The notes below the pieces were generated by a model. The model had not been told where the DNA came from, did no database searches, and was given only the letters and a program-made list of their open reading frames with translations. Source: Enteroscipio rubneri (GTDB lineage Bacteria; Actinomycetota; Coriobacteriia; Coriobacteriales; Eggerthellaceae). Taken from it: a DNA stretch of 64,000 bases. A program made the position numbers and the translations under genes. The stretch is from the NCBI RefSeq assembly GCF_002899715.1, contig NZ_PPEK01000011.1, forward strand, positions 39,122 through 103,121. The letters are read 5' to 3'. Positions 1-64,000 of this stretch are shown piece after piece. Each line of letters starts with the position of its first letter. Within the stretch, counting starts at the first letter, position 1.

Positions 1-3000
1 GGCCACCGTCACGACGTTCGAGCTGCCCGTGACCGACGCGTCGGGCGAGGTCGCCTTCACGCCCAGCTTCCACTGCCGCCCGTAATCTTCGGAGGTCACC
101 TCATGTATCAGGGTCGTCGTGTAATCCTTGCTAGCATCGTTAAGCGTAACCGCTTCGCCTTCGGGCTGCCAATCCGGGTCGCCCTCGCACCAGGAGTACC
201 ACTGCAACTCGGCAGCCGTCGGGAACTTCCCGCTGTTCGCTACATAGGAGGCCGAAAGCGTAACCTTGTCGCCCAGGTCGGCAGCAGTCTTGTCGGCCGT
301 GACCGTCCAAGTGCCCACCTCGGGGCTGGGCAGCGTATGGACTTCGACCGTTTCCGGCGTTGTGGCGATCGTGCTGTTTCTCTTGCGGGAGTCGACCGTG
401 CTCACGGACGCGCTGTAGTACGTAGAGGGGGACAGGTTTATCGTCGCCTCATAGCTCGTCTTGCCCGCTTCCACCGGGACGATTTGCTTGTAGCTCCCCG
501 CCTTCACCTCGTATTCGCGCACCGTGCCCTCGGCAGGCGCGTCCCAGCAAACCGTTGCATGGTACGACCCCACATCCTTCACCTTCAGGTTCTGCGGCGC
601 GGTGGTGTTGTGGACAACGGGAAGGGGCGATGACGTCTTTGCTGTACCAGTGACGACGTAGTCCAGTTCTCCCTCGTCGGTAAGGGCCCACACCCGGGCC
701 TCCACCTTCACCCACCACGCTTTCATCGGATCCCATTGCTTCTCGGTCACGAAGTCCTCCGGGAAGTTCATCGAGTCGGATTCCGTGGTGGCGAAGTGCG
801 AGTACCCCCCTTTGCTGTCCTTGTTCTCATTGAGATACCACGAGTACTGGACGGCATGCTTGCCGTCGTTGTAGTTCGCCCAATCGTAATCCACGGAAAT
901 TTTGTCGTTCCGCTGTTCGGAGGGGAGGTAGGCCGTGCAATAGGCATCGTTCCACGTAAGCCCTGTCGCGCCCGTCGTTTTGAAGGTACGGTAATTCGAG
1001 TAATCGCTCTTCAAACCCGCCGTTTCGGCACGCACGCACGCGCGATACTCCACCTGAGGATCAAGGGTGGTTTCGTAGGAGTACTCGGTCGTCCAATCGG
1101 TTTTCTCCTCTACCCAGTCCCCTCCTCCCGGTTCTTTGCGCTCAATGCTCACGGCAAAGCCCTCGGATGTCATGAGACTCCCGCCGCCGTCTAACCACGT
1201 CCACTCAAGTTTCACGTGCGTATCGTCTGTCACCCTCGGCTGTGCCATCTCCGGCTCGGCAAGGTACACCGACAGTTCTTTCGAGTTATTGCCTATCACA
1301 CTGTCGGGTGACGGCGGCGAGGACAGCCTCACCCGGAAGATCGCTTCATCAAACGCTATATCGGCATTCAGCGTGGTATACAGGCGCGCGGTCTTGCGGT
1401 CGTCGCTCCACGCAACACGGGTGTCCACGGGCAGGTCGGCCCAATTCACGCCGTCCCAGCTGTCACTATACTGCCATCGGACCTGCACCGGACGGCTTTC
1501 GGGCTGCGGCTGCTCGTACTTCGCGTCCACGACCAGGTTGAACGGCTTGTTAAGGGGTATCTTGCTGAAGGTCTCAAAAGAGCACGGTTTATTGTCGAGC
1601 GTCACCACGTCATCGACCGTCATCTTCGGCACCGTGATGCTGACCGGCACGCTATCTGCGTAGGGAACTACGAACGGTATGCGGTACGGCTCGCTTTCCC
1701 CCTCGTAGGTGTCTTTCCCGTAGGAACGATAGAACGTGCGGGCCACGCACAGCTGGTAGGTTTGCCCCTCCTTCAAATGCTGGTCCGCCAAATTGAAGGA
1801 GCGCATGTCCGCAACGTACTCCTTCTTTGACACGGTATCGTCGCCCTCGATCCACACGTTATAGGCGTAGTCGTTCGGAATGAGATTGCTCTCGGGCGAC
1901 GGGGCGTCGCCTATGAGCAACGGGATGTCGCCCTGTATGATCCCGGATACGTCGTAGGTTCTCGTACCCAAGATCTCATCTGTTTCACTGTTGTTGCTGG
2001 ACTCGTCGTCTTTGACCAGCCCGACGACTGTCACGTTCGCTTCCGATTGCGGAATTTGCAGCACGATGTTCGCAGAACTGGTATAGAGGGTGCCCATAAG
2101 GTTGTCCAGCTCGTAGTAGTCTATCTTGAGGCGGTAGTCGCCTATGGCCTGCTTTGGGGATTCGAGCAAGAAATAAACTCGGCTCCTGTAGTCAGAATGG
2201 AGGAGGTCGGTAACCTCTTTGTAGCTATCGTCCGAGTCCTCCCTGTACTGCAGCTGCACCGAATAGCGGTAGCAATTGTCGAACGGGTAGAGGGTGGCGA
2301 AACCAAAGGAAATCCGCTGATTCACGTCCTTGGCAAGAGCGGAAGCCAAGAAATCTTCGGGCTGGATGGTAATATCGAACGGCAGGCTCGTATCGGCCCA
2401 CTGCGCGTACAGCGTGACGGTCCCGCTCTTTACGAAGTCGTACAGGTTATCGGAGCTTTCGCTGATCCACTCGGCCTTCGAGTCGTTCCCATCGGGCATG
2501 GTCGCCCAGCCCAAAAACGCGCGCGTGTCGTTTTTGTCCTCGCTGTTGACGCACGTAGCCGTGGGCAGCGCGCCTACCGGTTCGCCTTTCACGAAGGTCT
2601 TGGTCACGTCTTTCGGATCCATGGAGCAGGTATTACCGGCAGGTTCGTTCAGGTTGAACTTCACAGTAGCCGAGGAGGGCACGCAGTAGGCGTAGAAAAT
2701 GGGGTCGCCGCCGTAGATGCGATCGTGTATATCGTCCGGATTGGCCTTGTATTCCTTCGGCGGCTTGCTCCACGTGCCGCTCGCGTCAGGCGCTTCGAGC
2801 GTCCAATAGGCCAGGCTGTAGCCCTTGGGCGCATCGGCATTCTTGCTGGAAAAAACCGTGTTCCAGTAGGCGTAGCCGTACGCGTCCCTCGCGCGCTCGC
2901 TGTTCATGGGGTTTATCAACGTAATCTTGATGTCCTTGCCGACGCCGACGCCCTCAAGTACCCTGCCGCCATCGCCTATGCACATTTCAGGATCGCTATT

Positions 3001-4254
3001 GGTATACCCGTGGGTAATGTCGAGAGTAATCATGCTGACGATGCTGCCGTTGCACGCGCTACCGCCGATGGCGTCCGCCGGCACGCTGCCCTCTAGAGTC
3101 TCGCAGCTGGTAATCTTAAATGACGAGGGCACCGCGTACCCGAAAAGGCCGCCGGCATGCCCGGCTTCTGCGGCGTCGGTTTTGATAGCGCCTGAGTTGT
3201 AGCAGGACGAAACAGAACGCGCATAACCGTCGAGGGTGTCGGCGAATCCCACCAAACCGCCGGAGTATCCGATACTGCTCGAGCTATAGATTTCCCCTTG
3301 GTTGTAGTCGTGATGAATGCTAAAAGTGGTCACTATATACGACAGATACCCCACCAAGCCTCCGGCGCATCCCCCGATTGTTTCTGGCTTGCCTTGATTA
3401 TTGTTGTCATAGACCGTGGGGAAGCTGCCGCCCATCGACTTGACCTCGCCGTTGTTCGAGCAGTACTCCAAACCACTTGCCTTAGGCTGGGCCGGGATCC
3501 TATCGCTGCACTTCACAAGGCTGCCCACCATGCCGCCAGCGTGCCCCTCCAAGGACAGGATTTCGCCGAAGTTCGAGCAGCGCTCGATGACGATACCGCC
3601 TTTGTCGTTGTTATTGTCGAAATACGAGCCTATGAAGCCGCCGGCACTCGGACCGCCCTGCACGTTCGCCTGGTTCGTGCAATCCCTTATCTCGATTCGG
3701 CGGTCATCGGAAGAGTCGCCCTTCGTGCCGATGCTCCCGAACAGCGTGCCTGCGTTGCCGCTGTAACTCACCGAGCCGATGACGTGGAGGTCCTTGATCG
3801 TTGTGACGCCCGTGTCGCCAGCCTTGCCGCCGGTCTGGAAGAGGGCGCTGTGGCTGGTAAGCTGGAGCTCGATCAAGTGCCCGTTGCCGTCGAGCTTGGC
3901 CACTTGCAAGTCGGGATGGTTCATTCTGTCGACGACGGCGTCGTCGACGACCCCGCCGTATTCCGCACCATCGGGGCCAGGGGCGGTGAGGTCATTCATG
4001 AGGCGCGCGTACTGCTGGCGCTCTTGGTCCTTGCTCATGCCGTTCAGGCTGTTGCACCACGCAATGAGGTCTTCGGTGCTGTAGATAAGCGTGGGCTCGT
4101 CGGCCGTGCCTTTTCCTTGCAGCTGGGCCGCGTAGGCGGGCGAGGGAGCCGCAAGCGCGGCGAACGCGAGGATCGCGGCGATCATGCCCGTCGTGAGCAG
4201 CGCGGCGAACGCCAGCCGCTTGTCTTCATGTTCACGCCTCAGTACCCGGCCCAT
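1..4254 (-). CDS. Large secreted surface protein with GLUG, InlB B-repeat and Fn3-like domains (3' end outside the window)
   Basis: The minus-strand frame is open from the ATG at 4254 to the left edge, giving 1418 codons without a stop. The N-terminus has charged residues, a hydrophobic stretch and an AYA-A cleavage site near residue 43, so it is probably exported. From about residue 195 to 400 there are at least five GLUG-type repeats (GGFIGSY, GGMVGSL, GGLVGYL, GGLVGFA, GGLFGYA). An InlB B-repeat-like unit follows at about 530-620, running from VKFNLNEPAGNT through FLGWATM to TLYAQW. The remainder looks like a series of Fn3/Ig-like beta-sandwich modules (about 1000-1100, 1215-1300 and 1315-1418). 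Such architectures are typical of actinobacterial adhesins; the ligand is unknown. A GC-rich SD-like stretch lies just upstream. A pair of LytTR-type direct repeats 73-106 bp upstream suggests control by the neighbouring two-component system. The C-terminal anchor, if any, is outside the window. Confidence 0.85.
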   Translation of the reverse strand, partial: MGRVLRREHEDKRLAFAALLTTGMIAAILAFAALAAPSPAYAAQLQGKGTADEPTLIYSTEDLIAWCNSLNGMSKDQERQQYARLMNDLTAPGPDGAEYGGVVDDAVVDRMNHPDLQVAKLDGNGHLIELQLTSHSALFQTGGKAGDTGVTTIKDLHVIGSVSYSGNAGTLFGSIGTKGDSSDDRRIEIRDCTNQANVQGGPSAGGFIGSYFDNNNDKGGIVIERCSNFGEILSLEGHAGGMVGSLVKCSDRIPAQPKASGLEYCSNNGEVKSMGGSFPTVYDNNNQGKPETIGGCAGGLVGYLSYIVTTFSIHHDYNQGEIYSSSSIGYSGGLVGFADTLDGYARSVSSCYNSGAIKTDAAEAGHAGGLFGYAVPSSFKITSCETLEGSVPADAIGGSACNGSIVSMITLDITHGYTNSDPEMCIGDGGRVLEGVGVGKDIKITLINPMNSERARDAYGYAYWNTVFSSKNADAPKGYSLAYWTLEAPDASGTWSKPPKEYKANPDDIHDRIYGGDPIFYAYCVPSSATVKFNLNEPAGNTCSMDPKDVTKTFVKGEPVGALPTATCVNSEDKNDTRAFLGWATMPDGNDSKAEWISESSDNLYDFVKSGTVTLYAQWADTSLPFDITIQPEDFLASALAKDVNQRISFGFATLYPFDNCYRYSVQLQYREDSDDSYKEVTDLLHSDYRSRVYFLLESPKQAIGDYRLKIDYYELDNLMGTLYTSSANIVLQIPQSEANVTVVGLVKDDESSNNSETDEILGTRTYDVSGIIQGDIPLLIGDAPSPESNLIPNDYAYNVWIEGDDTVSKKEYVADMRSFNLADQHLKEGQTYQLCVARTFYRSYGKDTYEGESEPYRIPFVVPYADSVPVSITVPKMTVDDVVTLDNKPCSFETFSKIPLNKPFNLVVDAKYEQPQPESRPVQVRWQYSDSWDGVNWADLPVDTRVAWSDDRKTARLYTTLNADIAFDEAIFRVRLSSPPSPDSVIGNNSKELSVYLAEPEMAQPRVTDDTHVKLEWTWLDGGGSLMTSEGFAVSIERKEPGGGDWVEEKTDWTTEYSYETTLDPQVEYRACVRAETAGLKSDYSNYRTFKTTGATGLTWNDAYCTAYLPSEQRNDKISVDYDWANYNDGKHAVQYSWYLNENKDSKGGYSHFATTESDSMNFPEDFVTEKQWDPMKAWWVKVEARVWALTDEGELDYVVTGTAKTSSPLPVVHNTTAPQNLKVKDVGSYHATVCWDAPAEGTVREYEVKAGSYKQIVPVEAGKTSYEATINLSPSTYYSASVSTVDSRKRNSTIATTPETVEVHTLPSPEVGTWTVTADKTAADLGDKVTLSASYVANSGKFPTAAELQWYSWCEGDPDWQPEGEAVTLNDASKDYTTTLIHEVTSEDYGRQWKLGVKATSPDASVTGSSNVVTVA

Positions 4255-4326
4255 ACCGTACCCCGTTCTCGCAGGAAAGCACACTTCAAGCAAAGTTTAC
4301 CGAGGTACAAGGCCGAAAACTGCCTT

Positions 4327-4360
4327 CTGGCACGAAACGAATCCTCCTGGCATGAAACGC
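4327..4360. promoter_or_regulatory. LytTR-type direct-repeat pair 1
   Basis: CTGGCACGAAACGA at 4327-4340 and CTGGCATGAAACGC at 4347-4360 match at 12 of 14 positions and are exactly 20 bp apart, so they lie on one DNA face. LytTR domains of the AgrA family bind paired direct repeats about two helical turns apart. The pair lies upstream of the leftward surface-protein gene. That the adjacent regulator binds here is inference. Confidence 0.6.
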
Positions 4361-4603
4361 ATCCGCCGCCATCCTCGAGCGGCGGGAGAAGACAGGGACG
4401 CTGCCACCCTGAACGAAGGCCACAGGCCGGGGCTGAAGGACCTGCAATAGGAAGCGCCGCGAGGTGCGCCGCCGTTCTCCCGCCCGCTCAAGATGGCGAT
4501 GGCTGGCCTGTTGAACATCGGCGGCGGTTTCGCGAAGAGGCGCGGTATACTGGGGGACGAGCGGCGCTTGGGGTCGCGCAGCACGCTCGGCTCGGCATTC
4601 GGG

Positions 4604-4637
4604 CTGGCACGAAACGCGCCGATCTGGCACGAAAACA
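4604..4637. promoter_or_regulatory. LytTR-type direct-repeat pair 2
   Basis: CTGGCACGAAACGC at 4604-4617 and CTGGCACGAAAACA at 4624-4637 have the same core, orientation and 20-bp period as the pair at 4327-4360. They sit 45-78 bp upstream of the regulator's ATG, a position suited to autoregulation. Confidence 0.6.
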
Positions 4638-4681
4638 TCCGTCGCTTTTCAACGATACCGCCAAAATGGAAAGGAGGTTCC

Positions 4682-5476
4682 ATGACGCGCCGCATAACCG
4701 ATATGCGCCGTTCAGGCGAACCCCTCCCTGCCGGCATGTATCGAAGAAAGAGACCGATGAGAATCGCCATCGTTGACGACTGCGCACCCGATGCCAAAAC
4801 CCTCGAAGACGCGATCCGCTCCCACCTGGACAAGCGAGGACGCACCTGCGAGATATGCCGCTTCCGCGGCGGCGACGACCTGTTCGAGACAGCCGACGCG
4901 CTCGCCTTCGACCTCGTGTTCCTGGATGTGTTCCTGGACGGCGCCAACGGCATCGACATCGCCGAACGGCTGCGGCGCGAGAACTACCCCGGCCTCATCA
5001 TCTTCACCACCGTGTCCAGCGAACACGCCGTGGACGGGTTCCGTGTGCGCGCGTTCCACTACCTGACCAAGCCGTTCACGCCCGACGACATCGCCGCCGC
5101 CCTGGACGAGGCAATCGAGCGCCTCGCCGGAGACGAGACCATGCTGCGCATCCACGACGGATCGGCCGTGATCAACGTGCCGCTGTCGCAGGTGCGCTCC
5201 ATCACCGCCGACGGGCACTACTTGAACCTCAACACCGCGAACGGGCCGCTGCGCTGGCGCCAGTCGTTCGGCCGGCTCGCGGACATGGTGGCGCCATATC
5301 CGCAGCTGTTCGCCTGCAACCGCGGCATCATGGCGAACCTCGCCCACGTAGACGACCTCACCGACGACGGCTGCTTCCTTATGGACGACGGCTCAAAGCT
5401 GCCCGTGCGCCGCTCGTCGCGCGCCGAGGCACGCAGCCGCTATTTCGACTATCTGTTCACCCACGTGCGGAGGTAG
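4682..5476 (+). CDS. LytTR-family response regulator (AgrA/LytR type)
   Basis: The CheY-like receiver begins at the family-typical MRIAIVDD (ATG at 4757). In that numbering the acidic pair is D7/D8, the phospho-acceptor is D57 in VFLDV, and the conserved lysine lies in LTKPF. The C-terminal ~100 residues form a LytTR DNA-binding domain, with HYLNL and a late FACNRGIMANL segment. I chose the upstream in-frame ATG at 4682 because it has a strong SD (AAGGAGG, 4-nt spacing), while 4757 has only a weak GAAAGAG. This adds 25 basic residues; a start at 4757 is a real alternative. The kinase gene follows after 6 bp, so the two form a two-component operon. Likely targets are the surface-protein gene to the left and the operon's own promoter, both carrying paired repeats. 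Confidence 0.88.
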   Translation: MTRRITDMRRSGEPLPAGMYRRKRPMRIAIVDDCAPDAKTLEDAIRSHLDKRGRTCEICRFRGGDDLFETADALAFDLVFLDVFLDGANGIDIAERLRRENYPGLIIFTTVSSEHAVDGFRVRAFHYLTKPFTPDDIAAALDEAIERLAGDETMLRIHDGSAVINVPLSQVRSITADGHYLNLNTANGPLRWRQSFGRLADMVAPYPQLFACNRGIMANLAHVDDLTDDGCFLMDDGSKLPVRRSSRAEARSRYFDYLFTHVRR

Positions 5477-5482
5477 GCTTCC

Positions 5483-6913
5483 ATGGGAGAGGACGTTGCC
5501 GGAGGGCTTCTGTGGTACGTCGTGCGCAATGCACCTACGTTCCTGGCGATGTTCTTTCTCATGCTGCTGGCAGTGCGCGGGCGGCTGCGCTTTTCTCTCA
5601 AGGCAACCGTGGGCATGGCGCTGGGCATCGTCGTCGCCGTCAGCCTGGCCTGCGGCATCGGCGTGGCTGCCTTCGCCGGCGAGGAAGGGGTCTGGGCGAC
5701 GGTTCCCGTGCTGGCCGTGTCGCTGCTGTCGCTGGCCGCGCTGACGAAGCTGCCGTGGGGCAAGCGCCTGTTCGTGTTCTTCAGCGCTGCGACCGCCGCC
5801 GCCATCGCCATCCTCACCTACGACGTGCTGCTGCGCACGGTGGCGCTGGAATGGAGCTTCGGGGTGCGGCGCGTGCTGGACGCCGTCGTGTGCTCCGCGG
5901 GCCCGCTCGTGCTGGCGCCGCTGTTCGCGCGAACCATCCGCTGGGGCGTCGAGCAGGTGGACGACCCCGCGCTCTGGCGGCGCTTGGCCGCCGTGCCCGC
6001 GGGGTTCTTTGTGGCGGCGAACGCGCTGTATATGTTCGCCTACGCGGTGGAGTTCCTCTCGAGCGGCGCCAACGCGTTGTACGCGCTGGCGGTGGGCGTG
6101 CTGGCGTTTCTGATGGTGGCGTCGTACCTCATGCTGTTCTCGGCTCTGCGCACCGTCATGGAGAACGCGCGCCTGCGCGAGGCGGCTCAGCTGGAAGAGC
6201 TGCAGCATGAGCGCTACGAGAACCTGCGGCGCACCCTGCGCGAAACCGCCAAGGCGCGCCATGACTTCCGCCATCAGCTGCTGGTCATTCGGTCGTTCGC
6301 CGAAAAGGACGACGTGCGAGGCCTGCGCGCATACCTCGACGAGGAAGGGGCTGGCCAGGCGCAACGCGAGTCGGGCGCCTACGCGCTCAACTTTGCTTTA
6401 GACTCCGTGGCCGCGCATTTCGCCGAGCGGGCTCGAGCCTGCGGTGCCGATGTCTCGCTCGCCTTCGCGCTGCCCGAACGCCTGCCGCTGCCCGAAGCCG
6501 ATTTCTGCATGGCGATGGCGAACCTACTGGAGAACGCCGTGGAGGCCTGCGAGCGCGCGGCGACGGAGGGCGCGCAGGGTTCGGGGAGCGCGCGGGCGGG
6601 GACGGACGGCCGATCGGCGTTGCCGGACGGGGCGCGCACGCTCTTCATGGACGCCGAAGTGCGGGTCGAGGGCAGCGCCGTGCTGGTTTCCGTGCGCAAC
6701 AACTGCTCGTCCACCGATGCCCGCGCGTTGGCCGCCGCGGCGCCAAACGGCGTGCTGTCGAGCGGCGCACGCTCGGCCAAGCGGGAGGGCGACGGCATCG
6801 GGCTGGCCTCGGTAGCCACGATGGCGAAGCGCTATCGGGGAGAAGTACGGGTTGAAACCGACGAGCACGCGGCGACGATCCGCGTGCTGCTGCGCGCAGG
6901 CGGGGCGCGCTAG
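5483..6913 (+). CDS. AgrC-like membrane sensor histidine kinase (GHKL/HPK10)
   Basis: The N-terminal ~220 residues are a polytopic membrane region with six or seven hydrophobic helices and no large extracellular domain, as in peptide-sensing kinases of the AgrC/ComD class. A coiled linker leads to the H-box KARHDFRHQLL; H260 is the expected phosphorylation site. The GHKL ATPase domain has the N-box NLLENAVEACERA and the G-box GIGLASV. The protein has 476 residues. An SD (GGAGG) overlaps the regulator's stop codon. No agrB/agrD-like signal genes are visible next to it, so the ligand is unknown. Confidence 0.88.
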   Translation: MGEDVAGGLLWYVVRNAPTFLAMFFLMLLAVRGRLRFSLKATVGMALGIVVAVSLACGIGVAAFAGEEGVWATVPVLAVSLLSLAALTKLPWGKRLFVFFSAATAAAIAILTYDVLLRTVALEWSFGVRRVLDAVVCSAGPLVLAPLFARTIRWGVEQVDDPALWRRLAAVPAGFFVAANALYMFAYAVEFLSSGANALYALAVGVLAFLMVASYLMLFSALRTVMENARLREAAQLEELQHERYENLRRTLRETAKARHDFRHQLLVIRSFAEKDDVRGLRAYLDEEGAGQAQRESGAYALNFALDSVAAHFAERARACGADVSLAFALPERLPLPEADFCMAMANLLENAVEACERAATEGAQGSGSARAGTDGRSALPDGARTLFMDAEVRVEGSAVLVSVRNNCSSTDARALAAAAPNGVLSSGARSAKREGDGIGLASVATMAKRYRGEVRVETDEHAATIRVLLRAGGAR

Positions 6914-7406
6914 CGTCTCAGGGCGTGTTTGAGCGTGTCAAATCGCTCGGCGTACCGCCGCCGGCCATGCGCACGGTCCAGCCGATGGGGTCGGACATGT
7001 CGATTTCCGCGCAGGTCACGCACGCCTCTGCGACGGAAGAGATCTCGACAATGATTCGCCACATGTTTCACGTGAAACATCGCGTTGCCCATCGCGCGGA
7101 GGCTTCCGGCTTCGATGCGCCAATAGCGCCCCGTTCGTTCGCATCCGATTGCCGGTTGGGGCAGGTGCTTTCGATACTCGACGGAAAAGCCGCCTGGACG
7201 CGGCCGTCGGGCTTGCCCCTCCCATCCTCGCAGAGCTCGGAGACGGCGTTCGTGACTTGAAAAGCCGCACTCGTTTCGTGCACACGATTGCGCGGGTTAT
7301 GCGGGCGCGCCGGAGACTATGATGATGAACACGCATATCTATGCGCGTTCGCCAAGCGGTCGCAATGCGAGGCCCGCGTTCGCGGCCGAGAAAGGAGGCG
7401 GTACGC
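6914..7406. other. Intergenic region with one parS, no gene seen
   Basis: About 490 bp. It contains one exact parS (7064-7079) and a single CGTTTCGTGC element near 7272, the reverse complement of the LytTR-type repeat core, about 130 bp before the Hint-protein gene. A weak partner lies about 21 bp further on. No credible coding sequence or terminator is apparent. Confidence 0.5.
7064..7079. other. parS site 1
   Basis: Exact TGTTTCACGTGAAACA, the canonical ParB nucleation palindrome, symmetric over 18 bp. It is about 26 kb from parB. Confidence 0.85.
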
Positions 7407-9032
7407 ATGACCGCTCTCGACGCTCTCCGTTCCCGCAGAAACCTCGATGACAGCGTGATGCTCGATGCTTCGGACCTCGCGTTCTACCGTGACGGCGTGC
7501 TCGCCCTGTACGGCGGAGAGGACGAAGCGCGCGAGCGCTTTCCCCAGCTGTACCGGGCTTTGCAGGAAGCCTGCGAGAACCTGCCTGCCCCCAACCGGCT
7601 CGGCGAGCCCACCGACTTCGTCGACGGCGCGCTCATCGATGCCGTGACGTGGAATCGCGAGGACAACAGGCTCACGGTGCGCGCCGTCACCTCGTTGGTA
7701 GAGCCAGCCTACTTCATCGACGAGCACATGGAGGTGCGCACGGGCGCCGGTGAAATCGTGGGCGGTTTCGCGCAGTCCACGACGGACACGTGCCACAGCG
7801 AGCTGGTGTTCGAGACGGATTTCGATCCGGCCGAGTTCTCATCCACCGTGCTGGAGATCGATTACGTCTCCAACTGGGTGACCGCCGGCAATCGCCGCCT
7901 GAACACCATGCTCACCAGCAAAGACGCGCATGAAGAAGCGTATCTTTCCACGCGGGTCAAAGCCGTGCACGTGCTGAGCCCTGTCAAGAGGGTGCAGGGC
8001 AAGGCCGCGCCGATCAACATCTGCTACAACCGTTTTCCGCTGGGCGAAGAGGACGTCGACTACCTGTACCAGGGCAAGGTGTTCGATCCCTACAACGGCC
8101 AGCAGCGCCTGTTCGCTCCCGTGTCCGCCTGGGTCGAGTTCGAGCTGGACGAGCAAGGGCGCCAGGATTCGTTCAAACGCATCGACATCACCACGTTCAA
8201 GTTGAAGATGGACTGCCAGAACGGCATCTCCCGCTACGAAATCAGAGGGCGTGAGACGAATGTGGAGCACCATTTCGTCGCGCAGCCTGACGCGGCCAAG
8301 ACCTATGCCAGTGGCTTCAGCTTCGATCTCGATCCCGACTGGAAAGCGAACGTGCCCTCGCGGCGCTGGCCTGCACGCGACCGCGTGGACATGCTGATGG
8401 AAGTGAAGTTCGAGCACGAGAGCGGCGACCCTGGGACGATCGAGCTCACGACGATGGCCGATCGGTCGCAGGCGAACGTCGGCAAGGTGGACTGGATGAA
8501 TCTGCTGTGGGGCTGCCTGCGCAAGGACACGCGCGTGCTCATGGCCGACGGCTCGCAGCGTCCGGTGGAAAGCGTGCGTGTGGGCGATCTCGTGCAACGC
8601 GACGCTCAGGGAGGCGTTGCCGCAGTGAGCGACGTGGTGAGGGGCTTCGAGGAGAACCTCGTGGCGTTCAGCACGGTGGACGGGCGCCAGCTCGTGTGCT
8701 CGCGCAACCATCCCCTGGTCACAAGCGAGGGAACGCTGCCGGCCGAGCAGGTGCGCGGCAACTGCCGCCTGTACGGCCCGGGCGGCGAGGCGCTCGTGCT
8801 GAACGGCATTTGGGACGTGCCGGGCGACGAGGTGTACAACCTGTGCCTCGACGAGGCGGCGGACGGCTCCGGGCGCGAAGGCGGCACGTTCTTCGCCGAG
8901 AACATCCTCGTGGGCGACAACAACATGCAGGCGTTCCTCGCCTGGGGGCAGAGCAAGGAGGCGCTTGCCGACAACCCCTTCCTCGCGGAGTGCGAGGAGA
9001 AGAACCGCCGCTGGAACGGGGGGCGCTCATGA
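7407..9032 (+). CDS. Protein of unknown function with C-terminal Hint (intein-like) domain
   Basis: 541 residues from an ATG with a clear SD (AAAGGAGG). The first ~365 residues match no family I recognise; they are acidic, soluble-looking and lack a signal peptide. From residue 370 there is a Hint-type domain. C370 starts block A (CLRKDTRVLMADGS, then VGDLV), NHP with H435 fits block B, and VYNLCLDE plus FFAENILVGDN fit the last strands. The usual intein C-terminus (His-Asn followed by Cys/Ser/Thr) is replaced by Asp-Asn-Asn-Met at 504-507. Full splicing is therefore unlikely, while N-terminal acyl-shift cleavage at C370 stays possible. Only 34 residues follow, so there is no toxin domain. 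The stop overlaps the next start (ATGA), so the two proteins are probably made together. Confidence 0.75.
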   Translation: MTALDALRSRRNLDDSVMLDASDLAFYRDGVLALYGGEDEARERFPQLYRALQEACENLPAPNRLGEPTDFVDGALIDAVTWNREDNRLTVRAVTSLVEPAYFIDEHMEVRTGAGEIVGGFAQSTTDTCHSELVFETDFDPAEFSSTVLEIDYVSNWVTAGNRRLNTMLTSKDAHEEAYLSTRVKAVHVLSPVKRVQGKAAPINICYNRFPLGEEDVDYLYQGKVFDPYNGQQRLFAPVSAWVEFELDEQGRQDSFKRIDITTFKLKMDCQNGISRYEIRGRETNVEHHFVAQPDAAKTYASGFSFDLDPDWKANVPSRRWPARDRVDMLMEVKFEHESGDPGTIELTTMADRSQANVGKVDWMNLLWGCLRKDTRVLMADGSQRPVESVRVGDLVQRDAQGGVAAVSDVVRGFEENLVAFSTVDGRQLVCSRNHPLVTSEGTLPAEQVRGNCRLYGPGGEALVLNGIWDVPGDEVYNLCLDEAADGSGREGGTFFAENILVGDNNMQAFLAWGQSKEALADNPFLAECEEKNRRWNGGRS

Positions 9033-12000
9033 GCACGCAACGCCGGAGCTTCTTCGCCCTGAAGTGCGCCCCTCCCGACTTGGCTTTCTGCGCCGCAGTG
9101 CCCGATCGTTCGCTTTCGGGCGGCGACGCGTTCTCGCTCGGCGCCACGGTGTTCGTGCCGCACAATGGCAGCGACAAGACCGTCGTCGAGCAGCCGGGCT
9201 CGTTCCGGTTCGGCTACGACGGGGGCGCCGTGCTGTTCGAGTCGAAGAACCTGGGGCGGCATCGCAGCGATCCGGCCGGTGTGCACCTGCTCGAGAACGA
9301 GTGGAACCGCATCGACGCCGTGTACGATGGGGAGGTGTTGCGCCTGTACATCCAGGGTATCCCCGTCTACGAGGCGAACGCGACGGGCGAGCGCTTCGTG
9401 GATGGGGAGACGCGTTGGCAGATGGGAGACCTGGACGGTTACGTGCAGGAAGTCACGCTGGCGGCGCGCTCCTTCACCGACGACGAGGTGCGGTTCAACC
9501 AGATAGAGCACGTGGTGCCCGACGGCGAACTGGAGCTTTGCGCCGACTTCGACGCGTTCGACCCGCGAGACGCAGGGCGTCACGCGTTGCCGCTGCAGCT
9601 GGTGGGCCACTGCGACGTGGTCAACCTCGTGCCGGCGCTGCGAACGGGAACGGCCGGCTCGGTGCTGGCGCCGCGCACGACGGCGAACCCGGGCGCGTTT
9701 TCAACGGGCGCTTTCACGGTTCTGGCGAAGGTGTTTCCCACCGTCTCGCCCGAGATGGGCGACGGCTACGTGTTCGCGAACGGCGCGCTTGGCGATGCGC
9801 AGGGGTTCGCCTTGGGCGTGACGGAGCAGCAGACGAAGCCGTTTTGCCTCATCGGCGGAGAGCGATTCGCGTTCGATGCCACATTGCCCGTCAACGAGTG
9901 GAGCGACCTCGCCGTCAGCGTATCGGGCGCGCAGGCCGCGTTCTTCGTCGACGGCGTTCCGACGGGCACCGCGACGTTGGCGGCGCCGTTTGCGCGCACG
10001 GAGCCTGCCGACGTGATGATTGGCAACGCGCCCGACGCTGCCGGCGTTGCGGTCATGGGTTTCCCCGGGTTCATCGATGCGGTGACGGTGTTCGATCGGG
10101 CGCTCGACGCCGATCGGCTGGCCGGCTATGCCGACGTGGCGCCGTATCGCTTCGACGATGGCGTGGCGGCGTCGTGGCTGTTTTCCGACGAAGCGCCGCG
10201 CGAAGTCGTGCTCGATGGCCAGATGCTCTACGCGGGCGGCGCGGCCGTGGCGCTGCGCGAGAACACGGTGCTCGATCCGAATCCGCCCACGCTCGCATTC
10301 GCCCTGCCCGACGTAGCCACCGGCATGACCGACGTGGAGGAATGGGAGAGCCGCGCGGCCGCCACCGTGCTGCTGGAAACCGTGAAGGCGCTCACCGGCC
10401 AAGAGGCGGTGTCGGGGTTCAGCGGCGGCGGCCAGGGCAAGCTGAACGGCTCGATGGCGAAGGCGCTCTACGTGACGCTTGCCGCCGATGCGCGCATGAA
10501 ATCCATCGAGGACGAGGGCTCCGTGACTCGCGACGTGCTGATAGGGATATTCGCCTCAGTGTCGGGCGTGGCGGCCCTGTGGCCCGTTTTCGAGGCTTTC
10601 TACCTATCGGGCGCGCGCTGGCAGAACCCGTACCGGATCGCGCGTTTTCTCAGATACGTGCGCATATTGTCGCCCGTCGCAAAAAGCAAGGTATCGAAAG
10701 CGATCGCCGCAGCGGCCGCGATCGCCACTATTACCCTTGCCGCCCGGCCTTCTCCCGACCCCCGGGAGAGCAAGACGAAAGGGGCCACGATCGCGCTGAA
10801 GTCGCTCGCCTTCTACTCGGACGCCTCCAAGGATTGCGGCGCGGTGTGCATCCGCCCGGACTTCGATGCCTCGCCCGTGCTACCCGAGTGGACGGAGGGC
10901 TGCACCGCATCGCAGTCGGCGTACTGGCGCGTCGGCGCGGATGCCCGACCGGTGCTGCGCCTGACGCTTGCCGTCTCGGCGCTCGATGCTCCGACGACGG
11001 TGCAGGTGAAGGCGACGGCCCAGGGCGACGGGCTGTTGGGGTCGCTCGATGCGCAGAACGTGACCCTTGCAGCCGTGGGCGACGTGACGGTCGATTTCCC
11101 CCTGGCGCACCATGCCCTGGGAGCCGCCGACCTCGGGTCCCACAACGTGCTTTTCCAATGGCGCGCGGGCGACAAGCTGCTGGGCTCCACCAAGCACGAG
11201 GTGCACGTGCTGGCCGCGCGCCCGTTGCCGCGGTGGTCGAACGAGCCGGGGAAAGGCGAATTGCCGACCCTTCCCGCCATCCGGATGGCCGAGGCGGTGC
11301 AGGCGCAGGAAAGCACTGAGGAGGAGGCAAGCCGGCGGTTCTGCGGCCAGTTCGTCGCATGGGTACGCGCAGAAGCTGCTGCAGGGAAGCTGGTCGGGCG
11401 GCCTTGGACCGACGGCCCGGCGTTCGTGCACTGGGACAAGCAGCATCGCAACCTGCTGTTCGACATTGCTTCCTTCTTCGAGGCATACGCCGCGCCCCCG
11501 GTTGCCGTGGGAGCGCTCGATTTGGCGGGCCTGACGCTGGCGCTCGCACGCATGGAAGGGCTCGCCGAGGTGCGCCTGGCCGAGTTGAGCGGCTTGGCCG
11601 GCACGGGGGGCCTGATGGTTCGCGCGGCATACCGGCTTGGGGAGACGGCGGTCGAACGTTCGCTGACCGCAGCAACCTACCCGGTGACCTGCGTGAAAGA
11701 CGGCTCGCATGATCGCATCTACGACGCGTACCTCGAGCCGGTCGATGCTTCCGGAGCGCGGGTTTCCGCCACCGGCCTGCCGTTCTCCCTCGGGTCGGAG
11801 AAGACCGACGCGGTGGCGGGAGTGAGCGCTTCCACGTACCGCACGTTGTTGTGCGCGCCGGGCACGACGGGTTGCGTGGCGCTGAGAACCGCCGTCCTCG
11901 GGTTCGGGACGCTACCGCTCCAGGGCATCAGCCCGGGTGAGCCGGTGGTCGTGCAGACGAGGGGTGGGCGCCCGTCGTTCGACAGGTGCGTCATCGAAGC

Positions 12001-12793
12001 GCTCACGCTCCCGCCGACCGAAGCCCGTTGCCACTCTCTCAGTTTCGTCGATATCGAGCGTTTGGTGGTCAACGCGATAAACCTCTACGTGGGCGGAAGC
12101 CCCGACCCCGAGGTTCCAGCCGACCCCGCCCAGCTGAACAGCGTGATGTTCGACCTATGGCGCGCGGTCACGCACAACGAGGAGGAAGGCAGGAGCGGTC
12201 TGCCCGTTCCCCAGTCGGAGATGCAGGTAGCTTCTCTCGCGCGTCTCACCAGAGTCTTCGAGGGGGAGTTTCCCGAGAAAAAGGAGGGCTGGTCGCAATT
12301 CGGAAACGACATGGTGAGCCTTTTGAACAGCGAGGTGGAGAACCTTCGCCGGGGCATGTCCGACTGGAACTCGTCGATAGGGAGCAGGTTCGATCCCCAG
12401 GACTGGTGCCATCTTGTCGAGAGCGACGAGTCGCTGTATTGCGACTGCTCGATGGGCGATCCTGAATTGTACGAGCCATGCGACACGATACTGGACTGTC
12501 CCTGCATGGGGCCGGGCTTCTACCTGGCCAATCCCGACGATTGCCAATGCCTCACGCGATTGAGGTGCGGCGAGCCCGCCGTGGACGTCTCGAGCATCGT
12601 GACGTGCGCGCAGGGCGTATTCGTTGATTTGGAGTACGGTCCGAACCTTGCTTCGGATACGCGCAGGCGGTTCCTCTATTCTTCGACCAACAGCTGGGGG
12701 CTCAACGACATCGCGCACGTGTACCCGGCGGTCAATGACCCCGTCTATTACTTGAACGTTCTTGCAGACAGCCCCGATTGGGTGGAGCTATAG
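9029..12793 (+). CDS. 1254-residue protein with two LamG-type lectin folds and a Cys-rich C-terminus
   Basis: Starts at the ATG of an ATGA overlap with the Hint-protein gene. Two concanavalin-like LamG segments are visible at about 20-160 (FRFGYDGGAVLF, NEWNRIDAVYDG, MGDLDGYVQEV) and 215-370 (NEWSDLAVSVSG, GFIDAVTVFDRAL). A hydrophobic stretch lies near 510-535 and an Ala-rich one near 555-575. The central third has Ig-like strands, and the last ~130 residues hold ten cysteines in about 75 residues. No signal peptide, LPXTG motif or Walker motif is evident. I do not recognise the whole protein. Coupling to a Hint protein suggests a processed or specially exported assembly, which is inference. 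The gene ends head-on with the minus-strand peptidase-nucleotidase gene; the stops share the hexamer CTATAG. Confidence 0.75.
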   Translation: MSTQRRSFFALKCAPPDLAFCAAVPDRSLSGGDAFSLGATVFVPHNGSDKTVVEQPGSFRFGYDGGAVLFESKNLGRHRSDPAGVHLLENEWNRIDAVYDGEVLRLYIQGIPVYEANATGERFVDGETRWQMGDLDGYVQEVTLAARSFTDDEVRFNQIEHVVPDGELELCADFDAFDPRDAGRHALPLQLVGHCDVVNLVPALRTGTAGSVLAPRTTANPGAFSTGAFTVLAKVFPTVSPEMGDGYVFANGALGDAQGFALGVTEQQTKPFCLIGGERFAFDATLPVNEWSDLAVSVSGAQAAFFVDGVPTGTATLAAPFARTEPADVMIGNAPDAAGVAVMGFPGFIDAVTVFDRALDADRLAGYADVAPYRFDDGVAASWLFSDEAPREVVLDGQMLYAGGAAVALRENTVLDPNPPTLAFALPDVATGMTDVEEWESRAAATVLLETVKALTGQEAVSGFSGGGQGKLNGSMAKALYVTLAADARMKSIEDEGSVTRDVLIGIFASVSGVAALWPVFEAFYLSGARWQNPYRIARFLRYVRILSPVAKSKVSKAIAAAAAIATITLAARPSPDPRESKTKGATIALKSLAFYSDASKDCGAVCIRPDFDASPVLPEWTEGCTASQSAYWRVGADARPVLRLTLAVSALDAPTTVQVKATAQGDGLLGSLDAQNVTLAAVGDVTVDFPLAHHALGAADLGSHNVLFQWRAGDKLLGSTKHEVHVLAARPLPRWSNEPGKGELPTLPAIRMAEAVQAQESTEEEASRRFCGQFVAWVRAEAAAGKLVGRPWTDGPAFVHWDKQHRNLLFDIASFFEAYAAPPVAVGALDLAGLTLALARMEGLAEVRLAELSGLAGTGGLMVRAAYRLGETAVERSLTAATYPVTCVKDGSHDRIYDAYLEPVDASGARVSATGLPFSLGSEKTDAVAGVSASTYRTLLCAPGTTGCVALRTAVLGFGTLPLQGISPGEPVVVQTRGGRPSFDRCVIEALTLPPTEARCHSLSFVDIERLVVNAINLYVGGSPDPEVPADPAQLNSVMFDLWRAVTHNEEEGRSGLPVPQSEMQVASLARLTRVFEGEFPEKKEGWSQFGNDMVSLLNSEVENLRRGMSDWNSSIGSRFDPQDWCHLVESDESLYCDCSMGDPELYEPCDTILDCPCMGPGFYLANPDDCQCLTRLRCGEPAVDVSSIVTCAQGVFVDLEYGPNLASDTRRRFLYSSTNSWGLNDIAHVYPAVNDPVYYLNVLADSPDWVEL

Positions 12794-15700
12794 GGTTTCG
12801 GCTGCTGTGCGACGCCGGCGCCGCACAGCACGTGTCGCGATGGCGGCGCACGTCAAGGCCGACAGCGCCAGGGCGCTTGTCGCCGCCGCCGTCGGCGCTG
12901 CGGTGTCGCCCGTGCGTGCGAGGGGCTTCGGCGTGGCGCCCCCTTCTGTGGCGTTGGGCGTCGGTTGGGGTTGCGGGATGGGCTCGGGCTCGACTGCCGC
13001 CCCCGTTTTCACCAGAATGCGGCCGGTGCCGTTTTCGTCGGCGTAGATGGAATCGGCCCGTATCACGCCGCTCAGATCGTCCTTGATGAAGGAGATGAGC
13101 GCCTCGTAATCCAAGCCCTGCTCGGAGACGAGCACCTTCGCATCCTTGAACATGGAGAACCCGTCACCGCTGTCTTGCAGCAGGTAGGTGATGGACGAGA
13201 CGGTGTAGGTTTTGCCCAGATCGATGGGTTCGCCGCCCACGCGCACGTTTTGCACGCGCCGCGCGCCCTCGATGCCCACGAACACACCCTTTTCGTCCAG
13301 CTTCACGGGCGAGGGGATATCGGAACGTATCTCGTAGGTGAGCCCCGAGGTTTGCAGCAGCCCGCCGTTGGGCTCGGGGTAGAGGCGCGCGCCCATTTCC
13401 AGCGCGTCGACGATGGTCTGGCCGGTGGCTTCCACCTTGCAGAGCGTGTTGCCGAACGGCAGCACCGCGATGGCGTCGCCGTACGTGATGTCGCCCACGG
13501 CCACGTCGGAGCGGATGCCGCCTCCGTTCATGAAGCCGATGTCGGCGCCGAGCGATGCGCGCACGGCGTCGGCTGCAAGGTCGCCCAGGTTCGTCTCGCG
13601 CATGCGCACGGCCCAGCTATGCTGCGTGTCGCTCTCCACGGCCACCAGCTTGACCTCGGTGCGGGCGACCACCTTGTCCAGCGTTTTGCTCAGCCTGTCC
13701 TCGATGTCCTTGATGAAGGCGGCGGTGTCGGGGTCCTGCGCCACGGGAGGCTTCACTAGACGCGTTTCGATCTTCCCCGTCGTGGGATGGATGATCACCT
13801 CGCCGTAGGTTTGCAGCTGTGTGCCGGTTTGCGCCAGAAGCACGTCCCTGCCCGCCTTGTTGGCGACGCGCTGTTCGTACTGCTCGTGGGAGTGGCCGTC
13901 GATGAACACGTCGATGCCCGTGGTGTTCGCGATGACGGTGTCCGAGCGCCAACGGGCGGCGACGCCCGACTGGCCCAAATGTCCGAGGGCCACCACGTAG
14001 TCGGCTCCGTTCGCGTGGGCCTCGTCGACGGTTTGCTGGACGCGGTCGTAGAGCATCTGCCCCGTCTCGTCTTCGCAGAAGCCGTAGACGTCGGTCCCGC
14101 TCGCGTCCTTGAAGTGCGCCGGGTTCGACTTGGTCAGCGACTCGGGCGTGGAGATGCCCACGTAGGCCACGCGCACGTTGCCGTACGTTTCGATCGTGTA
14201 AGGCGAGAACTCGGTTGCGCCCGTTTCCAGGTTGTCGAAGTTGCACGACAGGTAGGTGGCGTTCGAACGGTCGACGAGCCTGCGCAGCTGATCCATCCCG
14301 TAGTCGAACTCGTGGTTGCCGGGTATGGCCAGGTCGTAGCCGACCTGGTTCATGATATCCACCAGGTCGGCACCCTGCGAGAGCGTTCCCAGGGGCTTGC
14401 CCTGCACGGCGTCGCCCGCGTCCACGAGGGTGACGTTGTCGGCGCCGTAGGCCGCTTCCGCGTCCTTGAGCGCCTGGGAAACCCCGGCGTAGCCGATGCT
14501 CGTAGCCGTGCCGTCCTCGTCGAAGGTCTGGTCGACGCCGCAGTGCACGTCGTTGGTGTGCAGGATGGCGATGGGCGTGTCGGGCCCGGCGGGCGTTTCG
14601 GTGGTGTACGCCTTCAGCAGGGCGTTTCCCGCCGTGTAGCCGGCCCCGTCTTCGAACAGGTTCTCGCGGGCCATGTCGTGCCAGTCGGACGTCCCCTCGG
14701 TGTAGTAGGTTTGGCCGGCCGCGCAGTCGATGGCGGCATACTCTTGGCTCGCATCGTCGACTTCGGCGAGCATGAGGTAGTTCCCGTTGGGCTCCTGTGC
14801 GGAAGCGACCACCGAGAAGGTGTCGCCCGCGATGACGGGAAACGCATCGCTGCCCAGGTCGATGGTGGTGTAGCCTGCGTTGGCCCCGGTAAGCGTCGTA
14901 TGCCACTTCAGGGTGCCGCTTTGCGGGTTCAGCGTCCCGCCGTCGGTCAGGCCGGTGGGGTTGCGATAGACGGTGATGTCCACTTGGGAGCAGGCCGTTG
15001 GTAGAAACACGCTGACTGCCTGCACGGTCTCGCTGCCGCGCGCCTCGAATACGTTGGCGAACTGGATGCGCTGGGTGTTGCTGAACCCCGTCTCGCCGAC
15101 GCCCACCCCGTCGTACTGGTAGATGCCGTCGTAGGCGTGGTCGGTGCCGTCGGCGTCGTAGGTTGCCTGTTCTGCTTGGTAAGACGTGGGATTCGAGAAG
15201 CTGGTGTCGTAGTAGGACAGGTAGAAGCAGCCGTCCTGGTGGCCGCTCGTCCCGGAGCCCCAGCTGTTCTTGACGATCCAAGCGCCGTCGCCTTCCGGTT
15301 GGGTGGAAAACTTCTCCTTCGGGAAGCTGTCGTCCCACCCGATGATGCTCACCTCGTGATTCGCCAGCATCTCGGCGTTGTCGGCCGTCTTGCTGTAGAA
15401 GTAGGCGCTCGTTGCGGGGTTCCACGTGCCCCGCCCCGTCATATTATTCGTGATCGCGTTGTCGGCGTAGAACGACACGTCCACGACGCCGTTTTCCATG
15501 AGGCACGTCTTGATGGCGTCGACGGCGCTGGGATCGCGACGGTGCTCCAAGGTGGGCGACCCGCCTTCGTGCTCCTGCCAGGTGTACACGTTGGGCTCGG
15601 GAAGAAACATGACGTTCTGCACGTGCACGTCGGACTGGTTGCGCAGGGCGGCGTCCGGTGCGCCCATGCTGGCATCGTTGATGTACGGGGCCTTCTGCTC

Positions 15701-16306
15701 GTCCACGGCGCCGTACCAGCGCATGAGCGTGGCGGCGGACAGGTTTCGAGCCCCGCCCGCGTCGTAGTCGGATCGGCCGGTGGTGTTGAGGAACGTGTCG
15801 CCGCCCGCCCACCGGCTGTCGTCGGCGCTGTCGTCCGCGCCGTTGTACGCGAACCATGCCAGATGGCGCTCGGCCAGGTCGGGGCTGCTGGGAGCGCCTG
15901 TGGCATGGTCCGTGACCAGCAGGTTCGACTCGAGCGACGACAGTGCGCCAAACGACCAGCAGTCGCCGAAGGGGTACTGGTCTTTGACGCTGGTCGAGAG
16001 GCTCGCCCCACCCGCTCCCGCCGTGCGCAGGTCGTAGGAGTCGGGGAGGGCCGCAAGCGCGTTGGCCCCCGATGCGGGGTTCAGCAGGGAGGGGTCGTTG
16101 AGGCTGAACACAGGCCCGCGCTCGGTTTCCACCATGCGGCCGAGCGGCTGGAGCGTGCCGACACTGGCGCTCGAGCCGGTGCCGGCGGGATCGGCGGCGC
16201 TGTCGGGCTCGGCGAAGGCGGGAACGGGGAGCAGTGTCGCCGCGAACGCGAGGGCGAGCGCGGCGCGTCCAAGAGCGCCGAACGGGTTGCAGGAGGGCTT
16301 CTTCAT
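12788..16306 (-). CDS. Sortase-anchored fusion of papain-like (C1) peptidase and 5'-nucleotidase
   Basis: 1172 residues. There is a signal peptide ending near AFA-EPD (residue 32). A C1 peptidase domain follows with catalytic C116 (QYPFGDCWSFG), H317 (NHEVSIIGWDD) and N347 (WIVKNSWGS), then a lectin-like beta domain at about 400-520. From about 578 a UshA/CpdB-type metallophosphoesterase begins (ILHTNDVHCG, DAGDAVQG, GNHEFDYG), with the 5'-nucleotidase C-terminal substrate domain at about 870-1090. The C-terminus has a Pro-rich stretch, an LARTGD sortase-like motif, a hydrophobic helix and a basic tail. It probably acts outside the cell, cutting peptides and dephosphorylating nucleotides for salvage. 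Each half is a known family; the combination is unusual. SD AGAAGGA precedes the ATG. Confidence 0.88.
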   Translation of the reverse strand: MKKPSCNPFGALGRAALALAFAATLLPVPAFAEPDSAADPAGTGSSASVGTLQPLGRMVETERGPVFSLNDPSLLNPASGANALAALPDSYDLRTAGAGGASLSTSVKDQYPFGDCWSFGALSSLESNLLVTDHATGAPSSPDLAERHLAWFAYNGADDSADDSRWAGGDTFLNTTGRSDYDAGGARNLSAATLMRWYGAVDEQKAPYINDASMGAPDAALRNQSDVHVQNVMFLPEPNVYTWQEHEGGSPTLEHRRDPSAVDAIKTCLMENGVVDVSFYADNAITNNMTGRGTWNPATSAYFYSKTADNAEMLANHEVSIIGWDDSFPKEKFSTQPEGDGAWIVKNSWGSGTSGHQDGCFYLSYYDTSFSNPTSYQAEQATYDADGTDHAYDGIYQYDGVGVGETGFSNTQRIQFANVFEARGSETVQAVSVFLPTACSQVDITVYRNPTGLTDGGTLNPQSGTLKWHTTLTGANAGYTTIDLGSDAFPVIAGDTFSVVASAQEPNGNYLMLAEVDDASQEYAAIDCAAGQTYYTEGTSDWHDMARENLFEDGAGYTAGNALLKAYTTETPAGPDTPIAILHTNDVHCGVDQTFDEDGTATSIGYAGVSQALKDAEAAYGADNVTLVDAGDAVQGKPLGTLSQGADLVDIMNQVGYDLAIPGNHEFDYGMDQLRRLVDRSNATYLSCNFDNLETGATEFSPYTIETYGNVRVAYVGISTPESLTKSNPAHFKDASGTDVYGFCEDETGQMLYDRVQQTVDEAHANGADYVVALGHLGQSGVAARWRSDTVIANTTGIDVFIDGHSHEQYEQRVANKAGRDVLLAQTGTQLQTYGEVIIHPTTGKIETRLVKPPVAQDPDTAAFIKDIEDRLSKTLDKVVARTEVKLVAVESDTQHSWAVRMRETNLGDLAADAVRASLGADIGFMNGGGIRSDVAVGDITYGDAIAVLPFGNTLCKVEATGQTIVDALEMGARLYPEPNGGLLQTSGLTYEIRSDIPSPVKLDEKGVFVGIEGARRVQNVRVGGEPIDLGKTYTVSSITYLLQDSGDGFSMFKDAKVLVSEQGLDYEALISFIKDDLSGVIRADSIYADENGTGRILVKTGAAVEPEPIPQPQPTPNATEGGATPKPLARTGDTAAPTAAATSALALSALTCAAIATRAVRRRRRTAAETL

Positions 16307-16604
16307 GAGCGATTCCTTCTTCGCGCACTTGCTTCACCGCTTCGAGACGAGCGGCTCGACCATGCGGTCCAGTATAGAAGGGCAACGTGTTCGAGCGACC
16401 TTTGTCTTGATGCCGGCAACACGAACGCCCCGCCTTGCGAAACGAACGCGGTGCTCCCTGCATGAGACGCGCGGTGCTCGCATGCTCGACGCGGTCATTC
16501 GTTGCGCCTCGGCGGGTGTTCGTTCGCGCAAGCAGATCCGCTACGGTATCACGGCCGAGTGCCGCTGTCGACCGGAGACGACAGGCGGGGAGGGGCCGTG
16601 CTTT
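16307..16604. promoter_or_regulatory. Intergenic region upstream of the peptidase-nucleotidase gene
   Basis: About 300 bp with no gene. GCATGAGACG near 16460 is one mismatch from the LytTR-type core GCATGAAACG at 4350-4359, and another GCATG lies exactly 20 bp on, at 16480. This may be a degenerate regulator site, but only the first half matches well. Confidence 0.35.
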
Positions 16605-17444
16605 CTAGCACTGCGCACGCGGCGCGGCGAGCGCTTGCTTGACGCTTCGATAGCGCCGCTCGGCGATGGGGTACTCCGAACCGTCGTCGAGCTTGGCCCG
16701 ATAGCCCTCGATGCTGACGATGCGGCCCCGGTGCACGAGGCAGCTGCGGTGAAGCCGCAGGAAGTCTCGCGCGGGCAGCTCCTCTTCGATGTCCGCCAAC
16801 GCCGCGCGCACGGTGAACTCGCCGTGGGCGTGCTTGACGACGCATCGAGGGCCTTCGGACTCGACGGCGTGCAGCTCGTTGGGGTGCAGGACATGGAGGT
16901 CTCCGCCGATGTCGCGAAAGCTGATTTTCCCCGTGCCCGATCCTTGGTCATCGAAATGCTCGTAGAGGAACTCGATGGCGTTCTTCCCCGTGTCGAGCGA
17001 CGGCAGAAGCGTGTTCGCATCGGTGGTGTTCGAGACGTGCAGATGCACGATGCGCGGTCCGTCCGGCGTCGGGGCCCAAACGTAGGTCGCGCGTTGCTCG
17101 AACGGAATGCTCCGCTCTCCGTCGGTCGACACGACCAGTAGCGTGTAGCAGGCCGAAACAATCCACGTGCCCGCCCGCTTGCGTGCGCGCCATCGCTCGT
17201 CGGCCAAGGCCAGGCGGATGCCGTATTCGGGGCGGAGAATGTCCTGCATGGCCTTCTTGCTGGAGGCAGTCTGGCAAGCGAACGGTCCCAGCCATTCGAC
17301 ATCGTCGGCCATGTGCGCCAATGCGACGTCCATGTTTCGCGTCACGAAATGGTTGACGAGGGACTGCCTCGACAGCTTGATGATGGCGTGCTCCTTGGGA
17401 AGCTGCTCGGCGGCTTGTTCTTGATTGCCGTTCGTCTCAACCAT
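16605..17444 (-). CDS. SnoaL-like sensor fused to LytTR DNA-binding domain
   Basis: 279 residues from the ATG at 17444, with SD AAGGAAG. Residues ~15-140 resemble a SnoaL/NTF2-like alpha+beta barrel, with HFVTRNMDVALAHMADDVEW at its start, a fold that often binds small hydrophobic ligands. The last ~105 residues are a LytTR domain (HVLHPNELHAVES, FLRLHRSCLVHRGRI, YRAKLDDGSEYPIAERRY). There is no receiver domain, so it may be a one-component regulator that senses a ligand directly. It lies about 300 bp upstream of, and on the same strand as, the peptidase-nucleotidase gene, its most plausible target by context. The SnoaL assignment rests on pattern only. Confidence 0.75.
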   Translation of the reverse strand: MVETNGNQEQAAEQLPKEHAIIKLSRQSLVNHFVTRNMDVALAHMADDVEWLGPFACQTASSKKAMQDILRPEYGIRLALADERWRARKRAGTWIVSACYTLLVVSTDGERSIPFEQRATYVWAPTPDGPRIVHLHVSNTTDANTLLPSLDTGKNAIEFLYEHFDDQGSGTGKISFRDIGGDLHVLHPNELHAVESEGPRCVVKHAHGEFTVRAALADIEEELPARDFLRLHRSCLVHRGRIVSIEGYRAKLDDGSEYPIAERRYRSVKQALAAPRAQC

Positions 17445-17537
17445 AGGCCCGCTTCCTTCCAAGGTGCTGAAAAGAAGAGGATGGCACAAACGCCGCGGGC
17501 GAGCAAGGGCGCCGCTCGTGAGCGCGCCCTTCGACGC

Positions 17538-18140
17538 CTAAGATGATACTTCAGCGTCCTTCAATATGAGGCTCACGGCTTTCTGGATGGTTTCGCGGTC
17601 GTAGGGTACCCCCATGAAGCAGGAGTTGATGATGGCGCCTTCCATGAACGCACAGAGGATCTTCGCGCGCTGCTCGTCCATGAACGGCGCGCACCTGCGC
17701 AAAAACGACTCGAAGGCGCTCCTTGTTATGTCCTCCACCTCGGGATCCTCGATCGCCGCAGCATAGAGGGCGGCGTCGGCGTGCACCCGCTGCTGGTCCG
17801 AGAGATACTCGTTGATGAAATCGGCAAGCGCCGTCGCGTTCTGGATTCCCTGCTCGGTGACGCGGAACGCCTCGTCGTACTCGTGCTCGATCCTGCGGGC
17901 GACCTCGGCTAAGCCCTCGCGGCGCAACTCGTCGATGCTCTTGAAATACTGGGTGGTCGAGCCCAAGGGCACGCCGGCCTCTTCCGCCACCCGCCTGTTG
18001 GTGATTTTACTGCTCCCCTCGCGTGCTATGAGGTTGGCAGCGGCGTCGATGATGGCCTGCCGTCGACCGGCAGGGTCTCGCGGCGCGCGCTTCTTCGGCT
18101 TCTTCCCGGACCTCTCTGTCTTCGTCGTGTCTTCTTCCAC
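17538..18140 (-). CDS. TetR-family transcriptional repressor
   Basis: Residues ~27-75 form the TetR helix-turn-helix (RQAIIDAAANLIAREG, TNRRVAEEAGVPLGSTTQYF). An all-helical ligand and dimer region follows. I chose GTG at 18140 because AGGAGGT (18146-18152) is 6 nt upstream; an in-frame TTG at 18146 overlaps that SD. It is divergent from the lipoprotein-MFS pair. Two copies of a 20-bp imperfect palindrome in the shared upstream region are the likely operators, for autorepression and pump induction. The cognate ligand is unknown. Confidence 0.9.
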   Translation of the reverse strand: MEEDTTKTERSGKKPKKRAPRDPAGRRQAIIDAAANLIAREGSSKITNRRVAEEAGVPLGSTTQYFKSIDELRREGLAEVARRIEHEYDEAFRVTEQGIQNATALADFINEYLSDQQRVHADAALYAAAIEDPEVEDITRSAFESFLRRCAPFMDEQRAKILCAFMEGAIINSCFMGVPYDRETIQKAVSLILKDAEVSS

Positions 18141-18209
18141 GGGCAACCTCCTGTGCCGTCCGCTGTCTTACTGCTGTCTCCGTGATCCCATTCTAATCGA
18201 AATTTTTCT

Positions 18210-18229
18210 TAATGTACACTTGAACATTA
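18210..18229. promoter_or_regulatory. Putative TetR operator 1
   Basis: TAATGTACACTTGAACATTA, an imperfect palindrome with TAATGT/ACATTA outer halves, in the divergent region between the TetR gene and the lipoprotein-MFS pair. Confidence 0.7.
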
Positions 18230-18251
18230 ACTCTCCAGCTGCTATGCTTTG

Positions 18252-18271
18252 TAGTGTACATAAGTACATTA
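18252..18271. promoter_or_regulatory. Putative TetR operator 2
   Basis: TAGTGTACATAAGTACATTA, a second copy of the palindrome at 18210, offset by 42 bp, or four helical turns, so both sites face the same side of the DNA. It is 37 bp upstream of the lipoprotein start. Confidence 0.7.
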
Positions 18272-18308
18272 ACTAAGTTCCAAGGGTTTTCGAAGGGAGA
18301 AGAGGTCG

Positions 18309-18956
18309 ATGAACATGAAGAGGATAGGCACCCTGGCAGCCGCTTTCGCCTTGACCGCGTTTGCCGCCTGCGCGCTCGCCGGCTGCGGAGCGAGTCTGGA
18401 CCGCGAAGTGACCGTGCAGGACATAACGTTCAAGGTCCCGAAAACGTGGCTGGAAAGCCCGGGCGGCAACGGCTCGAGCGGAGCGGTCGTGTTCACGGAG
18501 GACAACGAGGACTTGGATGAGGACGAGACGGGCAACAGCCTGACTATCAGCTACGAGAAGCTTGGCGCGCCGACGGCCGCCGTTGTCGAGGAACAGGTCG
18601 GGGCCGCCGAGCAAGAGGGCAAGGTCATCGAGGAAGAGGGTGCCATGCCGGCTGAGAAGGCCGAGAGCGCCAAGCCCGTCGCCCGCACGGCAGCCGAGGC
18701 CATCGCGGCCAAGCAGGCCGATCTGGAGAAGAAGTATGGAATTACCGCGTGGAGCATCGACAAGGAGAAGTCCAAGGTGATCGATGGTGCCCAGGTTACG
18801 GTGTACGAGTACAGCTTCGTCAAGGACATTGAGGGTCAGAAGCGTAAGTACGAGAGCAAGGCGGCCTACGTCGTCACTACCGACACGCTCTACGAGATCG
18901 CGGTCGTGGGCGACAAGGCGGACATCAACGGCGTCGTGGACAGCATAGAGCTGTAA
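18309..18956 (+). CDS. Small exported lipoprotein of unknown function
   Basis: 215 residues. The signal peptide MNMKRIGTLAAAFALTAFAA ends in the lipobox LAGC (Cys near residue 26), so it is probably lipid-anchored outside the membrane. The mature part has a TVQDITFKVPKTW beta-rich start seen in small substrate-binding-like lipoproteins, an acidic Glu/Ala-rich middle (about 75-130), and a C-terminal beta region. SD AAGGGAGAAGAGG precedes the ATG. It is followed 57 bp later by the MFS gene and shares the TetR operators, so it is probably an accessory of that exporter or part of the same stress response. Confidence 0.8.
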   Translation: MNMKRIGTLAAAFALTAFAACALAGCGASLDREVTVQDITFKVPKTWLESPGGNGSSGAVVFTEDNEDLDEDETGNSLTISYEKLGAPTAAVVEEQVGAAEQEGKVIEEEGAMPAEKAESAKPVARTAAEAIAAKQADLEKKYGITAWSIDKEKSKVIDGAQVTVYEYSFVKDIEGQKRKYESKAAYVVTTDTLYEIAVVGDKADINGVVDSIEL

Positions 18957-19013
18957 GCGCCAAGAAGGAGAGCAACGTATCTGAGAGAACACCGGTAGGA
19001 AGGTACACCTATT

Positions 19014-21308
19014 ATGGATGATTCTATTGTTATCAAGCCGCAAACGCTCTCGAAGGGCCGTTTGTGGACAGCTCTCATCGCGATATTGTTGGGACAGTTC
19101 GTGGTCGCCATCGACCTCACCGTTCTCAACATCGCGCTGCCCGAGCTCACCCGGGACCTCAGTCCCTCGTCAGACCAGCTTCTCTGGGTGGTCGACGTCT
19201 ACTCGCTCGTCTTGGCGGGCTTCCTCGTTGCCACCAGCTCGCTTTCGGATAGGTTCGGCAGGAAGAAGATGCTCCTCGCAGGCTTCCTGATCTTTGGCAT
19301 AGGATCGGTGCTGGTCGTGTTCATAAACGACGCGAGCCAGCTGATTGCCATCCGGGCCTTCTTGGGCATCGGCGGTGCGATGATCATGCCCATCACCATA
19401 TCTATGATCCGAAGCATCTTCACGGATTCGAAGGAGCGCGCGATAGCCGTGGCCGCTTGGTCGGCCATCAGCGCCATCGGCATGGCGGCCGGCCCGCTCA
19501 TCGGCGGCTTTCTGCTGGAACACTTCAATTGGCACTCGGCGTTCCTCGTGAACGTGCCCATCGTGGGCGTCGCCTTCCTGCTCGGCATGTTCGCCATGCC
19601 GGAGGTGAAGCTCAAGAACCCCGGGCGCTTCGACGTTCTGGGGTCGGTGCTTGCCCTCGCCGGCATGGTAGCGCTTCTGTGGGGCATCAAGCACCTTGCG
19701 GCCGAACTCGCGTTCGACGTTCCCGGCGCGGCGGCAACCCTCGGCGGCCTGGCGCTCATGGCCCTGTTCGTCTTCCGATGCCTGAAATCGCCGCATCCCA
19801 TCGTCGATCTTTCCCTGTTCCGCAGCCGGACGTTCTCGGCCGGCGTCATCGCCACCATGGCGTGCACGTTCGCCCTGGCCGTGCTCTTGTACATGCTGGC
19901 CCAGTGGCTGCAGCTGGTCAACGGCGACGGCACGCTCGAATCGGGCATCCACCTCATTCCCATGTCAGTGGCCACGCTGATCTCGAGCTTGGGCGCGGCC
20001 GCCCTTGCCATGCGCTATCAGGCGCGGCACGTGGTGGCGGCCGGCCTGGGACTCGCTTCGGTGGCCATGCTCATGATGTTCTTCTTCCAGGACGACCTCT
20101 CCCTCACCGTCGTCATCGTGTCCACCTGCCTGGTGGGCCTGGGAACCGGCGCCCTGGCAATCGGCGCATCGCTCATCATGGCCGAGACGCCCGTTGAGAA
20201 GGCGTCGAGCGCGGGCAGCCTCCAGGAGATATCCTACGACCTGGGCAACGTGCTGGGTGTGGCCATCCTGGGAAGCCTCGCCTCCATCATCTACCGCTCG
20301 GAGCTCGGCACCGGCGCCCTGCGCGCCATGGGCCTGGACGGGCAGCTGATCAACGCCGCGAAGCAGTCGTTCGCGGCGACCACCGAGATCGGCAACATGC
20401 TCGGAATGCCCGAGCTGATCCAACGAGGTGCGGACGCGTTCAACCAGTCCCTGGTCGTGACGTGCCTCGCGGGCGGCATCATCATCTTGGTGACGGCCAT
20501 CGTCGTGTGGAAGCTCATCCCCAAAGGGCTGAAGATCACCGAGGAAAGCAATGCGGAAGTCCCGTCAGACGATCGCTCGCTGCCCGCATCAGGCGAAGGC
20601 CCGTCGGTTGACGGCGGCGATGCTGGCGCCGCTCAGCCTGAGCCTGCCGGGGGCGCGTCCTCTGCGAACCTGGACGACGCGAAGATGCTGCCCGGGGCCT
20701 TCCCCGTGCCTGCCGCGACCCTGTCCCGCGGGGGAGGCGCCCTGGCGCAGTCTGCGGCGATTGCCAAGATCATTGAGGATGCGGGTATCGGCGTGGTGAA
20801 CGTGCCCCTCGACATCGCCACCTTGGATCGGATGGGGGAGATGTGCAACGACCTGGGGATCGACGTGACCACGGCGTTCATCGTGCTCGCCAAGAAGGCG
20901 GTGGAGGAAGGCCGGCTCCCGCTCGGCCTGCCCGCCGACGCGGGGTGCAGCGCCGAGGATCTGGCTCGCATCGAACGCAACGTGGAGGCCCTTGACGAGG
21001 GACGCGGGGTAATGCACGAGTCAGACGACCGGATGAGGACGTGGGCCCCCGAGGCATGGGCGGACTACCGCTCGTGGAAGAGCCAGGACGAGGATGTCCA
21101 CCGCTTGGTCAAGACGCTCGTCGCGAGCATCGAGTCCGACGGAGCGGGTGCGGGGGTCGGCGATCCCCGGCCGCTGAAGGCAGGCGAGACGTCGCTCTGG
21201 ACGCGCCGCATAGCCGACGACCACCTGCTGGTGTACCGCATGGACGGCGACGACCTGCAGATCATCGCCTGCAAGAGCCACAGCACCATGGCAGCGAGGC
21301 CGTTGTAA
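19014..21308 (+). CDS. DHA2-family MFS efflux pump with a C-terminal DinJ/RelB-like plus YoeB-like extension
   Basis: 764 residues in one uninterrupted frame. Residues 1-~505 are a 14-helix drug:H+ antiporter of the QacA/EmrB class: GQFVVAIDLTVLNIALP in helix 1, the loop SDRFGRKK, and the motif-C-like GMAAGPLIGGFLLEHF. After a ~60-residue Ala/Gly/Pro/Glu linker, 593-672 resembles a RelB/DinJ antitoxin (VNVPLDIATLDRM, LGIDVTTAF, KKAVEEGRLPLGLP). Residues 674-758 align without gaps to E. coli YoeB: AWADYRSW, PLK, W-x-RRI, HxLVY, IIACKSH. YoeB catalytic E46, R65 and Y84 are R719, L738 and S757 here; H83 is kept as H756. The toxin part is therefore probably not an active RNase. The pump likely exports a toxic compound under TetR control; the role of the tail is unknown. 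SD AGGAAGG precedes the ATG. Confidence 0.88.
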   Translation: MDDSIVIKPQTLSKGRLWTALIAILLGQFVVAIDLTVLNIALPELTRDLSPSSDQLLWVVDVYSLVLAGFLVATSSLSDRFGRKKMLLAGFLIFGIGSVLVVFINDASQLIAIRAFLGIGGAMIMPITISMIRSIFTDSKERAIAVAAWSAISAIGMAAGPLIGGFLLEHFNWHSAFLVNVPIVGVAFLLGMFAMPEVKLKNPGRFDVLGSVLALAGMVALLWGIKHLAAELAFDVPGAAATLGGLALMALFVFRCLKSPHPIVDLSLFRSRTFSAGVIATMACTFALAVLLYMLAQWLQLVNGDGTLESGIHLIPMSVATLISSLGAAALAMRYQARHVVAAGLGLASVAMLMMFFFQDDLSLTVVIVSTCLVGLGTGALAIGASLIMAETPVEKASSAGSLQEISYDLGNVLGVAILGSLASIIYRSELGTGALRAMGLDGQLINAAKQSFAATTEIGNMLGMPELIQRGADAFNQSLVVTCLAGGIIILVTAIVVWKLIPKGLKITEESNAEVPSDDRSLPASGEGPSVDGGDAGAAQPEPAGGASSANLDDAKMLPGAFPVPAATLSRGGGALAQSAAIAKIIEDAGIGVVNVPLDIATLDRMGEMCNDLGIDVTTAFIVLAKKAVEEGRLPLGLPADAGCSAEDLARIERNVEALDEGRGVMHESDDRMRTWAPEAWADYRSWKSQDEDVHRLVKTLVASIESDGAGAGVGDPRPLKAGETSLWTRRIADDHLLVYRMDGDDLQIIACKSHSTMAARPL

Positions 21309-21385
21309 GAATCTTCCTTCCCTCTCAGCTTGCATGCAGCGGCCCTTTCCGAATGGAAGGGCCGCCTTGTTGGCGAACGCCCGAA

Positions 21386-21401
21386 TGTTTCACGTGAAAC
21401 A
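21386..21401. other. parS site 2
   Basis: Exact 16-bp parS with CCGAA/TTCGG arms, giving a 26-bp perfect palindrome (21381-21406) downstream of the MFS gene. Confidence 0.88.
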
Positions 21402-21622
21402 TTCGGCATCCAGACGAAGTGCGCGTCGCGCCGATCATACAGCGCCGATTCGCACCCACGGGTTTCCTCGCGAGCGCAGGGGAACCGGGCACCGACCGCA
21501 GCCGGATCATGTGGCAGTGGTCATACAACACCGATCATGTAGCACCCATCGAGGAGAAGAGGGTGATGTCGGAGCATTGGCGCGAGAGCCGAAGGCCGAA
21601 CTGCGCCAAGCTCAGAGAATAC

Positions 21623-21657
21623 AACGAGGCCCCGGACGGTATGTCCGAGGCCTCGTT
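21623..21657 (-). terminator. Hairpin terminator of the zinc-ribbon gene
   Basis: AACGAGGCC at 21623-21631 pairs with GGCCTCGTT at 21649-21657, around an inner CGGAC/GTCCG stem. It starts about 20 bp beyond the minus-strand zinc-ribbon gene and could also stop plus-strand reads (TTATTT follows). Confidence 0.7.
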
Positions 21658-21677
21658 ATTTCGCTGATGAGTGCAGC

Positions 21678-21830
21678 CTATTTCTTTGCGGCTCCGATGC
21701 GGCAGATCGTGGTTCCGCAATCGGGGCACTTGCCCTTGGTGATGGGCTTGCCGTTCTTCGTCGTGCCCTCGACGGGATCCGTCATGATCTTCTTGGCCTT
21801 GCACTTCACGCAGTACGCTTCGATAGCCAT
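21678..21830 (-). CDS. Small zinc-ribbon protein (DUF5679-like)
   Basis: 50 residues starting MAIEAYCVKCKAKK. Two CxxC pairs (CVKC and CPDC) are separated by about 25 residues, the form of a compact zinc ribbon. The central phrase DPVEGTTKNGKPITKGKCP is typical of the DUF5679 family found in actinobacteria. I chose the ATG at 21830 because GAGGTG precedes it and upstream codons are not conserved-looking. A TATACT -10-like element lies about 95 bp upstream on the minus strand. The function is unknown; a nucleic-acid or ribosome-related role is only a guess. Confidence 0.85.
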   Translation of the reverse strand: MAIEAYCVKCKAKKIMTDPVEGTTKNGKPITKGKCPDCGTTICRIGAAKK

Positions 21831-21970
21831 GGCTGCAAAAACACCTCGCTGTTCTGTGGTTGAGCAGGATACCCTGTCCTGCATCTCTCGAATCCGTGCG
21901 TTAGATACGCGCACGTGCTATTTAGTATACGGTAAAGCCCACGCGCGCTTCCTGGCCTCTTTCGGTACGG

Positions 21971-24900
21971 TTATATATTCTTCAACAACTCCATAACAAA
22001 GTCGGCGTTGCTGCGCAGCGTCTCTTCGTCGATGTTTTCCATCATATCGTTGGCCTGGGCGTACAACGCCGGCTTTCCGCCTTCTATGCCCACGAGATGC
22101 ATAGCTTGATGACCGTGTCGCACGGCGAAGGAAGCCGCGCTGTCCTCCCAGAGCAACTGCGCCGATCCAATGCTCACCCCGCTCGCCTGCGACGCCTTCT
22201 TTACATAGCGCTTCATGCGTGACGACGTTTTCACTGCACGCAGCGTGCCCTCCTTTTCGATCATGCACAGATCACCCGCGCCGAGCGCGTCAAGATCAAT
22301 GATGATCGCACCGCGCAGATCCTGCTGATGCTCATCCAAGAATGCCCGCATACCAGCATTTTTAGACAGCTCGGAACCGAGTGCGACGAACCATACCTCG
22401 GTGTTGATATCCGGATTGCGGAACTGGTACACCTGCCTGAGCTCATCAGCGATTTCAGGATCTTCTTCATACCGACCATACGCGTCCGAACCGTCCAATC
22501 CGTCGAACTCGTCCGCTCCTGCGCCATGTTGCTCCACACGCGTTGACGAGAACGCGCCGCCGTTCCACGGCCGGCGATCATCAGAATCGTAGTAGTCGGC
22601 GTCGTTTGGATCAAAATCGTCTTCGAACTGTCCAGTCGCGCTATCGAATGCGTCTTCTTCGTACACATCCGCATCCTCGTCGCGGAAACTTTCCCAGCCG
22701 CCGCGTTCGGCACCTGCAGAGCGCGCATCGAACGTCTCATCGACGTCGAGCCATTCCTGCGGGCTCGGCTCGATCTCCTTTTCTTTCTTGCGGAAGCGCC
22801 CGAAAAGCCGTTGGACGCGCGACTTGGGCATCTCCACGTAACCGGGACCGGCGTACGCTCCCGTTTCGGTAATGTTATCGTCGTACGCAGAGTCATCGGC
22901 GTCATCCACGTAAATGTCGTCGGGATCAACGTTGTCCAGCAGCTCGTCACCGATCGGGGCGAAGGCACCAGTCGCCCCGGCGGGAGCAAACGAGCCGGCC
23001 GCACTCACGTTTTTGGGCGAAGCGTCGTCGTCCTTCACACGAATAGCACCGGAAAGCGAAGGCAGCATCGAACGCAAAGCGGGCTTCTTTGTGGATTCGC
23101 CCGGGGCCGCTCCCCCTGCCTCCGGCACATCCCCATCCGGGGCGCCAGACCCGCCGAGGTTGATGGAAGGGAGCATGGTGAGCAAGCTCTTCGCTGCTGT
23201 TTTCGCAGAGCCTTCGACGTCGGCGAGCGGGGCACGTTGCTTGGGAAGCTCTGAAATAGGCGTGGGATTGGCAGCGGCCATGCCGATGTCCGGCAGCTCG
23301 ATGGGGCGGCGACCGTGTTCGGCGGGCGTGCCTATGTTCTCGTCACCATCCGCACTCGGCACGTCGAGCGGGGTGATACGGCCGCTCGCATCGATCGGCA
23401 CACCTGTCACATCCACGCGCTTGTCGGTACGCGGGCCGTCCATGAACTGCGCACGCGACTCCTCCTGCACCTTCTGCGGATCAAGGAACGAAGGCATGGG
23501 CACGGCGCCCGCATCGGGCATATCGTCGAGGCGCAAATCGTTAACATCAATGGGGGCCATGGCGGTGGTGGCCGCCGGATCGACTGGAGGCTGCGACGCG
23601 GAGGCATCGACCGAGTCCTGCGACACAGGCGCAGTCGGGGGCCGACCGCTCGGCTGGGAGGCGTCCTCGCGTGTAGGTTCCTGCGGTTCGGCCGTCGCGG
23701 CCCAGCGAGGTGCCTTCACTTCGCGAATAACGCCCGCATCGGATTCCAGTACCTGTTCGAGACGCTTCTCCACGACTTCGTTCGCTTCGGCGAAGTGCCC
23801 AGCGCTCTCGCTGACCGCGGCGTCGAGTGCGGAGGCGTAGCGGGAGCGCTGCACCGGCTTGTCCTCGTTGCGAGGCTTCTTGGCCTTCTCCTGAGCTTTC
23901 TTGAACCAGTCAGGCACACCGACGGAAGGTTCCTCGGCGCGCGATGACTGGATGACGGCGGACTGCGATATATCCGATGCGGAGGAGATGGTGTCTTCCG
24001 GATGCGCGGCTTCAGCGTTTGCTAGCGCAGCCTGCATGGTATCGGGCGGAATCGAGGTAAGGGCCTCGCGCGTCTCGTCGCGCAACTCGCGAAAGTCGTC
24101 ACCGGACGGCTTCGCGATGGGAGGCTCCTTCACCTGCACGAGGTTTTCTGCAAGATCGGAGGAGTAGACGTTGGGCATCGGCTTTCCGGACAAGGCGGCG
24201 ACGGCGGCCTTTGCAGCCGCAAGACGCGCTTCGGGCGTCTGGGGCGCCGGCTCGGGCGGCACCATACTCGCGGCTTCGTACACAATTTGAGCGCCTTCAG
24301 GAACGAGGCCTTCCGCGCGCGCAGCCTCCTCTCCATGGATGAGAGCCGCCTCTCGTTCCGCAAGGTCGGCTTCGCTCACGCGTCCGCGACCGACCCGGCG
24401 AGCCGTCTCAAGAAGCACAGCCGTTCCAGCGGCGTTGCAGTTGGCAGCTTCGTTGTACGCGGCCAACTTATGGACGAGCGCGAAGATAAGCACGATAGCA
24501 AGCGGCACCAGCGCAATCACAACGAGTACGTTCATCACGGTGACCGCCATCCCCGTATCGTTCGCGAACACGATGTTGCGAACGACAAGCAGAACGGGGA
24601 GCAGCACCATGGCGACGAGCTCCGCCCATTGCAGGACAGGCAGAAGCTTCAGCAGTGGCCTGTTCAGCTCGGCGCGCACCTTCCCGCTGTCGTAATGCGC
24701 GACAAGGATCACCTTGCGGCGGCGCGAGCCGCCTGCTTCGGTCGAAAAGCCGGGCTCGTACTTGGCGACTACATTTTGGCTCACGCCGCGCGCGAACGCC
24801 TTTGAAAGCACCGGATGGTCGAACGCCTCAGCTGCGAACAGAAGCGCCGTGATAGCTGTGATCGCGATTGACGCGATACCCAACACGGGAAGGAACAGGG

Positions 24901-25117
24901 AAAGCGCCGCAACGACAAGGGCGAGGATGCAGCACAGCACGCGAGGGGCGTCGCTGTTCGGAGCGCCGCCGAAATCCTCGATTGCGGCCGAGAGGCCGGC
25001 TTCCTTTTGCATCTGCTCAGTGATATATAACGCCGCTTGCTGCTCCTCCTCAGTTCCCGCAGGGCGGGGACCGATTTCCTGGGAAAGATATGCGACGTGG
25101 TCGAGTAACTCCGGCAT
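21971..25117 (-). CDS. Membrane-anchored M28-like peptidase with a very long acidic insertion, metal site degenerate
   Basis: 1048 residues. The N-terminus (LLDHVAYLSQEIGPRPAGTE) and C-terminus (VWFVALGSELSKNAGM, IIIDLDALGAG, LLWEDSAASF) match the two ends of the M28/aminopeptidase S fold. Four hydrophobic helices (about 58-97 and 160-216) interrupt the first half. Between about 240 and 890 there is a low-complexity Glu/Asp/Ser/Pro-rich insertion, likely disordered. Metal ligands are partly lost. HYD (H141, D143) is present, but the usual GxxDNAxG reads ANCNAAG, so the bridging Asp is C227, and the usual Glu-Glu pair reads ELS. It may be a non-catalytic relative. It follows the coiled-coil protein gene by 57 bp, probably in one operon. 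Confidence 0.75.
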   Translation of the reverse strand: MPELLDHVAYLSQEIGPRPAGTEEEQQAALYITEQMQKEAGLSAAIEDFGGAPNSDAPRVLCCILALVVAALSLFLPVLGIASIAITAITALLFAAEAFDHPVLSKAFARGVSQNVVAKYEPGFSTEAGGSRRRKVILVAHYDSGKVRAELNRPLLKLLPVLQWAELVAMVLLPVLLVVRNIVFANDTGMAVTVMNVLVVIALVPLAIVLIFALVHKLAAYNEAANCNAAGTAVLLETARRVGRGRVSEADLAEREAALIHGEEAARAEGLVPEGAQIVYEAASMVPPEPAPQTPEARLAAAKAAVAALSGKPMPNVYSSDLAENLVQVKEPPIAKPSGDDFRELRDETREALTSIPPDTMQAALANAEAAHPEDTISSASDISQSAVIQSSRAEEPSVGVPDWFKKAQEKAKKPRNEDKPVQRSRYASALDAAVSESAGHFAEANEVVEKRLEQVLESDAGVIREVKAPRWAATAEPQEPTREDASQPSGRPPTAPVSQDSVDASASQPPVDPAATTAMAPIDVNDLRLDDMPDAGAVPMPSFLDPQKVQEESRAQFMDGPRTDKRVDVTGVPIDASGRITPLDVPSADGDENIGTPAEHGRRPIELPDIGMAAANPTPISELPKQRAPLADVEGSAKTAAKSLLTMLPSINLGGSGAPDGDVPEAGGAAPGESTKKPALRSMLPSLSGAIRVKDDDASPKNVSAAGSFAPAGATGAFAPIGDELLDNVDPDDIYVDDADDSAYDDNITETGAYAGPGYVEMPKSRVQRLFGRFRKKEKEIEPSPQEWLDVDETFDARSAGAERGGWESFRDEDADVYEEDAFDSATGQFEDDFDPNDADYYDSDDRRPWNGGAFSSTRVEQHGAGADEFDGLDGSDAYGRYEEDPEIADELRQVYQFRNPDINTEVWFVALGSELSKNAGMRAFLDEHQQDLRGAIIIDLDALGAGDLCMIEKEGTLRAVKTSSRMKRYVKKASQASGVSIGSAQLLWEDSAASFAVRHGHQAMHLVGIEGGKPALYAQANDMMENIDEETLRSNADFVMELLKNI

Positions 25118-25174
25118 GCGATTTGCCTTTCGTTCCTTGGAGATTCTGCAAGGCACATATTATCCAAGTATACG

Positions 25175-26524
25175 CTATTTGATCTCTGCACCCAAATAAT
25201 CATGAATAAAAGCATCCGCTGTTCCAGCTTGTGAACGTGCTGTTGAATATGCTTGTTGCAGGGCAGCGGATTCGCCGTCGTAGGCGGCGAGCACCAAGCT
25301 CGACGGGTCATCTGGAAGCTTCTCGGCCAAAGCGGCCGCTTCGGCGTCTGCTGCGTTGTACGCATCGTTTTGAGCAGCAGCTTCCTGCTTGTTCTTGGCG
25401 AGAAACGCATCGTCTGAAGCGATGGCACTCGCAAGCGCTTCGGCGCGCTTGTTTAAGTACGCTTCGATGGCGGCGGCATCGATCGAAGGGAAGGCGTCCG
25501 TCGCATTGGAAAGCGATGCGCGCGCAGCATCGAGAGCATCCAAAGCCTTGTTCGTCTGGTCCTTGGAAGCCTGCACGTTCTCGGCTGTCGTCTCGGTCAC
25601 GAGCGCAGCAGCCTGACGAGCAAGATCATCGGCTGCAAGCAGATTCGACCACGCCTCGTTCACGGAGCCGAGAGCCTGCAATGCGCTGTTCGATAGCGCG
25701 GCAAGCTGCGACCCCGACTCAAGCAGGGCACGGCGGGCGGCTATAGCGGCCACCACTTGGTTGGCGGCCTCTTTGTCCCGAGGAGCCCGTAGGGCAACCG
25801 ATGCAGCACGGGCCAGTTCGTCGGCTTCGTCCAGCGCAGCGGTCGCCTCATCGAGCTGATCGTCGAGATCGGCGCGCTTCTGCGCAGTATCAGATTCAAA
25901 CGGCTTCTCCACTACCACATCAAGAACGTGAAGCGTCTCGTCGGTGCTGGCCATCAGATCCAGTGCATCGTCGAGCTGCGAGACGTTCGCCTGATGCGAG
26001 CGGTACTCGTTATACAGGTAGAAACCGCCCGCAACCACTAGAAGCACCGACACGATGCTCACGATCGCTATAGCGATCGTGCGGCTGAGGCGTCGGCGTG
26101 CTTTGCGGCGGGCTATCTCCTCTTCGGGAGACCGGCTGTTTCCGCGCGCCGGCTCGGATGCAAGAGCCATGGGAGCACGTCCGGGGGGCGTTGGCTGGTC
26201 CCCTGGTACGAGCGTGGCAGGTGCGTCGGCACCCAACACGCCAAACGAGGACGGGGCGTCCTCGTCGACAGAGACGAAGTCCCCCGTCGAAAGGTGGAGG
26301 CCACGCGCCTTCGTTGGGGTTGCGATGGGCTTCTTGCGCCGTCCCGGAAGCGTGAATAAGGTGATACGCCCAAATCGCGCAGGACGCTTCCCATCCTCAT
26401 CCGCTTCGCCGTCGAGAGCTTGCTTCGCCGCGTCGAGAACGCTGAACGATATTTCGTTGGACGTCCCCGCCGTATGGCGCTTGATATGCGCCGCGCGCGT
26501 GATCTTCTCGTCGAGCCTACCCAT
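25175..26524 (-). CDS. Single-pass membrane protein with extracellular Ala-rich coiled coil
   Basis: 449 residues. Residues 1-145 are cytosolic, with a basic patch RRKARRRLSR just before a single transmembrane helix (about 149-171, TIAIAIVSIVSVLLVVAGGF). The remaining ~275 residues are Ala/Asp/Glu-rich with heptad spacing, so a long extracytoplasmic coiled coil is likely. I recognise no enzyme or binding motif. It starts 25 bp after the upstream DinG-like gene and precedes the M28-like gene, so the three are probably cotranscribed. The membrane topology suggests an envelope role. Confidence 0.7.
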   Translation of the reverse strand: MGRLDEKITRAAHIKRHTAGTSNEISFSVLDAAKQALDGEADEDGKRPARFGRITLFTLPGRRKKPIATPTKARGLHLSTGDFVSVDEDAPSSFGVLGADAPATLVPGDQPTPPGRAPMALASEPARGNSRSPEEEIARRKARRRLSRTIAIAIVSIVSVLLVVAGGFYLYNEYRSHQANVSQLDDALDLMASTDETLHVLDVVVEKPFESDTAQKRADLDDQLDEATAALDEADELARAASVALRAPRDKEAANQVVAAIAARRALLESGSQLAALSNSALQALGSVNEAWSNLLAADDLARQAAALVTETTAENVQASKDQTNKALDALDAARASLSNATDAFPSIDAAAIEAYLNKRAEALASAIASDDAFLAKNKQEAAAQNDAYNAADAEAAALAEKLPDDPSSLVLAAYDGESAALQQAYSTARSQAGTADAFIHDYLGAEIK

Positions 26525-26549
26525 GGTTCCCTACGCCCCCAACGAGACG

Positions 26550-29500
26550 CTACTCGCCTCCTCCGCGGGCGAGTTCCTCGGCAATCTCCGCAGAGGGCAG
26601 CACTTTGATGGTACGACTCGGCAGCGAGTTGAGGAAGGCTTTGCCGTAGCTTTTCGTGACCAACCTTCGATCGGCCAGTATGAGCACGCCGGAATCGTCG
26701 GCTTTCCTGATGAGGCGTCCCGCTGCCTGCTTCGTCTCGAGCACGGCGGCCGGCAGCACATAACGTCTCCAGGCTCGGTCATCGCGTGCAGCCCGCTCGC
26801 ACGATAACGGATCGGTAGGCTTCGCAAACGGCAGCTTCGGGATGACCACCCCCTTCAGTGTCGCACCCGGTGCATCGAATCCCTCCCAGAAGCTCTTGAG
26901 CGCGAATAGCGACAAGTGTTCGTCAGACAGGAAATCGTCTCGAAGACCCTTGACCGACACGCCCCATTTCTGGCACACCACGCGCAGCTCGTCCGCTTTG
27001 AGCTGCGGCTGCACTTCATCGAAGCAGCGCTCCATCTCGCGACGATTCGTGAATAGCGTCAGCAACGACCCCTGCTGAGCGCGATGCACATCCACGAGCA
27101 GCCGCTGCAGTGCAGGCAGATAACCGGGATCGTTCGGCTCGGGCATATCGCTCGCCACGTAGACCGTCATCTGCGCATCAAAATCGTAGCTGGAATCCAG
27201 TTGGCATGTCCGGCACGTCGACGCCTCCGATGCATTGAGGCCGAGGGCGCTCTCAAACGCGTCGAAGCGGCCGTCCACCGCAAGCGTCGCAGACGCAAAC
27301 ACCACCGAGTGGGCGCGTGCGAACAGCGTTTCATTCATCGCCTCACCCACATTGAGGAGTAGTGCTTCAAACTTTTCCGAGGCGCGATCCTTCTTCCGGT
27401 TGAGCGTGGCTGCATAGGCGAAGGTCTCGGGCGCATCGAACAAGATGATCTGCGCAGCGTTTATCTGGTCTTTCAACTCCATGGCAATCGAGGCTATCTC
27501 GCGCTGCACCTCGGCGGCGCCTTCGAAGTCTTCCAGATAACCCACAAGCTCTTGGCAAGCCGTCACCAGCTTCTCGGCCGCATCGACCATGGCGCGCCCG
27601 AATGACACGACCTCTGCGAACGTCGCGCTGCCGCGGATATCGTCGTTGATCCAGAGATCCACAGTCTCGTAGCTTTTTCCGCGCTTGTTTCGATCGAAGA
27701 ACAGAAGGTCTTTCATATGCGCGGCGAACTCGCGAGCGGTTGCAGCATAGGCTGAACCAACCGCTCGCGCCTTGGCTGTGAGCGCATAGAACAGCGTAGC
27801 GCCTTCGTCCCCGATCGGAGCTGAAACCCGTCGCTCAGCACGCATAAATACGTTGCGCGATGGTTCGGCTGCATCGACGCGATTCGCGATGCGCACGAGA
27901 TCTTCCGCCGCGATGGAGCGCGAGAAAGCACGCCGGGCCTCGGCTTCGGCGCCGTGGGCCTCATCCACCGTCCAGTACCGGATGGGCGGCAACAACCCAC
28001 CGTCTGCAACAAGATCACAGAAGAGTAGACTGTGATTCGTCACCACGATGTCGGCGTCCTCAGCTTGGCGGCGCGCACCGTGTACGAAGCACGTTGTACC
28101 GAAATAGGGGCACTTCCGTCGCAGACAATCATGGCTTGTCGTGGTGATCGCGCGTCTTGGCAACGCCCGATAGTCAATCTTGAGGCCGTCCATATCGTCG
28201 TACCCGGTCTGCTCAATATAGGAGAGCAGCGCGGCGAGCGCTGGTGCCTGGGACTGCTCCTTACCTGCAACAAGCCTCATGCCTGGACCGTCGGCCACGA
28301 TGCGGCCGATGCGCCGCAGGCATGGGTAATGCGAGAATCCTTTCAGCGGGGCAAACGTCAGCCTCGGCCCTTCAGGGTTTTGCGCCTCAAGGGCATCGGC
28401 GAGAGCGGGAAGCTCGTGATACACCAGCTGATCGAGCAGCGCGTTTGTTTTGGTCGCCACGCCCACGGCTATACCATTCGCCTGCGCAGTCAGCGCGGAA
28501 GGAACCAGGTAGGCCATGGATTTACCCACGCCCGTTCCCGCTTCGACCATAAGGTTTGCAGAAGCTGCGAATGCAGCGCGCACCGCTTCCGCCATGGCAA
28601 GCTGCTCTTCGCGTGGTTCGAAATCGCCATACAAAGTCCCGACCAAACCGTCTTCCGAGAAGGCACAAGCGATATCCTCTTCGGTGGGAAACATGAGTGC
28701 GCGCATCGGATCGGCGGCGATGTCGTCGGCATCCATCTTTCGAGCGTGCTCTTGTTTCCCCAGGCGATCGCGACGCAGGGCACGCATCGAAAAGCTTAGG
28801 TCGGCGGCGCTTACACCAGCTACGATATCAGGGGACATGCCCCCGAACGGGCGCCTAGGAGCATTGGTAGAGGAGGCGGCTACTCCGACTTCCAAGGACT
28901 CAAAGGGTGTGGGCTCGGAAGCTGCGTCTTTTGACGCTGCGGGCATCGATGCCGTCGCCGAGGCTGGCGCAGGCGCGGGAGCGGGCTCCAAGCACTCAGA
29001 AACCGCAGACTCGACTGGCTCGCACGTTTCGAAAAGGCTCGGGGATCCTACTGTTAACTGGTCTTGTGATGGAACGGTAACGCCTGCGGCCTCTCGATAT
29101 GCGTTCGCAAAGTGGTCGAATACCACTTGCGTCGACCACTGCGACACGTCTGCCATACCCGCTATCTCGCACACGAGCGCCGGCGGCATCGTAGCGACTC
29201 CCGCAAACAGGATACGCAGAATCGCGCAGGTGGCTGCAACGTCCGCATCGGCTCGGTGCGTCGAGAGCGGCGCTCCGAAAGCGCGCACAAGGTCTAGAAG
29301 TCGATGCGAGGTAAGCCGAGGTAGCGCGATGCGGGCGAGGTCAAGCGAGTCGATCCAGGTGTTCTCGAGTAGCGAGTAGCCGCTCGGGTGTCGCGTCGTG
29401 AAAGTCCGGTCGAAATCGACGTTGTGAGCCACCACCTTCGAAGTACCGATGAACGCGACCAGATCTGCGAGCGCTTCGGACGGCATCGGAGCGTCGGCCA

Positions 29501-29816
29501 CGTCGGAGTCATGAATGTCGGTGAGCCGCGCGACGTCTTCAGGAATGGGCTTCCCCGGATTCACGAACGTAATGAACCAATCAATGATCTGGCCCTTTTC
29601 CATTCGAGCAGCAGCGATTTGCGTCAGCTCGTCGTGATGATACGAGAAACCCGTCGTTTCCGTGTCAAGCACTACGATATCTCGGTCGAGCTCTCCGAAA
29701 TCAGCTGAAGCCGCGATATCCGGGAGCAATTCGTACCTGGTGCGAACCGCATCGGGCGTGCCGTCGCTTATGAAGCTTTGCAGGGTATCAAGCCTATGCG
29801 CATTTTGATTTTCCAT
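26550..29816 (-). CDS. dinG: DnaQ-like 3'-5' exonuclease fused to DinG-family helicase
   Basis: 1088 residues. The N-terminal DEDDh exonuclease has motif I with D51 and E53 (VVLDTETTGF), then HNVDFDRTF and a late HRADADV. A Ser/Pro/Ala-rich linker spans about 240-330. The superfamily 2 helicase follows, with Walker A EAGTGVGKS near residue 425, a cysteine set CLRRKCPYFGTTC that could hold an Fe-S cluster, the DEAH box TVDEAHGAE near 617, and C-terminal motifs including FWEGFDAPG and QAAGRLIRK. This exonuclease-helicase order is known for DinG of Gram-positive bacteria. It probably acts in repair or in resolving R-loops and unusual DNA structures. It is the first gene of a three-gene minus-strand run. 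Confidence 0.9.
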   Translation of the reverse strand: MENQNAHRLDTLQSFISDGTPDAVRTRYELLPDIAASADFGELDRDIVVLDTETTGFSYHHDELTQIAAARMEKGQIIDWFITFVNPGKPIPEDVARLTDIHDSDVADAPMPSEALADLVAFIGTSKVVAHNVDFDRTFTTRHPSGYSLLENTWIDSLDLARIALPRLTSHRLLDLVRAFGAPLSTHRADADVAATCAILRILFAGVATMPPALVCEIAGMADVSQWSTQVVFDHFANAYREAAGVTVPSQDQLTVGSPSLFETCEPVESAVSECLEPAPAPAPASATASMPAASKDAASEPTPFESLEVGVAASSTNAPRRPFGGMSPDIVAGVSAADLSFSMRALRRDRLGKQEHARKMDADDIAADPMRALMFPTEEDIACAFSEDGLVGTLYGDFEPREEQLAMAEAVRAAFAASANLMVEAGTGVGKSMAYLVPSALTAQANGIAVGVATKTNALLDQLVYHELPALADALEAQNPEGPRLTFAPLKGFSHYPCLRRIGRIVADGPGMRLVAGKEQSQAPALAALLSYIEQTGYDDMDGLKIDYRALPRRAITTTSHDCLRRKCPYFGTTCFVHGARRQAEDADIVVTNHSLLFCDLVADGGLLPPIRYWTVDEAHGAEAEARRAFSRSIAAEDLVRIANRVDAAEPSRNVFMRAERRVSAPIGDEGATLFYALTAKARAVGSAYAATAREFAAHMKDLLFFDRNKRGKSYETVDLWINDDIRGSATFAEVVSFGRAMVDAAEKLVTACQELVGYLEDFEGAAEVQREIASIAMELKDQINAAQIILFDAPETFAYAATLNRKKDRASEKFEALLLNVGEAMNETLFARAHSVVFASATLAVDGRFDAFESALGLNASEASTCRTCQLDSSYDFDAQMTVYVASDMPEPNDPGYLPALQRLLVDVHRAQQGSLLTLFTNRREMERCFDEVQPQLKADELRVVCQKWGVSVKGLRDDFLSDEHLSLFALKSFWEGFDAPGATLKGVVIPKLPFAKPTDPLSCERAARDDRAWRRYVLPAAVLETKQAAGRLIRKADDSGVLILADRRLVTKSYGKAFLNSLPSRTIKVLPSAEIAEELARGGGE

Positions 29817-29931
29817 GCATTCAGCCTATCATCTATCATAGGTTCACACAAACCCAAAACACGGTGATTACACGTAGGAAAACCAACTTTCGGAGTTCCA
29901 AATGTGTGCGCCAAATGACGAAGGGATAGTC

Positions 29932-30576
29932 ATGCAGGCAGAGCGCTATTTCGGTACGTACGCTCGGTTCGAGACCGCATCCAAACGAGAGGCAGCAGCA
30001 CTCTTGGGAGCAGATAACCTCGTGGGGGATATGTTTGAGATCGTGTTCGAAACGGAAGCCGACACCTCTGTCGCATGGCTGCGGAACCGGTTCGGCGGCA
30101 TGATAGGCTACTTTGATACGGAAACCTCGCGCACATTAAACGTGCTCTCGGCTCGCGGATGGAACCTCCATGCGATCCTTTCGTTCGTCGCGTTCAGCGA
30201 CTCACCGAAACCGGGATACTACTGGGGTCAAGCGGCCCTCCTTTGTTTTGATAAAAAATACAAACAAGCGTTTGATATTTTTCTCAAGAATATATCAAAA
30301 CGCCTGGCCGGAGGCGTGCGCCCTGATATATCACTGGGAGAGCAAGGTATCGAAAAAGTCATTGAGAGCGGTGGGGTGTGGACGCCGAAGGACACCGTGA
30401 AGCTTCCTCCGAAAGAAGAGGGGACTGCTATCGTCAAGGACAGCAGGAAGTTCTCCGAGAAACTCATCGAACAAAGCAGACAGGGCAACAAAGGGTGCTA
30501 TGCCGCCAGCTGGGTGCTGCTTCTCGGCATTGTCGCCCTCATTCTGTTCAGCCTGAAGACGTGCGGTGTCATCTAA
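29932..30576 (+). CDS. Tail-anchored protein of unknown function
   Basis: About 214 residues from the ATG at 29932 (GAAGGGA upstream); another ATG in frame at 29902 has a weaker CGGAGT. The body is mixed alpha/beta with aromatic-rich stretches (GYYWGQAALLCFDKKY) and no motif I recognise. The last 25 residues form one hydrophobic helix (WVLLLGIVALILFSL) followed by KTCGVI, so the protein is probably anchored by its C-terminus facing the cytosol. It is divergent from the DinG-like gene. A 38-bp perfect palindrome containing parS follows 23 bp after the stop and may end transcription. Confidence 0.7.
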   Translation: MQAERYFGTYARFETASKREAAALLGADNLVGDMFEIVFETEADTSVAWLRNRFGGMIGYFDTETSRTLNVLSARGWNLHAILSFVAFSDSPKPGYYWGQAALLCFDKKYKQAFDIFLKNISKRLAGGVRPDISLGEQGIEKVIESGGVWTPKDTVKLPPKEEGTAIVKDSRKFSEKLIEQSRQGNKGCYAASWVLLLGIVALILFSLKTCGVI

Positions 30577-30610
30577 CTTCCCGTGCAACGGACGTTGGTA
30601 CGATGCCGAA

Positions 30611-30626
30611 TGTTTCACGTGAAACA
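30611..30626. other. parS site 3 (38-bp palindrome)
   Basis: Exact parS core with 11-bp complementary arms (ACGATGCCGAA/TTCGGCATCGT), a perfect 38-bp palindrome at 30600-30637. It lies between the convergent tail-anchored protein gene and ddl, so it may be a bidirectional terminator as well. Confidence 0.9.
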
Positions 30627-30709
30627 TTCGGCATCGTTACTATCTTCTCGCACACATTCGCAACCTCCAAAGGAATACGCCGTGCGCCTGTTGCCCGAAT
30701 AGAATACCG

Positions 30710-31657
30710 TTACCTGTCCAGCGCTATCCGAACGAGACGTGTGCACAACTCGGGGAAAGAAATACCCGCAGCTCGGGCTGCATCAGGCAGGAGAGACGTG
30801 CCCGTCATACCGGGAATGGTATTCGTTTCGAGAATCCAACACGAACCGGTATCTTCTAGAATGAAATCGGAACGCGATACACCTTTACATGACAATGCGC
30901 GATGTGCCCGAATCGCCAAATCCTTCACATAATCAGTCGTGGACTCACTCAAAGGAGCCGGGCAAATATGCTGTGAACCCCCTGGGGCGTACTTCGAATC
31001 GTAATCGTAGAACTCGCTTGTTGGTACTATTTCAATAATCGGAAGAGCTTCCACATATGCATCGTCCCCCACAACGGCGACGGTTAGCTCTGTTCCCTTT
31101 ATATACCGTTCAACAAGTACTTCTTTATCTAATTCGAAAGCCTTTTCGATTGCTTTCTCAAGCGATTCCAGATCGTCGACGATGAATACCCCAAGGGCGC
31201 TGCCTTCTGTACCTGGCTTCACGACGCAGTGGGAGCCAAGCATATCCAAAATCGACGAGATATCATAATCCTCGCCCGCAAAAATCGTAACAGATGGAGG
31301 TGTCGGAATTCCAGCTCGTTCGTAATACAACTTGGCCTTTGGTTTGTCCATCGCTAAAGCACTCGACCAAACACCAGATCCGGTATAGGGAAGGCCTATG
31401 ACGTCTAACATACCTTGTATCGTCCCGTCTTCTCCGTACTTTCCATGAAGACATAAGAATGCGACGTCGAAAGAGCCGTCGAGTAGGCGCTTCAAATCGG
31501 TGCGCTCAGCAGGATCCAATACGGTTACCGTGAAGCCGGCTTCCACAAGAGCTTCGCGAGCTCCGTTACCTGAAGCCAAAGATATCTCTCTTTCCCCGCT
31601 TTTTCCTCCTGCAAGCAGCGCAACGCGCCACTGACGCGGATCGAAGCTTTCAGGCAT
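30710..31657 (-). CDS. ddl: D-alanine--D-alanine ligase
   Basis: 315 residues, the usual Ddl length. ATP-grasp signatures are present: the N-terminal LLAGGKSGEREISLASG, the Ser-loop KPGTEGSALGV, EFYDYDSKYAPGG, and the metal/ADP site LETNTIPGMT. Tyr in the FYDYDSKY loop is the residue expected for D-Ala-D-Ala rather than D-Ala-D-Lac synthesis. The cytosolic enzyme makes the dipeptide cap of peptidoglycan precursors. I chose ATG at 31657 because AGAAGGA precedes it; the frame is open further upstream, but that part runs through a parS site and is not conserved-looking. It is divergent from rlmN. Confidence 0.95.
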   Translation of the reverse strand: MPESFDPRQWRVALLAGGKSGEREISLASGNGAREALVEAGFTVTVLDPAERTDLKRLLDGSFDVAFLCLHGKYGEDGTIQGMLDVIGLPYTGSGVWSSALAMDKPKAKLYYERAGIPTPPSVTIFAGEDYDISSILDMLGSHCVVKPGTEGSALGVFIVDDLESLEKAIEKAFELDKEVLVERYIKGTELTVAVVGDDAYVEALPIIEIVPTSEFYDYDSKYAPGGSQHICPAPLSESTTDYVKDLAIRAHRALSCKGVSRSDFILEDTGSCWILETNTIPGMTGTSLLPDAARAAGISFPELCTRLVRIALDR

Positions 31658-31744
31658 GTATCCTTCTTTCGACAGAGTGAACAGAACTTCAGCAGTATAG
31701 CAAACCCTTATTCCAAGATGAATCTCGCTGATTGGAAGGCTGAA

Positions 31745-31760
31745 TGTTTCACGTGAAACA
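31745..31760. other. parS site 4
   Basis: Exact parS core, no extended arms. It lies between divergent ddl and rlmN and ends 2 bp before the rlmN -10 element, so it covers the -35 region. Confidence 0.88.
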
Positions 31761-31762
31761 GC

Positions 31763-31768
31763 TATACT
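31763..31768 (+). promoter_or_regulatory. rlmN -10 element, probably giving a leaderless transcript
   Basis: TATACT lies 6 nt upstream of the rlmN ATG at 31775, so transcription should begin at or next to the start codon. No SD is present between them. Confidence 0.6.
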
Positions 31769-31774
31769 ATTCCT

Positions 31775-32812
31775 ATGAATAAACCTATTAAATCTTACTC
31801 GCTCTACGGATTGCGCGAACTGATGAAAGACCTCGGTCAACCATCGTTTCGTGCCGGACAACTAGCACAATGGCTATACGTCCATCGAGCGCATGGGTAT
31901 GACGAGATGTCAAATCTACCTGCGAGCTTGAGATCCACGCTCGAAAATTGCTTTCCTCTTTACGTTCCGCACATTGTCGAACGCGCTGTTTCAGCCGACG
32001 GAACAACGAAATTCATCATAGAGTACGATGATGGGGCTCAAGTTGAAACAGTTTTAATCCCATCTCATGATGATGCGCGTTTGACCGTCTGCTTCTCCAC
32101 GCAGGCAGGTTGTCCTATGGCATGTTCGTTTTGTGCAACAGGGCATGAAGGATTGAAGCGGAGTCTTCTCGTAGGAGAGATTGTCGATCAGGTTCTCATC
32201 GCTCAAGAAGATGCTAGACGGCGTGTTAGCAATGTCGTCGGGATGGGACAAGGCGAACCTTTTCTGAACTACGACAACACGCTAGCTGCGTTGCGTATTA
32301 TGAATGATCCAAAAGGCCTTGGGATCGGAGCACGGCATATCTGCATTTCAACATGCGGTCTGGTTTCAAGTATCGAGCGATTTGCTCATGAGCCCGAACA
32401 ATTCACCTTAGCTGTGTCTCTCCATTCAGCGATTCAGCCAACGCGCGATATGTTGATGCCAAACGTCGCTCGAGATACGCTCGCGAACCTCAAGGCTTCT
32501 TTGAAGTCATACATCGCGCTCACAAATCGTCGCGTTACTTTAGAGTACATTATGATCCGCAACGTGAATGATTCCGAAGAAGCGCTTCAGGCGCTTTGTG
32601 ATTTTTGCGATGGTCTCTTATGCCATGTGAACCTTATACCCATGAATACGATTATCGGATCTTCGTACCAGCCATCTTCACCTTCAACAGTGAAGCATTG
32701 GTTGTCTCACATTCAACAGAGCGGCACAGAAGCGACATTGCGAAATTCTCGGGGTGCGGATATAGCTGGCGCATGTGGTCAGCTTAAGAATTCGATTCGC
32801 TCTCGGGCGTAG
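31775..32812 (+). CDS. rlmN: Dual-specificity 23S rRNA m2A2503 / tRNA m2A37 methyltransferase
   Basis: 345 residues. The radical-SAM cluster motif CPMACSFC binds the 4Fe-4S cluster, and GMGQGEP is the SAM-contact segment. The conserved second cysteine is in RGADIAGACGQL near the C-terminus, as required for the RlmN ping-pong mechanism. The N-terminal helical domain (FRAGQLAQWLY) is family-typical. The enzyme methylates A2503 in the peptidyl-transferase centre and A37 of some tRNAs. There is no SD; a TATACT element 6 nt before the ATG suggests leaderless translation. A parS site occupies the -35 region, so ParB could affect expression. The stop is followed by a 640-bp parS-rich gap. Confidence 0.95.
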   Translation: MNKPIKSYSLYGLRELMKDLGQPSFRAGQLAQWLYVHRAHGYDEMSNLPASLRSTLENCFPLYVPHIVERAVSADGTTKFIIEYDDGAQVETVLIPSHDDARLTVCFSTQAGCPMACSFCATGHEGLKRSLLVGEIVDQVLIAQEDARRRVSNVVGMGQGEPFLNYDNTLAALRIMNDPKGLGIGARHICISTCGLVSSIERFAHEPEQFTLAVSLHSAIQPTRDMLMPNVARDTLANLKASLKSYIALTNRRVTLEYIMIRNVNDSEEALQALCDFCDGLLCHVNLIPMNTIIGSSYQPSSPSTVKHWLSHIQQSGTEATLRNSRGADIAGACGQLKNSIRSRA

Positions 32813-32899
32813 GTTCATCAACGTACAATGCTGTTTTCTTCGCCGTACTCGTCTGTCGATGAAGCTGCGAATACGCCCAGCAACATCGCCATCTCAAAA

Positions 32900-32915
32900 T
32901 GTTTCACGTGAAACA
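32900..32915. other. parS site 5 (32-bp palindrome)
   Basis: Exact core with TCTCAAAA/TTTTGAGA arms, perfect over 32892-32923, 88 bp after the rlmN stop. The T-rich side could also end rlmN transcription. Confidence 0.9.
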
Positions 32916-32993
32916 TTTTGAGAAAAGTGCATCATGTTTCAGTTCAAGTGTTTTTATACACGCCTCTGCAAAGCACGCGATCTGGCAGCCTTA

Positions 32994-33009
32994 TGTTTCA
33001 CGTGAAACA
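32994..33009. other. parS site 6
   Basis: Exact 16-bp core in the rlmN-parB gap, no extended arms. Confidence 0.9.
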
Positions 33010-33039
33010 CTATTTGCTCGCATGATATTACATTCAAAA

Positions 33040-33055
33040 TGTTTCACGTGAAACA
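33040..33055. other. parS site 7
   Basis: Exact core, symmetric over 20 bp, 46 bp from the site at 32994. Confidence 0.9.
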
Positions 33056-33094
33056 TTGCTTTACGGCTCACTGCTTTATCTGTATAAGTTCGTA

Positions 33095-33110
33095 AGTTTC
33101 ACGTGAAACA
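33095..33110. other. parS-like site (one mismatch)
   Basis: AGTTTCACGTGAAACA differs from the consensus only at position 1. It is 55 bp from the site at 33040, within the cluster. Confidence 0.75.
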
Positions 33111-33398
33111 TGTTCCAGCTTTTTCGCTGTATGTGCATCAAGTGGCGGATACCGGCCTGATCGAGTGGTATCACTCAGTTCGAAGCTTGATCTCTATATC
33201 CATTGCGTTCCCAGCTATTATAGTCTCGAAGCTCCATTGTTACCGCTCATTACCTGCACCCTTTCATATGATGCAATAAAAAACTAATGTTTATACGCTA
33301 AAGAAATCTTCTAACATCTTCGTTTTCTTTAAGTATTAGCCTATGACACACATCAAGAAAATTCATGTAACGAACCATTTGTGTAATATTCCGATAAG

Positions 33399-33421
33399 AA
33401 AAGCCGCATAAAGCGGCTTTT
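33399..33421 (-). terminator. Terminator of the parAB operon
   Basis: AAAAGCCGC/GCGGCTTTT stem with an ATAAA loop. It lies about 30 bp beyond the parB stop in the minus direction and has a T-rich tail there. It could also stop plus-strand reads. Confidence 0.85.
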
Positions 33422-33436
33422 CCCTTCTCAGCATAA

Positions 33437-33452
33437 TGTTTCACGTGAAACA
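33437..33452. other. parS site 8, touching the parB stop codon
   Basis: Exact core with CATAA/TTATG arms (26 bp, 33432-33457). Its last base is adjacent to the minus-strand parB TAA at 33453-33455, so the palindrome overlaps the end of parB. Confidence 0.9.
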
Positions 33453-34499
33453 TTATGAAGCTGCGGCAATCAACTCTTCGAAAAGACGTTCGAGATCCTC
33501 TTCGTCAGTGAATTCAATCTCAATCTTATTCTTACCGCCCGACGATTTCACCTTCACATTCGTATGAAGAACATCCTTCAGCGCGCGGGCAACTGTTTTG
33601 TACGTTTTAGGAATTGGTTCCTTCTTCTGTGTGGTGTCATCGCGTTTATTCGAGAACAAGCGAGCGATCGCTTCAGCTTCCCGTACCGAAAGCTTTTCTT
33701 CAACAAGCTTATTCGTTAGTTTCTGGCGGCCTTCCTTCGACGGAATCGAAAGAATCGCTCGAGCATGGCCAGCCGAAATCTTCTCTTCAAACAGAAGTTG
33801 CTGCGCCTCTTCAGGAAGCTCTAGCAAACGAAGCGCATTTGCAACCGTCGATCGACCCTTCGACATAGCTTGTGCTACTTCAGATTGCGTGAGATTACGC
33901 CGCTCCATCATGCGCCGATATCCATACGCCTCCTCTATCGGATTGAGGTCGGAGCGTTGGATATTTTCAACAAGAGCCAGCTCAAGTGCTTGGTCGTCAT
34001 CAGCTTCCTTGATACGTATTGGAACTGTTTTCAATCCTGCGATCTTACAAGCCTGCCAGCGCCGTTCTCCAGCAATAATCTGATATTTCTGCGCTCCGAC
34101 AGGTCTCACGAGGATAGGCTGCAATAACCCATCCTTTTGAATAGATGCAGCCAACTCTTCTAGCGGTTCTTTTTTGAAATTTGTTCGCGGCTGATCAGGA
34201 TTAGGGCTGACAGCATCAATAGCAACCTCGTCGGTTCTACGCTGCACGACACTTTTGATGGTTACTTGGGTCTCTCCGTCTGTTATCGACTCCTCATGCT
34301 CCATCAATTCGCGCTTTTCAACATCCGAATCGGCCCTCTTCGGCTCACTTGATGTTGATCGCATATCATCCGAAGCAGGTTTCTCCCTTTCTACCAAGGT
34401 TCGCTGGGGGACAGGCTCAGCTGGAACTGCTTCTTCATAGGCCCCACCAAGTAGAGAGTTCAACCCCCGTCCCAGACCACTTTTCGAAGACTTAGCCAC
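33453..34499 (-). CDS. parB: Chromosome-partitioning protein ParB (CTP-dependent parS-binding clamp)
   Basis: 348 residues. The N-terminus KSGLGRGLNSLLGG is the usual ParA-stimulating segment. After an acidic linker, the CTP-binding region has QPRTNF, box II GERRWQACKIAGL and ENIQRSDLNPIEEA. The HTH that reads parS is LTQSEVAQAMSKGRSTVANALRLL in outline. A C-terminal dimerisation segment ends EEDLERLFEELI. ParB binds the TGTTTCACGTGAAACA sites, closes into a clamp with CTP and spreads to build the partition complex. parA overlaps the parB start by 8 bp. The number of nearby parS sites is exceptional. Confidence 0.97.
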   Translation of the reverse strand: MAKSSKSGLGRGLNSLLGGAYEEAVPAEPVPQRTLVEREKPASDDMRSTSSEPKRADSDVEKRELMEHEESITDGETQVTIKSVVQRRTDEVAIDAVSPNPDQPRTNFKKEPLEELAASIQKDGLLQPILVRPVGAQKYQIIAGERRWQACKIAGLKTVPIRIKEADDDQALELALVENIQRSDLNPIEEAYGYRRMMERRNLTQSEVAQAMSKGRSTVANALRLLELPEEAQQLLFEEKISAGHARAILSIPSKEGRQKLTNKLVEEKLSVREAEAIARLFSNKRDDTTQKKEPIPKTYKTVARALKDVLHTNVKVKSSGGKNKIEIEFTDEEDLERLFEELIAAAS

Positions 34500-35481
34500 G
34501 CTGTATCACTTCCTTTGCTAGGTCTACGTACGTTTTAGCCCCTTTACCAGTAGGATCGTACTGGGTTATCGGCTGTCCGAAGCTCGGAGCTTCTGACAGT
34601 TTGACCGTACGCGGGATCATCGTTGTAAATACCGTTTTGCCGAAATAAGAACGAACCTCATCGACAACTTGACGCGAAAGAGTCGTTCTTCCGTCATACA
34701 TTGTGAGCAACACCCCAAAAATATCCAATGAAGGATTAAGGCGTGTTTTGACACGTTTCATTGAATCAAGAAGTTTTGTCACACCTTCTAGTGCATAGAA
34801 CTCGCATTGGATTGGGATAAGCAACTTATCAGCAGCAACAAGAGCATTCACGGTTAAAAGTCCCAGCGAGGGAGGGCAGTCGATAAAAATATAGTCGTAC
34901 TTGCCTCTTAAACTTCCTACTGCATCTTTTAATCGGTTTTCACGGGCCATTTCCGACACAAGTTCGACTTCAGCTCCGGCAAGATTGATGGTAGCAGGGA
35001 CAAGATCAAGCCCTTCGCACACATCAGGTATGATTACGTTCTCGATAGGTGCATCATTCAATAGAACGTCATACACGCAATTACTGACTTGACTCTTTTC
35101 TACGCCAAGGCCGCTGGACGAGTTGCCTTGGGGATCAAGATCGACAAGAAGAACCTGTTTTCCTAGTTCTCCGAGCGCGGCCGACAAGTTTATTGCAGTT
35201 GTCGATTTACCAACTCCACCCTTTTGATTAATGATGGCCATAACCTTTGTCTGGCCGATCACGTGATTGACGGGCGCTTTGTCCTTCATCGTTTTGATTG
35301 GAGTTGCCACCGCCTGATGTTCAACTCGAGGGTGCACTTCACGCTCAACTACCTCGATATCCTCGATATTGATCTCAGGTTCAGCCTTACTCGTCGAATT
35401 CTCAGACTCTGCAGAGGTTTCCACGCGTTTGGTAGTCTCGGCTGACTTTTTGTCTCGTTTAAGACTATCCAGTAGTCCCAC
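34492..35481 (-). CDS. parA: Chromosome-partitioning ATPase ParA (Soj)
   Basis: 329 residues, with a ~75-residue acidic N-terminal extension not found in minimal Soj proteins. The deviant Walker A is NQKGGVGKSTTAINL, followed by LLVDLDPQGNSSSGLG and the Walker B-like YIFIDCPPSLG. The ATPase binds nucleoid DNA and moves the ParB-parS complex. The start is GTG at 35481, with a GGGGG-type SD. It is translationally coupled to parB. Two parS sites lie 44 and 97 bp upstream, so ParB occupancy may feed back on its expression. Confidence 0.96.
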   Translation of the reverse strand: MGLLDSLKRDKKSAETTKRVETSAESENSTSKAEPEINIEDIEVVEREVHPRVEHQAVATPIKTMKDKAPVNHVIGQTKVMAIINQKGGVGKSTTAINLSAALGELGKQVLLVDLDPQGNSSSGLGVEKSQVSNCVYDVLLNDAPIENVIIPDVCEGLDLVPATINLAGAEVELVSEMARENRLKDAVGSLRGKYDYIFIDCPPSLGLLTVNALVAADKLLIPIQCEFYALEGVTKLLDSMKRVKTRLNPSLDIFGVLLTMYDGRTTLSRQVVDEVRSYFGKTVFTTMIPRTVKLSEAPSFGQPITQYDPTGKGAKTYVDLAKEVIQRG

Positions 35482-35524
35482 AGGGACCCCCTTTCATAAC
35501 CGCCATGACAGTATACCGTGTTTA

Positions 35525-35540
35525 TGTTTCACGTGAAACA
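35525..35540. other. parS site 9
   Basis: Exact core, symmetric over 18 bp, 44 bp upstream of the parA start. Confidence 0.9.
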
Positions 35541-35577
35541 TTGTTCGTCAAACAACAAACCTTGAAATTGCTTCAAT

Positions 35578-35593
35578 TGTTTCACGTGAAACA
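35578..35593. other. parS site 10
   Basis: Exact core, symmetric over 22 bp, in the parA upstream region, 53 bp from the site at 35525. Confidence 0.9.
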
Positions 35594-35742
35594 ATTACGT
35601 ACTTTTGAGCTGTATGTACGCTTGATATTGGCTAGAAAAGAGTACACAGCAAGACAAACAGCACTGCGTCCAACATGAGAACCCCGTCATCGTATAGCTA
35701 GAGTTTTTCAAGTAGTATATAACCCATAAAAAGGGGATGTAT

Positions 35743-36147
35743 ATGGGCTTTACACGACGACAAGAATTAGCTCAACGAGCGAATACTATGCGTAACAACC
35801 AAACCTACTACGAAAGACTTCTCTGGTTGCACTTTTTAAGGACGTATCCTATATCTTTTGTTCCTCAAAAAGTCATCGGAAACTACATTGTTGATTTCTA
35901 CTGTAGGAAGGCACGTTTAAGTATCGAGCTTGACGGCGATTCTCACTACTCTATCCGCCAAAGAGAATACGACCGCGTTCGCACTACATTTTTTGAAGTT
36001 CTTGAGATTAAGGAACTGCGTTTCACGAATACCGAAGTAGTTGAAAATTTCGAAGGCGTATGCGAAGCAATACATATTGAAGTGCAGCGTCGAAGAAATG
36101 ATGTGCTTACGCAAGAGAACTGCTTTCAAAAGCTTAAAACTAGATAA
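35743..36147 (+). CDS. DUF559-family small endonuclease-like protein
   Basis: 134 residues from the ATG at 35743, with AAAAGGGG 8 nt upstream (a nearer ATG at 35737 is too close to it). The pattern RNNQTYYERLLWLHFLR, then VGxYIVDFYCRKARLSIELDG, and a C-terminal FEVLEIKELRF strand fits the DUF559/Vsr-like PD-(D/E)xK fold. Candidate active-site residues are D53 (VDF) and the Glu-Leu-Asp-Gly segment. It is an orphan on the opposite strand between parA and rsmG, is markedly AT-richer than neighbours, and has parS sites on both sides, which suggests it was inserted. Its substrate is unknown. Confidence 0.85.
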   Translation: MGFTRRQELAQRANTMRNNQTYYERLLWLHFLRTYPISFVPQKVIGNYIVDFYCRKARLSIELDGDSHYSIRQREYDRVRTTFFEVLEIKELRFTNTEVVENFEGVCEAIHIEVQRRRNDVLTQENCFQKLKTR

Positions 36148-36154
36148 TACAATT

Positions 36155-36170
36155 TGTTTCACGTGAAACA
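36155..36170. other. parS site 11 (32-bp palindrome)
   Basis: Exact core with ATACAATT/AATTGTAT arms (36147-36178). The palindrome starts on the last base of the DUF559-gene stop codon, as a terminator would. Confidence 0.9.
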
Positions 36171-36305
36171 AATTGTATAAAGCCTCTTCCACTGCTCGAC
36201 GAACCACTTGTGGTAGAAGTGTCAATTTGTGCTGCGTAAACCGGACACGAATAAAATTCATTGACAGCAACAAGACTACAAGAGCTCAAACGTCGCGAGA
36301 TCGGA

Positions 36306-36321
36306 TGTTTCACGTGAAACA
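36306..36321. other. parS site 12, touching the rsmG stop codon
   Basis: Exact core symmetric over 18 bp, directly abutting the minus-strand TAA of rsmG (36322-36324). Confidence 0.9.
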
Positions 36322-36963
36322 TTACAACGGTCGCTTTTGCGCTAATCCTGTTTTCCTTGGCAACTGAATACTTTCTCGCTTAACTTTTTCAAAGGTAACA
36401 ATTCGTCTCTGATAATCATCTAATACAAAGCTTCGATCAGAAACAAGCTCCAGACCAACTGTATCCTGTAATGAAAGTGCATGATCCAGTTCTGATGGCT
36501 TCAGGTTGGCTTTATAACAAATCAGTCTGCCACCAAGTTGGAGCAACGGAGCAGCCAATTCCATCAGTACAGAAAGTTGTGCAAGAGCCCGGGCAGTAAT
36601 AGCTGCAAACTCGTATGGATGCTCACGAGCAAGATCTTCGATTCTACCAGTATAAGTAGAAACCTGATCTAAGCCTAATTCACCAATGAAGCTATCTAGT
36701 ATTGCTGTTTTCTTGCCAACTGAATCAACGAGCAGTGTCTTTCTACCTGTCTCGATCGCAAGAGGTATACCAGGATACCCCGCACCAGTCCCGATATCGG
36801 CATACCATCCGTCTGGTGCTTTCAACAGTTCTTCAAGGCCAAGAAGTGAATCTTGAACATGCAGAACCATACCTTCATCCCAGGAGGAAATGCGTGTGAT
36901 ATTGGTTTTCTTATTCGCTTCAAGCACAAGCTCTAAATGACGTTGCAATAATTCATCATGCAT
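36322..36963 (-). CDS. rsmG: 16S rRNA (guanine527-N7)-methyltransferase
   Basis: 213 residues. The SAM-binding motif ADIGTGAGYPGIPLAI is family-typical, followed by LLVDSVGKKTAIL and the catalytic-region AITARALAQLSVLMELAAPLL. It methylates G527 of 16S rRNA; loss gives low-level streptomycin resistance in other bacteria. I chose ATG at 36963 because GGAGG precedes it by 8 nt. In many bacteria rsmG precedes parAB in one operon; here a DUF559 gene on the other strand separates them. Confidence 0.95.
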   Translation of the reverse strand: MHDELLQRHLELVLEANKKTNITRISSWDEGMVLHVQDSLLGLEELLKAPDGWYADIGTGAGYPGIPLAIETGRKTLLVDSVGKKTAILDSFIGELGLDQVSTYTGRIEDLAREHPYEFAAITARALAQLSVLMELAAPLLQLGGRLICYKANLKPSELDHALSLQDTVGLELVSDRSFVLDDYQRRIVTFEKVKRESIQLPRKTGLAQKRPL

Positions 36964-37006
36964 GTTCGCTCCTCCGAGCACTTCTAAGTATCAAGTATAA
37001 AGTACA

Positions 37007-37022
37007 TGTTTCACGTGAAACA
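37007..37022. other. parS site 13
   Basis: Exact core, symmetric over 18 bp, 44 bp upstream of the rsmG start. Confidence 0.9.
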
Positions 37023-37084
37023 TCAAAACTTGCATGTGTCGATAATAACGTACAGTAATAAGAAAGTCCGACGCCTTTTCAAGA

Positions 37085-37100
37085 TGTTTCACGTGAAACA
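37085..37100. other. parS site 14
   Basis: Exact core, symmetric over 18 bp, 78 bp from the site at 37007. Confidence 0.9.
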
Positions 37101-37441
37101 TGTCCGACAATATAATATGACAGAACAAAAGGCGATCTACCGGATTGCCTATTTCTGACAAGCGATTATATGTACCCACGACGCTTGATATAGGAAGCGA
37201 TCTTTTTGCTTACCCAATACACACCATAAGGTTAAACAGCGTCGACAACATCAATTACCGCCTGCGTATGATAAATACTTGGTCAATATTCGAACAGGTT
37301 TCATCCAAGCGTTTCTTCTTTACAGAATCTCATACCCGCATGCAGATGTTTTCGCACCGTTCAAGATGCCTAGTATTCGCATGTATTTGCAAGTTCTGGT
37401 CCCTGAAATACTCATCAAAATCACCTCAGCAAAACCTTTAG

Positions 37442-37472
37442 ACAAAAAACAGCCCGCATGACAGCGGGCTGT
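37442..37472 (-). terminator. Terminator of the rpmH-rnpA-yidD-yidC-khpB run
   Basis: ACAGCCCGC/GCGGGCTGT stem with a six-base loop, followed in the minus direction by TTTTTT. It lies about 80 bp beyond the khpB stop. It is a classic intrinsic terminator. Confidence 0.9.
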
Positions 37473-37550
37473 ATTCCATGCAATCTCAAACCATGATCAA
37501 GATCCGAGAAGAACATAGTTCTCGATCTTGCATGGCTGCGTTTTCGAACG

Positions 37551-38069
37551 CTACACCGGTAAAATAACTACATGTCGTGCGCTTCCTTCACCTTCAGAAG
37601 CGGTTTCGACACGTTCGTCAGCACGAAGCGTAATGTGAATGATACGACGCTCATACGGCGTCATCGGCCTCAGTTTTACACTCTTATGCTGGGCCACTGC
37701 TCGATTGGCAGATGAATGAGCAATAGATTCGAGCTTCTCTCGCTGGCGGCCCTTGTATCCTTCTACATCTACGACGACCGGATAGCGATATCCAATAGTA
37801 CGCACAGTAATTGCCGATACGATGAACTGAAGAGCGTCAAGTGTCTTACCATGTCGCCCGATAAGCACCGCAAGATCATCTCCCGTGATATCGAGGATCA
37901 ACTCACCATCATCACCCTCATACTCATCGATTGTTACTTCACCTACATCGAAGTATTTCAGAATATCCTGCAAGGCTCCTATGGCCGTATCGGCGATGCG
38001 ATCAAGCTCTTCGTCTGTCAACTCGACAGGTTGCTCTTCGACGGCGCTCTCAACGTTCTCTTCAGCCAT
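37551..38069 (-). CDS. khpB: KH-R3H RNA-binding protein (Jag/KhpB)
   Basis: 172 residues. An acidic N-terminus (VEEQPVELTDEELDRIAD) replaces the Jag_N domain of some homologues. The KH-like domain has the GxxG loop IGRHGKTLDALQF. The R3H domain follows, with the Arg-xxx-His pattern REKLESIAHSSANRAV and a KLRPMTPYERRIIH block. Homologues bind RNA with KhpA and influence cell division and wall synthesis. AAGGAG precedes the ATG. yidC lies 63 bp upstream, with a parS in the gap. Confidence 0.93.
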   Translation of the reverse strand: MAEENVESAVEEQPVELTDEELDRIADTAIGALQDILKYFDVGEVTIDEYEGDDGELILDITGDDLAVLIGRHGKTLDALQFIVSAITVRTIGYRYPVVVDVEGYKGRQREKLESIAHSSANRAVAQHKSVKLRPMTPYERRIIHITLRADERVETASEGEGSARHVVILPV

Positions 38070-38102
38070 GTTCGACTCCTTCTATCCACCAAGATCTCAA
38101 AA

Positions 38103-38118
38103 TGTTTCACGTGAAACA
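38103..38118. other. parS site 15
   Basis: Exact core symmetric over 20 bp, in the 63-bp gap between yidC and khpB. ParB bound here would lie inside an operon. Confidence 0.9.
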
Positions 38119-38132
38119 TTCGGTGCTTATCG

Positions 38133-38897
38133 CTACCTCTTCTTCTTCGGACGAGGCTTCTTCGCTTTACGCGTCACATCAACTTCAATCGGTTTGATTT
38201 CGATAGCTTCTTCCTGCTCAGCATCCTTGCGCTTCATCATACGGAGAGAAATCTGCTGCTGCGCTATACCGAGCAGCGAAGAAGCGCCCCAGAACAAAAG
38301 CACGCCGGCAGGAGAGTTCCAGCTGATCCACAGCATGAGCAAGCTCATGACGGCGGCCATGATGATCATTTGCTTGCGCTGCGCGCTGTTGTTGCTGTTG
38401 AGCTGCTGGAGAACCATCGGCAAGAACGTTGCACCAGCAAATATGATCATAAGAATCACATAAGGAACAAATGTTCCATTTTCGAATGCTTGCGAAGGTG
38501 TGGTGACGAGGCTGGGGACGAGGTTGTAAAACTCGTACGTGGTTCCCTGAGTACGAGAGCCCATCTCGCTAAGAACCTGAAACAATGCGATGAAGATAGG
38601 CATTTGTAGAAGCATGGGAATACAGCCGGCGATCGGGTTAAACTTTACTTCGGCGTAAAGCTTCTGCATCTCCTCGTTCAAGCGTTGAGGATCGTCACCG
38701 TATTTTGTCTGCAGCTCTTGAATCAGAGGCTGCACTTTCTGCATCGCATGAGTAGATTTCGTCTGCTTGTGCATCAACGGAGAAATCAGAATACGGAAGA
38801 TGACCGTAACGACGATAATCGCCAAACCCCAGTCTCCGCAGATATTGTAGAAGAATTGGATTATGTCGAATATCCAATCCTTAAATACGTCCCACAT
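38133..38897 (-). CDS. yidC: Membrane protein insertase YidC/Oxa1
   Basis: 254 residues, the short Gram-positive form. It has five hydrophobic helices. The conserved intramembrane Arg lies in FRILISPL, followed by the cytosolic hairpin KVQPLIQELQTKYGDDPQRLNEE in outline and the FNPIAGCIPMLLQMPIFIALF signature. It inserts small membrane proteins alone or with SecYEG. The C-terminus is basic (KAKKPRPKKKR), which helps ribosome contact. It sits in the conserved rpmH-rnpA-yidD-yidC-khpB order. Confidence 0.95.
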   Translation of the reverse strand: MWDVFKDWIFDIIQFFYNICGDWGLAIIVVTVIFRILISPLMHKQTKSTHAMQKVQPLIQELQTKYGDDPQRLNEEMQKLYAEVKFNPIAGCIPMLLQMPIFIALFQVLSEMGSRTQGTTYEFYNLVPSLVTTPSQAFENGTFVPYVILMIIFAGATFLPMVLQQLNSNNSAQRKQMIIMAAVMSLLMLWISWNSPAGVLLFWGASSLLGIAQQQISLRMMKRKDAEQEEAIEIKPIEVDVTRKAKKPRPKKKR

Positions 38898-38989
38898 ACT
38901 ATGTTGTTCCTTCCTTTATACCTCAGCGCCCGCAGGCGGCAGATAGTGCCTCAGCCGATCGCCTTTCACAGCCGTTCTCCGAGTTCCAC

Positions 38990-39223
38990 TCAAGGAACGG
39001 GATCGTATCCATGCGAACCACCCGGGCGACAACGCAGCAAGCGTTTCACCGTCAGCTTGAGACCCCGGCAGAAACCGTAACGCTGGAATGCGATAAGCCC
39101 GTATTCTGAGCATGTCGGAATAAAACGACAACAAGAAGGGAACAACGGGGAAATCGCAGCTCGATAAAAGGTGATCAGAAACACCGCAACCTTGCTCGGC
39201 AAACGTTTCAGCAAACCCATCAT
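38990..39223 (-). CDS. yidD: Membrane protein insertion efficiency factor YidD
   Basis: 77 residues. Family signatures are YRAAISPLFPSCCRFIPTCS, EYGLIAFQRYGFCRG, and the tail CRPGGSHGYDPVP. It is a small membrane-associated protein that assists YidC substrates. It starts 12 bp after rnpA and is followed 92 bp later by yidC. Confidence 0.95.
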   Translation of the reverse strand: MMGLLKRLPSKVAVFLITFYRAAISPLFPSCCRFIPTCSEYGLIAFQRYGFCRGLKLTVKRLLRCRPGGSHGYDPVP

Positions 39224-39235
39224 CTCGCTCGATCC

Positions 39236-39562
39236 CTATCGAATCTCGGCGCGTTTCAACGTCTCGTCACATGCTCTAAGCACTTTACTATAAGAAGATA
39301 ACAGGATGCCCGACTTCGCGAGAAATATCACATCACGATCCGGCCATGGCCCACCGAGGGCACGACATATCTCCCTCATTCGACGTTTAGCGCTGTTCCG
39401 CCATACAGCATTCCCCGATTTTTTACCCGCAATAAAAGCAACACGACCATCAGGGCCGTGCTGCTTTGCGGGTAACACTATGAATGTAAGATATGGCGTG
39501 TGAAAACGCTTGCCGCGAGAGAATAGATCGGAGATATCCCCGCGGGATTTTATTGTCTCCAA
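39236..39562 (-). CDS. rnpA: Ribonuclease P protein component
   Basis: 108 residues if started at the TTG at 39562, 20 nt after the rpmH stop with AAAAGAG upstream. No ATG or GTG fits better without running into rpmH, so the exact start is uncertain by a few codons. Diagnostic features are IKSRGDISDLFSRGKR in the N-terminal helix and the RNR motif region AVWRNSAKRRMREICR, which contacts the RNase P RNA. It pairs with RnpB RNA (not in this window) to mature tRNA 5' ends. Confidence 0.9.
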   Translation of the reverse strand: METIKSRGDISDLFSRGKRFHTPYLTFIVLPAKQHGPDGRVAFIAGKKSGNAVWRNSAKRRMREICRALGGPWPDRDVIFLAKSGILLSSYSKVLRACDETLKRAEIR

Positions 39563-39582
39563 TCGATACTCTTTTAACGTGC

Positions 39583-39717
39583 TTACACGCAGAGGCGCTT
39601 GCGACCCTTTGCACGACGAGCAGCCAATACCTTGCGGCCACCCTTCGTCGACATACGAGCGCGGAAGCCGTGGCACTTAGCCCTCTTACGAGTGTTCGGT
39701 TGATACGTGCGCTTCAT
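39583..39717 (-). CDS. rpmH: 50S ribosomal protein L34
   Basis: 44 residues ([20 protein letters not shown] at the start), ending GRKRLCV. This is highly conserved L34: a small, basic 50S protein. AAAGGGA precedes the ATG at 39717, and a near-consensus promoter lies at 39756-39783. It starts the rpmH-rnpA-yidD-yidC-khpB run, in the order seen beside dnaA in most bacteria. Confidence 0.96.
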
Positions 39718-39755
39718 AGCAACTTCCCTTTCATGATTTATAGAGTAACCCCGAA

Positions 39756-39783
39756 ATTATATATCAGGTTACCGTGCAGTCAA
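39756..39783 (-). promoter_or_regulatory. rpmH promoter
   Basis: On the minus strand TTGACT (39783-39778), a 16-bp spacer, and TATAAT (39761-39756). This is a near-perfect vegetative sigma promoter about 40 bp upstream of rpmH. Confidence 0.85.
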
Positions 39784-39910
39784 GGAAAACTTACAATACG
39801 CGCTTGAAACTGCTGAATTCAAAGAACTACAAGCAACAAGATCTTTCTTCTTTTTGTATAGGTGTTTTTATATACATGGTTCCTAGGTATTCACTATATA
39901 TAGAAGGTTT

Positions 39911-39949
39911 TAATAATAGTAATAATAAGGGCAGTGGAAATGTGGAAAA
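39911..39949 (-). promoter_or_regulatory. Basal origin-unwinding element: DnaA boxes, GC block and DnaA-trios
   Basis: Read on the minus strand: TTTTCCACA (39949-39941), a weaker TTTCCACT, a GCCC block, then a run complementary to TAATAATAGTAATAATAA (39911-39928). The plus strand thus carries six consecutive TA(A/G) triplets, the DnaA-trio pattern 3'-(A/G)AT. Box, GC block, trio is the order described for bacterial origin unwinding. Confidence 0.75.
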
Positions 39950-40159
39950 CTCCCAAAGTACCTGTTTGGACGCAAGAAATCATCCGTATTCCTCCGTGTA
40001 GATCCGGTACCCGCTCTCTACACAAATTATTGCTTTCGTTATCTTTGAGCAGCGATACGAGGGTTTTCTGCAAGTTCTGAGTCATATGCGAGTCATGTTT
40101 CCGCCGAACATACGTACACTTCCTGCATCACATGTGCGGCGATCTTGTGCCTTCCGACG

Positions 40160-41698
40160 TCATATTTCGAGAATGAGCTGCCTGAGCGTCTCCAGCTCCT
40201 CTCGCAGCTCGCGATTCTCTTTCATCTTCTCCTCGACGTTGGTGACTGAGTACATTACGGTGGAATGATCGCGGTTGAACTTTTTTCCGATGTCGTTGAA
40301 AGGTAGATCAAGCATTTGACGGCACAGGTAAATGGCGATTTGGCGTGCGTAGATGATATTGCGATTGCGCTTCTTGCCAACAAGGTCGGCGTGGCTTACT
40401 TTGTAGAACGTCTCTACTTCTTTTTGAATATCGGCGATGGTAAGACGCTTTGATGGCCCGCCCGAGAAGTGATTCTCGAGAAGCGAGCGCACTTCATCGA
40501 GCGTCAAGTTCGGCTGGTTGAAAAACGTCATCTGGTAGATAACCTTTGTGACAGCGCTCTTGAGTTCGCGGATATTGGAACTGGAACTCTCGGCGATATA
40601 CATTTGGATATCTTCGGGGATGGCGAAATCATGCGAGCCTTCAGATTCTCGGTACTCGTCGACGAAACTCTTCACAATGCCGAGTTTCGTTTCGATTTCC
40701 GGCGGCTGAATATCGAACGTACCGCCTGAGTTAAAACGGCTTTTGTAACGTTCGTCGATATCGATGTTCTTCGGCGCGCGATCAGCTGAGAGCACCACCT
40801 GGCGGCCTTGGCTTGTGAGCTTATTGAAGATTTGGAACACAATATCGAGTGTCTGCTTCTTGCCTTGCAAATACTGAACGTCGTCGATAAGAAGCACATC
40901 TGCTTCTTCGTAGCGTGTTTTGAAGTTCTTATAGCTGGATTTCTCCTTGTCGTGGGCGGCGCTCGCCTCCATGTAGTCGGATAGCAGTTCAGCCGAGTCC
41001 ACGTAGATGGTGGAGAGGCTAGGCATGGTCTCGTGCACGTAGTTTTGAATGGCTCGCAAGAGGTGTGTCTTCCCGAGTCCTGATTTCCCGTAGATGAACA
41101 GGGGATTAAGATGCGCCTTGCCCGGCATTTCAGCCACGGCCACGGCCATGGAATATGCCATGCGGTTTGAGTCTCCAATGACGAAGTTCTCAAACGTCAG
41201 GGAGGATGAAGGCCCGTCGGGTTCGCGAAGTGGATCAATATCGGCTGCTTCCGGTGGCGCGGGTTCAGAAGCGCCACCGACGGGATCCTGTACACCCGGT
41301 GAGGGTGGTAAAACGTCCGAAGGCGTGGTAGCCGGAGGAGCGATAGGAGCCGAAGAAGAGGCGGCCGGGACCGGTGTGCTTGTTTCGGAAGATCCAGCTG
41401 TCTGCGGCTGAGAAGATACCGGCGCTTCACTGCCGGCGGAGATGTCCACTTCGATAACTACCATGAAGGGCACGTGGTACAAATCTTCTAAGGCGCGTTT
41501 GATGAAGCTAACGTAATGACGTTCGATCCACGTCTTGATAAAATCGTTATCTGCTGTGAGCATAAGAAACCCTTCGCTCATAGCTTGGGGGTGTAAGCGC
41601 GAGAAGAACGCGTTGATCTGAGAAGGATCAATATTATTATAGCTTTTTACCTGGCTGCAAACATCCTGCCAGACTTGTTCCAGTTTCTCGTTGTTCAT
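40160..41698 (-). CDS. dnaA: Chromosomal replication initiator DnaA
   Basis: 512 residues from the ATG at 41698 (GAGGAAG upstream). Domain I is LEQVWQDVCSQVKSY and following residues. Domain II is a ~100-residue Ser/Pro/Ala linker. The AAA+ domain has Walker A GKSGLGKTHLL, Walker B VLLIDDVQYL and the arginine-finger region RYKSRF. Domain IV, the DnaA-box reader, has the signature DHSTVMY where most DnaA proteins read DHTTV; this fits with the non-canonical TTTTCCACA boxes seen nearby, though the link is inference. A promoter lies at 41772-41800. Confidence 0.97.
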   Translation of the reverse strand: MNNEKLEQVWQDVCSQVKSYNNIDPSQINAFFSRLHPQAMSEGFLMLTADNDFIKTWIERHYVSFIKRALEDLYHVPFMVVIEVDISAGSEAPVSSQPQTAGSSETSTPVPAASSSAPIAPPATTPSDVLPPSPGVQDPVGGASEPAPPEAADIDPLREPDGPSSSLTFENFVIGDSNRMAYSMAVAVAEMPGKAHLNPLFIYGKSGLGKTHLLRAIQNYVHETMPSLSTIYVDSAELLSDYMEASAAHDKEKSSYKNFKTRYEEADVLLIDDVQYLQGKKQTLDIVFQIFNKLTSQGRQVVLSADRAPKNIDIDERYKSRFNSGGTFDIQPPEIETKLGIVKSFVDEYRESEGSHDFAIPEDIQMYIAESSSSNIRELKSAVTKVIYQMTFFNQPNLTLDEVRSLLENHFSGGPSKRLTIADIQKEVETFYKVSHADLVGKKRNRNIIYARQIAIYLCRQMLDLPFNDIGKKFNRDHSTVMYSVTNVEEKMKENRELREELETLRQLILEI

Positions 41699-41771
41699 AT
41701 GCCGCTTCCTCGGTGGGGCCGTTGCGGCCGCGCGCTTGACGCGCGACTCCGGTAAGCCTGTAGCGCGTCCG

Positions 41772-41800
41772 ATTGTATATAAAACCACGCGGTCCGGCAA
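41772..41800 (-). promoter_or_regulatory. dnaA promoter
   Basis: Minus strand TTGCCG (41800-41795), 17-bp spacer, TACAAT (41777-41772), about 75 bp upstream of the dnaA ATG and just after the preceding gene's stop. Confidence 0.7.
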
Positions 41801-41807
41801 AGGGCGA

Positions 41808-43091
41808 TTACAATGAATTCGCCACCTGATATCCCAGATCGGTGAGGATCCTCTTTTGTCCCACCGTCTTCTCGATCAGTCCGGCTTGTTCAAGTTTAGA
41901 CAGCGTTACATAGGTGCTCGACGGGGCGACGCCCGTCAGCTTTGAGATATCGGTAACGCCAAGCGCTCCTTCGCTCAAAAATATGGGAAGGAAATCGCGC
42001 TCCCGCTGAGTGAGGGGAGGCACGAGCGCCCCGACATTTCCGTGCGCGCTGGCGTAGGGGTTTTGATGCCATTGGGCGGGTGCTCCGTACACGGAAGTTC
42101 CGTGCGTGTCACCGGTGCGCGCGCCGGGCGACGTGTATCCGAGCTGGTTTGCAGCTGCGGGATACCTTTGGTCATAGGGTTGAACGGGCGCAGCTCCTGG
42201 GTATGCGGGTGCCATGCTTTCTGAATATGGAGGCTGAGCGATTGGGTATGGGGAGGCCGCAGTCGGATAGGGGGTAGCGGGCGTGGCCGTGTACGAAGGC
42301 GCTGCAGGTGGATACCCGGGCGCAGCGGCAGGATATGCGCTGTCGGGCCCGCGATAGGCACCCTGCATATCCGGGTATGAGGGCAGGTAGGCATCAGGAT
42401 GGGCGGCTGGGGGATGTTCCGTGTCGTCCTCGCTCGTGTCCTCGTGCTGCGCGCCGCGCTTGGTAAGCGCGCGCTCATTCACTGCTTCAGGTCCGCTCTT
42501 CAAACGATCGTTGTTGGGAGCGGTCATGCTGACAGTGACCACTGATCCGGTTCCAAGGTTATCTTCGATAGTGATGGTGCCATGCGACAGGTCGAGGTAC
42601 TCTTTCACGATGGGTAGCCCGGATCCCACTCCGCGTATAAAGCGTTTCATCGGTTCTACCGCGGACGTAAACCCCGGGAGTTGGGCTCGCTCCTTATGAT
42701 GGATACCGGGTCCCTGGTCGGCGAAGCGAATGGTATTGCCGTCGTCCAGAATTGAGACGATGATTTCAGCGAATCGCGCGTGGATGAAATTCTCGCTGAC
42801 TTCGCGCACGACTGTGTAGGGGATAGTCCCGCCTGCTGCGCGCGCCTGCTCGTAAATGGTTGAAGCAAGATGCTCGATATACTCTGCTGTGGGCGCCGGT
42901 TTGATTTCAGTCACGCGCGGCGCGCTGCGCAGATCGTCGTACATGGCGATGCGGGCGATGGCATGCACGTGAGTGAAATCGAAGACCCCTGTATGCTCAT
43001 CAGCGGAATCAATGCGCTCATCATCGCTTTGGTCTGCATTTTCAATCTGATTGTCCAATGATGTTCCGTTTTCAGATTCGATATTCAGCAT
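41808..43091 (-). CDS. GHKL-type ATPase with Pro/Tyr-rich repeats and C-terminal winged helix, inserted between dnaA and oriC
   Basis: 427 residues. Residues ~85-195 form a HATPase_c domain like that of anti-sigma kinases: N-box VREVSENFIHA, G1 DQGPGI, G2 GVGSGLPIVKEYL. There is no H-box or sensor domain. Residues ~225-360 are Pro/Tyr/Ala-rich with many P-x-Y-P units. The last ~60 residues are a MarR/IclR-like winged helix (LTGVAPSSTYVTLSKLEQAGLI). It could be a DNA-binding switch with ATP-dependent partner binding. dnaA and dnaN are usually adjacent; this gene lies between dnaA and the origin, so a replication-control role is attractive but unproven. No strong SD precedes the ATG. Confidence 0.8.
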   Translation of the reverse strand: MLNIESENGTSLDNQIENADQSDDERIDSADEHTGVFDFTHVHAIARIAMYDDLRSAPRVTEIKPAPTAEYIEHLASTIYEQARAAGGTIPYTVVREVSENFIHARFAEIIVSILDDGNTIRFADQGPGIHHKERAQLPGFTSAVEPMKRFIRGVGSGLPIVKEYLDLSHGTITIEDNLGTGSVVTVSMTAPNNDRLKSGPEAVNERALTKRGAQHEDTSEDDTEHPPAAHPDAYLPSYPDMQGAYRGPDSAYPAAAPGYPPAAPSYTATPATPYPTAASPYPIAQPPYSESMAPAYPGAAPVQPYDQRYPAAANQLGYTSPGARTGDTHGTSVYGAPAQWHQNPYASAHGNVGALVPPLTQRERDFLPIFLSEGALGVTDISKLTGVAPSSTYVTLSKLEQAGLIEKTVGQKRILTDLGYQVANSL

Positions 43092-44111
43092 TTTTCACTA
43101 ACATTCACCGGTATTGTAGCGTTTTTCGTTCCCCTAATCCAATCACCTGGGATATTCATAGAATTGAAACCTATGGATTCACGAAATGAAAAATTGAAAA
43201 CCTTATTTCACAGGGACTTTTCAAAGTTATCCACTTTTTATTCAGAAATTGTTGAAAACTCTGAAAGAAGAACGAAAAGCAACGGGGTGCTCTGGTGAAA
43301 AACATCCTCCCATTGTTGATAGTGATAAGGCTGGAGGAGGCGAACAATCGTGCTAACGCGTCTTGTATCGGATGTCGGCAAGGTTTCGCTTTCGTCAAGA
43401 ATCGGTGCAGTTCGCTTACGAAAATAGAAATTGTTGATCTGTTGTGCATGATAAAATGCCTGGTCAGAGAAGTATAAAAGAAATGTTTATAAACTTGGGC
43501 CTGATGAGAGGCTTGTAATCATCACTATAAACATGGCTTGACAAACCAAGTAACTTGGATATTTCCACAATGGAACATGAGTGAAACGAAGGTTTTCAAC
43601 ATTTTCCACAATCCCTGAGCCATGTGAATGTGGAAAACAGCGCTATATGAAGGTATCGAGGTGTTCTTTCCCTCTTCGACGAGCCTCATAGAGGTGAAGA
43701 AAGCGTTTGACGTTGGAAAGAGGAACAAGCGTTCTGAGGAAGATCGGCTGCGTTGCCCTGTTGATTTGTAGAATCACGTTCGCCTCGAAGCGGATCGCTC
43801 TCAACCATCGTATGCATAGAGGATGTTATCGTCTCGTAGCTCGTAGCTCGTAGCTCGTAGCTCGTAGCTCGTAGCTCGTAGCTCGTAGCTCGTAGCTCGT
43901 AGCTCGTAGCTCGGCCGTCCAGCATATCGGCAACAGCATGCATCTGAACTTCGACTCCTCGCTCCTTTTCGCAAAACTGATCCGAACTATCTATAACCCA
44001 CGCGAATACACGAAGCTGTAAATCTTATAAGGTCCCCGCAACAGCACCCGCTTCTTATGCCATACTGAACAGCGCGTTACGAACGATCGCGTGCGAGAGG
44101 AAGGGATCGCC
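43092..44111. other. oriC region (part 2) before dnaN
   Basis: About 1 kb without a credible gene, at the switch point between leftward and rightward transcription. DnaA-box-like sequences are TTATCCACT (43227-43235), ATTTCCACA (43561-43569), TTTTCCACA (43602-43610) and TGTGGAAAA (43629-43637); the last two form an inverted pair. An 11-copy heptamer array lies at 43833-43913. Together with the rpmH-dnaA gap this probably forms a bipartite origin. Confidence 0.75.
43833..43913. repeat. Heptanucleotide tandem array in oriC
   Basis: Eleven perfect copies of CTCGTAG (43833-43909) plus CTCG, 81 bp without a mismatch. It lies about 200 bp from the inverted DnaA-box pair and 200 bp before dnaN. It is not a CRISPR (no spacers). 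The perfect identity suggests recent expansion or strong selection. Confidence 0.95.
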
Positions 44112-45209
44112 TTGAAATTCAGCATTAACCAATCGGAGCTGCAGAACGCGTTGACCGTCGTGCTGAAGGGCATCGCTACGCGCTCGACGCTGCCTATCCT
44201 GTCGGGCATCTACCTTGACGCACGCGGCGATTCCCTTACTCTTCAAGCGACCGACCTCGAGCTTTCTATCCAATATACGGTGGCGGCCCTGGTTGAAGAA
44301 GAAGGCAAGGCAGTAGTACCAGGCAAGCTGTTCTCGGAAATTGTGAAGAACCTGCCCGATGCGGCTGTGCATGTCGACGCCGAAGACGAGCACGCTGTTA
44401 TCACGTGCGATACCGCGTCTTTCTCGATCAAGACGCTTGACGCGGAGGACTTCCCAGGCTTTCCCCATGTTGACGTGCAGCAGGAGATCTCCATTCCGTT
44501 CTCGCAGTTCGCCTCGATGGTGAAGCGTGTGGCGCGTGTCGTGTCGAAAGACGAGAGCCGTGCCATTCTTACCGGCGTCCTTATTACAGTTGAGGGGTCT
44601 AACCTCAAGATGGTAGCTACGGATTCCTACCGTTTGGCCATCACTGAAACTGAACTCCCTGATGCAGGTGAAGACTTCCAGGCGGTCATCGCCGGATCCT
44701 TTCTTCAGGAGATTGCCTCGCTTCCGCGTACCGACGATCCGGTCAAGCTGGCGCTCGCGGAAAACCAAATTGTGGTCACCTATCATGAGACCGTGTTCAT
44801 CAACCGTCGCATCGAGGGTAATTTTCCGAACTATCGCCAACTCTTACCCGATTCTTATGCGACGCGTGTCGGCATGGAAGTCGATCGTCTCGTCGCAGGT
44901 GTGAAACGCACTTCGCTTCTAGGACAGTCGAGTTCGCCCGTGAAATTCGATATTAATGTCGCCTCACAGACGGTTCTCTTGTCCGCCATGACGCAGGATG
45001 TCGGCTCGGCTCAGGAGACGCTGCCGTGCGCGGGCGACGGCGAGGATGTGGAAATCGCATTCAATTTTGCCTACGTACTGGACGGGTTGGCGTCGGTTGA
45101 GACGGAGAAGGTGTATCTGGAGGTGCAGTCCTCGTTGAAGCCGGGCATCTTCAGGGCTGAAGAAGGAGAGAACTTCCTGTACTTGGTCATGCCTGTGCGT
45201 ATTTCGTAG
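44112..45209 (+). CDS. dnaN: DNA polymerase III beta subunit (sliding clamp)
   Basis: 365 residues starting at TTG (LKFSINQSELQNALTVVLKG), with GAGGAAGGG about 7 nt upstream. The three tandem clamp domains are recognisable by PILSGIYLDARGD, the central DDPVKLALAENQIVV region, and the C-terminal LYLVMPVRIS. The dimeric ring tethers polymerase to DNA. It starts the plus-strand dnaN-recF-gyrB-gyrA run and lies 20 bp before recF. Confidence 0.97.
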   Translation: MKFSINQSELQNALTVVLKGIATRSTLPILSGIYLDARGDSLTLQATDLELSIQYTVAALVEEEGKAVVPGKLFSEIVKNLPDAAVHVDAEDEHAVITCDTASFSIKTLDAEDFPGFPHVDVQQEISIPFSQFASMVKRVARVVSKDESRAILTGVLITVEGSNLKMVATDSYRLAITETELPDAGEDFQAVIAGSFLQEIASLPRTDDPVKLALAENQIVVTYHETVFINRRIEGNFPNYRQLLPDSYATRVGMEVDRLVAGVKRTSLLGQSSSPVKFDINVASQTVLLSAMTQDVGSAQETLPCAGDGEDVEIAFNFAYVLDGLASVETEKVYLEVQSSLKPGIFRAEEGENFLYLVMPVRIS

Positions 45210-45231
45210 GTTTGGCACGCCAACGGAACCC

Positions 45232-46347
45232 GTGGATCTGACGATATCCCATATCTCGTTCGCCGACTTTCGTAGTTACGAGGCATTCGATCTGCGCGAT
45301 ATTGGGCCGCTCACCATTATCGTCGGGCCGAATGCAGTGGGGAAGACCAATATCGTCGAAGGCATTCAGCTGCTCACAGCCCACGCCTCGTTTCGCCATC
45401 CAACCGTTGCAGAACTCGTGCGAATGGGAGCAACTCGCGCGCGTCTCTATGCCGACGTTACCGATGGAAACCGGCAACTCGAGCTCGAGATGACGGCCGA
45501 AGAGGGCAAGAAGCGTTTTTTTCTGAATGGAAAGCCGAAGCGGCCTGCCGATTTAAAGGGATTGGTGCCGTCGGTTTCGTTTACGCCCGACGATCTGGAG
45601 CTGGCGAAAGGCGGGATGGCTCCGCGGCGAATATCCCTTGATGCGCTGGGAGCCCAGCTCTCAGCGAATCACTACCTTATCAAGCGCGACTATGAAAAAG
45701 TGGTGCGCCATAAGAACCGCCTACTTAAAGATGAGGCCGATCAAGCCCTCGTGGATAGTATCGACGAGATGGTGGTGACCTGCGGCGCGCAGCTGGCGGC
45801 TTACCGGAGCGCCTTGTTCGAGAAGCTTGCGCAAGTTATGGGCTCGTACTACGGGCAGATCACGGAAGGCCGTGAACAGCTGCGCGCCTGCTACGTCCCA
45901 TCATGGGAGATACATGACCCGAACGCGCCGGCTACGTACACGTTTGGGCGCGACGAAGCGCGCGAGGAACTTGCGCGCACGCTGGGAGAACGTCGGGGTG
46001 AGGAACGTGCGCGTCGCCGGGCGCTGGTGGGACCGCATGCCGATAGAATCGAATTCTTTATCGACGGGCGCAACGTGAATTCGTTTGCCAGCCAAGGACA
46101 ACAGCGGTCGGTGGTGTTGGCCTTAAAGTTGGCAGAGGTGTCGCTCATCCAGGATATCCTGCATCAGAAGCCGGTGCTTCTCCTTGACGACGTCATGAGC
46201 GAACTCGATGAATCGCGCCGCCGCGCGCTCGTCTCGTTTATTGCCGGCGATATGCAAACGTTCATCACGACGGCGAATATCGACTACTTCGACTCCGATC
46301 TTCTTGGTGCTGCACGCATCGTCTCCCTCCCGCGCGCCGTTAAGTAA
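45232..46347 (+). CDS. recF: DNA replication and repair protein RecF
   Basis: 371 residues from a GTG (VDLTISHISFADFRSYEAF). The SMC-like ABC ATPase has Walker A VGPNAVGKTNIVEGI, the signature FASQGQQRSVVLALKLAE, and Walker B/D-loop LLLDDVMSELDESRR. It loads RecA at gaps with RecO/RecR. It follows dnaN by 22 bp and is probably cotranscribed. Confidence 0.96.
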   Translation: MDLTISHISFADFRSYEAFDLRDIGPLTIIVGPNAVGKTNIVEGIQLLTAHASFRHPTVAELVRMGATRARLYADVTDGNRQLELEMTAEEGKKRFFLNGKPKRPADLKGLVPSVSFTPDDLELAKGGMAPRRISLDALGAQLSANHYLIKRDYEKVVRHKNRLLKDEADQALVDSIDEMVVTCGAQLAAYRSALFEKLAQVMGSYYGQITEGREQLRACYVPSWEIHDPNAPATYTFGRDEAREELARTLGERRGEERARRRALVGPHADRIEFFIDGRNVNSFASQGQQRSVVLALKLAEVSLIQDILHQKPVLLLDDVMSELDESRRRALVSFIAGDMQTFITTANIDYFDSDLLGAARIVSLPRAVK

Positions 46348-48631
<2,284 letters not shown>

Positions 48632-48829
48632 GTACCGTCGCTCTACGAACGGCGGTACCGGTTGACGCTGCGCATCGTCGGTGCACCGACTTCAAGCGAT
48701 TTCGCAGGTTTGTGTACCGAAGTACGCGGCATCTGCGGAATCTCACGAACTCGGCGCCGGCGACACTCGCGGACCGGTCGTTCCAACCTGTACTGTTTAC
48801 AACCTGCGATTTAGTCTGGAAGGAGACAA

Positions 48830-51715
48830 ATGGCAGACAACAATGATTCGTTCGATGAATTCTTGAACCGCGCGGAAGAGGACTTCGACGCAGAAGGCGC
48901 CGAGGAAGAGGATGATCTGGCGGCCGCGCTCGCCGACGCCGAGGATGCTGAAGACGACGACGCTCCGCGCGGTCCTGGCTCGGTTATCTCGGATGAAATG
49001 CGCGCGAAGGCGCTCATCAAGGACGACCTGCCAAGCGCCCACGGCGAGATCGTGGAAGGTGCGAACGGCGGCGACGGCACTATCGTGCGCTCGGCATATC
49101 TTGGCAAGGAAATGCAAACGTCGTTTCTCGAGTACTCCATGAGCGTTATCGTGGCCCGAGCGCTGCCCGACGTGCGCGACGGTTTGAAACCGGTGCATCG
49201 TCGCATCCTCTACGCCATGAACGAGAGCGGCTACACGCCCTCGCGTCCGCATATGAAATCGGCTCGTACGGTAGGCGACGTTATCGGCAAGTACCACCCG
49301 CACGGCGATTTGGCTGTGTACGATACGATGGTGCGCCTGGCTCAGCCATTCTCCATGCGCGTTCCGCTTGTGGACGGCCACGGTAACTTCGGCTCCATCG
49401 ACGGCGACTCTGCAGCCGCCATGCGCTACACCGAGGCGCGCCTCGACAAAGCGGCTATGGAACTGCTGCGCGATCTCGACAAAGAGACGGTCGACTTCCA
49501 GCCGAACTACGACGAGAGCCTCGAGGAGCCCACGGTTCTACCCGCCCGGTTCCCCAACCTGCTCGTCAACGGATCGAACGGCATCGCAGTGGGTATGGCG
49601 ACGAACATCCCGCCGCACAATCTGGGCGAGACGATCGACGCAACGTGCCTCATGCTGGACGATCCGGACGTCTCCACCGAAGAGCTGATGAAGGTTATGC
49701 CCGGCCCCGATTTCCCCACCGGCGGTATCATCATGGGGAAGAAAGGCATCATCGATGCCTACGAAACCGGCCGAGGTTCGCTCACGGTGCGCGCCAAGTG
49801 CCGTGTCGAAGAAAAGAAAAACGGCCGCAGTCAGATTGTCGTCACCGAGATTCCCTATCAGGTGAACCGCAATCGCTTACTGGAGAAGCTCGGCGAGCTT
49901 GTGCGCGACAAGAAGCTGCCGGAGATCAGCAACATCCATGACGGCGCCGACCGCCACGGCATCGATATCATCATCGATCTCAAGAAGGATGCCATCCCCC
50001 AGGTAGTGCTGAACAAGCTGTTCAAGCATACCCAATTGCAGGTGGGTTTCGGCGTGATCATGCTCTCGCTTGTGGATGGCGTGCCGCGCGTGCTCTCGCT
50101 CAAGGAAATGCTGCACTACTACATTGCCCACCAGGAAGACGTCATTGTGCGCCGGACGCGCTACGAGCTGACGAAAGCCGAGGAGCGTGCGCATATCCTC
50201 GAAGGCTTGATCATTGCCCTCGACAACATCGACGAGGTCATCCACATCATTCGCTCGTCGCAGACCGATAAGGAAGCGGGTGACCGTCTGACCGAGCGCT
50301 TCGGCCTGACGAAAAAGCAAACTGATGCCATCCTTGAGATGCGCCTGCGTCGTCTGACCGGCTTGGAGCACCAGAAGATCGAGGCCGAGCTGGCCGAGCT
50401 GCTCGAAAAGATCGCGTACTATAAGCGCGTGCTGTCCGACGACAATCTTGTGCACGAGATCATCAAGGGAGAACTGCACGAGGTTAAGAAGAAGTTCGGC
50501 ACCACGCGCAAGACGCTTTTGTCTGAGGCGGCGAAGGACCTTGACGTCGAGGACCTGATTGCCGAGGAGAACATGGTGGTCACGGTGACGAAGTCCGGCT
50601 ATGTGAAGCGTCTGCCGGTGGCCACGTATCGCCAGCAAAAGCGCGGCGGTAAGGGCATGCAAGGCGTGAATCTCAAGGACAATGATTACGTGGAGCACCT
50701 CTTTGTGGCATCCACGCACTCGTTCATGCTCTTTTTCTCCACGAAGGGCAAGGTCTATCGCCTGAAGGTGTATGAGCTTCCCGAAGCGGGGCGCCACGCG
50801 CGCGGTACGGCGATCGTGAACCTGCTGCCGCTTGAAAAGGGTGAAACCATCTCGGCGGTCATCGCGACAAAGGATTTCCCGTCCGACGAGTACCTCATGT
50901 TCGCCACATCGCACGGCATGGTGAAAAAGACCTCGATGGATCTGTACGACCGCACACGTCGCGACGGATTGATTGCCATTAACCTGAAGGACAATGACGA
51001 GCTTATCGCCGTGCGCCGCGTTGCCCAAGGCGAGAAGGTGCTCATGGTGTCGTCAGCCGGCAAAGCTATCATGTGGGATGAAGGCGAAGTGCGCGCGATG
51101 GGTCGCGACACGATGGGCGTGCGCGGCATGAACGTGCCGCCGATCGCGAAGGTGCTGGGCATGGAGATCGCGCAGCCCGATACCGACCTGTTCGTCATCA
51201 CCGAGAAGGGCTACGGCAAGCGCACCCCCATCGCCGAGTACCCCGAGCATCATCGCGGCGGCCAGGGCGTGTACACCATCACGATGACCGAGAAGAAGGG
51301 TCTCCTCGCGGCGATGAAGATTGTCGGCGCCGACGATGAGATCATGATTATGTCGGAGGACGGTGTCGTGGTGCGCACGCCGGTATCCGGCATTTCCGAA
51401 CTCGGCCGTTCAACGCAGGGCGTCTGCGTGATGAAAGCTGCAGAGGATGATCGCGTGACTGCAGTGGCAATTTCGAGTCGCGGCAAAAAGAAGAAAGCGG
51501 TCGTGAAACCCGGAGAGGCCGAGGAGCTTGACGAGGACCAGATCGACGATCTCGACGACGATATGACCGGCATCGATGATCCCGCCGATCCCGTCGCCTC
51601 GGGCGCTGTAGCATCCGCCGATTCCGCCGATTCTGGCGATGCCGACCCCGCTGATCTAGGCGCCGATAAGACTTCCGGTGGCACCGACTCGAGCGAGGAT
51701 CCGACCGAAAACTAG
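48830..51715 (+). CDS. gyrA: DNA gyrase subunit A, with Leu at the quinolone-resistance Ser83 position
   Basis: 961 residues, longer than E. coli GyrA (875). An acidic ~75-residue N-terminal extension ([14 protein letters not shown]) precedes the usual start ([17 protein letters not shown]). The winged-helix/tower core includes the catalytic Tyr in [12 protein letters not shown], and the beta-pinwheel CTD carries the GyrA box QRRGGKG (here QKRGGKG). The tail is Asp/Ser/Ala-rich. In the quinolone-resistance region the sequence is [10 protein letters not shown]. Codon 161 (TTG, 49310-49312) corresponds to E. coli Ser83, and D165 to Asp87. An SD (GGAAGGAG) precedes the ATG. Confidence 0.97.
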
Positions 51716-51741
51716 TCGTTTCCGACAGTTCGAGCGCCTGA

Positions 51742-51813
51742 AGACCCGCTTCGTTTGCGACGGCGCTTCCTGATGCATATGCATAAGGAAGCGCCCGCCC
51801 GCGAAGCGGGTCT
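51742..51813 (+). terminator. Nested hairpin after gyrA
   Basis: Outer stem AGACCCGCTTCG (51742) with CGAAGCGGGTCT (51802). Inner stem GCGCTTCCT (51763) with AGGAAGCGC (51786). At the apex is the palindrome ATGCATATGCAT. It follows the gyrA stop by 27 bp and is followed by CAAGTTTT, so it is probably the gyrA terminator. Confidence 0.7.
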
Positions 51814-51820
51814 CAAGTTT

Positions 51821-51862
51821 TCGCACAGAACCGCAAGTTCGCACAGAACCGCAAGTTCGCAC
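51821..51862. repeat. 18-bp tandem repeat
   Basis: TCGCACAGAACCGCAAGT occurs twice head to tail (51821-51838 and 51839-51856), followed by a partial third TCGCAC. Confidence 0.9.
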
Positions 51863-51925
51863 GGGGATCGCGAGCGCTTGCACATCGGGCGGGTTTCTCT
51901 TGCCATCCGGGTCGAATGTGAGGAA

Positions 51926-51941
51926 TGTTTCACGTGAAACA
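51926..51941. other. parS site 16 (30-bp palindrome)
   Basis: Exact core with TGAGGAA/TTCCTCA arms, 51919-51948. Confidence 0.9.
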
Positions 51942-51992
51942 TTCCTCAAGCGGTTAGCTTGAGGCTCGGTTTCTCATTCGAGGCGAACCGAA

Positions 51993-52008
51993 TGTTTCAC
52001 GTGAAACA
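51993..52008. other. parS site 17 (30-bp palindrome)
   Basis: Exact core with AACCGAA/TTCGGTT arms, 51986-52015; 67 bp from the previous site. Confidence 0.9.
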
Positions 52009-52121
52009 TTCGGTTGCCACGTCTTCAACGCAGCAATATATACCAACAATAATGCCATGAAATAGTGGGTTCTTCGAAGCCGCCTCCCGCGCCTTGGCTT
52101 CCACGCTGAAAAGCAAGCGTA

Positions 52122-52215
52122 GCGCAAGAACACGAGAACGCACGGGCGCAAGAACACGAGAACGCGCACACGAGAGCATAAGAACGCACGCACACGAGAG
52201 CGCACTCGCGAGAAC
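52122..52215. repeat. Purine-rich imperfect repeats
   Basis: GCGCAAGAACACGAGAACGC occurs at 52122 and again at 52146 (24-bp period), followed by decaying CACGAGAGC/AAGAACGCAC units. No coding role is visible. Confidence 0.75.
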
Positions 52216-52479
52216 ACCATGCAGCCTGTGTTCTTCACGGCGGCGAAGCGCAGAGCTCCGGCGTTTATCTTCGGCATTTGATTCATGTTTTATAGGCTGC
52301 ATTGTCATTATTTTAGCTGTTTCACCAGCGAAAATGCACAGAAACATAGTCATGAATGCGAAACTCGTGAAGCCGTTTCTCCTCCGGTGTCGTTCCGTTG
52401 CTGTGCCGTATACTCCACGGCTCGTGAAGGTCAATCGCGTCCGCTTCGGCGGACGCGCGTGCGGAAGGGGTGAGAACCT

Positions 52480-54393
52480 ATGACGACGCTCTCTTGGGCT
52501 CGTGCTGCATACAGCTGGACGGCTGGTGCGTGCATACGCGCGCAATCAGGCGCGCGCGAGCGTGCGGGACATCTGCGCGATGCGCGCTCGGCCCGCGCTG
52601 GGCGCGCGCCTGCTGAACGGACGTCGAGCAGTGACGTATTCGTCCTCTCCCTTCCGCTGTTTGTCGAACTATTTATGCAAATCATGATCGGCAACGTTAA
52701 CCAGTTCATGCTCGCTCCGCTCGGAACCGATCCTGCCGCAGCGGTAGGCAACGCTTTGCAGATACTCAATATTGTCACCATTGCGCTGTCCGCCATGGGC
52801 ACAGCGTCGACCGTCCTCATCACGCGCGTGTTGGGCGCATCTTCGACGAAGCGCTCCGTTTCGGAAATCGCGACGGTTGCGCTCGTGGTGAACATCGTGC
52901 TCGCGGCGGTTATGACCGCCGTCCTGGTCGCGTCCTGGCCGCAGTTTTTCTCCTGGCTGAGCATCGATGCCTCTATCCAGGGTATGGCTTCATCGTTTTT
53001 GCTGATTGTCGGATCGACCACGGTTCTGCAAGGAGCTTTCTTCGCCTTCACGGCGCTTCTGCGCAGCTATGCGCGCGTCGGCGATGTGATGAAGGCAAGC
53101 CTCGGCATGAACGCGGTGAATATTCTTGCGAGCGCACTGCTTATCGGAGGTTTCGGCGCGCTTCCGGCGCTTGGCGTCGAAGGGGCCGCCATTGCGAATG
53201 TCGCTGCGCGCTTGATCGGGCTCGCGCTGGCCGTCCGGTTCGTGCTGCGTCATACCGACGTACGCATGAAGGCTTCGTACCTACGTCCGTTTCCATGGAA
53301 GACGCTCAAGCGGATGTTGGGTGTGGGTATCCCTTCGTCGGGCGAGCAGATGAACTACGATATGGCCCAGATCGTCATTCTCTCGTTTATCAACGTACTT
53401 GGAACCACGGTGGTGACGGTGAAGGTGTACTGCTCCATGATCGCCGGCATCGCCTACCTGTATTCCATCGCGCTTTCACAGGCGACGCAAATCGTGCTCG
53501 GATATCTGTTCGGTGCAGGGAAGTTCGACGTGGTGGCGCGCCGGGTGTGGGCGGCCGACCTCATTGCGATACTTCTCACCACAGCGGTTTCATCGACCAT
53601 CTGGTTCAACGCCGATGCAGTCCTCGGTGTGTTTACCACTGATCCGCTCGTGCTTGAACTGGGTAAGAACGTGCTGTTTGTCGAGATATTCCTGGGTGTG
53701 GGCCGCGCACTCAACATTGTGATGGTGCGGGCGCTCATAGCGGTCGGAGACGTGAAGACTCCGGTAACGGTGAATGTTGTGTCGTCGTGGATATTCGCCG
53801 TGGGCGGAGGATACCTGCTTGGTGTTGGTCTGGGCTGGGGAATCGTGGGCATGTGGATTGCTATGTGCGTTGACGAGTGGCTTCGGGCGGGCTATCTGGT
53901 GGCGACGTTTGCGCGTGGCGGATGGCGCCGCCGCGCCGCCGCGCCGGCATCGTCCTCGCCTCTATCCGAGCACGCCTCCTCTCCATCGCCCGCTTCAGGA
54001 TGTATGTCTGGAGGTGAGCGCACGCTCGTTGCCGAGCGGGATGTAAGCGAGGCTTCTCTTCGAGCTCCACGCCTGCACATGAACGTGAGCGGGCGGGCAC
54101 GTATCGCCGGTAAGAAGCAAGACGTCGCTGCGCCGCTTGAGGCGGAGCGGGCAGGCGGGATTGAGAGCGCGGAATCCGAAGCCGATGGCCCGGACGAGCC
54201 CGACCGCGCGCCTGTCGCGCCACCGGGCATCCCGCCAAGTGCCTTCGCCACGCTGCCGTTGGGGTCTCGTCGCCCTAAGGAGCCAGCCGAAGCGGGGCTT
54301 CCAGCGGTGATCGCTCTAGCCGCCGCCGATGACGGGGGCCTTGCCGAACAGATCATCGACGCTGTCGTTCAAGCCATGCTTGCGCTCTGGTAG
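52480..54393 (+). CDS. MATE-family multidrug/Na+ efflux transporter with extra N- and C-terminal regions
   Basis: 637 residues. The core (~50-490) has twelve hydrophobic helices with MATE features: LPLFVELFMQIMIGNVNQFML, GMGTASTVL-like GTASTVLITRVLGA, GIPSSGEQMNYDMAQ at the second repeat, and a late LIAVGDVKTPV. It probably exports cationic drugs or metabolites by H+ or Na+ antiport. The first ~48 residues are Arg/Ala-rich and atypical; the GAAGGGG SD nevertheless supports this start. The last ~150 residues are a charged, low-complexity cytosolic extension, absent from standard MATE proteins. Confidence 0.87.
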   Translation: MTTLSWARAAYSWTAGACIRAQSGARERAGHLRDARSARAGRAPAERTSSSDVFVLSLPLFVELFMQIMIGNVNQFMLAPLGTDPAAAVGNALQILNIVTIALSAMGTASTVLITRVLGASSTKRSVSEIATVALVVNIVLAAVMTAVLVASWPQFFSWLSIDASIQGMASSFLLIVGSTTVLQGAFFAFTALLRSYARVGDVMKASLGMNAVNILASALLIGGFGALPALGVEGAAIANVAARLIGLALAVRFVLRHTDVRMKASYLRPFPWKTLKRMLGVGIPSSGEQMNYDMAQIVILSFINVLGTTVVTVKVYCSMIAGIAYLYSIALSQATQIVLGYLFGAGKFDVVARRVWAADLIAILLTTAVSSTIWFNADAVLGVFTTDPLVLELGKNVLFVEIFLGVGRALNIVMVRALIAVGDVKTPVTVNVVSSWIFAVGGGYLLGVGLGWGIVGMWIAMCVDEWLRAGYLVATFARGGWRRRAAAPASSSPLSEHASSPSPASGCMSGGERTLVAERDVSEASLRAPRLHMNVSGRARIAGKKQDVAAPLEAERAGGIESAESEADGPDEPDRAPVAPPGIPPSAFATLPLGSRRPKEPAEAGLPAVIALAAADDGGLAEQIIDAVVQAMLALW

Positions 54394-54581
54394 GCGCGCT
54401 TGCAGCCGTTCGCCACGACGGCTGTCCACGTGTCGCCGGCGCGCCCGGTTCGCGCGCTTCCCGGTGTCGATCACATGCCGCGCGTCGCCCGGCAACATTT
54501 GACTGCGTGCGTGCGCGCACGCTGCCTGCGCGCCATTCGACACGTGCAATTGGATCGCGCCCTCAAGCTCAGAGCATGCGA

Positions 54582-55094
54582 TTAACCCTCGAAGTCGTCG
54601 GGCGCAAGCTTCTCGAGGAATCGTCTGAAATCTGCAAGTTCTCGTTCGTCGTTCAAGTTGGGATGACTCGCTTTAATCACGTAGGGGTAGGATGCTTTCT
54701 CCAGTACGTGTTCTTCAATGTAGATGGGTGCCTTCTGCCTCACTGCGAGGGCGAGCGCGTCGCTAGGCCGGGCATCGAGTTCGATGAGGCGGCCGTGCTG
54801 TCGAAGAGTCAACCGCGCAAAAAATGTCGAACCTTTCACGTCGCTAATCACCACATGGTCGACGCACGCATCAAGGTTTGTGAGTGCGTCGAGGAAGAGA
54901 TCGTGCGTCATCGGGCGTGAGAAGCGTGCATTCTCAAGGGCGATCCCCATTTGCGTGGCTTCGTTCGTGCCAACCCAAATAGGGACGATACGATACTTAC
55001 CGGCTTGCACAACGTCCTCGACCGGTTGCAGCACAATAATAGAAGGCGTCGGGGACACCGATACGATCAAGGTTTGGATGTGGACGGGAACCAC
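54582..55094 (-). CDS. Bifunctional nuclease family protein (BFN, DUF151)
   Basis: 170 residues from a GTG at 55094 (MVPVHIQTLIVSVSPTPS), chosen because GGAAGG lies 8-13 nt upstream and the family starts this way; an ATG 15 nt upstream is possible. Signatures are ILQPVED, IWVGTNEATQMGIAL, TFFARLTL, and ELDARPSDALALAVR. Some members have DNase/RNase activity; the role in bacteria is not settled. It lies alone between the MATE gene and the tRNA-Ile gene. Confidence 0.87.
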   Translation of the reverse strand: MVPVHIQTLIVSVSPTPSIIVLQPVEDVVQAGKYRIVPIWVGTNEATQMGIALENARFSRPMTHDLFLDALTNLDACVDHVVISDVKGSTFFARLTLRQHGRLIELDARPSDALALAVRQKAPIYIEEHVLEKASYPYVIKASHPNLNDERELADFRRFLEKLAPDDFEG

Positions 55095-55396
55095 CAGCAA
55101 TCCTTCCATGACGGGGGCGGCAGCGCCGCCATATGCTTGGACGAGCACGACGCATATCGTGAACGCACGACGCAACACACATCGTGAACGTACTTCGATT
55201 ATAGCGCTCCCGTTCCGCATGCGTCCGAGCACGCCTCGTTAGAAGGACGTCTTGAAGCGCTTTTGCGCGCATTGCGTGTCTCTGCGCCGAGTTCTATGTC
55301 ATCGCGTATTCGTCCCATACCTGGTTGAAGAACTAATTCAAAAAAGTTCTTGACCTCTTCAAGACATTTGGGATACAGTAGTCAAGCACTTTTTTT
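55095..55396. other. Intergenic region upstream of tRNA-Ile
   Basis: About 300 bp; only the tRNA-Ile promoter is recognisable. Confidence 0.5.
55350..55379 (+). promoter_or_regulatory. tRNA-Ile promoter
   Basis: TTGACC (55350-55355), 18-bp spacer, TACAGT (55374-55379), about 17 bp before the tRNA 5' end. Confidence 0.75.
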
Positions 55397-55473
<77 letters not shown>

Positions 55474-55484
55474 TTTTTTGCGAT

Positions 55485-55528
55485 AAACGCTCCACCGTGA
55501 GCCGAGTTAGCCGGTGGAGCGTTTATTA
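55485..55528 (+). terminator. Terminator after tRNA-Ile
   Basis: AAACGCTCCACCG (55485) pairs with CGGTGGAGCGTTT (55512-55524), followed by ATTATTT. It starts 12 bp after the tRNA and serves both directions. Confidence 0.85.
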
Positions 55529-55639
55529 TTTATCCGACAGCGGGAACGGACGAGCATGCAGGCGTCACGCATCGCTCGGAGGATCGACGCAGCTGCCCAG
55601 CGCGTCAGAGATCCCCCGCCAAGGAAGCCACGGAAACGT

Positions 55640-55715
55640 GGGGCGTTAGCTCAGCTGGGAGAGCGACGGCTTTGCAAGCCGTAGGTCAGGGGTTCGATCC
55701 CCCTACGCTCCACCA
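55640..55715 (+). tRNA. tRNA-Ala (TGC)
   Basis: GGGGCGT/ACGCTCC acceptor stem, TAGCTCAGCTGGGAGAGCG D-arm, anticodon loop TTTGCAA with TGC, GGTTCGATCC T-arm, encoded CCA. Confidence 0.96.
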
Positions 55716-55901
55716 TTTCATTCTTTCCGTACTCACGCTGCGTACCCGCATCCGCATCCAGACAGCAGCTCGCGTGAATCTCCCGCTCATTCTGTGAGAC
55801 CGCCGCGCCCCTTCTCCGTATCATAGCGGCGCGTGCTAGAATCCTAGTTCGAATGATCACCCGGCCGCGTCCACGCGCCCGCACATCGCACACGAGGAGC
55901 T

Positions 55902-56474
55902 ATGAACCGAACTGAAGCACTGCGCATTTTGGGGCTTGACGAGGATGCCACGCCTGAAGACGTCAAATCCGCGTACAAGGAGTCAGCTCAGATCTTGCAC
56001 CCGGATCGGTTCGCAACCAACAAGAAGCTCCAAGATCGCGCGACCGAACAGTTCAAGAACCTGCAAGAAGCGTATGAATTTCTTACCTCTGGTCGCGGCG
56101 CGCGTGGTCGTTCATCGCGCAGCGCGTCATCCGTCGGTCGCCCTCCGACTGCTGCGAGCACACTCGAAGCACGAATGGCCGGCATCGCCGCCGCGCGCGT
56201 GCAGCTGGTCAGTCAGCGCGACGTCGCCTACGATGAACGGCGCAACGGCATTGCTATGACGCTCATCGGCGGGGCGGTCGCATTGCTCGCAGGCCGGCGG
56301 CCGTTCGGCATTCTCGGCATCGTTGCCGCCATCGCAAGCGCTGCGGCTGTGTGGGGGATCGTGCAGATCGTCTCGTCCCAGCGCACCATCAACACGCTCG
56401 ATGGGCACATTGAGGAATTGAACGCCGAGGAGCGCCGCCTCGCAACTGAACTGGAGGATGAGGAAGCCGGCTGA
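55902..56474 (+). CDS. J-domain membrane protein
   Basis: 190 residues. The N-terminal J domain (ALRILGLDEDATPEDVKSAY) has the HPD tripeptide in ILHPDRF and an EQFKNLQEAYEFL helix. After a Ser/Arg-rich linker come two hydrophobic segments (about 120-155) and a C-terminal Glu-rich coiled coil. It probably recruits DnaK to a membrane site rather than acting as general DnaJ, as the Cys-rich zinc region and client-binding domains are missing. SD GAGGAG precedes the ATG; typA follows 98 bp later. Confidence 0.85.
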   Translation: MNRTEALRILGLDEDATPEDVKSAYKESAQILHPDRFATNKKLQDRATEQFKNLQEAYEFLTSGRGARGRSSRSASSVGRPPTAASTLEARMAGIAAARVQLVSQRDVAYDERRNGIAMTLIGGAVALLAGRRPFGILGIVAAIASAAAVWGIVQIVSSQRTINTLDGHIEELNAEERRLATELEDEEAG

Positions 56475-56572
56475 TCCCATGGCCCCGCGTCGCTCCACAT
56501 CCGGCGATGCCAGCCAAGGCTTCACACCGCTTCGCCCTACCTCAAACCGACACGAAAGCAGACAGGACTACC

Positions 56573-58384
56573 ATGAAGCAAGAGAACATCCGCAACGTTG
56601 CCATCATCGCGCACGTCGACCACGGCAAAACCACCATCGTCGATCGGCTGCTGTACACGTCTGGCGTATTCCGCGAAAACCAGCAGGTGGAAGAGCGCGT
56701 GCTGGACAGCAACGACCAGGAGCGCGAGCGCGGCATCACCATCCTGTCGAAGAACATCTCGGTCACGTACAACGGGGTGAAAATCAACGTCATCGATACG
56801 CCGGGCCACGCCGACTTCGGCGGCGAGGTGGAGCGCGTGCTCAACATGGCCGACGGCGCGTTGCTTATCGTGGACGCGTTCGAGGGGCCCATGCCACAGA
56901 CGCGTTTCGTGCTGAAACACGCCCTGGATCAGGGATTGCGCATTATCCTCGTCGTGAACAAGATCGATCGTCCCGGTTCACGTCCCGAAGAAGTGGTGGA
57001 CGAGGTGTTCGACCTCATGGTGGAGTTGGAAGCATCCGATGAGCAGCTCGACTTCCCGGTGGTCTACGCGAGTGCCATGAACGGCTACGCGCGTTTTGCG
57101 CCCGAGGATGAAAACATGAACATGCTGCCGCTGCTTGAAACCATCCTGCAGGAAGTTCCGGCCCCCGACTGCGAACCGAATGGACCGGTTGCGCTTCAAA
57201 TCTGCACGGTCGACCATTCGAGCTTCGTCGGCCGCATCGGCGTGGGCCGCCTGTTCTCAGGCACCATCCACAAAGCCGAGCCGGTGCTTGTCATCAAGAA
57301 CGACGGAACCCGCTACAACACGATCATCAAAGAGGTCTTCACGTTCGAGGAGCTGGGCAAGAAGAAACAGGAAGCGGTGCACGCGGGCGATATCGTGGCC
57401 GTGGTAGGCGTGGACGACGCCGACATCGGCGACATGGTGACCAGCCGCGACAATCCGGTGAAGCTCGACCCCATTAAGGTGGAAGAGCCGACGATGGCGG
57501 TTGTGTTCGAGGCGTCTTCTAGTCCGCTCGTTGGCCGCGAGGGCGAGATCGTGGGCGCGCGACAGCTGAAAGAGCGCCTCATGCGCGAAAAGGAGAGCAA
57601 CATTTCCATGCGCATCGAGGAGCTTGAAGATAAAACTGGCATCGAGGTGGCTGGCCGCGGCGTGCTGCACCTGTCGGTGCTCATGGAGACAATGCGACGC
57701 GAAGGCTTCGAATTCCAGGTGGGCCGTCCGCGCGTTCTCATCAAGAAGGACGAGCAGGGCCACAAGCTCGAACCTATCGAGGAAGCGACGGTGGACGTGC
57801 CAAGCGAATATGCCGGCAAGGCTATCGAGGTGTTCGGCAGCGCTGGCGGCGAGATGGCCGACATGTACCAGCGTGGCGATCAAACCCATCTCGTATTCAA
57901 GATACCTTCGCGCGGTACGATGGGCCTGCGTACGAAACTGCTGAACGCGACGCGCGGCGAAGCGACGATGTTCCATCACTTCAGCGAGTACGGCCCGTAT
58001 CGCGGCGAGTTCCAGGGGCGTAAGAATGGCTCGATGATCAGCATGTCCACCGAGAAGAGCGTGGCCTATGCGCTCGATACGCTGCAGGAGCGCGGTCGCC
58101 TGTTCGTGGGACCGGGCGAGGAATGCTACGAGGGCATGATTGTGGGCGAATCGGCGAAGGAAGGCGACATGGTCGTGAACATCGCCAAGTCCAAGCAGCT
58201 GGGAAATCAGCGCTCGTCGGGTGCGGACAAGGCCATTCAGCTCACGCCTCCCATCACGTTCACCTTGGAGGAAGCGCTCGAGTACATCGAGGAGGACGAG
58301 CTTGTGGAGATCACGCCGAAGAGCATCCGCCTGCGCAAGCGCATCTTGTCGGCCACCCAGCGCAAAAAGGCCGCCAAGCACTAG
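56573..58384 (+). CDS. typA: Ribosome-associated GTPase TypA/BipA
   Basis: 603 residues from the ATG at 56573. The translational GTPase has G1 AHVDHGKTT, switch [10 protein letters not shown]3 [16 protein letters not shown] and G4 NKIDRPG. The C-terminal domains include [16 protein letters not shown] and the TypA-specific tail [20 protein letters not shown]. It aids 50S assembly at low temperature and under stress. The gene is monocistronic by spacing; the GGACGGCCC hairpin about 120 bp after the stop lacks a T-tract. Confidence 0.96.
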
Positions 58385-58901
58385 GGCCTTCGCGCAGCCC
58401 GCACGCGACGGCGCTCGTACAGCATCGGACGAGCGCGCGTGAGTTTCAAGCCAACATGAGGGTGCGCGCGTATCCCGGCGATTGCATCGAAGCACCGCAC
58501 AGGACGGCCCTACGGGGCCGTCCGCGCATTTCAGCTCCTCGGGTTCGGGCCGCCCGCGCAAACTCGGTTGCCTGCTCGCTCATCCTCTCGCTTCCGCACC
58601 AGGCTCGATCGTTCTCTTCGTTGTCTCCATTCTTCCACCTCCTTTTTCGCTTCCGCGCCCCGGCACGACCGTCCTTCTTCTCGCTTCCGCACTCTAGCCT
58701 GAGCGCCCATCTCGGTGGCCGTGCCCCGGCACGACCGTCCTCTCGCCCTCCGCTTCCGCGCCGACGTGTGAATCGAAAGTGGGTATATTGTGCAACGAGG
58801 CGAGCCCTTTTTCACGTGTGCGAGAATACAGTGCAATACGTAGCCATGCACCGCGCCGCATCGAGCACGACGCCGCGCCGCATGTTCGAGGGAAGGGTCG
58901 C
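58385..58901. other. typA-prsA intergenic region, pyrimidine-rich with a 17-bp repeat
   Basis: About 520 bp with no credible gene. A GGACGGCCC/GGGCCGTCC hairpin lies at 58502-58523. CCCCGGCACGACCGTCC occurs twice near 58656 and 58723. Most of 58560-58760 is C/T-rich on the plus strand, as is 61990-62220 downstream. Confidence 0.5.
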
Positions 58902-60236
58902 ATGAAGAAATCTCACCTTTTGAAGTCTGTGTTTGCTTTGGGACTCACGGCAGCCTGTGTATGGGGCCTCGCCGGATGCGCGAGCAACGAGGAGTCGTCC
59001 AACAGAACGGGAGGCGTAGCCGCCACCATCGACGGCGTCGAGATCTCCGAGGACGAGGTCACCGATTACATCGAGAATCGCTTGCGCGTTCAGCAGAGCC
59101 TGTCCGATGAGGACGCTTGGGGCACGTGGCTTGCCGAGAATGATTACACGCCCGAATCGCTCCGCGAGGCGGTCATCGACATGTTCGTTCAGCGCGAGCT
59201 GATCACCAAGGGCGCCGAAGAGCGCGGCGTGACGGTGGATAGCTCCGAGGTGGACAGCAGCATGGCCACGATGAAGGGGTATTACGATAGCGACGAGAAG
59301 TGGCAGAGCGCGCTTGAGCAGGCTGGGTGGACAGAGGACGCCTATCGCACTGAAATCGAGCTCAGTCTGAAGATGAACAAGCTGCAGGAAACGTTCGCCT
59401 CGGGCGAGGAGCCGAAAGAGGAGGATCTGCTCAGCTACGCGCAGATGTACGCATCGGCCTATGATGGGGCCAAGCGTTCTTCTCATATCCTGTTCGACGC
59501 AGGCGATGAAGCTACGGCACAGGAGGTGCTCGACAAGATCAACGCAGGCGAGCTCGACTTTGCAGAAGCCGCCACACAGTATTCTAAAGATACTGCCTCG
59601 GCAGAGAAGGGCGGCGATGTGGGTTGGGATGCCATGTCGTCCTTCGTCCAAGAATACACCGACGCTCTGAACGGCCTTGAGAAGGACCAAGTGAGCGGTC
59701 TGGTGACCAGCGAATACGGCATTCATATCATCAAATGCACCGATGTGTACCAAGCGCCCAAGACCACGGGCGAGGATGGCACCGAGAAGATTGAGGTCAC
59801 AAGCGTCGATCAGATTCCGGTCGAGTGGCAGGACAGCGTCAAGGAGACGCTGAAGGCCCAGCAGGCATCGACGGCCTACCAGACCTGGCTCACCGAGGCC
59901 AAGGAGAACGCCGACATTGTGATCAACAGCATGCCCGAGGGCCTGCCGTACTACGTTGACATGTCGAAGTATCAGACCGAAGACGGGACCGACGACGGTT
60001 CGGCTTCGAATGGTTCCGACGGTTCGACCGATGCCGGCACCGGTGATGGCACCGACGGATCCAACGCGGGCGAAGGCGACGGCGGCGACGCGTCCGGTAC
60101 GGGCGAAGGCGACGGCGCCGGCACTGCTGACGGCACCGACGGCTCCGGTGAGCCCGCGAACGGCGACGGCCAGGGCGACGGCGCGGCCGAAGGCTCCTCC
60201 GACCAGCCGACCGACCAGCCTGCGGAGGCCGCCTAA
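58902..60236 (+). CDS. PrsA-like peptidyl-prolyl isomerase/foldase lipoprotein
   Basis: 444 residues from the ATG with GGGAAGG upstream. The signal peptide (MKKSHLLKSVFALGLTAACV) ends in lipobox GLAGC (Cys26). A SurA/PrsA-type N-terminal helical chaperone domain follows (VDGVEI-like TIDGVEISEDEVTDYI, MFVQRELITKGAEERGV). A parvulin domain lies at about 190-290 (RSSHILFDAGDEATAQEVL, KGGDVGW, SEYGIHIIK). The last ~85 residues are an acidic Gly/Asp/Ser/Thr tail, unusual for PrsA. It folds exported proteins at the membrane; many large secreted proteins in this window could be its clients. The ABC gene follows after 4 bp. Confidence 0.9.
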   Translation: MKKSHLLKSVFALGLTAACVWGLAGCASNEESSNRTGGVAATIDGVEISEDEVTDYIENRLRVQQSLSDEDAWGTWLAENDYTPESLREAVIDMFVQRELITKGAEERGVTVDSSEVDSSMATMKGYYDSDEKWQSALEQAGWTEDAYRTEIELSLKMNKLQETFASGEEPKEEDLLSYAQMYASAYDGAKRSSHILFDAGDEATAQEVLDKINAGELDFAEAATQYSKDTASAEKGGDVGWDAMSSFVQEYTDALNGLEKDQVSGLVTSEYGIHIIKCTDVYQAPKTTGEDGTEKIEVTSVDQIPVEWQDSVKETLKAQQASTAYQTWLTEAKENADIVINSMPEGLPYYVDMSKYQTEDGTDDGSASNGSDGSTDAGTGDGTDGSNAGEGDGGDASGTGEGDGAGTADGTDGSGEPANGDGQGDGAAEGSSDQPTDQPAEAA

Positions 60237-60240
60237 GCAC

Positions 60241-61281
60241 ATGGGATCTCCCGACCTGTTGACGCCCGCGCGTCGCGGCGCCCCGTTCCTCGAACTTGAG
60301 AATGCGGTTGTCGTGCGCGCGGGTGTTCCTATTCTCTCCATCGATTCGCTGCGTATCGCCGAAGGCGAGCACGTGGCCCTGCTCGGTCCAAACGGATCGG
60401 GGAAATCCACGTTCGTCAAGCTCATCACGCGCGAGGTGTTTCCCCTGCATCGAGACCGCCCGCCGGTGCGCTTCAAAGGGCGTGATCGCGTGACGCTCGC
60501 CGAGGTGCAGCGGTGCCTGGGTATCGTCTCATCTACCATGCAGGACCAGATAACCGTGCATCTGCCGGCAATCGATGTGGTTGCCGGCGGCCTATACGGG
60601 GCGCTCGGCGTTCCCGCCCACGTTGAGGGCGAGGACGAGGCTCGTGAACGCGCTTGTGCGGCGCTCGAGCTTATCGGCATCGCCGAGCTTGCGACGCGAG
60701 ACGTCCTGACGCTTTCGACCGGCCAAGCGCGGCGCGTGCTCATTGCGCGGGCGCTTGTGCATGATCCCGAGGTGCTCGTATTCGATGAACCGTGCGCCGG
60801 CCTGGATCCGGAAGGTATGCACCACGTGCGCTCGAGCATGCGCCTTTTGGCACGCCGAGGCACGGGCATCATTCTGGTCACCCATCATCCAGAAGACATT
60901 GTCCCGGAGATTGATCGTCTTGTGCTGCTGAAGGGCGGGACTGTGATCGCCGACGGTCCGAAGCGCGAGTTGCTCACCGACGAGGTTATGAGCACCCTGT
61001 TCGAGGTTCCGCTCCGCGTGCGCCGCACCGTCGCCGACGTTTCCGCACCCGAAGCCCCCGCTGCGGAGGACGAGTTCGCGATGGCCGCCGACGCCGCCAT
61101 GCCTGCCGTGCCCACCGCCAAGCTCGCGGCTTCGGTCGCTGCCCCGCCGGCCGCCGACTCCCCCGAGCCTGCGATCGCAGCGCCCGCCGATCCGTCGGCT
61201 TCCGTTGTCCTGACGCCCCCGCCGGCCGAAATCGACGATGCTCGTGGAGAGGACTATTTCTCGCTTGTGAGCGTTTATTAG
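60241..61281 (+). CDS. Orphan ABC-type ATPase with Ala/Pro-rich C-terminal extension
   Basis: 346 residues from the ATG at 60241, 4 bp after the PrsA-like gene. The ABC domain has Walker A GPNGSGKST, signature LSTGQARRVLIARAL, Walker B VLVFDEPCAGLD and H-loop LVTHHPEDI. It resembles the ModF/YlmA-like single ATPases. No permease is nearby. The last ~95 residues are Ala/Pro-rich and probably disordered. Start choice rests on spacing; no strong SD is present, so translational coupling to the upstream gene is likely. Confidence 0.87.
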   Translation: MGSPDLLTPARRGAPFLELENAVVVRAGVPILSIDSLRIAEGEHVALLGPNGSGKSTFVKLITREVFPLHRDRPPVRFKGRDRVTLAEVQRCLGIVSSTMQDQITVHLPAIDVVAGGLYGALGVPAHVEGEDEARERACAALELIGIAELATRDVLTLSTGQARRVLIARALVHDPEVLVFDEPCAGLDPEGMHHVRSSMRLLARRGTGIILVTHHPEDIVPEIDRLVLLKGGTVIADGPKRELLTDEVMSTLFEVPLRVRRTVADVSAPEAPAAEDEFAMAADAAMPAVPTAKLAASVAAPPAADSPEPAIAAPADPSASVVLTPPPAEIDDARGEDYFSLVSVY

Positions 61282-61344
61282 CTGTTGTATACTACGTAGC
61301 TGCTGCATGGTCGAGCGATGAACATGCAGGCTGAACAGACAAGC

Positions 61345-61436
<92 letters not shown>

Positions 61437-61569
61437 GATTATTCCCGCGCCCTCGAGGCGCGTGCTATAAAGGGTAGTTTCGCGGCGCGGATAGGCTGCG
61501 AGGCTCCCTTGCGAAGCGCCCGAGTGGGCGCCGACGACAGGCCCGAAACCGGCCCGTCGCATCCCAAGC

Positions 61570-61662
61570 GGAGGGGTGGCAGAGCGGTTGAATGCGGCGG
61601 TCTCGAAAACCGTTTCACCGGTAACCCCGGTGACCAGGGTTCGAATCCCTGCCCCTCCGCCA
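61570..61662 (+). tRNA. tRNA-Ser (CGA)
   Basis: GGAGGGG/CCCCTCC acceptor stem, anticodon loop CTCGAAA with CGA, long variable arm with CACCGG/CCGGTG pairing, GGTTCGAATCC T-arm, encoded CCA. Confidence 0.95.
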
Positions 61663-61977
61663 GTTTTTAATCCCTTCGGTCATTCTACCGAAGCCAGGTA
61701 AGCCCCCCCGCGGCCCGAACCCCCTCGGCCCTGCCTCTCGCTTCTCCCGGCAGCGGCCCGAGCTTCTCGCGTCCCGCGCCTCGCCGTTCCCGCGTCTTTA
61801 ACAGCGCCCCTTGATTCCATAGCGCTCCCTCGACCTGCGCCCAATCCCTGCGCGATCCGCAGCGGCGTTCACGCTCTGCGCCCCTGCGTCTTCCGGCAGC
61901 GGCCCGCAGCCTGCCATGTCTCGCAAACCCGGCACTTGCGAACGATGCTTGGAGCCCGCCGTCTCCAACTCGCGAAA

Positions 61978-61993
61978 TGTTTCACGTGAAACA
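61978..61993. other. parS site 18
   Basis: Exact core symmetric over 20 bp, the rightmost copy, about 28 kb from parB. Confidence 0.88.
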
Positions 61994-62461
61994 TTCGTTC
62001 GCCCGCGCTCCCGCTTCCCGCGCCCCCATGTTTCCTCGCGTCTCCCGATTCCTCCGCCCGCGCCTGCTTCCCAAACGCTCCCCACGCCTCCTCGTGCTCC
62101 GCGTCTCCCGCGCCCGCCCGCGCCTGCTCCCCAAATGCCCCTTTCGCGCCCTGCCTCTCCCGCACCCGCCTGACCGCCACCCCCGCGCCCCCTTTCACCC
62201 GCCCGCGCCCTGTCCCCGGGCTCCTGAACGCCTCTCGTGCTTGCTTTGGCTACCCCACCGGTTTATGCGTGCATCCTGCGCATACGACCTGCCGCACACC
62301 CTCGCTTCGGGACCGTTTCCAATAACGCAACCGCATGGGCTATCTGCGCCTGCGAGCACAGGAGCCGCATTCGCGAGCAATCTGGTTCGGGGGCCTTGAA
62401 AAGGCTACCCCGCCTGTTGATTATGGGAATCAGCGATGAATTGAATAGCGGACAGGGGGTT

Positions 62462-62507
62462 CGCGCGACCATGCGGGAAAGGGCATCCGTTTCCCGTTTT
62501 CGCGCGT
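62462..62507 (+). promoter_or_regulatory. Leader hairpin upstream of the right-edge surface gene
   Basis: CGGGAAA (62474-62480) pairs with TTTCCCG (62490-62496), followed by TTTT; outer CGCGCGA and TCGCGCG segments can also pair. It lies about 85 bp before the ATG. It could be a terminator or an attenuator; the sequence alone does not say which. Confidence 0.4.
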
Positions 62508-62583
62508 TCTGGCGCCGGAGAGTGCGCTGTCGAAGACACCCCTGCAACCGCTTGTCGGGCGGATGTCGCAAGGGGCGAGCACC

Positions 62584-64000
62584 ATGCAGAACAAGCATAC
62601 GGACAACAAGACGGACGACCGGTCGAAGCCGAGGGCGCACGTCGAGCGCCGCACGGCGCTCGACAAGGCCCTCTCCGTCGTGCTCACGGCAGCCCTCGTG
62701 CTCACCATGAGCCCGCTGGGCGACGCCTACGCGACCGGCGGTCCCTCCGCAGACGCCGTCCCCCAAGACGCCGCGCAGGATGTGACGGGGGGGGGTCTTG
62801 TTAACAGCGGGCTTTCCGAGGATGGCTCCTCCGCAGACGAGCCGTCCGCGCAAGCCTCCCCAGATGCGGCAGGTGAGGGCGCAGCACCGGGCTTTGAGGC
62901 CGAGGCCGACGGCGCGCTTCCCGAGGCGCCCACCGCCTTCGCCACGTGGCTCGATGTGGCGCGCGGCGTCGAGGACGGCACACTGGCCGAAGAGGGCTTC
63001 AAGCCCGCCGGCACCGGCTCCGAGGACGACCCCTACACCATTTCCACCCCCGAGGCCTTCGCCTGGTGGGCGCTTCTGCACTCCGACGCCTCCGCCAAGC
63101 TGGAGGCCGACATCGATCTGACGGCCCAGGCGCCCGCCGCGGTGCAGGGCGAATCGCCGAGGCCCGTGGACGCCGCATGGCCGGGCGGCACCGTGCTCGC
63201 CGCCACGCTGGACGGCCAGGGCCGCACCCTGTGCTTCGCCACCGCGAGCGCGGGCCTGTTCCAAGAGATAGCGCAGACCGGTCGCATCGAGTGGCTGCAG
63301 CTGGGCCTCACCGACGCCCAGATGGCCGCCGAGGGCGCCCGCGCCACCTGCGTGGCGGCGACAGGCGCGCAGGCAGGTGCGCTGGCCGCCGTCAACAAAG
63401 GCTCGATCCAAGGCGTCGTGAACCGCATGAGCGTGCAGGCCTGCGCCCCCGCCGCCGATGGGACCGAGGCCGAATCCGACCTCGAGGCGCTCGCCGGTGG
63501 CATCGTCGCTGTGAACGACGGGACTATCGAGGACTGCGCGAACCTGGGCGCGGTAATCAACCGCCAGCAGACCTCCGCCTCCGCGGGTATCGCCGCCGCG
63601 GGCTCGGGCACGATCAAGACCAGCTACGGCGCCGGCGCCATCGATGCGGCCGACAAGGCCGCCTACCTGGCCGCCCCCGGCGCCGACGCCGAGGCCTACG
63701 CGCGTCAGGTGGATGCGGCCAGCGCCTACCTCGCCGCCGACGAGGGCGCGTCCTACACAGGCGCCTTCGACGAGCGCGACGGCGCCCTGTCCGCCACCGA
63801 CCTCGAAGCCGCCAGCCAGCGCTTGAACGCCGGGCGCGAAGGAGACGACGCCGTGTGGAGGAAGGGCGGCGCCGCCGACGGCGCCACATGCGGCTTCCCC
63901 GAACCTGCCGAGCCGGTCAACCTCAAGGCCGGGCGCGAGCCCGGCGTGAACCTTAAGTCCGAGACCGTGGAGACGAGCCCCGTCGAGCCCACCCCCGACG
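62584..64000 (+). CDS. Secreted surface protein, N-terminal part, with a G9 tract (3' end outside the window)
   Basis: The frame is open from the ATG at 62584 to the right edge (472 codons). A basic N-region (KPRAHVERRTALDK) leads to a hydrophobic core (ALSVVLTAALVLTM) and a likely cleavage near AYA-TGG, so it is exported. After an acidic linker comes a repeat-rich beta region starting YTISTPEAFAWWALL, with ADIDLTAQ and later units such as LAAVNKGSIQGVVNRM and GGIVAVNDGTIEDCANLGAV. This style is common in GLUG or beta-helix adhesins of Coriobacteriia. A run of nine G at 62787-62795 lies at codons 68-71, in frame here. SD-like AAGGGGCGAG precedes the ATG. Confidence 0.8.
   Translation, partial: MQNKHTDNKTDDRSKPRAHVERRTALDKALSVVLTAALVLTMSPLGDAYATGGPSADAVPQDAAQDVTGGGLVNSGLSEDGSSADEPSAQASPDAAGEGAAPGFEAEADGALPEAPTAFATWLDVARGVEDGTLAEEGFKPAGTGSEDDPYTISTPEAFAWWALLHSDASAKLEADIDLTAQAPAAVQGESPRPVDAAWPGGTVLAATLDGQGRTLCFATASAGLFQEIAQTGRIEWLQLGLTDAQMAAEGARATCVAATGAQAGALAAVNKGSIQGVVNRMSVQACAPAADGTEAESDLEALAGGIVAVNDGTIEDCANLGAVINRQQTSASAGIAAAGSGTIKTSYGAGAIDAADKAAYLAAPGADAEAYARQVDAASAYLAADEGASYTGAFDERDGALSATDLEAASQRLNAGREGDDAVWRKGGAADGATCGFPEPAEPVNLKAGREPGVNLKSETVETSPVEPTPD
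62787..62795 (+). repeat. G9 homopolymer inside a coding sequence
   Basis: Nine consecutive G encode part of VTGGGL near codon 70 of the right-edge secreted protein. A gain or loss of one base would end translation early. Confidence 0.9.

What the first reader, a model, noticed from the sequence alone, without database searches (positions are those of the whole stretch)
19014..21308. MFS drug exporter fused to a DinJ/RelB-like and a YoeB-like domain with lost catalytic residues
One frame encodes a complete 14-helix pump, a linker, an antitoxin-like segment (593-672) and a toxin-like segment (674-758). The last aligns without gaps to E. coli YoeB, keeping WADYRSW, RRI, HxLVY and IIACKSH. Three of four catalytic residues are changed (E46R, R65L, Y84S) and H83 is kept. 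A toxin-antitoxin pair may have become a cytosolic control or ribosome-contact module of a pump. I know of no such fusion.
Basis: partly seen in the sequence, partly recalled or inferred. Interest (0 to 1): 0.85.

Follow-up and report, generated by a model that had tools for sequence, protein, structure and literature searches.

The report
Drug pump carrying a disarmed toxin-antitoxin
A bacterial gene joins a drug-export pump to an antitoxin-like and a toxin-like domain in one protein; most of the residues that the toxin needs for cutting, and one that likely contacted DNA, have been replaced, so the tail is predicted to serve as a structural part of the pump, probably holding two pumps together, rather than as a poison.

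Summary
ORF 19014-21308 is one frame: a QacA-type pump (1-510), a variable linker, a RelB/DinJ-type ribbon-helix-helix (RHH) segment (about 591-642), an antitoxin-like wrap (643-675) and a YoeB-type domain (676-757). It is no sequencing error: 21 protein clusters in two branches carry it, among them a 750-aa Eggerthella cluster that NCBI lists as 'Txe/YoeB family addiction module toxin'. Its closest unfused relatives in the family are RHH-YoeB pairs. The tail is under purifying selection in the one informative comparison, weaker than the pump's. Of seven toxin-less pumps in the same clade, three keep an RHH remnant and four keep nothing. Best reading (inferred, 0.42): a disarmed toxin-antitoxin complex kept as a dimerising cytosolic cap of the pump. 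Almost as likely (0.41): a tolerated, slowly eroding passenger.

The parts
19014..20543 (+). QacA-type DHA2 drug/H+ antiporter, residues 1-510
   Evidence: Pfam MFS_1, NCBIfam QacA/B model; 435-438 bits to solved QacA, keeping D34, D61, Y63, R114, E405 (=E407) and D409 (=D411), but T321 at QacA D323 (residue roles from passages of PMC10425836); model
20544..20783 (+). Low-complexity, length-variable linker, residues 511-590
   Evidence: 75 of 80 positions vary among 18 rows; pLDDT below 50 over 510-599; dN/dS 0.68 between G000 and G055
20784..20939 (+). RelB/DinJ-type RHH segment, residues 591-642; strand arginine replaced by P598 (codon 20805-20807)
   Evidence: Alignment to free-standing antitoxins; P598 in 19 of 19 rows of A1; TIGR02384 below cut-off
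20940..21038 (+). Antitoxin C-terminal wrap segment, residues 643-675
   Evidence: Aligns with the C-terminal part of free-standing antitoxins; dN/dS 0.11 between G000 and G055, yet 19 of 33 positions vary among 18 rows; helix modelled at high confidence
21039..21284 (+). YoeB-type domain, residues 676-757: E46 to R719 (21168-21170), R65 to L738 (21225-21227), H83 kept as H756 (21279-21281), Y84 to S757 (21282-21284)
   Evidence: PF06769 and TIGR02116; YoeB chains as top fold matches; residue tables
17538..18146 (-). TetR-family regulator, divergent; part of the same cassette
   Evidence: Pfam TetR_N E 9e-8; homologue beside the fused pump in G068 (98%) and G055 (82%), and beside the RHH-only pump in G086 (42%)
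18309..18956 (+). Small putative lipoprotein (lipobox read by eye) upstream of the pump; no Pfam family
   Evidence: No Pfam hit at 0.01; homologue in G068, G055 and G086, and a partial match downstream of the pump in G065

Best explanation
The gene encodes a QacA-type efflux pump joined in one polypeptide to an antitoxin-like and a YoeB-toxin-like domain that lack the toxin's Y84 and the antitoxin strand's arginine, and this disarmed pair likely persists as a cytosolic cap that brings two pumps together. Shown: the single frame, the domain matches, the shared losses, and purifying selection on the tail in one informative comparison. Inferred: since RHH folds form as dimers, an RHH at each pump's C-terminus would pair two pumps, and each chain's wrap segment would clasp its own toxin-like domain, rebuilding the antitoxin2-toxin2 block without its activities. 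Inferred too: the two common losses freed the module from killing and from operator binding, after which each lineage altered the remaining active-site residues in its own way. Whether the cap changes transport is untested.
For: (1) The same architecture is in 17 clusters of the window's branch and 4 of the Eggerthella/Gordonibacter branch, and in 4 of 138 family genomes. (2) Loss at the two key sites is general: Y84 absent in 25 of 25 fused rows, present in 20 of 20 free toxins; strand Arg absent in 26 of 26 tails, present in 12 of the 13 free antitoxins whose strand could be read, of 16. A Y84A mutant of E. coli YoeB is reported inactive (passage of PMC3814384). (3) RHH positions G615, I616, A621, F622 and A626 are invariant in six rows from both branches. 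(4) Purifying selection, G000 against G055: tail 48.5/120.8 synonymous against 65.5/380.2 nonsynonymous, Fisher p 6e-7; wrap 1e-5, toxin 0.006, RHH 0.018. (5) Of seven toxin-less pumps in the clade, three keep an RHH remnant (G086, L055, P0019). (6) A review says that folding and dimerisation of minimal RHH proteins may be one process (passage of PMC4803016). (7) In the same order, 12 of 395 genomes have another RelB-type RHH joined to an exporter part, an ABC ATPase.
Against: No dimer was modelled: the tool folds one chain, and the RHH region has only middling pLDDT (about 57-75) with no strand formed. A strand proline, present in most rows, could weaken the two-stranded ribbon. In L055 the RHH is cut within its second helix. 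Four of the seven toxin-less pumps in the clade keep no tail at all, and 11 of 16 close pumps in family genomes lack it, so it is dispensable. Tail dN/dS against G055 (0.11-0.45) exceeds the pump's 0.095, and in the close pair G000-G068 the toxin part is at 0.62. Among 18 rows the wrap varies at 19 of 33 positions, the toxin at 46 of 82, the RHH at 24 of 52, the pump at 94 of 510. Against G065 the toxin part shows no constraint (dN/dS 0.95, p 0.48) and the tail only p 0.09; sites are near saturation. The absence of stops says little: a neutral simulation expects 1.4, none in 25% of trials. Tail-only gene calls (P0020, 23 members; P0021, 6) and a frameshifted copy (P0022) exist.
Confidence: 0.42

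Rival explanations
1. Tolerated passenger: the pump gene once fused with a toxin-antitoxin operon, the toxin was inactivated, and the tail is now eroding under weak constraint with no job beyond not harming the pump.
For: Tail absent in 4 and cut to an RHH remnant in 3 of the 21 rows of the clade; faster evolution than the pump; active-site residues changed differently in each lineage; no constraint visible on the toxin part against G065; broken copies exist.
Against: Between G000 and G055 nonsynonymous change is clearly below synonymous change in the tail, also in the toxin part alone; E46R is in 20 of 20 window-branch rows.
Confidence: 0.41
2. Residual RNA or ribosome function: the toxin-like domain still binds or slowly cuts RNA and couples export to translation stress, most plausibly in the Eggerthella branch.
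For: P0026 keeps E46, R65 and H83, and its branch stays basic (pI 9.5-10.7, 5 of 5 rows).
Against: Y84 is absent in 25 of 25 rows and Y84A is reported to abolish YoeB activity (PMC3814384 passage); the window branch is acidic in 20 of 20 rows.
Confidence: 0.08
3. Membrane-tethered autoregulator: the RHH binds the pump's own promoter and reports pump state.
For: RHH is a DNA-binding fold; an inactive toxin-antitoxin pair that regulates by promoter binding has been reported (PMC11826091, abstract and outline only).
Against: The strand arginine is gone in 26 of 26 tails; a TetR gene with operator-like inverted repeats already sits divergently.
Confidence: 0.05
4. Antitoxin decoy: the tail soaks up free YoeB toxins.
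For: The wrap segment is present and constrained against G055.
Against: The genome has no other YoeB-family domain, and the tail's own toxin-like domain would fill the wrap.
Confidence: 0.03
5. Sequencing or assembly error hiding a stop between pump and tail.
For: None found.
Against: About 20 other clusters (16 of the 17, and 4) and three other genomes have the same open frame.
Confidence: 0.01

Closest known systems
QacA/QacB-type DHA2 multidrug/H+ antiporters
   Same: 435-438 bits over 13-511 to solved QacA; most vestibule residues kept
   Different: The solved QacA chains have 514-520 residues; here some 250 further residues follow; QacA D323 is T321
RelB/DinJ-type RHH antitoxin plus Txe/YoeB toxin operons
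   Same: Same order, head to tail; 41% (RHH) and 43% (toxin) identity to the G102 pair in the same family, 51% and 57% for the Eggerthella fusion
   Different: Fused to a pump; Y84 and the strand arginine gone; E46 and R65 replaced in this branch
Single-gene RHH-YoeB toxin-antitoxin fusions (Gerdes 2025, PMC11980606; passages and sections 24 and 27 read)
   Same: RHH joined to YoeB in one chain
   Different: No transporter is described with them; the words transporter and MFS do not occur in that main text; its supplements were not read
ToxM, BECR-fold toxins with a membrane segment (same paper)
   Same: A RelE-superfamily domain tethered to the membrane
   Different: ToxM has its toxin N-terminal to a TM region and an extracellular C-terminal domain; here a complete pump precedes an antitoxin-like and a toxin-like domain
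Inactive toxin-antitoxin pair MtvT/MtvA (PMC11826091, abstract and outline seen)
   Same: A toxin-antitoxin pair kept without detectable toxicity
   Different: Separate plasmid-encoded proteins that act by promoter binding

Membership tests
QacA-type DHA2 efflux pump | Full-length match and conserved proton/substrate acidic residues | tested here: met
   match over 13-511; D34, E405 and D409 kept, D323 not; the QacA/B NCBIfam model is below its exception cut-off, so it is QacA-type, not QacA itself
QacA-type DHA2 efflux pump | Export of cationic drugs | not testable with these tools
   Needs a transport assay
Txe/YoeB toxin | Family profile above curated cut-off and YoeB fold | tested here: met
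Txe/YoeB toxin | Catalytic residues E46, R65, H83 and Y84 | tested here: not met
   R719, L738, H756, S757: one of four kept
RelB/DinJ antitoxin | Family profile above curated cut-off | tested here: not met
   TIGR02384 20.7 bits against 45.65 and no PF04221 hit for the window protein; PF04221 is listed on P0023-P0026
RelB/DinJ antitoxin | RHH fold with a DNA-contacting strand | tested here: inconclusive
   Helices predicted at pLDDT 57-75, strand not formed in the monomer model; strand Arg replaced by Pro
Type II toxin-antitoxin system | Active toxin neutralised by its antitoxin | not testable with these tools
   Sequence predicts an inactive toxin; activity needs an assay
ToxM | N-terminal toxin, central TM, extracellular C-terminal domain | tested here: not met
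   Order is pump, antitoxin, toxin

The most novel reading that the evidence does not exclude
A complete type II toxin-antitoxin complex was domesticated once by a multidrug pump of Eggerthellaceae: stripped of nuclease and DNA-binding function, it now works as the pump's cytosolic pairing and gating cap, and the same order captured a RelB-type RHH a second time on an ABC exporter.
Probability: 0.33. Interest if true: 0.82.

Novelty: new variant of a known kind. Interest (0 to 1): 0.62.

Why it matters
Type II toxin-antitoxin pairs are usually discussed as addiction or defence modules. Here both halves ride on a transporter, with both activities apparently lost and the folds kept, which makes it a natural test of whether such complexes can be reused as plain structural parts. 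It also matters for annotation: the common Eggerthella member (266 sequences, 418 contigs) is named as an addiction-module toxin, so a predicted drug pump is hidden under a toxin name. RHH-only and tail-less relatives give ready-made comparison pumps.

Tried and rejected
Scanning genome contigs with the tail alone gave no relatives; a scan with the pump alignment gave 12 loci, of which 8 (L055-L062) are close pumps. Searching the 99-aa toxin piece in the large protein database scored only 5 candidates and found 3 pieces of the fusion's own tail, no free toxin. The antitoxin stretch had no sequence match in the PDB at E up to 1. A stop-codon count as evidence for selection was dropped: in this GC-rich background neutral drift leaves no stop in 25% of trials. 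The first pump tree was run with some rows still holding alignment gaps, so the tree used is; both need five label changes. The toxin tree, with 12 of the 25 fused rows and 19 of the 20 free toxins (G026, partial, left out), puts the fused ones on one side of a branch at 90/91, which favours one capture but is not decisive. The pump tree (28 rows, 14 of them full fusions) leaves tail-less rows between two fused clades, so one capture with losses, or two captures, both remain. Papers: the listings (20 of 64 shown; 6 of 6; 12 of 22; 8 of 23; 2 of 2; 10 of 357) showed no title or abstract start about a pump fused to a toxin-antitoxin pair; (10 of 208 shown) put QacA and other efflux-pump papers first. 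Passages of PMC7354421 and PMC12790095 name Eggerthella and YoeB apart and describe no such fusion. In PMC2701414 only passages were seen: it set aside membrane proteins paired with Xre repressors because no type II system with a membrane component was then known. That no RHH chain stands among the best fold matches is not taken as evidence, since the toxin fold filled the list.

Full report
Observation. The frame 19014-21308 is open for 764 codons. Its first 510 residues are a QacA-type pump: the NCBIfam QacA/B model gives 448 bits and solved QacA 435-438 bits over 13-511. In that alignment D34, D61, Y63, R114, E405 and D409 match QacA D34, D61, Y63, R114, E407 and D411, while QacA D323 is T321; the roles come from passages of PMC10425836. 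A linker follows that varies at 75 of 80 positions among 18 rows. Residues 677-756 match Pfam YoeB_toxin at 69 bits, cut-off 27. The piece before it matches RelB/DinJ only weakly, below the cut-off.

Relatives. A search with residues 500-764 returned 18 proteins: 17 have the full fusion (one, P0002, is probably the window's own cluster), and one, P0019, stops inside the RHH. A search with the tail of the Gordonibacter sp. Marseille-P2775 protein (L056) returned four more full fusions, P0023-P0026. P0026, 750 aa with 266 members on 418 contigs, carries the NCBI name 'MULTISPECIES: Txe/YoeB family addiction module toxin [Eggerthella]'. That makes 21 clusters. Both searches scored only the candidates sharing most words. 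Gordonibacter lies in Eggerthellaceae; G065 is taken to be that Gordonibacter genome because contig length and protein agree, so the window's genome, in the same family, is taken as Eggerthellaceae too.

Distribution. Among 138 genomes of the family, 29 have a tail match: 4 are full fusions (G000, G068, G055, G065), G086 is a pump with only the RHH, and the other 24 are short free-standing frames. Of 16 close pumps in 15 of the 138 genomes, 4 have the full tail, 1 the RHH only and 11 no toxin-antitoxin tail (G089, two in G017, G018, G019, G021, G022, G023, G045, G076, and G030 with an unrelated lysine-rich end). Among 396 genomes sampled from the class, 91 have a tail match; no further fusion to this pump showed among the frames listed, but two long frames there (G376, 546 aa; G222, 476 aa) were not examined. 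L055, from an uncultured Coriobacteriia bacterium, has a still shorter RHH remnant.

Origin. The free-standing pair in G102 has antitoxin and toxin in the same order as the fused tail, and its toxin start aligns with the start of the fused toxin domain. Identity to that pair is 41% (RHH) and 43% (toxin) for the window protein, 51% and 57% for P0026. In a tree of 31 toxins, 12 fused rows fall on one side of a branch from 19 free ones, support 90/91. In the pump tree a clade of 21 rows (100/100) holds all 14 fused rows given, 3 RHH-only and 4 tail-less rows, with the fused rows in two clades. One capture with repeated loss is the simpler reading, inferred; two captures are not excluded.

Residues. 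Across 25 fused rows, which include near-copies: E46 is R in 20, E in 4, V in 1; R65 is L in 19, R in 4, V in 1, K in 1; H83 is H in 20, W in 2, L in 2, R in 1; Y84 is never Y. In 20 free toxins of the family, four of them near-copies of one another: E46 in 20, R65 in 20, H83 in 18, Y84 in 20. Only P0026 among the fused rows keeps E46, R65 and H83 together. Passages of PMC3814384 name Glu46 as general base, His83 as general acid, Arg65 as stabilising the transition state with Tyr84 involved, and report that Y84A abolishes activity. At the strand arginine's position there is Pro in 19 of 19 rows of A1, Pro in P0023-P0025 and Phe in P0026, Pro in G065, Val in G086 and Ile in L055: no Arg in 26. 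Of 16 free antitoxins, 13 show the strand, 12 with Arg and one (G031) with Ser. That this arginine contacts DNA is recalled from RHH repressors in general; a passage of PMC4803016 says that the strands both pair the dimer and contact DNA bases.

Selection. Between G000 and G055, dN/dS is 0.095 for the pump, 0.68 linker, 0.41 RHH, 0.11 wrap and 0.45 toxin. One-sided Fisher tests give p 0.018 for RHH, 1e-5 for wrap, 0.006 for toxin and 6e-7 for the tail, but 0.16 for the linker; G068 against G055 is alike. Against this: in the close pair G000-G068 the toxin part is at 0.62 (few changes); against G065, near saturation, the toxin part is at 0.95 with p 0.48 and the tail at p 0.09 (G055-G065 tail p 0.03). 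Among 18 protein rows the pump varies at 94 of 510 positions, the RHH at 24 of 52, the wrap at 19 of 33, the toxin at 46 of 82. So the tail is constrained, clearly less than the pump.

Charge. Free toxins have pI 7.8-9.8 in 20 of 20. Window-branch fused toxins have 4.5-5.5 in 20 of 20 rows, and the Eggerthella/Gordonibacter branch 9.5-10.7 in 5 of 5 (cut slightly differently). An acidic surface argues against ribosome contact in this branch; this is inference.

Neighbourhood. A divergent TetR gene and a small lipoprotein-like gene sit upstream; the three-gene group recurs in G068, G055 and G086. Between G000 and G068, of different genera, it is 96.5% identical over 17566-21366; beyond that, in the 19 kb compared with the window, only one 35-base match remains, so the group has probably moved between genera. 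G065 shares genes with the window from 21678 to 28597, downstream of the pump, so the fused pump lies at a shared chromosomal place in those two. The genome has no other YoeB domain and one other weak RelB/DinJ match.

How it likely works. The features kept are RHH-helix positions, the wrap and the toxin fold; the features lost are those for cutting RNA and probably for reading DNA. A dimeric RHH at the end of each pump would tie two pumps together below the membrane, with each toxin-like domain held by its own wrap as a rigid cap. The tie, the cap and any effect on transport are inferred. The passenger reading is almost as likely, because many relatives do without the tail and broken copies exist. 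On checking the draft against the calls, the variability of the wrap, the lack of constraint against G065 and the four tail-less rows in the clade were added, and the odds moved slightly, from 0.45 and 0.38 to 0.42 and 0.41 (novel case from 0.35 to 0.33).

Novelty. Single-gene RHH-YoeB fusions and a membrane-tethered RelE-type toxin are in print (PMC11980606; passages and sections 24 and 27). A pump carrying both halves of a disarmed pair was not seen in the listings, which cover a held open-access library only and were partly shown.

Noticed in passing
L072, L073 (1131-2072 +), L074, L075; also places listed: A second, different fusion in the same order: a RelB/DinJ-type RHH at the N-terminus of a LolD/MacB-type ABC exporter ATPase, with an FtsX-like permease frame beside it (by eye) in the four loci read; strand arginine kept in those four. 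Pfam RelB 37 bits, cut-off 22.4, on the one scanned (L073). 12 of 395 genomes, three genera. It may be a transporter subunit that also regulates its own operon.
   Followed up: partly
P0026: A 750-aa Eggerthella pump fusion is named in NCBI and UniRef as a YoeB addiction toxin/endoribonuclease; a predicted drug pump is hidden by the name of its tail.
   Followed up: partly
window 17566-21366: TetR-lipoprotein-pump cassette is 96.5% identical to one in a genome of another genus (G068, same genus label as G065), with only one 35-base match outside it in the 19 kb compared: probable recent transfer of just these three genes.
   Followed up: partly
window 18209-18272: Operator-like inverted repeats between the TetR gene and the lipoprotein gene: 10-nt arms 18209-18218/18221-18230 (90%) and 21-nt arms 18209-18229/18252-18272 (76%).
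   Followed up: partly
P0020, P0021, P0022: Tail-only 170-aa gene calls (23 and 6 members) and one tail that looks frameshifted, from a Gordonibacter urolithinfaciens MAG: in some strains the tail appears split from the pump or broken.
   Followed up: no
window 12788-16306 (-): A 1172-aa frame that reads as a papain-like peptidase part followed by a 5'-nucleotidase/UshA-like part with an LPxTG-like end (by eye).
   Followed up: no
window 16605-17489 (-): A 294-aa frame reading as an SnoaL-like domain joined to a LytTR-type DNA-binding domain (by eye, not searched).
   Followed up: no
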